Origin: Candidatus Gastranaerophilales bacterium
GTDB taxonomy: Bacteria > Cyanobacteriota > Vampirovibrionia > Gastranaerophilales > Gastranaerophilaceae
Length of the DNA: 40,600 bases
Assembly (NCBI GenBank): GCA_944323595.1
Contig: CALUTF010000014.1
Span: forward strand, 1 to 40,600
Direction: 5' to 3'
The notes below the pieces were generated by a model. The model did no database searches and was not told the origin of the DNA. It saw nothing but the letters and a program-made list of their open reading frames with translations. Made by a program: the position numbers and the translations under genes. How positions within the stretch are numbered: position 1 is the first letter of the stretch; each line of letters starts with the position of its first letter. Shown here piece after piece: positions 1-40,600 of this stretch.

Positions 1-332
1 TAATTATGCAATGGAAGAGATTTTTCTAAAGCTGTTTTATGTACCGGAAAATCCGGAGTTGTTTTAGGCTTATCCTGTGAATAATTTGAATAATAATACG
101 TTTCAGCGATATTCTTTTCACAATCAGAGATATTATATATATAAACATCCTCTCCATCCGGATAGAATTTCACAATCCCCTTGTACTTATATAAATTTTC
201 TGTTTTTTCAATACTATCTGTATCCAGCAACACCGTAAGTTTGCTATCTTCCGAAAGATTTAACCATTGTTCAGAATGCGCAATATTCACTGTAAATAGC
301 ACAGAAAAAATTAATAAAAAAATCTTTTTCAT
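1..332 (-). CDS. Secreted protein, surface-adhesin E-like (3' end outside window)
   Basis: An open minus-strand frame starts at ATG 330-332 and runs off the left edge, giving about 110 residues. It opens with a signal peptide (MKKIFLLIFSVLFTVNIAHS). The mature part has the layout of the surface-adhesin E-like family (PF16747): a Trp near the start, a VLLDTDSI strand, a KFYPDG turn, a DC motif, then Tyr-rich sequence. A role at the cell surface or periplasm is inferred only from the signal peptide and this resemblance. A GAGGAGG lies about 20 nt upstream of the ATG, rather far; an in-frame GTG two codons earlier is an alternative start. The C-terminus is not visible. Confidence 0.65.
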   Translation of the reverse strand, partial: MKKIFLLIFSVLFTVNIAHSEQWLNLSEDSKLTVLLDTDSIEKTENLYKYKGIVKFYPDGEDVYIYNISDCEKNIAETYYYSNYSQDKPKTTPDFPVHKTALEKSLPLHN

Positions 333-396
333 ATTCACTATCGTATCAAAGCACCTCCTCTATGTCAATTTCTAACAAATTACGAATTACATATTA

Positions 397-429
397 TAAC
401 AGAGGACATTATTTATATGTCCTCTGTTA
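397..429 (-). terminator. Hairpin downstream of lysS
   Basis: A perfect 13-bp inverted repeat (ACAGAGGACAT core) with a 7-nt loop lies between the lysS stop and the next minus-strand gene. The U-tract on the minus strand is poor, so termination strength is uncertain. Confidence 0.6.
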
Positions 430-458
430 ATTATTACATCTAATTTATTGATAATAGA

Positions 459-1994
459 TTAATCTCTTTTCTTTAAAGTAGGGAATGCAATTACGTCTCT
501 AATTGACGGAGAATTTGTTAAAAGCATAACCAGACGGTCAATTCCCATACCCAGACCGCCTGTAGGCGGCATACCGTGTTCTAACGCACAGATAAAGTCT
601 TCATCAATTTCCATTGCTTCTTCATCACCGTTAGCCTTAGCAAGTGCCTGAGCCTCAAATCTCATTCTCTGATCAATAGGGTCAGTAAGTTCGGAGAATG
701 CGTTACAGATTTCCCAGCCGTTTACGCGGGTTTCAAAACGTTCTGTCAGTCTGTCGTTATCTCTGTGAACTTTTGCAAGCGGTGATATGTCGCGAGGATA
801 ATCAATAATGTGAACAGGTTGAATTAATGTAGGCTCAACTTTTTCTTCAAAAATTCTGTCGATTACCTGTCCCCAGTTTTCGCAATCATCTGCATTAACT
901 CCGGCTTCTTTGGCTTTTGCTCTTGCATCTGTAATTGTGAAAATTTGATTGAAGTCAATGCCTGTTGCTTCTTTAACGGCTCCTAGCATTGTTTTTCTAT
1001 CCCACGGAGGAGTCAGGTCAATTTCATTTTCACCGTACTGAATTTTCATTGTGCCCAGAACTTCCTGTGCAACAGTTGAAACAAGATTTTCAATCAATAC
1101 CATCATTTCATTATAATCAACATAAGCCTGATAAAGTTCTACCATTGTAAATTCAGGATTGTGGCGAGTATCAATACCTTCATTTCTGAAACTTCTGTTG
1201 ATTTCAAAGATTTTCTCGCTCATACCGCCTACCATAAGACGTTTCAGATAAAGTTCCGGAGCTATTCTCAGATACATATCCATATCAAGAGTATTATGGT
1301 GTGTAATGAACGGCCTTGCATTCGCACCCCCTACCTGTGGGTGAAGCATAGGTGTTTCAACTTCCAGAAAACCCTGTGCAGTTAAATACTGTCTGATTTT
1401 TTGGATAATCAAGCTTCTTGTTTGGAAAGTTTTTCTTACATCTTCGTTGCAAATCATATCAACATATCTTTGACGATATTTTGTTTCCACATCGCTGAAT
1501 GTATGGAATTTTTCCAGTTCTTCAAGTTTTTCCTTGCTGATTTGTTTGTTTGGCAACGGCAGCAAAGCTTTTGACAACAATTTTAATGATGTAGCTTTAA
1601 TAGAAAGTTCACCGCGCGGAGTTCTTCTGATTGTGCCAGTAAAACCAACGATATCACCGATATCAATGAGTTTTAAAAGTTTCATCTGGTCTTCATTTAA
1701 ATTTTCCTTATGTGAAAATATTTGGATTTTGCCTGACGGGTCAACCAGATCAATAAACATTCCTGAATTTCTGATAACCATTACACGACCTGCAACGGAA
1801 TAACAATCTTCTGTTTCGGCACCGTTTTCAAGGTCTTTATATTTTTCCTGCAAGTCTGCGGCATTGGCATCTTTATTAAAAGAATACGGATATGGATTTA
1901 TACCTCTGTCTGCAAGCTCGGCAAGTTTTTGAATTCTTGTCTGTCTTATTTGTTCCTGAGCGGAAATCGGCTCATGAGTAGTTTGTTGTGTCAT
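459..1994 (-). CDS. lysS: Lysyl-tRNA synthetase, class II
   Basis: This cytosolic enzyme charges tRNA-Lys using ATP. Its 511 residues match the usual bacterial LysRS length. An N-terminal OB-fold anticodon-binding domain occupies roughly residues 60-165. The class II catalytic domain follows, with motif 2 around FRNEGIDTRHNPEFT and motif 3 around GLGMGIDRLVM near the C-terminus. The lysine-pocket segment GWEICNAFSEL is present. The start is supported by AAGGAA 8-9 nt upstream of the ATG. It is probably transcribed alone, because a terminator separates it from pilT upstream and a hairpin follows the stop. No abnormal residues were seen. Confidence 0.98.
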   Translation of the reverse strand: MTQQTTHEPISAQEQIRQTRIQKLAELADRGINPYPYSFNKDANAADLQEKYKDLENGAETEDCYSVAGRVMVIRNSGMFIDLVDPSGKIQIFSHKENLNEDQMKLLKLIDIGDIVGFTGTIRRTPRGELSIKATSLKLLSKALLPLPNKQISKEKLEELEKFHTFSDVETKYRQRYVDMICNEDVRKTFQTRSLIIQKIRQYLTAQGFLEVETPMLHPQVGGANARPFITHHNTLDMDMYLRIAPELYLKRLMVGGMSEKIFEINRSFRNEGIDTRHNPEFTMVELYQAYVDYNEMMVLIENLVSTVAQEVLGTMKIQYGENEIDLTPPWDRKTMLGAVKEATGIDFNQIFTITDARAKAKEAGVNADDCENWGQVIDRIFEEKVEPTLIQPVHIIDYPRDISPLAKVHRDNDRLTERFETRVNGWEICNAFSELTDPIDQRMRFEAQALAKANGDEEAMEIDEDFICALEHGMPPTGGLGMGIDRLVMLLTNSPSIRDVIAFPTLKKRD

Positions 1995-2047
1995 TTTTAT
2001 TATTCCTTATTCTTAATAACCTTATGTCAAAATTTTAGCACAAACAA

Positions 2048-2083
2048 AAAAAGGTACAAACCTTGGACGGAATGCACCTTTTT
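2048..2083 (-). terminator. Rho-independent terminator of the pilT unit
   Basis: An AAAAAGGT/ACCTTTTT stem is followed on the minus strand by a long T-run (T7 then GTTT). It sits 23 bases past the pilT stop and just upstream of lysS. T residues also follow on the plus strand. Confidence 0.8.
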
Positions 2084-2105
2084 ATTATATATTAAACATA
2101 CAGTA

Positions 2106-3170
2106 TTACTGCAGCAAACGTTTCAACTCATCAGGACGTGAAGTTTTTGACATCGCGTCTTCCATTGAGATAAGTTTTTCTTTATATAATTTGGAAAGAG
2201 CCATTTCAAGAGTTTGCATGCCGAGGCCCTGATTCATTTGAATTGTTGAATAAATCTGTGCCGCTTTTGCTTCTCTGATAAGGTTTGCAATCGCAGGTGT
2301 AACTATCATAATTTCCTGTGCCATAACACGCCCTTTTTTGGTTCCGTCCGGCTGCAGCTTTGGAATCAGTGTTTGTGAAAATACTGCAACAAGAGAGTTT
2401 GCAAGCTGTACACGAATTTGTTGCTGCTGCCCTTCAGGGAATACGTCAATGATACGGTCAATTGTTTGCGAAGCTGATGACGTGTGAAGTGTTCCGAACA
2501 CAAGGTGACCTGTTTCTGCTGCGGTAAGAGCGAGGGCAATTGTTTCGTGGTCACGCATCTCACCTACCAGAATAATATCAGGGTCTTCACGGAGTGCGGA
2601 TTTCAATGCATTTGCAAAAGAGCGTGTATCCATACCTAATTCACGCTGGTGAATAATGCTTTGCTTTGATTTGTGGACAAACTCTATAGGGTCTTCAATT
2701 GTCAGAATATGTTCCGCTTTTGTTGAATTTATATAGTCTATCATTGCAGCCAGAGTAGTTGATTTACCGGATCCTGTAGGCCCTGTAACAAGTACAAGAC
2801 CGCGTGGTTTTTCCGCCATTTTACGAACGGTTTCCGGCAAGCCGAGAGATTCAAACGACGGAACAGTGTCCGTAATCGTTCTGAATGCTGCAGCATAATT
2901 ACCTTTGTCCCTGTAAATGTTAACCCGGAAACGGCTAAGACCTTCTACACCGTAAGAAAAGTCTAATTCCCATTCCTGTTCAAGTTTACGGCGCTGTTCA
3001 TTTGAAAGCATAGGGAAAAGCAAATTTTCTACATCATGCGGAGAAAGTGACGGACAGTCAAATCTTCTTAATTTACCGTCAATACGTCCTGCCGGCTGGA
3101 GATTGCTTGTTATATGCAAGTCGCTGCCATTCTGGCTTACAAGTTGTTCCAAAAGATCTTCTATCTGCAT
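2106..3170 (-). CDS. pilT: Type IV pilus retraction ATPase PilT
   Basis: This hexameric cytoplasmic ATPase depolymerises type IV pili (twitching, DNA uptake, adhesion). It has 354 residues, standard for PilT. The N-terminal PAS-like domain includes SDLHI around residues 16-20. Walker A is GPTGSGKST at 130-138. The Asp box (ILTIEDPIEFVH), Walker B (DIILVGEMRD) and His box (GHLVFGTLHTSSA) follow in order. The short C-terminal AIRNLIREAK-like segment typical of PilT is present as ANLIREAKAAQI, which favours PilT over PilB. It lies 13 bases after a small unknown gene, probably in the same operon. The prepilin gene at 22058 is a plausible partner. Confidence 0.95.
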   Translation of the reverse strand: MQIEDLLEQLVSQNGSDLHITSNLQPAGRIDGKLRRFDCPSLSPHDVENLLFPMLSNEQRRKLEQEWELDFSYGVEGLSRFRVNIYRDKGNYAAAFRTITDTVPSFESLGLPETVRKMAEKPRGLVLVTGPTGSGKSTTLAAMIDYINSTKAEHILTIEDPIEFVHKSKQSIIHQRELGMDTRSFANALKSALREDPDIILVGEMRDHETIALALTAAETGHLVFGTLHTSSASQTIDRIIDVFPEGQQQQIRVQLANSLVAVFSQTLIPKLQPDGTKKGRVMAQEIMIVTPAIANLIREAKAAQIYSTIQMNQGLGMQTLEMALSKLYKEKLISMEDAMSKTSRPDELKRLLQ

Positions 3171-3183
3171 TATTTGTTCCTCT

Positions 3184-3435
3184 TTATTCTTTAAAATTTA
3201 ATACGGCATCTTCTTCTTCCATTGCAAGTTCAATAAGCTTATATGCCATATACGCCCCGAGCGCTACTGCTTTAGGATCCAGAGATGTTTTATTGGCCGC
3301 CTCAATTATTGCTGTATTAATCTCGGGATTTTCATCTTTGATGTAATGTATCATTTTTTTACGCCATGCCGGCATATCCTGAAATATTTCAACAAATGCG
3401 GCTGCGGCATTTTCTTCCGTAATTATCGGTATCAT
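3184..3435 (-). CDS. Small conserved-looking protein upstream of pilT
   Basis: An 83-residue acidic, helical, probably cytoplasmic protein that I do not recognise. There is no signal peptide or metal motif. The C-terminal half (AVALGAYMAYKLIELAMEEED) looks like an amphipathic helix. The start is supported by AAGGAAAAAG shortly before the ATG. It lies 13 bases upstream of pilT on the same strand, so it is probably co-transcribed and may be linked to pilus function. That link is from position only. Confidence 0.7.
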   Translation of the reverse strand: MIPIITEENAAAAFVEIFQDMPAWRKKMIHYIKDENPEINTAIIEAANKTSLDPKAVALGAYMAYKLIELAMEEEDAVLNFKE

Positions 3436-3526
3436 ATCTTTTTCCTTATCATACAGGACTTTTTACCATATTATCTGCGATTATATATTAAATTTTACAC
3501 GCCGTCTATACATTAGAAAATGTATT

Positions 3527-3535
3527 TGCTAGAAT
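3527..3535 (+). promoter_or_regulatory. Extended -10 promoter of recF
   Basis: TGCTAGAAT (TG-n-TAGAAT) ends 10 nt before the recF ATG. Transcription would start about 4 nt before the ATG, consistent with the lack of an SD site. Confidence 0.5.
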
Positions 3536-3545
3536 ATTTTTATCT

Positions 3546-4655
3546 ATGAGATTAGCGGATTTAAAATTATCAAACTACAGAAACATAAAGGAGCTTTCAT
3601 TAAATTTCAACTCTGACAAAATTCTGATTATCGGGAAAAATGCACAGGGCAAAACAAACATACTGGAGAGCATTTATTTTTTGTCTACCCTTAAAAGCCC
3701 GAGGACTTCTAATAATATTGAATTGATTAACTTTGAAAGCACATCTGCAGAAGTCCACGCTGATATAATAAAATCCGATACGGATATTGAACTTGATTTT
3801 GCATATAACAACGAAAAAAAACGGGAATTGAAAATTAACGGAGTAAAATCCGGTCCTAAAAATTTCAAATCAGTATTAAAGACTGTACTATTTTCAACGA
3901 ACGATTTGCTGCTTTTGCGCGGAACGCCTCAGGACAGAAGAGATTGGCTGGATAGAGCAATTTCACAAATTTATCCGGCTTATGATGACAGATTATCTAA
4001 ATACGACAAAATACGCGTACAAAAAAACAATTACCTGAAAGATTACCTAAAAACAGGGAACTCAAATGATACGCTGCTTGATGTTTATAATGAACAACTG
4101 GTGATTACCGGAAGCAATATTATATATTTACGAAAGAAATTTCTGAACGAAATAGAGAAAATAGCAAAAGAAAAACACAGAATTATAAGTGAAACAGAAG
4201 ATTTACAAATTCATTACGACTGTTCATTTTTGAGCGGGAATGAATTTGAGGCAGAAGAAATAGCCGATTCATTTAAAAACGCTCTTGCAGAGCGCAGGCA
4301 GGAAGAAATGAGGCGCGGACAATCCTGTGTCGGACCGCACAGAGATGATATAATATTTTTTATAAACAACAATGAAGCTACAAAATTTGCATCACAGGGA
4401 CAGCAAAGAACTATTGTGCTTGCATTAAAACTTTCCGAACTTGATATAATCACAGAAAAAACCGGAGATAATCCTATTCTTCTGCTTGATGATGTTCTGG
4501 CAGAACTTGATGATATCAGACAGAATTATCTATTAAAGTCCATTAATGAGGAAACACAAACTATAATTACCTCTGTAGATACAGTATTATTTGAAGATGA
4601 ATTTTTAAAAGATGTGCTTATTTATAAAATAGAGCAGGGGAATATTTTAATTTAA
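3546..4655 (+). CDS. recF: DNA replication and repair protein RecF
   Basis: RecF is an SMC-like ATPase that helps load RecA at gaps together with RecO and RecR. The 369 residues match the family. Walker A is GKNAQGKT at 30-37, the ABC signature SQGQQRTIVLALKL is near residue 282, and Walker B PILLLDDVLAELD is around 309-321. The opening MRLADLKLSNYRNI is typical. There is no SD; an extended -10 lies just upstream, so the mRNA may be near-leaderless. The gene is divergent from the pilT operon and convergent with the large gene at 4712. No dnaA or dnaN is visible, so recF has been separated from its frequent neighbours. Confidence 0.96.
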   Translation: MRLADLKLSNYRNIKELSLNFNSDKILIIGKNAQGKTNILESIYFLSTLKSPRTSNNIELINFESTSAEVHADIIKSDTDIELDFAYNNEKKRELKINGVKSGPKNFKSVLKTVLFSTNDLLLLRGTPQDRRDWLDRAISQIYPAYDDRLSKYDKIRVQKNNYLKDYLKTGNSNDTLLDVYNEQLVITGSNIIYLRKKFLNEIEKIAKEKHRIISETEDLQIHYDCSFLSGNEFEAEEIADSFKNALAERRQEEMRRGQSCVGPHRDDIIFFINNNEATKFASQGQQRTIVLALKLSELDIITEKTGDNPILLLDDVLAELDDIRQNYLLKSINEETQTIITSVDTVLFEDEFLKDVLIYKIEQGNILI

Positions 4656-4687
4656 TAAAGCCTGACTAAAAAGCCAGACTTTATTAA
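4652..4687. terminator. Bidirectional terminator between recF and the 1014-aa gene
   Basis: TTAATAAAG/CTTTATTAA arms surround a partly paired CTG/CAG core between two converging genes. The flanks are AT-rich on both sides. Confidence 0.7.
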
Positions 4688-4711
4688 ACCGCTACAAATT
4701 TTGTACCCCTT

Positions 4712-7700
4712 TTACCCCTTAATAGGAGGCATATCTTTATAGAATTTTCTATAATTTATGTCATTAAAGTTAGACGCGAATGCTGATTTCATAAATCTGT
4801 TTGAAATATATTGAGGCATTGTTGCATACATTTGTTCATTTGCCTGAGTTTCAGCAGGTTCTGCGGAGGCTGTTTTTTGTTTTTTTTCCTCTCCATATAA
4901 CGCTTCACGAGCAACTTTTTCAATATTTGCAGAGAAGAAGTTTGATTTAAGGATAAATCTTGCGCCTTCTTTTTTTGCTTCTCCGCCTGCATTAAGCATA
5001 GCAATTGCAACAATATTGATTACCTGCAGAGGTAAACCCGGAAGTTTCAAAATAGCAGAACCGTGAGATGCGGCGATTGTTTTAAGTAAATTAGGACAAT
5101 ACATCGCTATTTTAATATAAGCTTCTTTTTTAGTCGCATCCGGGAGTCTGTCAATAAACGCGCTCAAGTCTTTAACGCTGTTAAATTTATCAGAGTAATA
5201 CTGACGGCGTTCTTCTGCAGACATATTAGCTACATCAGGGTTACTTGCATCAAGATTATTTTCAATAATAGATTCGGTAACAGCTGCGATAATTTGTTTA
5301 GTATATGTAGCTTCTGTAGAAGCTATTACCTGTTGAATATTAGCATTATTTTGCACGCCGGAATTTGAAGAACCGGCAGCAGCTTCGTTAGCAGCGACTT
5401 CATTAGCAACACTGGCAGCAGCTTCTATGGCTTTTGTATTACCGGTATCAATTGACATCTGAAGTGCTTCTGCCTGTACAGACGAATCGTAATTAACGAT
5501 GTTTTTCGTTGCATATTCCAAGACTTCATCATACTGGGATGTCATTAATGTTTCGTGAGCATGCAGTTGATTATCCGCATGTAATAACGGAACTTGGTCT
5601 GCCAATGCTGTTTCAAGGTAGATGGCATCTTCTTTTGCCATTTTAGCACTTGCAGCATGTGAACTTTCAAATAAGTAGCTTTGGTCATCAGCATCATGCT
5701 TATGGATATTATCAATACCTGCCTTCATAACATTAACATTGCCTGTGGCGTTAGCTTTATCATGCATGTCACGACGGATTGATTTAGCCATACGGTGAGT
5801 GTTGCTTGCAAATTGAACTTGAGTTGCCTCAGAATATTCACTGTCTTTATTTTCAAATACAGCAGTGCCGACTTCACTCTGTTCATCCGCGCTATAAGTA
5901 CCTTTTTCAGAAGCCTGAAAATATGCTTCCCCAACTTCAGGACTACCAATTTGCAAAAGTTCTTTAGCAATGGTTGTTTTTTGAAGTTCTCCCAATATAT
6001 CCGGTCTTGAGAGTACATGTGCGGCAACTTTACCAATTTCCAGACTTTGCGGATGGTCAGGATGTTTGAATTCTTTCATTTCTAATACAATGCTTAATTC
6101 ACGTTCTGCATCCTTGCTTTCACCGGCTGCAATTGTTTTTGTTTTAGCAGATGCGAAATCGTACATTTTTGCTATGTCGCCAATTTCAGGATATTCTTCC
6201 TGCAATTTGTACGCAACATCAAATAATAATTTCTTTTCATAAAATGCATCACAATTATCCAGCCATTTTTTGAATTTAGCCGTACCAATCTTGCCAACTT
6301 CATCTTTGCTTAATTCTTTTCCTGATGCGACATCATAAAATTTGCCGTCTTTAATCGTTATACCCAAATCTTTTTTGACATAGGCATAAGTAGCTTCAGT
6401 AACAGCTTCTTTATAAACTTCTTTTTCGTCCTCAAGTGTAACTAAATTATTAGAGATGTAATCTTTAAAAACTTCCTGAAAAGTAGCATCCTTTGACATT
6501 TTCTTAAATGTCGAATTTGCTTTATCTTGGGAATAGTTACCTAAATGTAAATCCCAGCCTTTTTCTTTAAGAGATTTATAGTCATTATATAATTGAAGTT
6601 CCGTCTCATTCAGGCAGCTTATGTCACCATTATTTTTCTGAATTTTGTCATTGAGGTAATTGAACCTTGCAATATCAGTTTCTTCACCGTTTTTGTACAT
6701 AGAAAGGTCATCTCCGGTGAAACCTTCCGTTTGTTCCAGATAGTCTAAAACATTATTGTCAAGTTCTTTAATTTGCTCAAACTTGTCATAAAGGCTTTCA
6801 CGTCTTTCTATTACTTTAGAAATAACGCTTTCCAACTGCTCATTAAAAGTAGCACCAGCTTCAAGACTTTCTTGTCTGAGTTCTGAATATGGACCGACAT
6901 TAAAAGCTCTGGTAAGCATAATTTTATCTTCCTGTCGCAAGTTGCCCCAGGACGGTATTTCTTCTGCAAGTTTTGCCTCAACACCGTTAACACGTGCTGC
7001 CTGCTCTTCAGGTGAAAGGTTTTCCCATTCTTTAGCACCAAGTTTCGGCAAAATATTTGAAAGCATAAATGCTTCATCAAATTCACCATCTATTACGTAA
7101 TGAGAACGATCGTGCCCGAGACTTGCAAGAAAAGCATCCTGTTCTTCGGTTGTCATGCTGTCCCATTTGGACTTTGCGTATTCATATTTTGCCAGGGATT
7201 TAACAAAATATCCGGCCTGCTCTTCTTTTGTCAAAGTTCCTTCAATTCCAAAATCGCAGTCAAATACTTTGTGTTCAGGATCATCTGTTGAAAACTGTTT
7301 GAAAGCCACACTATTAAAATCAGATTTGATTTCTACAGTTGGGGGGTTACTTTGACTTTGTGAAGCAAGATTAATTTTACCAGCGTCAGGAGCAGACTGT
7401 TGCTCTGCGGCCGCAGCAGGCGGTGTATTATTTACTTTCACAGAATTCGTATCTGATGAATTAGTATTAACCGACTCTGATAATGTTTGACTTTCTGGGG
7501 TCGGGTTACTCTTTTTTTCATAAAATTCATTTAAGCATTCTGCTAACTCTACACTTGAAATATTATTAGGATCCAAACCTTTAGAGATAATGTATGCTTC
7601 TTCTTCTGGTGTTAATTTTTTCTTCTCAACTTTTTTTGTTTCTACAACCGAATTAGGCGCAGCAGAAGATTGTACAGACGGTGTTGACTGTGTACTGTTG

Positions 7701-7756
7701 CCATTTAACATGGCTGTAAAATTATTACTTGCTGATATTGAGTCCGAAGTAGTCAT
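4712..7756 (-). CDS. Large unrecognised protein (about 1014 aa)
   Basis: I do not recognise a family. The start is taken at ATG 7756 (MTTSDSISASNN), preceded by an AAGAGAG-type SD; an upstream ATG at 7798 has none. Residues 1 to about 140 are low-complexity (Ser, Asn, Pro, Gln) with a Lys/Glu stretch, and look disordered. Short TPEEEAYI, TTEEQDAF and SPEEQAAR segments may be degenerate repeats. The remainder is predicted helical and rich in Glu, Lys and Ala, including an Ala-rich stretch in the second half. There is no signal peptide or clear membrane segment. It ends in a conserved-looking aromatic tail (YRKFYKDMPPIKG). The lone ATP-binding-free helical build suggests a structural or secreted protein, but that is a guess. 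Confidence 0.85.
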   Translation of the reverse strand: MTTSDSISASNNFTAMLNGNSTQSTPSVQSSAAPNSVVETKKVEKKKLTPEEEAYIISKGLDPNNISSVELAECLNEFYEKKSNPTPESQTLSESVNTNSSDTNSVKVNNTPPAAAAEQQSAPDAGKINLASQSQSNPPTVEIKSDFNSVAFKQFSTDDPEHKVFDCDFGIEGTLTKEEQAGYFVKSLAKYEYAKSKWDSMTTEEQDAFLASLGHDRSHYVIDGEFDEAFMLSNILPKLGAKEWENLSPEEQAARVNGVEAKLAEEIPSWGNLRQEDKIMLTRAFNVGPYSELRQESLEAGATFNEQLESVISKVIERRESLYDKFEQIKELDNNVLDYLEQTEGFTGDDLSMYKNGEETDIARFNYLNDKIQKNNGDISCLNETELQLYNDYKSLKEKGWDLHLGNYSQDKANSTFKKMSKDATFQEVFKDYISNNLVTLEDEKEVYKEAVTEATYAYVKKDLGITIKDGKFYDVASGKELSKDEVGKIGTAKFKKWLDNCDAFYEKKLLFDVAYKLQEEYPEIGDIAKMYDFASAKTKTIAAGESKDAERELSIVLEMKEFKHPDHPQSLEIGKVAAHVLSRPDILGELQKTTIAKELLQIGSPEVGEAYFQASEKGTYSADEQSEVGTAVFENKDSEYSEATQVQFASNTHRMAKSIRRDMHDKANATGNVNVMKAGIDNIHKHDADDQSYLFESSHAASAKMAKEDAIYLETALADQVPLLHADNQLHAHETLMTSQYDEVLEYATKNIVNYDSSVQAEALQMSIDTGNTKAIEAAASVANEVAANEAAAGSSNSGVQNNANIQQVIASTEATYTKQIIAAVTESIIENNLDASNPDVANMSAEERRQYYSDKFNSVKDLSAFIDRLPDATKKEAYIKIAMYCPNLLKTIAASHGSAILKLPGLPLQVINIVAIAMLNAGGEAKKEGARFILKSNFFSANIEKVAREALYGEEKKQKTASAEPAETQANEQMYATMPQYISNRFMKSAFASNFNDINYRKFYKDMPPIKG

Positions 7757-7848
7757 ACAATACTCTCTTGGTTCGTGCTTATATCTCATGAAAAACATGC
7801 AAAAACGGATAATTGCATCTTAGAATAAATTATTTACATTTCTTTACA

Positions 7849-8898
7849 TTAATTTTTCGGATATACAACACCATTCAAAACTGTCACCAGTGAATTTGTT
7901 ATTGAAGTCTCAAATGCCTTATTGTAGCCAGTATCACGCAACAAGCCTGCAAGGGATTCAAACAATTCATTATTAACAAGTCTTGCAGTATTTTGGCTAA
8001 GGCGCTTGTTAACTTCAATAACTCCAAAATTTAAATTGGCGATATCCCCGCCAAAATCTTCAAGCTTTATTTGCGCAGCTCGAAGTGCTGATACTTTAAA
8101 TTCCGGACCGTCTTCTCTTTTTATTGTTACAACTTCAAAATCATTAGTACTATCATCCAAATCATATACAGTTATGCGATATTTTCCGTTTTTTGTATTA
8201 ACATCAAGGTGTCCGATTGCTGTACCAAAAGCTTCTTTACGGTTTGCCCCGTCAGCCAGCCAGCTTGTGTTTGGTTTTACATTTTGAAGTTCACAACCGC
8301 TTCCCAAACGTATTACACGTTTTACGTCTTCAACCGGAATAGCCTTATTATTTTTGACAGACGGTAGTTTACCGTCAACAAATTTTTGTATATATTCACA
8401 TCTTGTATTATTTGCATCACCCATAACAACTGGTTCACCGGTTGATGGTTTTAAAATCAACTGAGGGAATTTCACTTCACCTGCAGAAATACCGTCATCA
8501 CCTACAAGTTCCAACGTTGTATTGACTAATTTTTCTACGTCAAAAGGATGCCCTGTCAGCCGCAAGACTACCTCATCAATACTGTTCTTATTATTTGTCT
8601 TACTGTAAAATTGAAATCTGCTGCGTTCAACAGGCGATTCTTCATAAACAAGTCTTATATTATCTTGATTGTTTGCTACGGTTTCTAAATTAATTTCTGA
8701 TGAAGAAGAATGTAAACTATTAGTAGAATTTACATTAATCGGGCTCATAGCGATTAAAAGCGCTAATGGCACTGCCTTTACTATTGGTGTTGATACCCGT
8801 ATATTTTCTGATGCTTCTTTATTCTTTCTTCCAAAATTTACAGCACTTTTTTGACCATTATGCTGCATGTTTAGGCTTGAAACAGGCATTATTGCCAT
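7849..8898 (-). CDS. Unrecognised protein with N-terminal hydrophobic segment
   Basis: A 349-residue protein with no family I can name. The N-terminus carries a motif NFGRKNK (about residues 21-27) followed by one hydrophobic segment (VKAVPLALLIAMSPI, about 41-55). The C-terminal part looks like a soluble mixed alpha/beta domain. I recall similar FG-K-K plus hydrophobic N-termini in Gastranaerophilales proteins. AAGGAGAAGG lies a few bases before the ATG, so this start is well supported. It lies directly upstream of the 1014-aa gene on the same strand, 92 bases from its start, and the two may form one unit. An 11-bp direct repeat lies in its upstream region. Confidence 0.85.
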   Translation of the reverse strand: MAIMPVSSLNMQHNGQKSAVNFGRKNKEASENIRVSTPIVKAVPLALLIAMSPINVNSTNSLHSSSSEINLETVANNQDNIRLVYEESPVERSRFQFYSKTNNKNSIDEVVLRLTGHPFDVEKLVNTTLELVGDDGISAGEVKFPQLILKPSTGEPVVMGDANNTRCEYIQKFVDGKLPSVKNNKAIPVEDVKRVIRLGSGCELQNVKPNTSWLADGANRKEAFGTAIGHLDVNTKNGKYRITVYDLDDSTNDFEVVTIKREDGPEFKVSALRAAQIKLEDFGGDIANLNFGVIEVNKRLSQNTARLVNNELFESLAGLLRDTGYNKAFETSITNSLVTVLNGVVYPKN

Positions 8899-8921
8899 AA
8901 TTCCTTCTCCTTTACTTATTC

Positions 8922-8932
8922 TTAACCCACAG
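8922..8932. repeat. Direct repeat copy 1, TTAACCCACAG
   Basis: Identical 11-bp copy of 8997-9007, 75 bp apart, in the divergent intergenic region between the 349-aa gene and fba. It could be an operator. Confidence 0.5.
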
Positions 8933-8996
8933 TATTTTTTGTATGTTATATTAAGGCAAGTGCAAATTTTTTTTTGCTACCTGTCTTTTTTATCAT

Positions 8997-9007
8997 TTAA
9001 CCCACAG
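8997..9007. repeat. Direct repeat copy 2, TTAACCCACAG
   Basis: Second identical copy of the repeat at 8922-8932. The rest of 8899-9189 is AT-rich with a T9 run and no gene. Confidence 0.5.
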
Positions 9008-9119
9008 CCCTTATTATATATATGTTTTCAGGGTTTGTAAAGTAGTATATACGATATTAACATAACTTTACATCATTTATAGGAGAATAATTTCAACATC
9101 GGCTCAAAATCCGACTCGC

Positions 9120-9163
9120 TTGAATTAAAAGTTTGTTTGTTATATTTTACATGTGTGTAAAAT
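9120..9163 (+). promoter_or_regulatory. Probable fba promoter and inverted repeat
   Basis: TTGAAT (9120-9125) and TATATT (9141-9146) form a plausible promoter with a short 15-bp spacer. A perfect 8-bp inverted repeat, ATTTTACA tgtg TGTAAAAT (9144-9163), overlaps the -10 and the expected start. It could be an operator or a 5' hairpin. Confidence 0.4.
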
Positions 9164-9189
9164 GTTTTACAAGAAGAAGGAGAACTCAA

Positions 9190-10149
9190 ATGAGTGAAAG
9201 AAAATTAGTTGGAACAAATGAAATGTTCAAAAAAGCACTCGCAGGCGGTTATGCTATCGGTGCTTACAACGTTAACAACATGGAAATTTTGCAAGGTATT
9301 GCAGAAGCAGCTGAAGAAACTCAATCACCTATCATTTTACAGGTTTCTGCAGGTGCAAGAAAATATGCTAACCAAACTTACTTGATTAAACTTGTTGAAG
9401 CTGCTCTTGCTACAACTACAGTACCTATCGCTTTACACTTAGACCACGGTGCTGATTTTGAAATTTGTAAGGCTTGTATCGACGGCGGTTTCTCATCTGT
9501 TATGATTGACGGTTCAAGATTCCCGCTTGAAGAAAACATCAAATTAACTAAACAGGTTGTTGATTATGCTCACCCGCGCGGAGTTTCAGTTGAAGCTGAA
9601 CTCGGTAAACTCGCAGGTGTTGAAGATGATGTTAAAGTTCACGCTAAAGATTCAACTTACACAGATCCGGAAGAAGCTGCAAGATTTGTTAAAGAAACCG
9701 GCTGCGATTCTCTGGCTGTTGCTATCGGTACTTCTCACGGCGCTTACAAGTTTAAAGGTGAAGCTAAATTAGACTTTGAAAGACTTGCTGCAATTAAAAA
9801 AGCTGTTAATGAAGCTGTTGGATATGATTATCCGTTAGTACTTCACGGTTCTTCATCAGTTCCGGCTGAATTCGTTGCTAAATGTAATAAATTCGGCGGC
9901 AATCTGCCTGACGCTCAAGGTGTTCCTGAAGATATGCTTAATTACGCTTCTAAACACGGCGTTGCTAAAATCAACATTGATACTGATTTAAGATTGGCTA
10001 TGACTTCTACAATCAGAGAATTCTTTGTTGAACACCCTGAAAAATTCGATCCTAGAGAATATATGGGACCTGGCAGAACTGCTGTTAAAGAAATGGTTAA
10101 ACACAAAATGGTTGACGTTCTCGGTACTGCAGGACACGCTAAAGACTAA
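9190..10149 (+). CDS. fba: Fructose-bisphosphate aldolase, class II
   Basis: A zinc-dependent glycolytic/gluconeogenic enzyme that interconverts fructose-1,6-bisphosphate with DHAP and glyceraldehyde-3-phosphate. It has 319 residues from ATG 9190, chosen because AAGGAG lies 8 nt upstream. An in-frame ATG at 9133 would add 19 unlikely residues. Zinc and active-site signatures are visible: LDHGAD, VSVEAELG, GTSHGAYKF and VLHGSSSVP. The DINTDLR-like phosphate-binding segment appears as KINIDTDLRLA. It is monocistronic, with its own promoter region and a strong terminator. Codon choice looks like that of a highly expressed gene (repeated GCT, GTT, GAA). Confidence 0.97.
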   Translation: MSERKLVGTNEMFKKALAGGYAIGAYNVNNMEILQGIAEAAEETQSPIILQVSAGARKYANQTYLIKLVEAALATTTVPIALHLDHGADFEICKACIDGGFSSVMIDGSRFPLEENIKLTKQVVDYAHPRGVSVEAELGKLAGVEDDVKVHAKDSTYTDPEEAARFVKETGCDSLAVAIGTSHGAYKFKGEAKLDFERLAAIKKAVNEAVGYDYPLVLHGSSSVPAEFVAKCNKFGGNLPDAQGVPEDMLNYASKHGVAKINIDTDLRLAMTSTIREFFVEHPEKFDPREYMGPGRTAVKEMVKHKMVDVLGTAGHAKD

Positions 10150-10171
10150 TTTTTCAGTTAAGAAAAACACG

Positions 10172-10205
10172 AAAATAGCTTCCGGTGATTATCGGAAGCT
10201 ATTTT
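10172..10205 (+). terminator. Terminator of fba
   Basis: A perfect 13-bp stem (AAAATAGCTTCCG) with an 8-nt loop ends in TTTT, 23 bases after the fba stop. Confidence 0.88.
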
Positions 10206-10223
10206 ATTTATATATATAATTAG

Positions 10224-10254
10224 ACACGCCGCCAAAATTATTTTGACGGCGTGT
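10224..10254 (-). terminator. Hairpin after ftsZ
   Basis: ACACGCCG/CGGCGTGT stem with further inner pairing (CAAA/TTTG) lies 24 bases past the ftsZ stop. The T-run on the minus strand is weak; the fba terminator beyond it may also serve as a backup. Confidence 0.6.
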
Positions 10255-10277
10255 GTATCTTTTTCATACTTACTGTT

Positions 10278-11432
10278 TTACTTCTTTAAGAAATCAGGGA
10301 TTTCTATATTAGAAAAACTTGGTGACATTTCCGGCATAGATGGTCTCTTCGGTTGATTGAATGAATTAGCGAAGAAATCTGATGCGCTCAATTGTTTCAC
10401 TTCTGTTTTTTGTTCCGGTTCCTGATTGTTTTTCAGTTCAAAACCTGTAGCGATAACAGTAACTTGAATTTCACCCTGAATATTTTCATTAACAGCTGTA
10501 CCGATAATAACTGTTGCATCATCAAGAACTGCATCGTGGATAATATTTGCAGCATCTGAGATTTCGTGCAATGTCATATCAGGACCGCCTGTAATGTTAA
10601 CGATAACGCCTGATGCGCCGTTGATTGAAGATTCAAGTAATTTAGAGTTAATAGCGATTTCAGCAGCTTTGACAGCTCTGCCCTCACCTTGACCGCGGCC
10701 GATACCCATGAGTGCTGAGCCTGAAGACTGCATAACACATTTAACATCGGCAAAGTCAACGTTGATAAGACCCGGAACCGTAATGATATCTGAAATACCT
10801 TGAACACCACGGAGAAGAACTTCATCAACTATTGAGAATGATTCTGATAAAGTAACCTGTCTGTCAACAACTTGAAGCAATTTATCGTTAGGGATAACAA
10901 TAACGGCATCAACAGCTTCTCTTAATTTTTCAAGACCCTGACAGGCTTGATTTTGTCTTTTTCTACCTTCCCATGAGAAAGGTTTTGTTACGACCGCAAT
11001 TGTTAAAATACCAAGTTCTTTAGCTATTTTAGCAACAACAGGAGCCGCACCGGTACCTGTACCGCCGCCCATACCTGCTGTAATAAATACCATATCAGCA
11101 CCATCAATTGCTTCTGTGATTTCTTGTTGAGCTTCTTCAGCAGCTCTTTCACCTACTGTAGGGTCACCGCCGGCACCAAGTCCTGCTGTAGATTTTGCAC
11201 CCAGCTGGATTTTATTTTTGGTTTGACCGTATTCCAATACTTGTAAATCTGTATTCATTAACCAGAATTCTACGCCTGAAAGACCTGCCTTAATCATTCG
11301 GTTAACAGCATTTCCGCCGCCGCCGCCAACACCTATAACTTTAATGTTGGTAGGGTTGATTGGAGTCCTTTGAGTCTGGTTATTTGATGGTTCTTCTTTT
11401 CTAGCGAAGATATCTGATACGTAATTTTCCAC
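10278..11432 (-). CDS. ftsZ: Cell division GTPase FtsZ
   Basis: A tubulin homologue that forms the Z ring. It has 384 residues. The glycine-rich loop [13 protein letters not shown] starts near 34, and the tubulin signature GGGTGTG is at 122-128. NTDLQVL and the T7-loop region ([11 protein letters not shown]) are present. A linker of about 50 residues leads to the conserved C-terminal peptide IEIPDFLKK, which binds FtsA, SepF or ZipA-type anchors. The start codon is GTG (11430-11432), with GAGG about 9 nt upstream. sepF lies 2.5 kb away on the same strand and encodes a likely membrane anchor for this tail. Confidence 0.98.
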
Positions 11433-11635
11433 TATTTTTACCTCATTATATTTGATTATTACTTGACTTCAGTTACTTTTACACTCATTGTAACAATGAA
11501 TATATTAATAATATAATATCATACTATTTTAAATAGAAAAAAAGTACAATAATTTATGTATAATTATGAACAAAAATTAAGCCCAAAACGGCATGGTACA
11601 GGGGAAAAATCAAATACATAATTCTTAATCATTTA

Positions 11636-12430
11636 TCAGAGGTTAGCAGGAGAAGTTCCCCAGTGGAGCTTATCTTTCAAAACAGAATAAAATTCAACAC
11701 CGTCAAGGAGTGCTAATTTCGCCGTAAAATCAGATTTTCTTATATTAATCTCTGACTTAAACTCATAAAACTCCTGTCCGTCAGTAGAAGCTACATAATG
11801 AAAATCAGGATTACCGGCCGCAATTGTAACCTTTTCATTGTCTGGTATAACAATAGGGCGTGCCGTCAGAGTATGCGGACAAATAGGAACGATTACAAAT
11901 GCATTCAGCAGCGGAGAGATTACCGGTCCGCCGGCGGAAAGCCCGTAAGCCGTTGAGCCTGTCGGAGTTGTAATTATAATACCATCTGCAAGATAATCAC
12001 AGACGAGTTTATCATTAATTTTAAGTGAAAATTTTGAAGTACGGCCGGTTGAAGAACCTTTCACAACGAAATCATTGAGCGCAAGTCTGTCTTCACTTTG
12101 CAGCATAATACGTTCTTCAACTCTGTAATCACCTTTCAGGATTTTTTCAACCGGAGTCTTGATATCACCGGAAGAACACTGTGACAGAAATCCAAGACGA
12201 CCTGAATTCACCCCGAAAATAGGAGTAGAGGATTTCGCATAAAATCGCGCAGCTTTTAGAATTGTGCCATCGCCTCCTATTACAAACACAAAATCAAATC
12301 CGTCTTTCAAGTTATCAATATCAAGTACTTCAGTATTCACATTATGGAGCTCCAGAGCAGATTTGAGTTCAGACATAACATCTGAAGAATGTTTAATATT
12401 TTTATTATAGGCTATTGCAAAATTTTTCAT
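11636..12430 (-). CDS. nadK: NAD kinase
   Basis: Phosphorylates NAD to NADP in the cytosol. It has 264 residues, slightly shorter than average. The diagnostic GGDGT lies at 52-56, followed by the NSGRLGFL stretch (FGVNSGRLGFLSQ) and the TGSTAYGLSAGGP catalytic/substrate loop. There is no SD. Instead TTGATA, 17 nt, TATATG ends 6 nt before the ATG, which suggests a leaderless transcript. It lies upstream of ftsZ on the same strand with a 203-bp gap, so ftsZ probably has its own promoter. Confidence 0.95.
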   Translation of the reverse strand: MKNFAIAYNKNIKHSSDVMSELKSALELHNVNTEVLDIDNLKDGFDFVFVIGGDGTILKAARFYAKSSTPIFGVNSGRLGFLSQCSSGDIKTPVEKILKGDYRVEERIMLQSEDRLALNDFVVKGSSTGRTSKFSLKINDKLVCDYLADGIIITTPTGSTAYGLSAGGPVISPLLNAFVIVPICPHTLTARPIVIPDNEKVTIAAGNPDFHYVASTDGQEFYEFKSEINIRKSDFTAKLALLDGVEFYSVLKDKLHWGTSPANL

Positions 12431-12436
12431 AAATTA

Positions 12437-12465
12437 CATATATCACAACTAAGGACTTATATCAA
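12437..12465 (-). promoter_or_regulatory. nadK promoter, leaderless type
   Basis: Reading the minus strand: -35 TTGATA (12460-12465), a 17-nt spacer, -10 TATATG (12437-12442), then 6 nt to the ATG. Transcription would start at or next to the start codon. Confidence 0.55.
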
Positions 12466-12481
12466 ATTAATACAAGTCCTT
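12451..12481. terminator. Hairpin after the DUF3883 gene
   Basis: AAGGACTT/AAGTCCTT stem between the DUF3883 gene and nadK. There is no U-run on the minus strand (T-rich only on the plus side), and it overlaps the nadK -35. Function as a terminator is uncertain. Confidence 0.4.
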
Positions 12482-12502
12482 TTTAACAGCAATATATGTA
12501 AT

Positions 12503-13723
12503 TTATTCTATAGCAATCAAATTAGCATAATATTCTACTGGAACTAATGTTATATTACTTTGAATCAATTTGCCCAAATTAAATATCTTTGGCTTTCTCT
12601 TTGTTGCTTCTGAGACTAAATATATTACATGTGCCTTATCATTTTTATTCTTTTCTAATTCATTACTTGTAATATAAAAGTGAAAATTTTCAAATGACCC
12701 CTTTGTAGCTTTAACTTCTATATGCAATTCATTACCGTTTTCATCAAAAGATTTTACATCATATCCTAAAGATGTATCATTTGATACAATTTCTACAAGT
12801 TCTGCTTGGGATTTTAAGCCAAGATTAAGCAGTTTATTTTTTTCAGCTTTTTGTACAACTAATTCTCCTCTATCCCCAAGCTCTTTATTATTTTTACAAA
12901 CTTTTGGGTAATCGCTATTTGCATAACTTTTTCTAGCTGCCAAGGAGGAGAGAACCGTGGCGTCACTATATTTAATATTTATAAAGTCAGGTTCAACATC
13001 AGTAATATTAGGCCATAATTCCTCTGTGGAATCATCCAAAACTTCTTTTAGCGTAGCAGAAGATTTATTTGTTACACTCGTAAGTTGCGCATCAAGTGCA
13101 ATATATAAAAATTTAGCAAATTCAGGCATTGAAAATGTTTTTAACACAGAATGCTTATTTTTAAACTTCACTAAAATTTCTCTTTTGTCCACGGCATCTA
13201 GATTTTTAGGATTTACTTTTGGACAAAATTCCTGCAAAAAAATATCCAGTTTTGCATCTGAAAAAATACCCAAGTAATCATCAGGATAATATGTAGCCAA
13301 TAATTTACCCTTAAACATAGGGCTAATTACATTTTGCTTTATAGATTTTAAATCGTGAGCACGTCCGGCATCAATTAAATTAATAATTGCGGACTTTATA
13401 TTATTAAAGGCTTCAATAGGATCCTGAACACGACTAAACTTTTTCAAACAAGGGTATTTATTTTGTTCTTTATTAAAATACACTCCGTATTTTTTGCTTG
13501 CATAGGAATTAGCAATGCTGCCAAGCCCAATAAGTTCTTCTTCTATTCTGTAACAGAATGAATTTGGCTTACCTGAAACATAATCATCAATAGTCATATT
13601 TTTTATAGTATCAAGAGTATAATCACTTACAAAATGTTGTCTCAGCTTTTCGTCTTCCTGCAAATCTTTCACAACACTATTTTTTTTTGTTAAATAATAC
13701 TGAATTTGGTCCTCTAATGTCAT
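12503..13723 (-). CDS. DUF3883 domain nuclease-like protein, possible defence gene
   Basis: A 406-residue protein. The start is ATG 13723, with GGAGAA 7-8 nt upstream; the frame stays open 78 bases further without an SD. The C-terminal ~110 residues match DUF3883 (PF13020): LGDRGELVVQ, then GYDVKSF and HIEVKATKG. That gives a PD-(D/E)xK-like triad at about D322, E336 and K338. The N-terminal two thirds include a SFCYRIEEEL/LGSI segment and a YYPDDYLGIFSD segment, which recall the recognition regions of McrB-like or type IV restriction proteins. DUF3883 is often found in restriction and defence proteins, usually with a helicase or ATPase; none is visible here. It sits between nadK and sepF and looks like an insertion into a housekeeping region. 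Confidence 0.75.
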   Translation of the reverse strand: MTLEDQIQYYLTKKNSVVKDLQEDEKLRQHFVSDYTLDTIKNMTIDDYVSGKPNSFCYRIEEELIGLGSIANSYASKKYGVYFNKEQNKYPCLKKFSRVQDPIEAFNNIKSAIINLIDAGRAHDLKSIKQNVISPMFKGKLLATYYPDDYLGIFSDAKLDIFLQEFCPKVNPKNLDAVDKREILVKFKNKHSVLKTFSMPEFAKFLYIALDAQLTSVTNKSSATLKEVLDDSTEELWPNITDVEPDFINIKYSDATVLSSLAARKSYANSDYPKVCKNNKELGDRGELVVQKAEKNKLLNLGLKSQAELVEIVSNDTSLGYDVKSFDENGNELHIEVKATKGSFENFHFYITSNELEKNKNDKAHVIYLVSEATKRKPKIFNLGKLIQSNITLVPVEYYANLIAIE

Positions 13724-13828
13724 TTTAATTTCTCCAAAGTATTCTTCTTTGATATACATATTAAAGCACTTTAATAACATTAAATACACATAAACTAACA
13801 CAAATTTACAATATTTTACAAATAAAAG

Positions 13829-13857
13829 AAAAGGGAATGATTAAACATTCCCCTTTT
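13829..13857 (-). terminator. Terminator of the yggS-sepF unit
   Basis: GGGAATG/CATTCCC stem flanked by A/T arms, followed on the minus strand by TTTTCTTTTATT. It lies 36 bases past the sepF stop. Confidence 0.85.
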
Positions 13858-13893
13858 TATACAACTATCTCTTCTTATCTAGTCCCGATAGAC

Positions 13894-14394
13894 CTATTGT
13901 AGAGGTCCTCTCCACAATGAATCATTAAATTTATTTTGATTAGCATTAACTTCAACAGACAAAGTTACATTGCTTGGAGTAAATACAAATACTAAATCAC
14001 CCACTTTTTGAGGTTTGCCGCAAAGTGCGTGAGCAGCTCCGCAGACAAAATCGATGGTTCTTTGGGATTGTTCTTTATCTAACAGATGGAGGTTAAGAAC
14101 TACTGTCTTTCTGTCTTTAAGATTTTGAACAATGTGGGCAGCATCATCAAAAGAACGAGGTTCAATTACCATTACTTCATAACCTCTGTAGTTTGGATGA
14201 TTTACAACTTTCAAGTCATTTGATTTTTCCATTTTAGATTGGAAAGAGTATGCAGGATCAATTGCCAAATTATCCTGAACAGGATATTCTTCATTCATTT
14301 CATCTGCCATTTCATCAAAAATAGTTTCTCTTGGTTCAAATCCTTTTACTAAAAAATCAACTACTGATTTAATTTTGTCTGTTACTACTGCCAC
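13894..14394 (-). CDS. sepF: Cell division protein SepF
   Basis: SepF binds the FtsZ C-terminal tail and the membrane and organises the Z ring in Gram-positives, cyanobacteria and archaea. It has 166 residues. An N-terminal amphipathic helix (KIKSVVDFLVKGF) would bind membrane, and a ~50-residue acidic linker follows. The SepF core (PF04472) includes MVIEPRSFDDAAHIVQNL, KTVVLNLHLLD and RTIDFVCGAAHAL. It ends SLWRGPLQ. It follows yggS by 23 bases on the same strand, the classical yggS-sepF order. No clean SD other than a weak GGAG-type TCCTCC complement before the ATG. Confidence 0.95.
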   Translation of the reverse strand: MAVVTDKIKSVVDFLVKGFEPRETIFDEMADEMNEEYPVQDNLAIDPAYSFQSKMEKSNDLKVVNHPNYRGYEVMVIEPRSFDDAAHIVQNLKDRKTVVLNLHLLDKEQSQRTIDFVCGAAHALCGKPQKVGDLVFVFTPSNVTLSVEVNANQNKFNDSLWRGPLQ

Positions 14395-14417
14395 CGATTT
14401 ATCCTCCGTTAATTAAC

Positions 14418-15083
14418 TTACTCAAATAATTTTCTACCTATTCTCAACATTGTCGAGCCGCAACGGGCTGCTATTTTATAATCCTGACTCATCCCCATAG
14501 AAATATCTTTTAATTCACAGTAAAATTTATTTTGAAGTTCATCTCTCACTGAAACAACGTCAGTAAAAAGACTTTCAAGAGTTTTATCATCAGCACCGAG
14601 CGGAGCCATATTCATCAATCCGCGAACATTAACGCCTTTCAGGGCTTTGATTTTCGGGAAATCTTCAAAAAGATTTTCTTTTGAATAACCGAATTTTTGA
14701 ACTTCACCGGCGTTATTCAGCTGTAGCAGGATATCCTGAACTTTTCCGTACTTCAAAGCTTCTTCGGAAATAACCTCTGCGAGCTTATATGAATCTACAG
14801 AGTGGATTAAATCAAAGGTTCCTATCACTTTCTTAACCTTGTTGGTTTGAAGATGTCCGATAAAGTGGAATTTTGAATTTTTCTTTAACTCATCGGAAAG
14901 CCTTTGGATTTTTTCTACAGCCTCGACGGCTCTTGATTCGCCGAAATTTCTAAGACCAACCCTGTAAGCAGCTTCTATAGCGCTTTCGTCAAAATATTTT
15001 GTCACTGCAATGATATTCAAACTATAAGGTGCAATTTCTTCTTGTATTTGCAAAAAATTTTTTCGTATTTTTTCTTCTTGCAT
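14418..15083 (-). CDS. yggS: PLP homeostasis protein (YggS/PROSC family)
   Basis: A cytosolic pyridoxal-phosphate-binding protein of the fold-III alanine-racemase-like family. It buffers PLP and affects amino-acid pools. It has 221 residues. The PLP-binding lysine is K29 in AVTKY, followed by NFGESRAVEA and FHFIGHLQTNKVK. The C-terminal MSQDYKIAARCGSTMLRIG phosphate-binding segment matches the usual MSxDxxxAI..GsT.vRiG. GGGGTGAG lies about 9 nt before the ATG. It is the first gene of the yggS-sepF unit, with a large imperfect inverted repeat just upstream. Confidence 0.95.
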   Translation of the reverse strand: MQEEKIRKNFLQIQEEIAPYSLNIIAVTKYFDESAIEAAYRVGLRNFGESRAVEAVEKIQRLSDELKKNSKFHFIGHLQTNKVKKVIGTFDLIHSVDSYKLAEVISEEALKYGKVQDILLQLNNAGEVQKFGYSKENLFEDFPKIKALKGVNVRGLMNMAPLGADDKTLESLFTDVVSVRDELQNKFYCELKDISMGMSQDYKIAARCGSTMLRIGRKLFE

Positions 15084-15110
15084 ATAAATTTCTCACCCCT
15101 ACAAGAACCT

Positions 15111-15155
15111 GCTCAAATTAGAGCATATAATAATTTTACTCTAACTATTTTGAGC
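15111..15155. repeat. Imperfect inverted repeat upstream of yggS
   Basis: GCTCAAATTAGAG (15111-15123) pairs with CTCTAActatTTTGAGC (15139-15155), with a 4-nt bulge and a 15-nt AT loop. It lies 28 bases upstream of the yggS start and could be an operator or a leader hairpin. Confidence 0.5.
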
Positions 15156-15197
15156 GGACAACTATTTTATTTATTTATAAAATGCCTCCTCTCCACA

Positions 15198-15232
15198 TCC
15201 CTGAAAACCATGAGTTTGCCATGATTTCAGGC
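15198..15232. repeat. Inverted repeat in the yggS upstream gap
   Basis: CCTGAAA/TTTCAGG arms with an inner CATG/CATG pairing. There is no T-run on either side, so it is not a standard terminator. The rest of 15084-15364 is AT-rich with no convincing gene. Confidence 0.45.
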
Positions 15233-15364
15233 TTATTAACTTTTCTTAATAATACAGTTACAATTTGTAATATTAGACTTTTTGCAGTTATTTAACATGC
15301 CTTTTTCGTAACAAATCGTAAAATATTATTCCTATATATAGAATAAACTATCGGGATTATAATT

Positions 15365-16402
15365 TTATCCTTTAAACAGATGAGTTTTTAAATCTTTTAT
15401 TTTCAAATTAAAATGCAGCCATAAATATAACTGATATCCCAGCCAGTCTCTGCTTTTCATTACTGAAAGAAGCTTGAAGTTCTTCAACTTCTCGCAAATA
15501 GACGGTTCAAGAGTTTCCAGAGTCCCATCAAAAACCGTATTCAACATTCTTTCGTAATATTCTTTTTTATACTTCCAATCAGCTTTATCAAATAATGCTG
15601 TCAGCTGTTCGTATTTATACTGGAAAAATGCGTATTTGAAAGCATTTCTAAGGTGTAAATCGTCAATAGTTGTCTGAAGATCTTCTATCACATTGAAAAT
15701 ATTAAAGACATTTCTGTTATAATTTTTCGTTAGAGAGCCTGCATTTGTCTGATTGTAAATATAATAAGTTTCAGGTGTAATTTTAATTGTTTCAGCGTGC
15801 ATAAAAGCCTGAAGACAAAACAAAAAATCTTCAAACGGCGGATACGGCTGATATTGAATTTTTTTAATCTTCAAAAAATCCGTCCTGTAAATTTTATTCC
15901 ATATAGCAAGACCGGAACAAAACGGATTATTGCAGTCATCAAACGTATGAAGCTGGTTTACATCCTGCCAGTTATCCCAGACATCAATTGAAAATGTATA
16001 TTTTGGCTCAATGGTTTCAGCAGATTCGTAATAAAATTGCGCATTAAAAACAAAAATATCAAGCAGCCCGCCGCGCAATACAGATGCAAAATCACTGTAT
16101 AAAGTGAGATTCAGCCAGTCATCTGCGTCTACAAAATGCAAATATTCTCCTGTTGCAATTTCCATACCCCGATTACGGCTGGCAGGTGCGCCCTGATTTT
16201 TTTGGTCATGTACAATGATACGGGAATCTTTTGAGGCATATTCTTTCAATATCTCAAGCGAATTATCTTTAGATTCGTCATTAATGCAAATTATTTCAAG
16301 ATTTTCGTGAGTCTGATTAATAATGGACTCAAGACAGCGGGGAAGATACTTCTCTGCATTGTAAACAGGGATTATTACAGAAATTTTAGGATATTTAAGC
16401 AT
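15365..16402 (-). CDS. GT2 family glycosyltransferase (module copy 1, gene A)
   Basis: A 345-residue GT-A fold glycosyltransferase of family 2, probably building a surface polysaccharide or glycan from nucleotide sugars. It opens ISVIIPVYNAEKYLPRCL. EIICINDESKDNS (nucleotide-binding) and the FVDADDW metal-binding motif follow. FDDCNNPFCSG and YAFFQYKY are shared with the protein encoded at 17494. There is no membrane segment. Its start ATG overlaps the preceding gene's stop by 8 bases (ATGCTTAA), so translation is probably coupled. It ends the GT cluster; no terminator was seen behind it. The acceptor and sugar cannot be told. Confidence 0.92.
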   Translation of the reverse strand: MLKYPKISVIIPVYNAEKYLPRCLESIINQTHENLEIICINDESKDNSLEILKEYASKDSRIIVHDQKNQGAPASRNRGMEIATGEYLHFVDADDWLNLTLYSDFASVLRGGLLDIFVFNAQFYYESAETIEPKYTFSIDVWDNWQDVNQLHTFDDCNNPFCSGLAIWNKIYRTDFLKIKKIQYQPYPPFEDFLFCLQAFMHAETIKITPETYYIYNQTNAGSLTKNYNRNVFNIFNVIEDLQTTIDDLHLRNAFKYAFFQYKYEQLTALFDKADWKYKKEYYERMLNTVFDGTLETLEPSICEKLKNFKLLSVMKSRDWLGYQLYLWLHFNLKIKDLKTHLFKG

Positions 16403-17372
16403 AATTCTTCACCGCCTTGCCAAATGAACTGTAATTACAGCTTAAAATAAGTGAAATCAGTTTATAATTCTTATCTTTTTCAAGTTTTTTTCTGTCGTAT
16501 TCTCTAAAATCAAATTTTGAAAAATAATCTTTCAATACATAGAAAAATTTTTCTCTGTATATTTCATTAATAGTTACAAAACAATGTACAGCCAGCTGTA
16601 GTTTATATTTCATCAAAGCATTTTTGTATTTTTCAAACCTGTGATATTTTTCAAAAACATTGTCAACGAGGTTAATACTTTCAACAAAATCCAGCATTCT
16701 CTCATCTTTTTTAGCCATAATAGAACCCTCACGTTCCACACGGTAATAGTATGGCGCAAGATTTGTAAATAACATTTTCTTTGCCAGAAAATAGACTTCT
16801 GCGGCAAACGGTAAATCCTCAAATACAATATTTTCAGGAAATCTGAGATTATTATCCTGAATTAAAGCCGCCGTATAAAATTTACACCACGCTGTCGGAT
16901 GGATTTGGGTATAGAAATCGCCCGGAAGCTGGCTTTCAGTTACTATTTTACCGTCAAAAGCTTTATCAAACGAAACATTATGCGCGCACATCTGTAATTT
17001 TTTGCCGACAAGAGACGCAAACATAAACCCGATAAAATCAGCCTTGCTTTTTTTAATTAATTCAATTGACTTTTCCACCAGGAAATGGGATACCATATCA
17101 TCAGAATCGACAAAAGCTATATATTTTCCACCAGCAGCCTCTATACCTGTATTACGTGCAGAAGAAAGTCCACCGTTTTTTTTATTGATAATTTTTATGC
17201 GTTTATCATAATTGGCATAGTGTTCAAGAATCATCGGTGATGAATCTGTAGAACCATCATTAACACAAATAATTTCAATGTCTTTAAATGTCTGGTTTAC
17301 AAGAGTCTCAAGACAAAATGAAAGATACTTCTCCACATTATAAACGGGTACAACAATAGAAACTTCAGCCAT
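16395..17372 (-). CDS. GT2 family glycosyltransferase (module copy 1, gene B)
   Basis: A 325-residue GT-A family 2 enzyme: VSIVVPVYNVEKYLSFCL, IEIICVNDGSTDSS, NGGLSSARNTG and the metal-binding FVDSDDM. Its C-terminal half (YRVEREGSIM, FEKYHRFEKYKN, ILSCNYSSF) matches the protein encoded at 18479 but not the A-type genes. There is no clear SD. A promoter-like element duplicated at 19482 lies exactly 28 nt upstream of the ATG. It is the first gene of a B-A pair, with an 8-bp overlap into gene A. A role in surface glycan synthesis is inferred from the family. Confidence 0.92.
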   Translation of the reverse strand: MAEVSIVVPVYNVEKYLSFCLETLVNQTFKDIEIICVNDGSTDSSPMILEHYANYDKRIKIINKKNGGLSSARNTGIEAAGGKYIAFVDSDDMVSHFLVEKSIELIKKSKADFIGFMFASLVGKKLQMCAHNVSFDKAFDGKIVTESQLPGDFYTQIHPTAWCKFYTAALIQDNNLRFPENIVFEDLPFAAEVYFLAKKMLFTNLAPYYYRVEREGSIMAKKDERMLDFVESINLVDNVFEKYHRFEKYKNALMKYKLQLAVHCFVTINEIYREKFFYVLKDYFSKFDFREYDRKKLEKDKNYKLISLILSCNYSSFGKAVKNYA

Positions 17373-17400
17373 ATAACAAGAATATCCTAACCATTGATAA

Positions 17401-17418
17401 AAGTAATCAATCTTTTAA
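17401..17418 (-). promoter_or_regulatory. Duplicated promoter element of GT module copy 1
   Basis: An 18-bp sequence (minus strand TTAAAAGATTGATTACTT) identical to 19482-19499, at the same 28-nt distance from the ATG. It contains TTGATT, which with an 18-nt spacer reaches GATATT, 8 nt before the ATG. This fits a near-leaderless promoter. Confidence 0.55.
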
Positions 17419-17493
17419 TGTAATTAAGCTGAATAATAACCAAATACACTTGCAAGGTTGAAATAAGCGGTTAAAATATTATAACACCGCCGG

Positions 17494-18486
17494 TTACACA
17501 CTCCCGTGCTGCAAAAATTTATAAAACTCATGCCAGTCTGATGATTGAAGCCTTTCTATAATTATATAATTCTTCAAATGCTTACAAAGATTTTTATCAA
17601 GAGAATTAAATTCTGACGGAATTATACAGTAATCTTTCATCTTGTTATAAAATTTCTTGAGCCATTTACGCTTCGTTTGTTTGTATAACGTTGCAAGACT
17701 GTCGTATTTGTATTGAAAGAACGCATATTTGTATATCTCGGTGAGTTTTTGCTGCTGCAAACATTTTTTTATCTCATCAATTACTATAAATGCATCAAAA
17801 ACTTTTTCATCATAAGATTTTGTTACGGAAGATACATTTGCCTGATTGTACCAGTAAAAAACCTCCGGATTGATTTTGAGAGATTTTGCAATCAAAAGAG
17901 TTTTTATGTTGAATAAAGTATCCTCAAAAATAATCCCCTCATAAAACCGCAGATTATGCGCACGCAGAAAGTCCAGCGAATAAATCTTGTTACAAACAGA
18001 CATTCCAGAATAAAACGGATTGTTACAATTGTCAAAAGTTAATACCGAATCAGGTGACTCCCAGCCGTCCCAATCTTCTAATTTAATACTGTTTTTAGTC
18101 AGTGTTTTCATATTTTTCTTAAAACATATTCCGAGATTAAAAATCCATACATCAACAGGCGCCTTACGACAGGATGCAGCAAAAGTTTCAAATAATGTTA
18201 AATTAACCCAGTCATCAGCATCCACAAAAGAAACATAATCACCTGTTGCGGCTTCTAATCCGCGATTACGTGCAGATGCAGCTCCCCCGTTTTCTTTTTC
18301 TATTACAACAATTCTACGGTCAAGGGCAGCGTATTTTTCAAGAATTTTTGCGGAGTTATCAGTTGAACCGTCATTTACACAAATGATTTCAAGATTTTCA
18401 TAAGTCTGCAGCAAAAGCGACTTCAAACATTTTTCCAGATACGGTTCAGCATTATAAACAGGTACAATAACGGAAATCTCAGGCAT
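17494..18486 (-). CDS. GT2 family glycosyltransferase (module copy 2, gene A)
   Basis: A 330-residue GT-A family 2 enzyme paralogous to the one encoded at 15365. It has EISVIVPVYNAEPYLEKCL, LEIICVNDGSTDNS, GGAASARNRGLE and FVDADDW, followed by FDNCNNPFYSG and YAFFQYKY. The start is ATG 18486, whose ATGCCTGA overlaps the stop of the preceding gene by 8 bases, just as in copy 1. An ATG 18 bases earlier is also in frame but spoils this symmetry. The 3' end is followed by a 121-bp gap before copy 1. Confidence 0.92.
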   Translation of the reverse strand: MPEISVIVPVYNAEPYLEKCLKSLLLQTYENLEIICVNDGSTDNSAKILEKYAALDRRIVVIEKENGGAASARNRGLEAATGDYVSFVDADDWVNLTLFETFAASCRKAPVDVWIFNLGICFKKNMKTLTKNSIKLEDWDGWESPDSVLTFDNCNNPFYSGMSVCNKIYSLDFLRAHNLRFYEGIIFEDTLFNIKTLLIAKSLKINPEVFYWYNQANVSSVTKSYDEKVFDAFIVIDEIKKCLQQQKLTEIYKYAFFQYKYDSLATLYKQTKRKWLKKFYNKMKDYCIIPSEFNSLDKNLCKHLKNYIIIERLQSSDWHEFYKFLQHGSV

Positions 18487-19453
18487 TATGCACCGCCCTT
18501 TCAAACTCTGTATAAGAACAGTTTAAAAACAGTTTTAAATAATTATTCTTTTTAGCATCATCTAATTGCAAATTTGGACCGGCAAAGGATAAAAATTCTT
18601 CGAAATATTTCTTTGCCGCATTAAAATAAACCTCTTTAACATCACCGGAAAGCCGGTTATAATGGAAAAATACCAGATCAATATTGAGCTTTAAAATACT
18701 TTCCTTATATTTTTCAAATCGACCATACTTTTTCATAATCTCATCACCGAGTTTAAGGCTTGTGAGAACATCAAGTGTACTGGCATCTTTCTTCATCATT
18801 ATTGACCCCTCACGGGCTGCGCGGTAAAAATATAAAGGAGTGTTGGTGAATACAAAACTTTTGCTTGCACAAAAATACTCATATCCCCACGGACCATCTT
18901 CATATTGAATACCTTCAACGAATTTAAGATTATTTTCTTTGATAATTTCAGTTTTATACAATTTGCTCCATGCAGTTAACGGTATATCAGAGAGAATTGA
19001 CGCAGGAAGATTTTGCTCGTATAAGAGTTTATTCTCTAACGAATTCTCCACCGCACAGAAAGACAAATAAAGTTTACGGGTATTTTGCATCAAAACAAAA
19101 TTATTAAATGATACATAATCCGGATTATGAGCCTTAGAAATTTCCATAAGATTTTCCACCAGCAGCGGGGACACATAATCATCAGAATCGACAAAAAGAA
19201 TAAATTTACTCTCCACTGCATCCATACCTGTATTTCTTGCCGCAGAAAGCCCGCCGTTAGGACGATTTATAATTTTTATACGGCTGTCGAATTCTGCGTA
19301 ACGGCTTAAGATAAAAGATGAATTATCAGTTGAACCGTCATTTACACAAATAATTTCTATATCCTTATAACTCTGATTAAGAATGCTGTCCAGAGAAAAC
19401 GACAGATAGTTTTCAACATTATAAACAGGTACAATTATAGAAACTTCAGCCAT
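18479..19453 (-). CDS. GT2 family glycosyltransferase (module copy 2, gene B)
   Basis: A 324-residue GT-A family 2 enzyme paralogous to the one encoded at 16395: VSIIVPVYNVENYLSFSLD, IEIICVNDGSTDNS, NGGLSAARNTG, FVDSDDY, then YRAAREGSIM, KYGRFEKYKE and FLNCSYTEF. The start is ATG 19453; a TTG two codons upstream is less likely. There is no SD, but the 18-bp promoter element shared with copy 1 sits 28 nt upstream, supporting this ATG. It heads the GT cluster, transcribed away from rpsP's terminator. Confidence 0.92.
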   Translation of the reverse strand: MAEVSIIVPVYNVENYLSFSLDSILNQSYKDIEIICVNDGSTDNSSFILSRYAEFDSRIKIINRPNGGLSAARNTGMDAVESKFILFVDSDDYVSPLLVENLMEISKAHNPDYVSFNNFVLMQNTRKLYLSFCAVENSLENKLLYEQNLPASILSDIPLTAWSKLYKTEIIKENNLKFVEGIQYEDGPWGYEYFCASKSFVFTNTPLYFYRAAREGSIMMKKDASTLDVLTSLKLGDEIMKKYGRFEKYKESILKLNIDLVFFHYNRLSGDVKEVYFNAAKKYFEEFLSFAGPNLQLDDAKKNNYLKLFLNCSYTEFERAVHNA

Positions 19454-19481
19454 ATTCAAAGATTACATTAGTTTGAAAAAT

Positions 19482-19499
19482 AAGTAATCAATCTTTTAA
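19482..19499 (-). promoter_or_regulatory. Duplicated promoter element of GT module copy 2
   Basis: Identical to 17401-17418 over 18 bp. Here TTGATT, an 18-nt spacer and TGTAAT (5 of 6 to TATAAT) end 8 nt before the ATG. Confidence 0.55.
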
Positions 19500-19511
19500 A
19501 TGAACTCACAA

Positions 19512-19543
19512 AAAAAGCCCTGAACATACATTCAGAGCTTTTT
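19512..19543 (-). terminator. Terminator of rpsP
   Basis: An AAAAGCTCTGAA/TTCAGGGCTTTTT stem followed by a T-run on the minus strand, 17 bases after the rpsP stop. Confidence 0.9.
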
Positions 19544-19560
19544 GATTATAAAAATTCAAC

Positions 19561-19959
19561 TTATGCTTCAGTAGCAGCAGTTTCTTCTGCAGGAGCTTCA
19601 GCTGCTGCAGCGGCAGCTGCTTTAGCTTCTTCTTCAGCCTTAGCTTTAGCTTCTGCTTCAGCTGCGGCTTTTGCCTGAGCTTTTTTAGAAAGTTTAACTG
19701 TTTCTTTCTTTTTATAATTCAAAGTACCGTCAGCATTGCAGTTTTTGATTAAATAAGCAACTGTATCTGTCGGTTGTGCACCTTTTTTAACCCAATCCTG
19801 AGCTGATGCAAGGTCTAATTGCATAACTTTAGTTTTAGGATTGTAATGACCCAATTCCTGAATAGGTCTGCCTTCACGTTTTGTAGTTGAATTAATAACG
19901 ATAATTCTGTATGTAGGGTTCTTTTTAGCACCCAATCTTTTTAATCTGATTTTTAACAT
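19561..19959 (-). CDS. rpsP: 30S ribosomal protein S16 with Ala/Glu/Lys tail
   Basis: S16 is a small-subunit assembly protein that binds 16S rRNA. The first ~80 residues are the standard domain: MLKIRLKRLGAKKNPTYRIIV, GRPIQELGHYNPKT, and GAQPTDTVAYLIKN. The protein totals 132 residues because of a ~45-residue C-terminal extension of Lys, Ala and Glu (KAQAKAAAEAEAKAKAEEEA), likely a single charged helix or disordered tail. An AGAAGGA SD lies about 9 nt upstream. It is usually next to ffh or rimM; neither is here, and the gene appears monocistronic. A GC-rich leader of about 130 nt precedes it. Confidence 0.97.
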   Translation of the reverse strand: MLKIRLKRLGAKKNPTYRIIVINSTTKREGRPIQELGHYNPKTKVMQLDLASAQDWVKKGAQPTDTVAYLIKNCNADGTLNYKKKETVKLSKKAQAKAAAEAEAKAKAEEEAKAAAAAAAEAPAEETAATEA

Positions 19960-19974
19960 TTCAATTGTCCTTCT

Positions 19975-20099
19975 CTTTAATTTCAGTTAACTGTACTGCC
20001 ATTACAGATGAGTAATGACCTGAATGCTTATCGCACCGGCATCACCGCCGCCGCTTGCGGCTTTGCCTTGAACGGGCTAAAGAGGAATTACCCTGTTCC
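19975..20099 (-). promoter_or_regulatory. GC-rich structured 5' leader of rpsP (type unknown)
   Basis: Between an AT-rich promoter-like stretch (TTGCTA ... TATTAAAAT, about 20100-20133) and the rpsP SD lies a markedly GC-rich block. It contains a GCCGC/GCGGC stem (20048-20060 area), a GGCAAAGCC element and a CATTAC/GTAATG hairpin (20001-20018). I could not match it to SRP RNA, tRNA, or a known riboswitch. It may be an autoregulatory ribosomal-protein leader or a small RNA. Confidence 0.4.
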
Positions 20100-20157
20100 A
20101 ATTTTAATAAAACATAAAAAAAATCTATTAGCAAGAGGGTTTTAAGAAATATAAAAA

Positions 20158-20184
20158 CGCTGAAATCTTTATGGGATTTCAGCG
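20158..20184 (-). terminator. Terminator of the small membrane protein gene
   Basis: A perfect 10-bp CGCTGAAATC stem with a 7-nt loop, followed by TTTTT on the minus strand. Confidence 0.88.
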
Positions 20185-20207
20185 CAGAATAAGTTAGGAT
20201 TTTAAAA

Positions 20208-20567
20208 TTATTTTGTCGCAAATTTAGTTAAATTTTCACCGAGTTTTCCTGCCCAGCCTTTGACCATATCAGTTAATCCGCCAACGCCTTTTGAGAGATT
20301 AGGGTGCTTTGCAAGAAATCCGCTGAATTCTTTAGATATTGCACTGCCTGCCTGTTTGTACAAAGCAGGTTTGAATATTGCAGCCATAAGTAATGTTGCT
20401 ATTGTCAGTCCGCCAGTAACTGCCATTGTATTCTTCAATGTACTGCATCCGGAATTGTCAGGAACAGAAGGAACAAGTCCCGGTTTCCATCCGCAATCAT
20501 AAGGACTTCTTCCCGGTATATAATGATATCTTTGAGGGTAACCTACCATAACTCCATATTCAGGCAT
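20208..20567 (-). CDS. Small unrecognised protein with one membrane segment
   Basis: A 119-residue protein from ATG 20567, with AAGGAG 7 nt upstream; an ATG 21 bases earlier would cover that SD. The N-terminal ~40 residues are Pro/Tyr/Gly-rich (YPQRYHYIPGRSPYDCGW) without a signal peptide. One hydrophobic stretch (TMAVTGGLTIATLLMAAIF, about 47-65) is likely a membrane segment. An amphipathic Lys/Gly tail follows. I do not recognise the family. It is divergent from the FliI-like ATPase gene and has its own terminator, so it is probably monocistronic. Confidence 0.75.
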   Translation of the reverse strand: MPEYGVMVGYPQRYHYIPGRSPYDCGWKPGLVPSVPDNSGCSTLKNTMAVTGGLTIATLLMAAIFKPALYKQAGSAISKEFSGFLAKHPNLSKGVGGLTDMVKGWAGKLGENLTKFATK

Positions 20568-20673
20568 AACATAACTCCTTTTACACAATTAAAAATAACC
20601 TACACTCTTTTATAAAGTTTTTGTTATTGAAAATAGTGTTATTTTTTAATTAAATTGTTACATTTAGTAATAT

Positions 20674-20702
20674 TTGTTCTTTAGAAAAAATATCATTATA
20701 AT
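20674..20702 (+). promoter_or_regulatory. Promoter of the FliI/YscN-type ATPase, leaderless type
   Basis: TTGTTC (20674-20679), a 17-nt spacer and a consensus TATAAT (20697-20702) end 6 nt before the ATG. There is no SD. Transcription would start at the ATG itself. Confidence 0.6.
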
Positions 20703-20708
20703 TAGAAT

Positions 20709-22055
20709 ATGCAGGATTTAGACACATCGAAACTTGACCATCTGAAAGAACAGGTTCGCAGTAAGCTGGATTCAACACAGTTATATGGCTTTAAAGGGAC
20801 AGTATCCAAACTTCTGGGACTGACGGTTGAAGTAAAACTTCCGGGGCTGAAAATTGGCGATCTATGTTTTATAGAAACATACGACGGCAGAAAAAAACCG
20901 GCAGAAGTTGTTGCGTTTAAAGGCGAAGCCGCGCAGCTGCTCTTGCTTTATGACGGAGAGGGAATCGGTCAGGGCAGTCTTGTAACAACTACCGGCAGAC
21001 CAATTATTATACCGGTAGGTGATTTTCTGCTAGGAAGATTGATTAATCCTATGGGAGACCCGATTGACGGAATGCCTCTGGACACTACGGGTGCTCTCTG
21101 GCGTCCGATTGAGGGACCGCCTCCGGGGCCGTTTGAGCGTCCGATTATTACGGAAATATTTTCAACAGGAGTAAGAGCCATTGATTCCTGTATGACAATG
21201 GGCTGCGGGCAGCGTTTGGGATTGTTTGCAGGTTCAGGGGTAGGTAAAAGTACACTTCTCGGTATGATTGCAAGGAATTCGGATGCCGATGTGAACGTTG
21301 TTGCACTAATCGGAGAACGCGGCAGAGAAGTTAAAGAGTTTGTTGAAGATGCGCTCGGGGAAGAGGGTATGAGAAAATCCGTACTTGTATGCTCTACAGG
21401 TGACCAGCCGCCTCTAATCAGACAAAAAGCTTTATTAACGGCAACTGCTGTCTGCGAATATTTCAGGGATCAGGGCAAAAAAGTTTTCCTTATGACTGAC
21501 ACCGTAACACGTTGTGCAATGGCAGGACGTGAAGTAGGACTATCCATCGGGGAACCTCCGACAATGAAAGGTTACCCGCCGTCAATTTTCTCATGGCTGC
21601 AAAAAGTTCTTGAACGTGCAGGCAACAGCCCCAGAGGCTCAATTACAGCCTTATACACCGTACTTATGGAAGGTGATGATATTTCCGATCCGATTGTTGA
21701 TATTGTCCGTGGGATTGTTGACGGGCACATTTTCTTATCAAGAAAAGTTGCAGAGATGAACCATTACCCTGCGATTGATGTTCTCGGAAGTATCTCAAGG
21801 CTTATGTCAGCAATTGCAACACCTGAACACAAAGAAGCCGCAGGTAAAATGAGAAAAATTCTTGCTATGTATCGAGAAAATAAAGACTTGATTGATGTTG
21901 GTATGTATCAGCCTGGTTCTAACCCGAAACTTGATATTGCAATTGAAATGATGCCTCAGGTTAATGCTTTTCTACAGCAAAGAACAACCGATATCGTAAG
22001 TATGGATACGACAATAAGTACCCTTGTAGAAATGATGAGGAATGTAGATATTTAA
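20709..22055 (+). CDS. FliI/YscN-family type III secretion ATPase
   Basis: A 448-residue ATPase of the F1-beta-like family that powers export in flagella and type III secretion. An N-terminal beta-barrel is followed by Walker A GSGVGKST at 175-182 in the context GLFAGSGVGKSTLLGMIAR, typical of FliI/YscN rather than F1-beta or Rho. IGERGREVKEF, the Walker B region VFLMTDTVTR and SPRGSITALYTVLMEGDD follow. No other flagellar or T3SS gene (FlhA/B, FliP/Q/R, FliF, FliG) is in the window, so the gene is an orphan locally. It is convergent with the prepilin gene, only 2 bp between stops and no terminator. Flagellar FliI and non-flagellar SctN cannot be distinguished here. Confidence 0.9.
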   Translation: MQDLDTSKLDHLKEQVRSKLDSTQLYGFKGTVSKLLGLTVEVKLPGLKIGDLCFIETYDGRKKPAEVVAFKGEAAQLLLLYDGEGIGQGSLVTTTGRPIIIPVGDFLLGRLINPMGDPIDGMPLDTTGALWRPIEGPPPGPFERPIITEIFSTGVRAIDSCMTMGCGQRLGLFAGSGVGKSTLLGMIARNSDADVNVVALIGERGREVKEFVEDALGEEGMRKSVLVCSTGDQPPLIRQKALLTATAVCEYFRDQGKKVFLMTDTVTRCAMAGREVGLSIGEPPTMKGYPPSIFSWLQKVLERAGNSPRGSITALYTVLMEGDDISDPIVDIVRGIVDGHIFLSRKVAEMNHYPAIDVLGSISRLMSAIATPEHKEAAGKMRKILAMYRENKDLIDVGMYQPGSNPKLDIAIEMMPQVNAFLQQRTTDIVSMDTTISTLVEMMRNVDI

Positions 22056-22057
22056 AG

Positions 22058-22813
22058 CTATCTTGGCAAATTTTTAAAATAATTTTTGTCTGTCAATGCT
22101 TTTTCTGTACATCCTATACCGTTTTCCCTATGATTGGAGTCCGGCGAGCAATATGTATCCAAGTTTGTATATAACGTTGACTCGGCACCCATCGGTAAAA
22201 CTTTGCCGTCAGACATAATTTGAAATGTAAACATATCATGTCCCCACGCGTTTGGCAAACGTTTATATCCATTAACATCAACGGTAACAAACAAATGTCC
22301 CGGCAAATTTTGAGGATTAGGATTTTCTATCATATATAAAGTACCGTCATATACCATAAACTGCCCGTCATCCAGAGTATCCGTGGCGACATTACGACTT
22401 TTGCTATAAGTTTTATAATTTGCTATAACATATTGCATACCTTCGCCCTCAATGTCTTCGCTTTCTTGTCCGACGCAACCGGTGTTACCGCAATAAAGCA
22501 CGGTATTAAAATATTCAGAGTAAGGTCTGGCAAAAGACCATACAGGGAAATCACCGGCTTTGACCCGTTCTCCTCTATCAACACTCATTCTCTCCAGAGC
22601 TTGCTGCAACGTAGAATAACTCTTCTTCAGTTGTGCATGTAGAACAATTGCCTGATAATTTTGAATAACAGCCGGAATGGTTAAAGCGGCAACAACTCCG
22701 ATTATGCCAAGAGTTAATAAAACTTCCGCAAGTGTAAATCCGGAAAAGCCTTGATTGGGCATTAAATTACACGCCCCCCCCCCGAAATTAGCATTATATC
22801 TATGTTTTAGCAT
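22058..22813 (-). CDS. Type IV prepilin-like protein with G10 tract in the leader
   Basis: A 251-residue pilin/pseudopilin. The class III signal is G|FTLAEVLLTLGIIGVVAALT with cleavage after GFSG (Gly at residue 25). Glu+5 is present. The C-terminal domain contains a Cys pair (CGNTGC) and DGKVLPMG. The ATG at 22813 has a good SD (AGGGGAAG). Between it and an internal ATG (22762, MPNQGFSG) lies a run of ten Gs (22774-22783 as C on the plus strand), coding Phe-Gly-Gly-Gly-Ala. With G9 or G11 the frame stops at TAA before the signal; in G9 the stop overlaps the internal ATG (TAATG). It may be phase-variable. PilT (2106) would retract such pili. Confidence 0.9.
   Translation of the reverse strand: MLKHRYNANFGGGACNLMPNQGFSGFTLAEVLLTLGIIGVVAALTIPAVIQNYQAIVLHAQLKKSYSTLQQALERMSVDRGERVKAGDFPVWSFARPYSEYFNTVLYCGNTGCVGQESEDIEGEGMQYVIANYKTYSKSRNVATDTLDDGQFMVYDGTLYMIENPNPQNLPGHLFVTVDVNGYKRLPNAWGHDMFTFQIMSDGKVLPMGAESTLYTNLDTYCSPDSNHRENGIGCTEKALTDKNYFKNLPR
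22774..22783 (-). repeat. Poly-G tract (10 nt), slippage-prone
   Basis: A run of ten C on the plus strand (G on the coding strand), exceptional in this AT-rich region, inside the prepilin leader. Its length controls the reading frame. Confidence 0.8.
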
Positions 22814-22858
22814 ATTCTTCCCCTATCTTTTTGTCATAACTGAATCATTATAACAAAT

Positions 22859-23209
22859 TTAGCGTAAAAGTGCAATATTATCCATTTTATGACAATTTAT
22901 ATTTGAAATATAACGATTATACTGTTCTTCACGGGAATAACCCAGCATTATTCCGAGGATAAAATCTTCTTCCTTTGTAAGTTTTGATAAATTTTCACTT
23001 GAGAAATTTTCGAGAATTTTTATACACGGCTCTGCCCCGAAAAATACATTTATTTTTTCATCGCTCAACGCGTAAATTTTATAAAGCAGCCCGTGCTTTT
23101 TCAACAAAGTTTCTATTTCATTTCGAAACTTAGATGAACAGGTATACAGAACCATATCGCGCATCCCCTTTTGATATTCATAAATTAACTGATTAAAAAT
23201 CTCCAACAT
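22859..23209 (-). CDS. DUF2023 family protein
   Basis: A 116-residue cytoplasmic protein. IYEYQKGMRDMVLYT, EKINVFFG and LTKEEDFILGIMLGYSREEQYNRY fit my memory of DUF2023 (PF09633), a small family of unknown function, in some genomes next to flavodoxin. No flavodoxin is near. It lies 45 bp upstream of the prepilin gene on the same strand and may be co-transcribed. It is divergent from zupT. No clear SD; the 23210-23250 stretch has a CTCC-rich complement (GGAGAG on the minus strand) about 10 nt upstream that may serve. Confidence 0.7.
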   Translation of the reverse strand: MLEIFNQLIYEYQKGMRDMVLYTCSSKFRNEIETLLKKHGLLYKIYALSDEKINVFFGAEPCIKILENFSSENLSKLTKEEDFILGIMLGYSREEQYNRYISNINCHKMDNIALLR

Positions 23210-23281
23210 TCCGACTACTCTCCTTTATAGCTATTCATTAAGACATTCCAGAAATAAAAAAGTTTCCGAAAAATATCTTTA

Positions 23282-23290
23282 TGGTAGAAT
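23282..23290 (+). promoter_or_regulatory. Extended -10 of zupT
   Basis: TGGTAGAAT (TG-n-TAGAAT), 18 nt upstream of the ATG; the GGAGG SD (23296-23300) lies between. The -35 is poor, as expected for extended -10 promoters. Confidence 0.5.
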
Positions 23291-23308
23291 TAAGTGGAGG
23301 AAAAATTT

Positions 23309-24103
23309 ATGCCTGAAAATTACGGAATAGCCCTTTTAATAACACTTTTAGCCGGACTGGCAACAGCAATCGGCGGCTGTATCGCTTTTATGGTAAAAAA
23401 AGATAACCTGAAAGCTTTATCTGTCGGTTTAGGCTTTTCTGCCGGCGTTATGATTTTTTTATCATTTAACGATATTATTCCGGAAGCAAAAGAGCTGCTT
23501 GCCGTTAATTACCCGCATAAATTTGAATGGATGGCTCTTATAGGTTTTATATTAGGGATTGTAGTTGCAATTCTGATTGACTACTTTTTACCTGACCACA
23601 TTGACCCTGACGAACTTCTTGAGCCGGATGCGCCTTGCAAACATAACCACAAGATAAAACGGGCAGGGTTGCTCACTGCAATTGCAATCTGTGTACACAA
23701 TTTCCCTGAGGGTATGGCGACTTTCTTAACCACGACTCAAAATTTCACTCTCGGATTATCAGTTGCAATGGCGATTGCTATACATAACATTCCCGAGGGG
23801 ATAGCAGTAGCACTTCCTATATACCATGTTACCGGCAAAAAACGTTATGCAATGCTTTATGCAGCACTATCAGGCATAACAGAGCCGATTGGAGCTTTAA
23901 TAGGAATGGCTCTTTTCAGTATATTACTCCCGCAGCTTCTTGTTGGTATTTTGCTTGCAGCTGTTGCAGGTATTATGATTTACCTGTCATTTGATACGCT
24001 GCTGCCGCTAGCCAGAGAATACGGCAACTGGCACCTTTCTATGATTGGTATAGTTTCAGGTATATTGTTTATTTGGATTAGCTTAATCTTAATCGGGGAT
24101 TAG
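23309..24103 (+). CDS. zupT: ZIP-family zinc/metal transporter (ZupT-like)
   Basis: An inner-membrane importer of Zn2+ and other divalent metals. It has 264 residues and about eight membrane segments. ZIP metal-site motifs are HNFPEGMATF (TM4) and HNIPEGIAVALP (TM5); the cytosolic loop between TM3 and TM4 carries CKHNHK. The start is ATG 23309, with GGAGG 8 nt upstream; an in-frame GTG 15 bases earlier covers that SD. It is 19 bp upstream of the radical SAM gene on the same strand, so probably one operon. No Zur box recognised. Confidence 0.93.
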   Translation: MPENYGIALLITLLAGLATAIGGCIAFMVKKDNLKALSVGLGFSAGVMIFLSFNDIIPEAKELLAVNYPHKFEWMALIGFILGIVVAILIDYFLPDHIDPDELLEPDAPCKHNHKIKRAGLLTAIAICVHNFPEGMATFLTTTQNFTLGLSVAMAIAIHNIPEGIAVALPIYHVTGKKRYAMLYAALSGITEPIGALIGMALFSILLPQLLVGILLAAVAGIMIYLSFDTLLPLAREYGNWHLSMIGIVSGILFIWISLILIGD

Positions 24104-24122
24104 AGTTACGGGGAGAGTCAAA

Positions 24123-25193
24123 ATGTTTAACTATTCGGATTTGTTTGATTTTGCGAGAAATTTATATGCAATGCCGTCTTACAAATCCAGAAGCGGCAAA
24201 GCATTGATACCTTTGAGGTACTTTTTTGAACTTACTTACCGCTGTAATCTTCAATGTCCATACTGCTATGTGGGAAATGAAAGAAACAGGGAAGAACTGA
24301 CAACTGATGAGTGGTTTAAAATAATAGACCAGATTCCGTTCTACTCATTTGTAACGCTTGTCGGCGGAGAACCTCTGGTAAGAAAAGATTTCATAGATAT
24401 TTTGATGAAAACGGCTAAGAAAACTTCAGGCAAATTGAATGTCGTTTCAAACGGGATTTTGATTAACGATGAAATTATTGACGCATTTATAAAAAGTAAA
24501 ATGATGCTTTTGTCGGTATCACTTGACGGTTACGGAAAAAATCACGACATTAACAGAGCAAAAGACGGTATCTGGGATAAAATTATGAATAATTTTGAAA
24601 AAATGAATTCCCGTGATAAACGTCCTATGGTTGATATAAAAACTATTGTTCTTGATAATAATCTTGATGATTTAGTTAAGTTGTACAAGATGTGTGATGA
24701 GATGAAATTCAACTTCCTTTCAATCTCATTTTTGCGCAATAATAATCTGAAACAAAATTCCGTACTCTTTGACAGCTTTGTGCCGGAATTTAATGCATCA
24801 TATCCGATAAAAAAATATTTTGATATGGAACATTTTAAAGAAGTTTACAGAGAATTACAGGATTTGAAAAAACATTCAAAAGTTGAACTGCGCTTTTCGC
24901 CGAAGTTTGAATACAATTCTGACCCGTTGAAAAAAATTGAAGAATTTTTCAACACTCCGGAAGATAAACCCGTACAAGAAATTTACTATCCCTGCATGTA
25001 TCCTTTTTCCAATATGATGATAAACCCGTCCGGAGATGTTTATCCGTGCCTTTCTCAAAGGATAGGGAATGTCAAGGATATGCCGCTTAAAGAAGTTTTT
25101 AATCTTCCGCACTACAGATGTTTCAGAAAAAATCTGCAGGCTGCAAAAGTATTTGGTGCATGCCAGATGTGCTGCGAACTCAAAGTACGATAA
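24123..25193 (+). CDS. Radical SAM protein with SPASM-like C-terminus
   Basis: A 356-residue radical SAM enzyme. The 4Fe-4S site is CNLQCPYC (C41, C45, C48), followed by the GGEPL motif (VGGEPLVRKDF) and VSNG. The C-terminal ~60 residues contain CMYP, GDVYPCLS, then CFRK...CQMCC, a SPASM-like arrangement for auxiliary clusters. Such proteins modify peptides, build cofactors or mature enzymes; no precursor peptide or partner is visible, so the substrate is unknown. GGGGAGAG gives a good SD. It follows zupT by 19 bp. The gene ends just before the phage block. Confidence 0.9.
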   Translation: MFNYSDLFDFARNLYAMPSYKSRSGKALIPLRYFFELTYRCNLQCPYCYVGNERNREELTTDEWFKIIDQIPFYSFVTLVGGEPLVRKDFIDILMKTAKKTSGKLNVVSNGILINDEIIDAFIKSKMMLLSVSLDGYGKNHDINRAKDGIWDKIMNNFEKMNSRDKRPMVDIKTIVLDNNLDDLVKLYKMCDEMKFNFLSISFLRNNNLKQNSVLFDSFVPEFNASYPIKKYFDMEHFKEVYRELQDLKKHSKVELRFSPKFEYNSDPLKKIEEFFNTPEDKPVQEIYYPCMYPFSNMMINPSGDVYPCLSQRIGNVKDMPLKEVFNLPHYRCFRKNLQAAKVFGACQMCCELKVR

Positions 25194-25237
25194 GTCTTTT
25201 CAGGAATTTTATTCTGCAAAATTATACGTAAATTGAT

Positions 25238-25255
25238 GTAAGTAATATTACTTAC
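25238..25255. promoter_or_regulatory. Perfect 18-bp palindrome, candidate operator
   Basis: GTAAGTAATATTACTTAC is fully self-complementary, with partial ACGTAAAT-type echoes on both sides (25226-25270). It sits about 170 bases upstream of the first gene of the phage block and resembles a repressor site. No repressor gene of the cI type is visible. Confidence 0.5.
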
Positions 25256-25320
25256 GTTGTATAACGTAAATATAAATACGGACTTTTATTTTTTTTGAAA
25301 TAGTTTATACTGGATAATGT

Positions 25321-25425
25321 AAAAACGATTAAGGCTCAAGCCCGCAGGAAACAAAAACCTGCCATTGTTGACGGCAAAGCTGTTTATCGGCAAAACAAGG
25401 ATGTTTTGCGTTCAGAAGGGAGATT
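25321..25425 (+). promoter_or_regulatory. Hairpin-rich leader of the zinc-ribbon gene
   Basis: A leader of about 100 nt contains a GCAGG/CCTGC hairpin (25344-25362) and a perfect 8-bp hairpin GCAAAACA agga TGTTTTGC (25390-25409), ending in GAAGGGAG as SD. It is more structured and GC-rich than nearby gaps. I could not assign it to a known riboswitch. Confidence 0.4.
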
Positions 25426-25809
25426 ATGGGATATTTACACTGCTGCGGAGCGCTGCACAAATGCAGAACGTTTCAGCTTGTTCCGCGTGAAAATTATGTT
25501 GTGTCAGAACTTGATTATCTGGCATCCTGTCCTGTCTGCGGACATACTGTTGTCCAACTGACAAGAGTTAACAGGGATAACCAGCTTTCGGTTGTGAGGA
25601 AAGTTAATAAAAAAGCTCTGGAATTTTTCAAAAAATTAAAAACAGAAATTTTCTACGAAATAAAGCCCTCCAAAGAAACAGTCCCGAGAGGACGATTTTA
25701 TCTTAATTACAATGAATACGGAGTTAAAAAGAAATGCTATTCAAATCTTAGTGCATTAAAAATCGGTTTGACTGAAAATAAAGATTTTAATTCAACTAAA
25801 ACACTATAA
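25426..25809 (+). CDS. Small zinc-ribbon protein at start of the phage block
   Basis: A 127-residue protein with HCC near the N-terminus (residues 5-7) and C13, and a CPVCGH motif (about 35-40), probably one zinc site. The rest is basic (KKALEFFKKLK, KKKCYSN). It is likely a phage-encoded nucleic-acid-binding or regulatory protein, though it could be a host gene. AAGGGAG lies shortly before the ATG. A structured leader and a strong terminator make it a stand-alone unit. Confidence 0.75.
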   Translation: MGYLHCCGALHKCRTFQLVPRENYVVSELDYLASCPVCGHTVVQLTRVNRDNQLSVVRKVNKKALEFFKKLKTEIFYEIKPSKETVPRGRFYLNYNEYGVKKKCYSNLSALKIGLTENKDFNSTKTL

Positions 25810-25839
25810 AATCCTTTAATTATCTTACTCCTACCCCGT

Positions 25840-25865
25840 AAAGGGGAGCGGACCGCTTCCCTTTT
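25840..25865 (+). terminator. Terminator of the zinc-ribbon gene
   Basis: AAAGGGGAGCGG pairs with CCGCTTCCCTTT (one G-U), followed by TATTTT. Confidence 0.85.
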
Positions 25866-25911
25866 ATTTTAAAAAATGGAAATATTATTAACAAAAAGTA
25901 TTAGCAATTAG

Positions 25912-25923
25912 GCTAATATAAAA
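25912..25923 (+). promoter_or_regulatory. Candidate phage promoter -10
   Basis: GCTAATATAAA is identical over 11 bases to 34034-34044, upstream of another gene of the block. It lies 45 nt upstream of the HTH gene start. Confidence 0.4.
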
Positions 25924-25967
25924 ACAATAAAAATAATAAGCCCAGAAATCCAAATAAAGGAATTAAG

Positions 25968-26174
25968 ATGAAATTATCACCGAAGGAAACAGAAATTATA
26001 ACTTTGGTTGCAAAGGGTTTTGAAGACAAAGAAATCGGCACAAAGCTTAAAATTTCAGGGCGGACAGTACAGACTCATCTTACACGAATAATGCTGAAGC
26101 TTAACGCCAGAAACCGAACCGCTGCAGCCATCAGCTACATTAAAAACAATCCGGAATATTTAAAACAACTTTAA
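25968..26174 (+). CDS. Stand-alone LuxR/GerE-type HTH protein
   Basis: A 68-residue protein that is almost entirely a LuxR-family HTH: LSPKETEIITLVAKGFEDKEIGTKL, then SGRTVQTHLTRIMLKLNARNRTAA. No receiver or ligand domain is present. It is a likely transcription regulator, perhaps of the phage block in which it lies. AAGGAATTAAG gives the SD. It is 18 bp before the endolysin gene on the same strand, with an upstream -10-like motif shared inside the block. Confidence 0.85.
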   Translation: MKLSPKETEIITLVAKGFEDKEIGTKLKISGRTVQTHLTRIMLKLNARNRTAAAISYIKNNPEYLKQL

Positions 26175-26192
26175 ATCAGGAGAGAAACAAAT

Positions 26193-26693
26193 ATGAAAAG
26201 AATTATACTGCACTGGACAGCCGGCAGTTATATGCCCAATGCCCACGATTTAGAGTGCTATCATTTTTTGATAGATTCAAAAGGTTGTATTCACAGTGGG
26301 AAATTTTCCCCTGAAAATAACCTTGTGTGCAAAAAAGGATGTTATGCAGCCCACACAGGGGGAGGAAACACAGGCTCAATAGGCGTAAGTTTTTGCGGAA
26401 TGTTCGGTTTTAAAAACAAAAATGAAACCGGTAAATATCCGATTACCCCAAAACAATTTGAAGCCGGTATGAAATTATGTGCAGAATTATGCATAAAATA
26501 CAATCTTGAAATAACCCCGCAAACAGTAATGACACATTATGAATTCGGCAAAATAAATCCGCACACAACAAGCGCCGGCAAAATTGATATAACTTACATC
26601 CCGCCTTATCCGTGGGTAGACAAAAATGATGCCGGCAGTTTTATCCGCACAAAAATCAAGTGGTACAGAAATCAAATACAGGAGAAAAAATAA
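26193..26693 (+). CDS. N-acetylmuramoyl-L-alanine amidase (phage endolysin)
   Basis: A 166-residue Amidase_2-type (T7 lysozyme-like) peptidoglycan hydrolase that cuts the MurNAc-L-Ala bond. Predicted zinc ligands are H7 (ILHWTAG), H115 (THYEFG) and D132, with catalytic K130, in the block THYEFG...SAGKIDIT. AAHTGG (52-57) matches the substrate loop. There is no signal peptide, so export would need a holin, as for a phage endolysin. TCAGGAGAG is the SD. The stop TAA overlaps the next start as TAATG. Confidence 0.9.
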   Translation: MKRIILHWTAGSYMPNAHDLECYHFLIDSKGCIHSGKFSPENNLVCKKGCYAAHTGGGNTGSIGVSFCGMFGFKNKNETGKYPITPKQFEAGMKLCAELCIKYNLEITPQTVMTHYEFGKINPHTTSAGKIDITYIPPYPWVDKNDAGSFIRTKIKWYRNQIQEKK

Positions 26694-28207
26694 TGGAAGT
26701 TGCATACTACAATCTGTCAGGCGGAATAAATCAGGCACTGACAAAAACCGAATTAGGGCTGGATACAAAGAAAATATACTGGAGTGATTCCGAAAATGTT
26801 GAAATTCTCCAGAATCGCGGGATTTGTAAACAAAACGGCAACACCTGCTTTCTGGAACTTCCTGTCAGCGAAGAAATCACAGGACTGCATGAACTTGAAG
26901 CGCACAATGAACGTATTTTAATAATTACAACAATCTCCGGTAAAATTTATGTAAATAAAAACGGCACAACAACCCTTACGCTGCTTGAGAAAACATTAGA
27001 GGGCAAAAAACCTGTATTCACAAATTTTCTTGACGGAATTTTTGTGTCATCGGAAGCTGACTGCCCGTTTTATATAAAAAATGATTTTACAATAGTTGAA
27101 ACAAATGCTAAAAATATTAACAACCTCACATTAACCTCAACTATTATAACTGTATATAAAGGAAGAGTCTGGATTGCGGATGATTCTGTAATCTATTATT
27201 CCGCATTAGGCTCATATACAGACTTTACAACAGAAAACGATGCCGGATATATAAAAGATTTTCACACCGATACTGCTGATATTATTGCCCTGAAACCTTA
27301 CAAAGATTATCTTGCAATATACAAGAAAAACAGTGTCTATCTTTTGACAGGTACAAGTCCGGAAGATTTTGCAATAACTCCGTTTGCAGATAAAGGAGCC
27401 CTGTCAGCCAAATCAATTGTAAACGTTGAAAACAAACAGTATTTTCTGAGCAACGGTATCTTTGCGCTTGAACAGGTCGGAGAACTTAACCAGATACAAC
27501 TGGGCTCTGAAATTTCTCTAAAAATTAAACCTGAATTTTCTAAATTTGACAAATCACGGATGAATGATACAATTGCTCTTCATTATGAAAGCAAAAGCCA
27601 GATATGGTTTTTCTTTCCGTATTATCAGGAAACAAATTTCAAGACAATCTGGATAAACGATTATGTTAACAAGTGCTGGTACAAGCGTGTCGTTCCTCAA
27701 AATATAAAAACAGCCGCAATCTATAACAATTATGTAATCACAGCCGATGACTCCGGAAAAATTTACAGAGAAGACTTTGGCTCAACATTCAACGGAGAGG
27801 CAATAAAATTTATGTGGAAGTCACCTTTCCTTGCCATAAGTTCTGCACATCACAGAAAAACCATAGACGAATTTTATTTTCTGCTTGATGAATCCTATGA
27901 CAACGATTTTGACTTTTCTGTCTATAAAGATTACGACAGCGAATATTCCGATGACACAGAAAGAATATACTCCATACACTATGAACACCTTATGTGGAGC
28001 AACGGAACAGAAACCCAAAACCTTATGGATTACTGGCCGGAAGATGAAGACACCGTTCCGGTCTGGGCAATAGGACGCAATACACTGGAAAAAGCCGAAA
28101 TATCCGAATCAAATTACACAATACAATTATGTGTCACAGGTACAGAAGTTCAGCAGGCGTGCGGAATTATAGGTCTGCAATTCAGAGAAATTTACAATGA
28201 CGATTAA
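26693..28207 (+). CDS. Phage tail/DNA-stabilisation protein (P22 gp10-like), putative
   Basis: A 504-residue soluble protein. The N-terminus YYNLSGGINQALTKTELG, with DSENVEILQNRGICKQNG, resembles the start of podophage tail hub/stabilisation proteins, which begin by binding the portal-adaptor assembly. The middle is repeat-like beta-sheet (IYVNKNG, VYKGRVWIADDSVIYYS, YKDYLAIYKKNSVYLLTG, YVITADDSGKIYRED), consistent with a beta-propeller. The start overlaps the amidase stop (TAATG) with AGGAGA upstream. It precedes the major capsid gene. Assignment is from pattern memory; it could be another tail protein. Confidence 0.6.
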   Translation: MEVAYYNLSGGINQALTKTELGLDTKKIYWSDSENVEILQNRGICKQNGNTCFLELPVSEEITGLHELEAHNERILIITTISGKIYVNKNGTTTLTLLEKTLEGKKPVFTNFLDGIFVSSEADCPFYIKNDFTIVETNAKNINNLTLTSTIITVYKGRVWIADDSVIYYSALGSYTDFTTENDAGYIKDFHTDTADIIALKPYKDYLAIYKKNSVYLLTGTSPEDFAITPFADKGALSAKSIVNVENKQYFLSNGIFALEQVGELNQIQLGSEISLKIKPEFSKFDKSRMNDTIALHYESKSQIWFFFPYYQETNFKTIWINDYVNKCWYKRVVPQNIKTAAIYNNYVITADDSGKIYREDFGSTFNGEAIKFMWKSPFLAISSAHHRKTIDEFYFLLDESYDNDFDFSVYKDYDSEYSDDTERIYSIHYEHLMWSNGTETQNLMDYWPEDEDTVPVWAIGRNTLEKAEISESNYTIQLCVTGTEVQQACGIIGLQFREIYNDD

Positions 28208-28273
28208 ATAAAAATACTGCTCATCTAAATATAAAAACGTTAGTTACTACAAAAAAAGAAAGGGAAAAATTAA

Positions 28274-29200
28274 ATGTCAAACAACTACGCTGCATTTATT
28301 CCGGAAATCTGGAGCCAAAAATTAAACAACATGCTTGAAAAAGACTGTGTAATGCTCCAGTGCGTAAACAGAAATTACGAAGGTGATATCAAAAATCAGG
28401 GTGACAAAGTAAAAATTATCACTCCTGCAAAAGTAAACGTATCAACCTTAAGTGATGCTGCATTAACTTACAAAGAACTTGAACCGTCTTCAATGGAACT
28501 TGTAATTGACCAGAAAAAATTCTTTGCATTCAAAATTAATGACGTTGCTGCAGTTCAGGCTAATACAGATATTATGGAAGCACATCTTGCAAATGCTAAA
28601 AAAGCAATTGAAGAAGTTCAAGACTCTTATCTGCTGGGGCAACACGCATACGTTGACGCAGCCAACATAATCGGGAGTGATGAAACACCTGTTACGCTTG
28701 ACAAAACCACTATTTATGAACAATTCGTAAAACTTGCATTAGCATTGAAAAATTCTGACGCCGTAACAGGTACCAAACGTCCATGGGTCGTTATCAACCC
28801 GACAATTGAATCTTATCTGTTACAAAGCACAGAATTTATAGGTGCACACAACGTTGCGGACGAAACTTTACGAGAAGGTGCAATCGGCAGAATTGCCGGT
28901 ATGGATGTACTGGTAAGCACAAACCTTACCGAAGTTGACGGCGTATACTATGTTCTTGCAGGTACTAACGAAGCAATTACATTTGCCTCCCAGCTTGCAA
29001 AAGTAGAAAGCCTCAGAGATAAAGACAGCTTCTCTGACTTAATCAGAGGGTTATATTTATACGGTGCTAAAACAGTTCAACCTAAAGCACTTGCAAAACT
29101 TGTTATCTCTGCACCAGATACAACTCCATCAGTACCGGAAATTGATTCAGATTCTGACTCAGATACTGATACCGATGCTGATTCTGACAACGATGCCTAA
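28274..29200 (+). CDS. Major capsid protein, P22 coat/HK97-fold type
   Basis: A 308-residue capsid subunit. NNYAAFIPEIWSQKLNNMLE, CVNRNYEGDIKNQGDKVKI and FAFKINDVAAVQAN are typical of P22-coat-like proteins. IAGMDVLVSTNL and YYVLAGTNEAITFASQL cover the core. The last ~20 residues are an Asp-Ser-Thr-rich acidic tail (DSDSDSDTDTDADSDNDA) preceded by TTPSVPE; this tail is unusual. GAAAGGG lies 9 nt upstream. It is followed by an attenuator-like hairpin. Confidence 0.85.
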   Translation: MSNNYAAFIPEIWSQKLNNMLEKDCVMLQCVNRNYEGDIKNQGDKVKIITPAKVNVSTLSDAALTYKELEPSSMELVIDQKKFFAFKINDVAAVQANTDIMEAHLANAKKAIEEVQDSYLLGQHAYVDAANIIGSDETPVTLDKTTIYEQFVKLALALKNSDAVTGTKRPWVVINPTIESYLLQSTEFIGAHNVADETLREGAIGRIAGMDVLVSTNLTEVDGVYYVLAGTNEAITFASQLAKVESLRDKDSFSDLIRGLYLYGAKTVQPKALAKLVISAPDTTPSVPEIDSDSDSDTDTDADSDNDA

Positions 29201-29221
29201 AATAAATACTTCCTTACCCCT

Positions 29222-29257
29222 AAATCCTCTGCAGGTATAAAATCTGCGGAGGATTTT
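29222..29257 (+). terminator. Hairpin behind the major capsid gene
   Basis: AAATCCTCTGCAG pairs with CTGCGGAGGATTT (one G-U), followed by TATAAAA. The weak T-run suggests an attenuator that raises capsid transcript over downstream genes. Confidence 0.65.
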
Positions 29258-29278
29258 ATAAAACAAGAAAGGATATAA

Positions 29279-29551
29279 ATGTTTTCAAAATTTAAAGAAA
29301 CGGTGAAAGAATTGGCGTACACAGCAGTTCTAAAAGCAGAAGAGGCTCTGGGAAGCAAAACAGGTCAGATGAAAAAAGAAATGGCACTTAATTATATAAT
29401 TAAAAATCTTCCGCTGCCCTCTTTCATTAAACCGCTCATTGTAAAACTGCTATCCGGTTTTATAGATGATGCGATAGAATTTGCCGTCGACTATATGAAT
29501 AAACACAATTTTGAAGAACCGAAAACAGGAGAAATAAAAGATGAACTATAA
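29279..29551 (+). CDS. Small phage protein, holin-LLH C-terminus-like
   Basis: A 90-residue protein. AVLKAEEALGSKTGQMKKEMA recalls the C-terminal part of LLH-type holins (superfamily 6), which have an A..AE..lG..tG..K pattern. However, the hydrophobic central stretch (LPLPSFIKPLIVKLLSGFI) is only marginal as a membrane segment. It may be a holin-related or capsid-accessory protein. AAAGGAT is the SD. Its end overlaps the next gene by 11 bases. Confidence 0.6.
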   Translation: MFSKFKETVKELAYTAVLKAEEALGSKTGQMKKEMALNYIIKNLPLPSFIKPLIVKLLSGFIDDAIEFAVDYMNKHNFEEPKTGEIKDEL

Positions 29552-30143
29552 CGAACAACAAAAAATTTCATCAGCTGCCGAAAACCGAAACCCGTTATTG
29601 GAACAGGAGATTAAAGCATACTTAACACAGAAATTAGGCAATCAGAATGCTTCAGTCGCACAACAACAGGAAATGTTGAGAAAGATGTTACTAAATAATG
29701 AACAAGGGAATTCTTTGTTGAAAAATTATGTAAATAATGTGTGTGATGCAATTATGAAAAATAATGCAAAAAAAACAACAGTTCCTGCCGGCGACCTGAA
29801 AAAATTCTTTGATATGGACGGACGAAATGAAGTTATGGCATATCTCCAAAATTCCAATATGGATTTTGATGATGATGAAATGCAAAAAATATCAGCACTT
29901 GTAGAAACACTGGAAAATTCTGCAATTGACAGATATTTAAAACAAAAAGCCCGCGAAAAAACAATGCAGGAAGAGAATGAATCCGCAAAACAAAGACTAA
30001 AATCAAATGCGCAAAATTCAGGCTATACATCTTCCGGCAATAAAGTATTCACCCGCGGGGAAATCGGCAAGATGAGCAGTGAAGAATTTGCCAAAAATGA
30101 AAAATTAATCATGGAGCAGCTGCGACAGGGATTAATACAATAG
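29541..30143 (+). CDS. Scaffold-like phage protein
   Basis: A 200-residue, highly charged, helical protein rich in Gln, Asn, Glu and Lys, with coiled-coil character (EQQKISSAAENRN, QQQEMLRKML, KQKAREKTMQEEN). The C-terminal FTRGEIGKMSSEEFAKNEKLI resembles the tail of phage capsid scaffolding proteins (fTr.eI..Ms.eEf.kn). Scaffolds normally precede the capsid gene; here the gene follows it. The start overlaps the previous gene by 11 bases, with GGAG about 14 nt upstream. Function is inferred. Confidence 0.65.
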   Translation: MNYNEQQKISSAAENRNPLLEQEIKAYLTQKLGNQNASVAQQQEMLRKMLLNNEQGNSLLKNYVNNVCDAIMKNNAKKTTVPAGDLKKFFDMDGRNEVMAYLQNSNMDFDDDEMQKISALVETLENSAIDRYLKQKAREKTMQEENESAKQRLKSNAQNSGYTSSGNKVFTRGEIGKMSSEEFAKNEKLIMEQLRQGLIQ

Positions 30144-30153
30144 CAAATTCGAT

Positions 30154-30187
30154 AAATCGACGGGATTAACAATCCCGCCGATTTTTT
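30154..30187 (+). terminator. Terminator behind the scaffold-like gene
   Basis: AAATCG-a-CGGGATT pairs with AATCCCG-c-CGATTT, followed by TTTT. Confidence 0.8.
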
Positions 30188-30202
30188 AAAGGAGAACTAC
30201 AC

Positions 30203-30841
30203 ATGAACTATTTTGAAATAATAAACAAATGCCTTGTAGAGCTTGGCTACAAACAGGTAAGCGCCTTTGCAGAACTTACAAAAAACGATCATAAAAAACT
30301 AAAAAATATAATTAATGTCATAAACAGCACAATATGCCGTTACGACAACTGGTATTTTATGATGAGGAAAACAAATCTTACACTGAATGCAGGGCAAACA
30401 GAGCTGGAAAACACCATCAACGGCAGAATTATAAAACTGGTTATTGACAATGCGGAATACAATTACCTGATAAACTACGAAGATTACGCCTCCGGCACCA
30501 TACCTGAAAAAAGCTTCACAGTAAACGGAAACAATCTCGTATTTCCAAAATTTGACAGCGATAAAAATATAACAGTAACTTATTACACAAAAAATACAGC
30601 AATATCCTCAGACGGAACAGAAAAATCCATGCTGGAAACAGAAACAGATATTCCCATGATACCGGAGCCGTATGTGGAACCACTGCTGGTTTACGGAAGC
30701 TGTATGAGACTAAAATCAAATCCGCAGCACGTCAAATTCAGTTACTGGTATGGCATGTACAAAGATACTCTTGCTGAAATGAAATCTCAGATATCAGTTT
30801 CCGCAAAAGAAATGCCATACATCAAAATGCACCGCAGCTAG
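30203..30841 (+). CDS. Head-tail adaptor (P22 gp4-like), putative
   Basis: A 212-residue protein. NYFEIINKCLVELGY and IINVINSTICRYDNWYFMMRKTNLTLNAG, followed by LLVYGSCMRLKSNPQHVKFSYW, match the layout of podophage connector/accessory proteins of the gp4 class: an N-terminal helical part, a beta region, and a C-terminal Y..W..m helix. It would sit below the portal and connect to the gp10-like protein. AAAGGAG is the SD. A terminator lies just upstream, so expression may need read-through. Confidence 0.6.
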   Translation: MNYFEIINKCLVELGYKQVSAFAELTKNDHKKLKNIINVINSTICRYDNWYFMMRKTNLTLNAGQTELENTINGRIIKLVIDNAEYNYLINYEDYASGTIPEKSFTVNGNNLVFPKFDSDKNITVTYYTKNTAISSDGTEKSMLETETDIPMIPEPYVEPLLVYGSCMRLKSNPQHVKFSYWYGMYKDTLAEMKSQISVSAKEMPYIKMHRS

Positions 30842-30843
30842 TA

Positions 30844-30906
30844 ATTTCGGGCAAAAAAAACAGGAAGTTTTCATTCCCCCCTGTTAAGATTTACACTAGC
30901 CGAAAT
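30844..30906. repeat. Nested inverted repeats upstream of terS
   Basis: ATTTCGG (30844-30850) pairs with CCGAAAT (30900-30906); inside it AACAGG (30859-30864) pairs with CCTGTT (30880-30885). It lies in the 134-bp gap just before the small terminase gene. It could be a terminator remnant or a packaging (pac) site. Confidence 0.45.
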
Positions 30907-30975
30907 ATAAATAGCATGTTTATTATAACCCTTTTTTCAAAAAAACGCAAATTTTGATAAGAAATGTAAAAAATA

Positions 30976-31419
30976 ATGTCACAAAAAATGAAACAATTAA
31001 CCAAACAACAAAAGCTTTTTGTAACCGAATACATTAAAACACTTGACGGAGAAGATGCTGCGAAAAAAGCCGGTTACAGGTCTAAAGATATAAAAGAAAC
31101 AGCAGACAGACTACTTGCGGACCTCCATATTGTAAAAGAAATCAAAAACCGGATAAACAGCCAGATTAGCTCTCTCCGCGTACAAAAAGGCTACGTAATC
31201 CAAAAACTTTTACAAATAGCGGAATTTTCTCTGACGGAAGAAGAAATTACGGATAAAGACGGAAACTATACAGGCAAAAAGAAACTCCGCGACACTGGAG
31301 CAGGATTAAAAGCACTTGAAAGCCTCTGCAAATATCTCGGTATAAATTCTAACGAAACAGAAGAATATAAACCCGCTAAAATAATCACAATCTCAAACCT
31401 TGACGACGAAAAGATTTGA
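30976..31419 (+). CDS. Phage terminase small subunit
   Basis: A 147-residue Terminase_2-type DNA-recognition subunit. LTKQQKLFVTEYIKTLDGEDAAKKAGYRS is the classic N-terminal HTH, followed by VKEIKNRINSQISSLRVQKGYVIQKLLQIAEF (oligomerisation/helical core). It would select the packaging site and stimulate the large subunit encoded at 34601. The SD is weak (AAGAAATG). It starts a tightly packed segment running to the portal gene. Confidence 0.85.
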   Translation: MSQKMKQLTKQQKLFVTEYIKTLDGEDAAKKAGYRSKDIKETADRLLADLHIVKEIKNRINSQISSLRVQKGYVIQKLLQIAEFSLTEEEITDKDGNYTGKKKLRDTGAGLKALESLCKYLGINSNETEEYKPAKIITISNLDDEKI

Positions 31420-31443
31420 TAAATAAAAAGAAAGGAATGAAAA

Positions 31444-31803
31444 ATGAAAAACAAAAAAGATCTGGAAGATATCCTGATAAACAAAACAAGCATGGACGAT
31501 TTAATAAAAATGAAAATAGAAAAAGAATTCATGCAGGAAATGTTAAACGCAGGACACAAAAGACATAAAAAAATAATAACCGATATAAAAGACGTCCCAA
31601 AAGGCGCTATTTTCGGCAAAAACGCCGTGTTCAAAATATTTAACAGGCAGACTAAAACAGAAACAACCATAAACGGTATTCAGGCAGAGGGCATGCTCGG
31701 TCTGCAAGATTCTGTCAGAACTAAACTTTTGAATGGAGAAACCACAACATTTGCAACAGAAGATGCTTATGTAAAGTTTGAGAAATTATGTTTAAATTCT
31801 TAG
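31444..31803 (+). CDS. Small phage-block protein, unknown
   Basis: A 119-residue basic protein I do not recognise. The N-terminus is helical and charged (KKDLEDILINKTSMDDLIKM). The C-terminal half (DVPKGAIFGKNAVFKIFN, then INGIQAEGMLG) looks like a small beta domain. GAAAGGAAUG-like SD. Its end overlaps the GNAT gene start by 16 bases. A head-morphogenesis accessory role is possible by position only. Confidence 0.7.
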   Translation: MKNKKDLEDILINKTSMDDLIKMKIEKEFMQEMLNAGHKRHKKIITDIKDVPKGAIFGKNAVFKIFNRQTKTETTINGIQAEGMLGLQDSVRTKLLNGETTTFATEDAYVKFEKLCLNS

Positions 31804-32330
31804 CTGGTACCATTAATACCCCGGACGGGGCGAAAATTACTTCACCTCTCATTTTGCATTTGCCCCGTCTTTTCTTTCTATACAAAAGATACGAAAGATT
31901 TTTGCACGATGATTACACTGAAAACATGTCTTTTAAGCAATTTATCAAATTTGTTACAGACAGTAACTTCTTCTGGCTGATACAGGAAGCCTCAACAGGA
32001 ATACCTGCCGGTTTTGTATATCTTGATAATATTACTGGCAGCGAAAACCATCTGCACAGTGCGGAAATAACCACCTGCTTTGAACAAAAATTCTGGGGAG
32101 AAAAAACTTACATCTGTGCAATGGAATTTTTTGATTATGTATTCAAAACATTCGGATTTTACAAAATAAAAGCACAAATATACCCGCAAAATTTCAGAGT
32201 AAAAACTCTTCTGAAAAAATGCGGATTTAAACTTGAATGTATCCTGAAAAATGAAACCCTGCGGAACGGACAGCTTCAGGATATTGAACTATATGCACTT
32301 ATGAACAAAAAGAAATGCGAGGAACAATGA
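31788..32330 (+). CDS. GNAT-family acetyltransferase inside the phage operon
   Basis: A 180-residue protein with the RimJ/RimL-type GNAT layout: FVTDSNFFWLIQEASTGIPAGFVYLDN, EITTCFEQKFWGEKTYICAMEFFDYVFKTFG, and YKIKAQIYPQNFRVKTLLKKCGFK, the acetyl-CoA-binding N.r...ll.k.GF pattern. It would acetylate a small molecule or protein N-terminus or lysine. It overlaps the upstream gene by 16 bases and the portal gene by 4 (ATGA), so it is part of the morphogenesis operon. Its target is unknown; host factor modification or virion-protein modification are options. Confidence 0.8.
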   Translation: MFKFLAGTINTPDGAKITSPLILHLPRLFFLYKRYERFLHDDYTENMSFKQFIKFVTDSNFFWLIQEASTGIPAGFVYLDNITGSENHLHSAEITTCFEQKFWGEKTYICAMEFFDYVFKTFGFYKIKAQIYPQNFRVKTLLKKCGFKLECILKNETLRNGQLQDIELYALMNKKKCEEQ

Positions 32331-34012
32331 AAATTGAAACAGACGACTTAACGGTTCAAATTGATGAAACCGAAGAAAAATTTTTAGCAAACAGCATAAT
32401 AAAAAAATACGATACGTTGGAAAATGAAAGAATGTCACAATTAAGCGACATAAAACTTATCAGAAACTCCATATACAATCAAACAATCCCCAAAATTAAC
32501 GCCTGGGAAAGCCATATTGAACTTCCTGACATTTATGAACTTGCACAGACACTGAAATCTCATCTTGCACAAAACCTTTACTCTCATCCGGATGCAATGT
32601 TCGATGTCACAGGAACAACACCTGAAACTCAGGAATATGCAAATAAACAAAAAGCAATGCTTGTAAATACTTTTGAACAAATGAAATTTGAAGATGAGAT
32701 TGAAAAAATTATCGACAGTGTTGTAGAAACAGGGGAATGTACTCTTTTTGTCGGCTGGAACACAAGAATCAAACAAATAAGACGCCCCCTTACTCTTGAA
32801 GAACAACTCCTGAATTCAGACGGCAAAAATTTTATAGTTGAATCAAAATTAATTTACGACAATGCAAAAATTAAACATATAAAAGCCGAAGATTTCGTCT
32901 TTGAAAAATGCTCAAATGCAGACTGGGATAACTGTGCCAAAATATACAGAACATATTCATCACTGGAAGAAATATTCGGAGACAAATCAAACAACCTGCT
33001 TACGGACTCAAAACTGGAAACATTGAAAGGAGTGATGGCAAAAAATAAAAGAGAAATAACAAAAGCAGTAGAAGAAAACAAACTGGAAATTTTGGAATAC
33101 TGGGGCGATATAGAACTCTCTGACGGCAGAGTATTAAAAAACAAACTGGCAGTTATAGCCGGCCGTCAGGAATTAATAAGATTTGAATCAAACCCGTTTG
33201 TGATAAACCCCTTTGTACATGCCAATATAATAGAAAATCCAACCACAGGAAGAGGCATATCACCGCTTAGAGTTGCTTTAATTTTAAACAATCTGGCATC
33301 GACAATTCTGAACAAACAGATTGATGCGCTGGCGCTTATGATGAATCCGCCATATCTTGCCCCGAAAGGCTGCTTCCGCGGTCAGCAGGATGTCCAGCCA
33401 GGGAAAATTATTGAATACGATGCAGCACTGATGCCGAACCAACCTGTACCTCTGAGCTTTGATAAAGCTATGCAGGGATGGGACTTCCTGAATTACTTTA
33501 AAGCGACAATCGAAAGCGCCACAGGAATTTTCAAAAACATGGCAGGAAATATCCAGACACAGGAAAGAACTGCAACAGAACTTAATTATTCCGCAAACGG
33601 ACAGGAAGCAAGACTTAACCTCATTATAGAATCCATTAACAGAAAAATATTAATTCCTACAATAGAAAAAACAGCCGAAATCATAGCAAACTTTAAACTC
33701 GGTACAGAAACAATTACATTAAATAACCACGGACGGACAGAGTTTATCGACATAGATGATAATATTCGAAATGCAAATTATATCTACCGTTACGGTGACA
33801 GGAAAGCGAATTTTGAACGGAAATCCAAACTGAAAGAATTATTTGAAATAGTAAGCTCTTTTGCACAGGTTGCAACTGTTTCCGAGCGGATAGACTGGAT
33901 AGAGTGCTTCAAATTTGCCCTTGAACAGTATGGCGTCGAAAACTCCGACAATTTTCTTCTTGAAAATCAACAGGCAAATATAAATTCATCAGGTAATAAT
34001 ACAAATGCTTGA
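32327..34012 (+). CDS. Phage portal protein, podovirus type
   Basis: A 561-residue portal, forming the dodecameric head-tail vertex. The start is ATG 32327 (GAGGAA just upstream; ATGA overlap with the GNAT gene). The N-terminal WESHIELPDIYELAQTLKSHL, NPFVINPFVHANIIENPTTGRGISPLRV and ATGIFKNMAGNIQTQERTATEL correspond to regions seen in podophage collar/portal proteins: the wing, then the stem and crown. A Gln/Asn-rich tail ends the protein. The size is suited to a P22/T7-type portal rather than to the Siphoviridae type. Confidence 0.8.
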   Translation: MKIETDDLTVQIDETEEKFLANSIIKKYDTLENERMSQLSDIKLIRNSIYNQTIPKINAWESHIELPDIYELAQTLKSHLAQNLYSHPDAMFDVTGTTPETQEYANKQKAMLVNTFEQMKFEDEIEKIIDSVVETGECTLFVGWNTRIKQIRRPLTLEEQLLNSDGKNFIVESKLIYDNAKIKHIKAEDFVFEKCSNADWDNCAKIYRTYSSLEEIFGDKSNNLLTDSKLETLKGVMAKNKREITKAVEENKLEILEYWGDIELSDGRVLKNKLAVIAGRQELIRFESNPFVINPFVHANIIENPTTGRGISPLRVALILNNLASTILNKQIDALALMMNPPYLAPKGCFRGQQDVQPGKIIEYDAALMPNQPVPLSFDKAMQGWDFLNYFKATIESATGIFKNMAGNIQTQERTATELNYSANGQEARLNLIIESINRKILIPTIEKTAEIIANFKLGTETITLNNHGRTEFIDIDDNIRNANYIYRYGDRKANFERKSKLKELFEIVSSFAQVATVSERIDWIECFKFALEQYGVENSDNFLLENQQANINSSGNNTNA

Positions 34013-34032
34013 TGCCTGTTTCGGACAAAATA

Positions 34033-34044
34033 TGCTAATATAAA
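34033..34044 (+). promoter_or_regulatory. Extended -10 promoter of the membrane protein gene
   Basis: TGCTAATAT (34033-34041) ends 8 nt before the ATG at 34050, which lacks an SD. GCTAATATAAA is shared with 25912-25922. Confidence 0.5.
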
Positions 34045-34049
34045 CCGGT

Positions 34050-34523
34050 ATGAGATGGCAGAGCAAAATATTGTTTTTAATGTTATTTTTTCCGATGATG
34101 CTTGTCGGAATATTGTTCTCCTATCTCAGCATGAATGAATTAGCCGAAAACGAAAAGGCAAAAACTGAATCTTCTAAACCCAAAATAGAAAAAGAAGAAT
34201 ACGATCCAACTTTGTGGCCGGAAGAAAGAAAACGGCTAAAAGAAAAACGGCTTCGGGAATTACAGGAACAAGCCGCAGCGGAACAAGCCAATACAGAACA
34301 GGAAGAATTTCAAAATGACGGTTATTACAATGAAAATGAAATAACAGAAGAAGAATACACCACTGAAAATACAGGCGATTATGAGGATGAATTTTCCGGG
34401 ACAGAAGAAAATATTGACGATTCTAACGAAGAACAAACCTATGAAGAACCGCAAACTTATGAAACTCCGGCTGAATATTCTCCGCCGCAGCTTGAAGAAA
34501 TTCCTCCGGAAGAATTCCAGTAA
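34050..34523 (+). CDS. Membrane-anchored acidic protein, moron-like
   Basis: A 157-residue protein with one N-terminal hydrophobic segment (ILFLMLFFPMMLVGILFSYL) and a long charged tail: a Lys/Glu helix (EERKRLKEKRLRELQEQ) followed by a very acidic, Glu/Tyr/Pro-rich region ending PPEEFQ. It has no SD, its own extended -10 promoter directly upstream and a strong terminator directly downstream. This is the pattern of a phage moron expressed independently of the morphogenesis genes. It may be a surface/lysogenic-conversion or spanin-like protein; function unknown. Confidence 0.75.
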   Translation: MRWQSKILFLMLFFPMMLVGILFSYLSMNELAENEKAKTESSKPKIEKEEYDPTLWPEERKRLKEKRLRELQEQAAAEQANTEQEEFQNDGYYNENEITEEEYTTENTGDYEDEFSGTEENIDDSNEEQTYEEPQTYETPAEYSPPQLEEIPPEEFQ

Positions 34524-34545
34524 AAATATTTCAGTAAAAAATTAT

Positions 34546-34579
34546 AACCACCTTTTATTAAATAAAAGGTGGTTATTTT
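34546..34579 (+). terminator. Terminator between the moron-like gene and terL
   Basis: AACCACCTTTTATT and its exact complement AATAAAAGGTGGTT form a 14-bp palindrome, followed by ATTTT. Confidence 0.85.
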
Positions 34580-34600
34580 ATGTACAAAAGGATAATAACA

Positions 34601-35890
34601 ATGAAATATAAACTATTAAAAGCACAGCGTGAATTTTTGGAAATTCCGCATGATTATACACTTGATGTTGCCGTATATCAGGGCGGCTACGGTTCAGGCA
34701 AAACCTTTGCAGGTTCGCTGCTCGGCATTTTATTATGTATGAAATTTCCCGGGATAAGAGGACTTGTAGGCGCCCAAACCTATACTCTTGTGAGAGATAC
34801 AACTCTTCAAACCTATCTTGAACATCTTGATAATATGAATTTTCAGGAGGGAATAGATTACGAATGGTCATCAACATTACAGAAACTAACTTTCCGCAAT
34901 ACCTCAGAAGTCCTGTTCAGACACTTTGATGAGCCCAATAAGTTAAAATCTCTCAACCTCGGATTTGTTGAAATAGAAGAGATGTCCGATATCCCGTATG
35001 AAACATTTAAAATGCTTCTTGGCAGAATGCGTCAGCAGCCTAAAAGCACCTGGAAAAATTTCACATACAGAATATTCGGACACACAAATCCCGAAACACA
35101 GAAAGGATGGATTTATAAAACTTTCGCCCAAAATCCGGCACCTAATTACCGGCTGATTACAGCTCCTACAACCCAGAACATTTACCTGCCTGAAGGCTTC
35201 TGCGATGAACTAAAAAAAATCTACGATGAACAATACTATAATATATTTGTCCTTGCAAAAAACGGAGAATATAACAGCGGTCTGGTAATAAAAGATTTTA
35301 CGGATGAAAATATACGGGAAATAAACTATCAGGATGACATAGATTTACATATAAGCTGTGACTTTAATGTTGATCCGATGTGCTGGGTTCTGGCACATAA
35401 AACTGATGACAAAGTTTTCTATTTTGATGAAATAGTAATGGAAAATACAACAACAGCCAAAGCCTGTGAGGAATTTTGCCGCCGCTACCCGAACCACAAA
35501 GGAAACATCATAATAAACGGTGATGCCTCTGGCGACAATCGGAGCTGCACAAGTGAATATACAAATTACGTAATTATAAAAAAGAAACTTCAAGAACACG
35601 GTTATGATGCAGACATAAGAATAAAAGCGTTCAACCCGCCCATAAAAAACCGCATAGCCGCATTCAATGCAAAAATAAGGAACGCTGACGGAACAATCTG
35701 TCTTTATGTAGATAAAAAATGCGAAAAACTTCTCTATAATATATATAATCTTAAATACAAAGAGGGATCTTCGCGCATAGATATACCGGCATACACGCAG
35801 ATTAAACAGAATAAAGAACTTAAATTTCTGTCGCATCCGATAGATGCAGCATCTTATCTTGTTGATTTTTACTGGCCGATAACATTATAG
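34601..35890 (+). CDS. Phage terminase large subunit
   Basis: A 429-residue DNA-packaging motor and nuclease. The start is ATG 34601 with AAGGA 10 nt upstream; an earlier in-frame ATG (34580) lies in the terminator. Walker A is GGYGSGKT at 28-35, Walker B is GFVEIEEMSD, and the coupling motif GHTNPE follows. The RNase H-like nuclease has Asp residues in SCDFNVDPMCW, INGDASGDNRS and HPIDAASYLVDFYW. Resembles the Terminase_3/PBSX group. It is separated from the small subunit by 3.2 kb, which is unusual. Confidence 0.92.
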   Translation: MKYKLLKAQREFLEIPHDYTLDVAVYQGGYGSGKTFAGSLLGILLCMKFPGIRGLVGAQTYTLVRDTTLQTYLEHLDNMNFQEGIDYEWSSTLQKLTFRNTSEVLFRHFDEPNKLKSLNLGFVEIEEMSDIPYETFKMLLGRMRQQPKSTWKNFTYRIFGHTNPETQKGWIYKTFAQNPAPNYRLITAPTTQNIYLPEGFCDELKKIYDEQYYNIFVLAKNGEYNSGLVIKDFTDENIREINYQDDIDLHISCDFNVDPMCWVLAHKTDDKVFYFDEIVMENTTTAKACEEFCRRYPNHKGNIIINGDASGDNRSCTSEYTNYVIIKKKLQEHGYDADIRIKAFNPPIKNRIAAFNAKIRNADGTICLYVDKKCEKLLYNIYNLKYKEGSSRIDIPAYTQIKQNKELKFLSHPIDAASYLVDFYWPITL

Positions 35891-35903
35891 AAACGGAGAA
35901 AAT

Positions 35904-36143
35904 ATGGAAAACATAATGCATTATTCACCAATTCTCATTGCGATAATGATATTTTTAATCCAGCAGAGAATTGTTGTGACACCTGAACAACTTGAAAAAA
36001 AACACAGAGAAATCATTGAAGACGTAGAAGAAAAGTTTGTCACAATACATAGTTTTAAAGATTTGAAAGAACAATTTTCGGAAATGAAAGATAAAATTGA
36101 TAAAATTTATGACTGCATAATGACCAACAATATAATAAATTAA
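35904..36143 (+). CDS. Small membrane/coiled-coil protein closing the phage block
   Basis: A 79-residue protein. A hydrophobic N-terminal segment (SPILIAIMIFLIQQRIVV) is followed by a charged coiled coil (EKKHREIIEDVEEKF, FKDLKEQFSEMKDKIDKIYD). The layout resembles XhlA/Rz-type lysis accessories or holin-like proteins, though one short membrane segment does not prove it. ACGGAG is the SD. It lies 13 bp after terL and is the last gene before the host-like region. Confidence 0.7.
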   Translation: MENIMHYSPILIAIMIFLIQQRIVVTPEQLEKKHREIIEDVEEKFVTIHSFKDLKEQFSEMKDKIDKIYDCIMTNNIIN

Positions 36144-36261
36144 TTGTAAACAAATATTACAAAAAATTTGAATATATTTAAAGTTTTAACTGAAAAATGC
36201 CGATAACATGAACAAAAGGACTACATGTTACTAAGATAATTGAAAGGCAAAAGTTACACAA

Positions 36262-37917
36262 ATGGGATTGGCAGCATCACAAGCAAGATTTTTAGCCATA
36301 ACAGCGAGAAAAACCCAGTGCGAATTGCAATCAACGCAAATCGCACAGGATAAACTGTCAATCAGTAACGAATTAACAGAAGCTACTGAAGATTATCAAA
36401 GTGCATTAAATGCTACAAAATTAATCTGGGATTCAGACGGTACAGGTGAAAACACTTACAACGTATCTTATAACCTTTTAATGACACCGTCAGCAGCAAA
36501 TATGTATGACCCGTATCTGGTAACCGATTCATCAGGCAAAATTGCACTTAACACCAAAATGGCTCAAGCCGCACAGCAAGCAGGTATTGACCCTAAAGGT
36601 GGCACTGTACAAAGTGTTGAAGGGCGTAACAAGTTTATATGGGCATTACGTGATGCTGGTGTTATTCCAGGCTCAACATCTGCAAGTATTGCTGGAATAG
36701 AAACGGCACCAATAACAGATAATTATTCAACGGCAGCTGGAGTCGGCGGTATTCCGCTTGATAAAACAACAGCTTATGCAGTATCAAATGCAACTCTGGC
36801 AAATTATTTATCAGATAATGAATATAATTTAAATATTTCAGATTGTATAACTGCAACAGGTCAAACCTGGGGCGGTAAAAAGGGTGGATTTAGCGTTGCG
36901 ATAAACGGTACTCCTATGTCAGATGAAGGAACGGCCAAAGATTTGACAATTGGAGATTTGTTAAACAATGAATATACAATTGTATGTTCAGGCGGTGATA
37001 ACGAAGGAGTTGCACCTGGAACAACGAATTTTAATGAATTTATGAATGCCGTTTTCGGCTGTGATGCAGATGGCTCCATAAAGAATGTTGCAGATAACAA
37101 CTCACTTTTTGGTAGAATTGCACAAACTTTAACAGCACTATTAGGAGTAGATGACGCAAGCTTAGAAGCTTTAGATTATGCATACAAAAAGATTATGCAA
37201 AATTATACAAATTCTAACAGAGCGATGAGTGCAGGTTCACCAGGCTCAACTTCTTCTTCCTATGATGCAGCTAATTCAAAAGCAAATGAATACAATGCAG
37301 TTACATACACTTCTGACAGTAATCTTAATAAAAAAGAAAATGCTCATGTTGCAGTAAATATCTCAAATGTTGTAAGTTCATTCTTAACTTATTTCGCTCA
37401 ACAAATAACAAGTAGTGATTATACTGTAGCAAGATTGGATGAAAACTGCTACTATGTAACAGATGATATGACTTATATGTATGAACTTGCGAATACAAAT
37501 GCAGTAACAGAAAAAGATCTGTTAATCACAGACTTCTATAATTCATTATATAACAACATTTGTGCAAACGGATGGACAGGTGCATACGGAGATTACTTAG
37601 AAGACGACCAATATTTCCAACATGCATTGAAAAACGGTCAATTATTCATATCAGTACTTGCAACAGACGGATATTATTATCAGGAAGTATACAACGATAA
37701 CGGATATCTGGTTGAAATCACTGATGAAGACGCAATTGCACAGGCAGAACTTGAATTTGAAATCATCAAGAGCAAGCTTAATGCTAAAGAAGAAAAACTT
37801 GATCTTGAAATGAAAAATGTTGATATGGAAATATCATCACTCACAACTGAATATGATACAGTTAAAAACCTTATCAGCAAAAATATCGAAAAAGTATTCA
37901 CAATGTTCCAATCATAA
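36262..37917 (+). CDS. Large protein with helical flagellin-like ends
   Basis: A 551-residue protein beginning MGLAASQARFLAITARKTQCE, followed by a coiled-coil segment (QIAQDKLSISNELTEATEDYQ). It ends in another long helix (EIIKSKLNAKEEKLDLEMKN, then VKNLISKNIEKVFTMFQS). The middle is Thr/Ser/Asn/Gly-rich. Terminal helical hairpins around a variable core are the build of flagellin, hook and needle-filament proteins. I recall this N-terminus in several Gastranaerophilales proteins of unknown function. There is no signal peptide, so type III-like export is conceivable (the ATPase at 20709). The SD is weak (AAAGG, 14 nt away). It has its own terminator. Confidence 0.85.
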   Translation: MGLAASQARFLAITARKTQCELQSTQIAQDKLSISNELTEATEDYQSALNATKLIWDSDGTGENTYNVSYNLLMTPSAANMYDPYLVTDSSGKIALNTKMAQAAQQAGIDPKGGTVQSVEGRNKFIWALRDAGVIPGSTSASIAGIETAPITDNYSTAAGVGGIPLDKTTAYAVSNATLANYLSDNEYNLNISDCITATGQTWGGKKGGFSVAINGTPMSDEGTAKDLTIGDLLNNEYTIVCSGGDNEGVAPGTTNFNEFMNAVFGCDADGSIKNVADNNSLFGRIAQTLTALLGVDDASLEALDYAYKKIMQNYTNSNRAMSAGSPGSTSSSYDAANSKANEYNAVTYTSDSNLNKKENAHVAVNISNVVSSFLTYFAQQITSSDYTVARLDENCYYVTDDMTYMYELANTNAVTEKDLLITDFYNSLYNNICANGWTGAYGDYLEDDQYFQHALKNGQLFISVLATDGYYYQEVYNDNGYLVEITDEDAIAQAELEFEIIKSKLNAKEEKLDLEMKNVDMEISSLTTEYDTVKNLISKNIEKVFTMFQS

Positions 37918-37947
37918 GATAAATAATATTACACATTACACATAACT

Positions 37948-37978
37948 GCAGGTTGTCAAATTTGACTAACCTGCCTTT
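37948..37978 (+). terminator. Terminator of the 551-aa gene
   Basis: GCAGGTT pairs with AACCTGC, with an inner TCAA/TTGA, followed by CTTTTAA, 30 bases after the stop. The spmA -35 (TTGACT) lies within it. Confidence 0.85.
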
Positions 37979-37989
37979 TAATGTTTAAA
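37962..37989 (+). promoter_or_regulatory. spmA promoter, leaderless type
   Basis: TTGACT (37962-37967), 16 nt, then TTTAAA (37984-37989), 7 nt before the ATG; no SD. The spacer includes the terminator arm of the upstream gene. Confidence 0.5.
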
Positions 37990-37996
37990 TAGCGTT

Positions 37997-38599
37997 ATGA
38001 ATTATATTTTTTACGGGTTGATTGTATTTTCGATAATAATAGGAGCCACAAACGGCAGACTACAGGAAGTTGTAAACTCAATACTTCTTGGTGCTGAATT
38101 ATCCGTAAAAGTTGCATTTTCACTGATAGGAATCATGGCATTCTGGCTGGGTATAATGAAAATTGCAGAAAAAAGCGGGCTTGTAGAATTTATCTCAAAA
38201 CTGATAAAACCTGTTACAAAAAAACTTTTTAATGAAATACCTGAAAATTCGCCAGCAATCGGGGATATTGCAATGAGCGTTTCAGCAAACGCTCTCGGGC
38301 TTACAAATGCCGCAACGCCCATCGGCATAAAAGCAATGGAAGAATTACAAAAACATAACAAAGATAAATCAACAGCCTCCAATGCTATGTGTATGTTTCT
38401 GGCAATGAATACTGCAGGATTTCAATTAATACCGGCAACCGTAATTGCGGTTTTAATAGGAATAGGCTATAAAAATCCGACAGAAATTATTGCACCTACA
38501 CTTTTAGTAACAACTATTGCCTTTATATCTGCAATTATACTGGCTAAAGTATTCGAAAAATTCTGGACACCTCAAAAAGAAAACGGAGGTGACGAATAA
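37997..38599 (+). CDS. spmA: Spore maturation protein A family (SpmA)
   Basis: A 200-residue membrane protein of the nucleoside-recognition (Gate) family, with about five membrane segments. GLTNAATPIGIKAMEEL and CMFLAMNTAGFQLIPATVIA are diagnostic for SpmA. In Bacillus, SpmA and SpmB are needed for spore-core dehydration; in non-sporulators they are thought to be a transport pair with unknown substrate. No SD; a promoter lies right against the ATG. The stop overlaps the spmB start (TAATG). Confidence 0.93.
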   Translation: MNYIFYGLIVFSIIIGATNGRLQEVVNSILLGAELSVKVAFSLIGIMAFWLGIMKIAEKSGLVEFISKLIKPVTKKLFNEIPENSPAIGDIAMSVSANALGLTNAATPIGIKAMEELQKHNKDKSTASNAMCMFLAMNTAGFQLIPATVIAVLIGIGYKNPTEIIAPTLLVTTIAFISAIILAKVFEKFWTPQKENGGDE

Positions 38600-39132
38600 T
38601 GTTTCAAGCAATAATGAATTTTTTATCACTCTGGGCACTTCCAGCAATTATAATCCTAATCCTAACCGTAGGCTTAGCAAAAAAAGTTCCGCTCTATGAA
38701 ACATTTACAGACGGAGCAAAAGACGGATTTAAAGTTGCAGTCAATATAATTCCGTACCTTGTGGCAATAATCGTCGGAATATCAATGTTCAGAGCCTCAG
38801 GCGCAATAGAAATGCTGGGAAATGCTTGCTCGGGAATACTTACAGCACTAAAAATTCCAGCAGAAGTTTTGCCTGTTATGATTGTACGTCCGCTTTCCGG
38901 CTCCGCGGCACTCGGGGTATTTTCGGATATTGCTCACACACTGGGGCCTGACGATTATGCAACGAAGTTATCCGCCGTAATGATAGGCAGCAGCGAAACA
39001 ACTTTTTATGTTCTTGCTGTATATTTCGGCGCAATCGGTATCTCAAAAATTCGTTATGCCTTACTTGTCGGCTTACTGGCTGATTTTATCGGAATTGCCG
39101 CAGCAGTTTTGGTGTGTCACTGCATGTTCTAG
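38599..39132 (+). CDS. spmB: Spore maturation protein B family (SpmB)
   Basis: A 177-residue membrane protein, partner of SpmA. YETFTDGAKDGFKVAVNIIPYLVAI, RPLSGSAALGVFSDIAHTLGPDDYATKLSAVMIGSSETTFYVLAVYFGAIG are SpmB signatures. GGAGGTG gives a good SD in the end of spmA; the genes share one base (TAATG), so they are translationally coupled. Its 3' end overlaps the convergent zinc-ribbon gene by 47 bases. Confidence 0.94.
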   Translation: MFQAIMNFLSLWALPAIIILILTVGLAKKVPLYETFTDGAKDGFKVAVNIIPYLVAIIVGISMFRASGAIEMLGNACSGILTALKIPAEVLPVMIVRPLSGSAALGVFSDIAHTLGPDDYATKLSAVMIGSSETTFYVLAVYFGAIGISKIRYALLVGLLADFIGIAAAVLVCHCMF

Positions 39133-39466
39133 CAGCATCGGTCCAGCTTTGGGTAAACTCTTTATATTCATTAGGAACAACTGTTTTAATTAAAACAGCA
39201 TAATTTATATCTATAAAATTAATCTTAGGCACTCTTTCGACAACAAATTCATGAGCACCGCAGTTGTGGCAGAATTTTTCCTGCGGCACAATCTGCCCAT
39301 TTTTAATCATAGACTGCAGCTTAACGCCGCAGCAGGAACAACGTGTCAGATACCATTGATTTTCGATTAATTCACCGCAATCAGGGCAATATGTTACATC
39401 GGCATCAACAGGCACCTTTTCATGACAACAATCTTTACTTCCGAATAAAAACTCCATTAACATCAT
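39086..39466 (-). CDS. Zinc-ribbon protein
   Basis: A 126-residue cytosolic protein with three probable Cys pairs: CPDCGEL (about 27-33), CSCCG (43-47) and CHNCG (65-69), plus CCH near the N-terminus, suggesting two zinc ribbons. The C-terminal ~50 residues lack motifs. TTGACT, 16 nt, TAAATA, 6 nt then ATG supports the start at 39466 and a leaderless mRNA. It overlaps the end of spmB by 47 bases, tail to tail. The last ~20 residues come from that overlap, so the true end is certain only if the frame is really used. Confidence 0.7.
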   Translation of the reverse strand: MMLMEFLFGSKDCCHEKVPVDADVTYCPDCGELIENQWYLTRCSCCGVKLQSMIKNGQIVPQEKFCHNCGAHEFVVERVPKINFIDINYAVLIKTVVPNEYKEFTQSWTDAARTCSDTPKLLRQFR

Positions 39467-39505
39467 AATTTTTATTTAATGATGAAAATTAAAAAGTCAA
39501 CAAAA

Positions 39506-39895
39506 TTATTTATTCAATTGATAAATATCAAAATTCAGCCTAAATGCAATAAAAAGCCATATTACATAAGGAAGTTGAAGAATGCCTAACAAAATTGAAA
39601 TATCAAAAAACAATCCTGCCATACAAATAACCGTAATAAGCAACAGGAAACTATCAACAAGAGCCCAGCCGATTTTTTTATACTTAAAAAATAACGGCGT
39701 CCATAAGAGATTTAAGATGAGTTGCAAAAAGAAAAGCGGAATTGCAAAAAATTTTGCAAAACTCATAGGCTGAAAATAAAAAATAATAAAAGAAATACCC
39801 ATAAGAATATACAAAAAAGTCCAGACCGGACGGAAAATTTTCCTATCCGGAGCATAAAGCGGCTTTTGAATTTCATCATAGAAGTTGAAGTCCAT
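39506..39895 (-). CDS. TspO/MBR family membrane protein
   Basis: A 129-residue five-helix membrane protein that binds tetrapyrroles or cholesterol-like ligands; in bacteria it affects porphyrin and stress responses. PLYAPDRKIFRPVWTFLYILMGIS and LILNLLWTPLFFKYKKIGWALVDSFLL match the TspO signature (W.vlY.lmGia, LN.lWsplFF). The start is ATG 39895; the frame continues 42 bases to a TTG with no support. No SD. It follows the 160-aa gene by 47 bases on the same strand. Confidence 0.88.
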   Translation of the reverse strand: MDFNFYDEIQKPLYAPDRKIFRPVWTFLYILMGISFIIFYFQPMSFAKFFAIPLFFLQLILNLLWTPLFFKYKKIGWALVDSFLLLITVICMAGLFFDISILLGILQLPYVIWLFIAFRLNFDIYQLNK

Positions 39896-39942
39896 AATGT
39901 AATAATAAACATTTGCACCACAAATTACATTAGACAAAATAA

Positions 39943-40425
39943 TTATTTATTAAAAAGCTTATAAAACTGGTCATTCAGCCAGCCCAAAGGACTAAAAGGT
40001 TTAGCAACAGAAGTAATCCCGTCAAGGGTTTTAACAGGAGTTGAATATTTTCCGGAATCTCCTTTGCGCAAGAGATAAATAGAACCGTCAGGAGAAATTG
40101 ATTGCTCACCGGTTTTATCAAAAGCACGGGTCATGGAAGATTTGCCTGGATTAACCAGAACAGAACTTAAATGAACACCTTTATTTTTTGTAAAATCCCA
40201 GCTATCTACGACAGAAGATGTATCAGAAAGAATTGTTTTATTTACTCTTTTTGTAACATTTCCCTGTTCAGAAAGTTGAATTGCATAACTGCCATTAGGG
40301 GCTATCGTTCTTTGAATTAAAAGCTTAGGATTACGTTTGCCGTAACGGTATGTATAAACACAGCCGTTTTCTAAGATTTGTCCGCCTTGCTGAACTGCTT
40401 TTTGAAAAATTTTTGAAACAGACAT
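39943..40425 (-). CDS. Unrecognised small protein
   Basis: A 160-residue basic protein with no membrane segment or known motif. Alternating hydrophobic/charged strands (VYTYRYGKRNPKLLIQRTI, GSYAIQLSEQGNVTKRVN, SIYLLRKGDSGKYSTPVKTL) suggest beta-sheet, perhaps a repeat-like surface or structural protein. AGGAG lies 7-8 nt before the ATG. It lies between the 5S-like sequence and tspO. I do not recognise a family. Confidence 0.75.
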   Translation of the reverse strand: MSVSKIFQKAVQQGGQILENGCVYTYRYGKRNPKLLIQRTIAPNGSYAIQLSEQGNVTKRVNKTILSDTSSVVDSWDFTKNKGVHLSSVLVNPGKSSMTRAFDKTGEQSISPDGSIYLLRKGDSGKYSTPVKTLDGITSVAKPFSPLGWLNDQFYKLFNK

Positions 40426-40519
40426 TTTGAACTCCTATCTATTTACATGTTAATTCCTAAATTACAAAAAACTGTAAAAAAAAATTTTTTGCATTTTTTC
40501 TGTTTAATCTTTAAGAGCA

Positions 40520-40600
40520 GCTCTATTTTCACCGATGTGAGTCTTTACGACCGTGTTCGGGATGGACTCTGCCGAACAAAACCTGACTTAATGTCTGGTT
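40520..40600 (-). rRNA. rrf: 5S rRNA-like sequence, partial
   Basis: On the minus strand, CCATCCCGAACACGGTCGTAAAG (core at 40544-40566, split by me) matches the loop C/helix III consensus of 5S rRNA (CCAUCCCGAACacGGaaGUUAAG). CACATCGGTG, corresponding to GCGCCGAUGGU, follows. Further 3' the usual GAGAGUAGG element is absent; a short AGAGCTGCTCT hairpin stands there. The 5' end is at or beyond the window edge. It is probably the 3' end of an rRNA operon lying to the right, or a truncated copy. Confidence 0.55.

Follow-up and report, generated by a model that had tools for sequence, protein, structure and literature searches.

A poly-G tract in the leader of a type IV prepilin gene is a probable phase-variation switch in Candidatus Gastranaerophilales

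Phase variation by poly-G tracts is well known in Neisseria, Campylobacter and Helicobacter. In the gonococcal pilE/pilS system, a large pilin repertoire is maintained of which few members are expressed, with silent pilS cassettes being copied into pilE by recombination. The prepilin family of the Gastranaerophilales described here resembles this system in having a large pilin repertoire with apparently few expressed members. Unlike the pilS cassettes (named in PMC10327513), its copies are complete genes, each with its own Shine-Dalgarno (SD) sequence, ATG and tract. The pilC1 and pilC2 genes of Neisseria gonorrhoeae undergo translational poly-G phase variation by a G9-G15 tract (PMC5320596) and encode PilC, a pilus-associated protein and likely tip adhesin that is present in two copies (PMC5320596, PMC10327513). 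As in pilC1/pilC2, the tract analyzed by us is located near the 5' end of a pilus-related gene, and two of three tract lengths break the frame (PMC5320596). However, PilC is not a prepilin, whereas in Gastranaerophilales the tract lies within the prepilin leaders themselves, in up to ~64 paralogues per genome. In Campylobacter jejuni, a single genome harbors ~29 polyG/C loci (PMC4965091), and tract lengths are kept mainly at G9 and G10, with an insertion bias at G8 and a deletion bias at G11 or more, in the absence of functional mismatch repair (PMC8355987). The tracts in Gastranaerophilales likewise cluster at G10-G11 and include glycosyltransferase genes, but our genome encodes MutS1 and MutL, and the dominant tract-bearing class is a prepilin family, most copies of which are one step from ON. 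We found no report of phase variation in Gastranaerophilales in the open-access literature searched, an absence that leaves novelty unproven; one flagellin survey mentions both Melainabacteria and phase variation.

We analyzed a 40,600-nt stretch of contig CALUTF010000014.1 from Candidatus Gastranaerophilales bacterium, hereafter the window. Reading of the sequence confirmed the original prediction of a run of ten Gs on the minus strand, located between an SD-supported ATG and a prepilin signal (Table 1). This G10 tract is the sole run of eight or more Gs in the window, where shuffled sequences predict 0.11 matches and 3 overlapping ones are observed; a 5' coding homopolymeric tract beyond chance expectation is a hallmark of contingency loci. 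With ten Gs, the pilin ORF is open from ATG 22813 to TAA 22058 (minus strand) and encodes a 251-amino acid product, MLKHRYNANF-GGG-ACNLMPNQGFSG|FTLAEVLLTLGIIGVVAALTIP, the ATG being preceded at a distance of 5 nt by AGGGGA. In the G9 state the frame closes with ...ATT TAA, the stop overlapping an internal ATG (TAATG), and in the G11 state it closes with ...GTG TAA, earlier than in the G9 state, so that the arithmetic of the original prediction is right. The frame is thus open with 10 or 13 Gs and broken with 9, 11 or 12, and a one-unit change terminates it soon 3' of the tract, again as in contingency loci. The tract is separated by 11 nt from the internal ATG and by 35 nt from the prepilin motif. 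A leader of the pattern MLK.RY.A.F is common to our pilin, to a paralogue on contig C43 and to several pilins of the congener G002.

Table 1. Features of the window pilin gene and genes with G9-G12 tracts in the same genome
Feature	Position or locus	Strand	Basis
Shine-Dalgarno-like AGGGG before first ATG	22820..22824	-	sequence; anti-SD duplex -6.4 kcal/mol
Upstream ATG of pilin ORF	22811..22813	-	sequence; leader shared with paralogue and congener pilins
Pre-tract leader MLKHRYNANF, 30 nt; tract begins on codon boundary	22784..22813	-	translation
G10 tract, Gly-Gly-Gly plus first base of Ala; proposed switch	22774..22783	-	sequence, frame reading
TAA stop of G11 state	22767..22769	-	sequence
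TAA stop of G9 state, overlaps internal ATG	22762..22764	-	sequence
Internal in-frame ATG (MPNQGFSG|FTLAE), candidate site of reinitiation or of a backup start	22760..22762	-	sequence; absent in 124 relatives
Prepilin cleavage motif G|FTLAE	22724..22741	-	PF07963 E 3.8e-4; TIGR02532; homologue conservation
Mature pilin-like protein, long N-terminal helix and beta-rich C-terminal domain	22058..22738	-	AlphaFold2 model; full-length conservation in relatives
Prepilins with tract	window pilin G10; C35 G10; C43 G12		
Large secreted surface proteins, >970 aa, tract just 5' of signal peptide (n=5)	C3 G10; C6 G9 twice; C9 G12; C16 G11		
Glycosyltransferase-type genes with tract (n=3)	C1 G12; C10 G11 twice		
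SDR enzyme with tract	C2 G10		
DHHW/AlgX-like protein with tract	C18 G12		

The gene product has the properties of a type IV prepilin. It contains a G|FxxxE motif followed by a hydrophobic stretch, with residues F26 to V31 being invariant across 40 homologues, and is matched by TIGR02532 above the cut-off of this model and by PF07963 (N-terminal methylation motif) just below the curated Pfam cut-off. An AlphaFold2 model (mean pLDDT 83) features a 53-residue helix (residues 28-80) followed by a beta-rich domain, the long N-terminal helix and C-terminal globular domain known from type IV pilins. A profile built from the 40 homologues matches solved pilins (Geopilin, PilA chains) over the helix only, and a Foldseek search with the whole model returned no match at E 0.001 or better; we therefore claim no named pilin subfamily. 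A prepilin peptidase (PF01478 above cut-off, C23:9150-9527) is encoded in the genome, and our pilin has 22 matches there. The tract-less prepilins that we read in this genome have ordinary in-frame starts and contain no G-run.

In the window, the pilin gene is flanked by fliI (20709-22055, plus strand) on one side and on the other by a DUF2023 gene (22859-23209, minus strand), followed by a ZIP transporter gene. In the congener G001 and in G009, which belongs to another genus, the ZIP gene directly follows fliI, and the pilin-DUF2023 block (22058-23209) is missing. In G002, a poly-G pilin leader is found on the opposite side of fliI, and is ~51% identical to the N terminus of our pilin. From their arrangement, the tract-pilins look like variable cargo around conserved genes. 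Further along the window, positions 25968-40600 may represent a prophage or other element: the AT skew is strongly positive from ~26 kb, and the first genes include LuxR-type regulator-like and amidase-like ORFs.

We next consider poly-G tracts across the entire 2.05 Mb genome, which contains 13 runs of G9-G12, compared with 0.9 expected under a first-order model built on the window, a ~14-fold excess, and 11 runs of ten or more Gs, compared with 0.17 expected. All 13 tracts fall in coding sequence (Table 1); a lone G8 run on C26, located within an intact ORF, was left out of the count. One of the five large surface proteins contains Chlam_PMP repeats. The frame is open in four of the 13 genes (the window pilin and those on C3, C2 and C1) and broken in the other nine, close to the one third expected for randomly cycling frames. 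In two glycosyltransferase-type genes on C10 (2987-2997 and 5690-5700, L067), one of which has no Pfam match, the G11 tract is located near the 3' end, so that a length change would exchange the C terminus and not turn the gene off. Tracts of another kind, not 5' coding, are present in the congeners G001 (L244, L247, L249) and G003 (L229, L235), where several runs of nine or more Gs belong to short non-coding repeats, gggggaggttaggtGGGGGGGGGcaaacattatgtttgc being one example. As these and further runs of G001 and G003 are non-coding or lie in no clear ORF, not every G9+ run is a switch. In G020, many such runs are found ~40-270 bases from a contig end (contigs C33, C36, C39, C41, C44 and C85), as if the assembly breaks at G-tracts or at shared leaders.

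Poly-G prepilin leaders were found in at least 119 stretches in a scan of 84,980 species for eight or more Gs followed by a prepilin motif within 30 nt, a pattern that yields low counts and leaves our own pilin, with its 35-nt spacing, uncounted. Among the matches listed, all but one (a Polaromonas record) are named as, or group with, Gastranaerophilales/Melainabacteria, and single Gastranaerophilales genomes contain up to ~64 such leaders. In a class-wide sample of 289 genomes, a stricter G9 pattern occurs in the family of our pilin and, in a single case, in a second family of the same order, while the sampled genomes from other orders lack it. About eleven tract-pilins of the genome G132 (L299, L305-L308, L311, L316, L318) lack an ATG closer than 60 nt to the tract and have in common an upstream segment that contains a small palindrome (for example CACAATTATTGTG); these represent a second leader type. 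At four loci of the same assembly, the best start is located 84-85 nt upstream.

Comparison of related loci revealed that tract length varies while the flanks do not, as in contingency loci. Among all tract contexts collected, 10 of the 18 distinct pairs sharing at least 56 of 65 flanking bases differ in tract length (19 pairs before one duplicate of the same locus was removed); these comparisons rest on consensus sequences of draft metagenome assemblies. The clearest case concerns a surface-protein tract in our genome (C6:4045, G9, broken) and its counterpart in G003 (C21, G11, open), whose 65-nt flanks are identical and whose genes differ 3' of the tract at 39 of 300 bases. Two loci in the genome G025 likewise have identical flanks and carry G12 and G10, respectively, and the DHHW/AlgX-like orthologues are G12 and broken in our genome, G11 and open in G001 and G003. 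The C43 pilin is broken both in our genome (G12) and in G002 (G11). Its proteins nevertheless are 86% identical, with a dN of 0.077, a dS of 0.354 and a dN/dS of 0.22, indicating that this pilin has been under selection even though it is OFF in both assemblies. Of 102 relatives whose start is clear, as called by a simple SD score, 95 retain a downstream ORF of 170 or more amino acids. Intact, selected frames are thus found behind broken tracts, a further property of contingency loci. In the genus of our pilin, tracts of G9 to G13 occur and all frames are represented. For the window pilin itself, no ortholog with another tract length was found, its nearest relatives being ~52% identical, and no other strains were found in viral contigs.

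These findings together suggest that the G10 tract of the window pilin is probably a slipped-strand contingency switch and that the surface repertoire is phase-variable, as judged from sequence comparison. The original prediction had recognized the layout of slipped-strand phase variation from the window, and this reading gains support from the genome- and order-wide occurrence of tracts, from length differences between identical flanks and from the presence of open and broken frames over selected ORFs. Slipped-strand mispairing with translational ON/OFF control explains the placement of the tracts, the mixture of frames, the length changes and the conserved ORFs. The tract would gain or lose one G during replication. 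At G10, a ribosome starting at the SD-supported ATG would translate three glycines and continue into the prepilin signal, the state (ON) captured in our assembly; at G9 or G11, translation would halt no more than 10-20 nt past the tract, leaving the pilin OFF, save for possible leakage. We infer that tract length changes reversibly within one population, that the pilin protein level would track tract length, and that the product is probably assembled into a pilus. Our pilin would then be one of ~13 poly-G-controlled genes, nearly all of them for surface structures, and a member of a prepilin repertoire likewise controlled across the Gastranaerophilaceae. Loss of mismatch repair is ruled out as a cause of tract instability by the presence of MutS1 and MutL in our genome and in nearly all relatives, and the presence of both proteins means that extreme slippage rates are not guaranteed.

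Most copies in Gastranaerophilales look to be one G off the open frame, as far as can be read from the assemblies, and the repertoire looks off by default. Where SD and ATG are clear, only 18 of 102 relatives are in frame, below one third (binomial P 0.0005, shared ancestry overstating independence). Leaders with an open length of 11 are mostly found at 10, and those with an open length of 10 mostly at 11 (43/9 versus 7/21, Fisher P 6e-7); the copies share ancestry, so that independence is overstated here as well, and independent registers are few. In G025, 27 of 35 tract-pilins are G10, 26 of which are broken, and seven are G11, six of which are open. Exact C-flanked counts amount to ~215 G10 and 11 G11 in the genus g7, of which G132 alone contributes 62 G10 and 2 G11; G272 has 36 G10 and lacks G11. 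A bias as in C. jejuni that holds tracts near G10 would leave leaders with an open length of 11 mostly OFF. The near-invariant length in g7 argues against a switch, in that it needs a strong mutational mode or selection.

The main rival to a genetic switch holds that the tract is stable and that slippage on the G-run by RNA polymerase or the ribosome yields some in-frame product whatever the DNA length, which would amount to programmed, non-genetic low-level expression. The uniform lengths in G132 and G272 fit this explanation, as does the finding that G132 has 35 G10 copies with a clear start, all of them broken by one base, with a stop 5-8 nt 3' of the tract. In the same genome, however, the rare G11 copy whose start is clear is exactly in frame, the offset varies between genomes, with G11 copies elsewhere requiring one G fewer, and the genus of our pilin spans G9 to G13 with all frames seen. 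The same tracts moreover are borne by glycosyltransferase, SDR and surface-protein genes. We consider expression-level slippage unlikely overall, though possible in the genus g7; programmed ribosomal frameshifting as a general explanation is disfavored by the differing offset and the in-frame G11 copy.

Alternatively, translation could begin at the internal ATG, with the G-run being untranslated or serving in ribosome binding only, and its length would then be no switch. Initiation there would give a prepilin leader of ordinary short length, MPNQGFSG|FTLAE, and pairing of the G-run with the anti-SD is feasible (-10.9 kcal/mol), although the run ends 11 nt from this ATG. An in-frame ATG between the tract and the prepilin motif is missing from all 124 relatives, and the C43 paralogue, which has the same leader, has just 13 nt between its tract and the F codon and no in-frame start. 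The SD of the upstream ATG is well placed, and the leader that follows is common to paralogues. An internal start is thus improbable, slightly more so than expression-level slippage, and constitutive expression from it is disfavored by the relatives lacking such an ATG. The reinitiation at MPNQGFSG envisaged in the original prediction for the G9 state is possible, as TAATG would set a terminating ribosome on the internal ATG, but it would be specific to this gene. The switch in our pilin may consequently be leaky, the internal ATG leaving the gene partly ON in every state. That the tract is neutral or an assembly artifact without functional meaning, as error-prone homopolymers in draft metagenome assemblies could suggest, is very improbable given that homologous genes carry the tract at the same position at hundreds of independent loci, across dozens of assemblies, and given the excess of tracts in our genome and purifying selection behind broken frames (C43 pilin).

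Returning to slipped-strand switching, we tentatively propose that the Gastranaerophilaceae may maintain an OFF-by-default repertoire of dozens of complete prepilin genes with poly-G leaders one G off the open frame, in which rare slippage would select the few displayed pilins, with the window pilin caught ON. Annotation pipelines will label most tract-pilins pseudogenes or misplace their starts. If the proposal is true, it would represent an antigenic-variation-like system in a non-photosynthetic gut relative of cyanobacteria that operates without recombination or invertible DNA. If poly-G control of large pilin families holds, Gastranaerophilales, common uncultured gut relatives of cyanobacteria, would invest heavily in stochastic surface variation, which would provide a testable hypothesis on how they meet phages, host immunity or particle surfaces.
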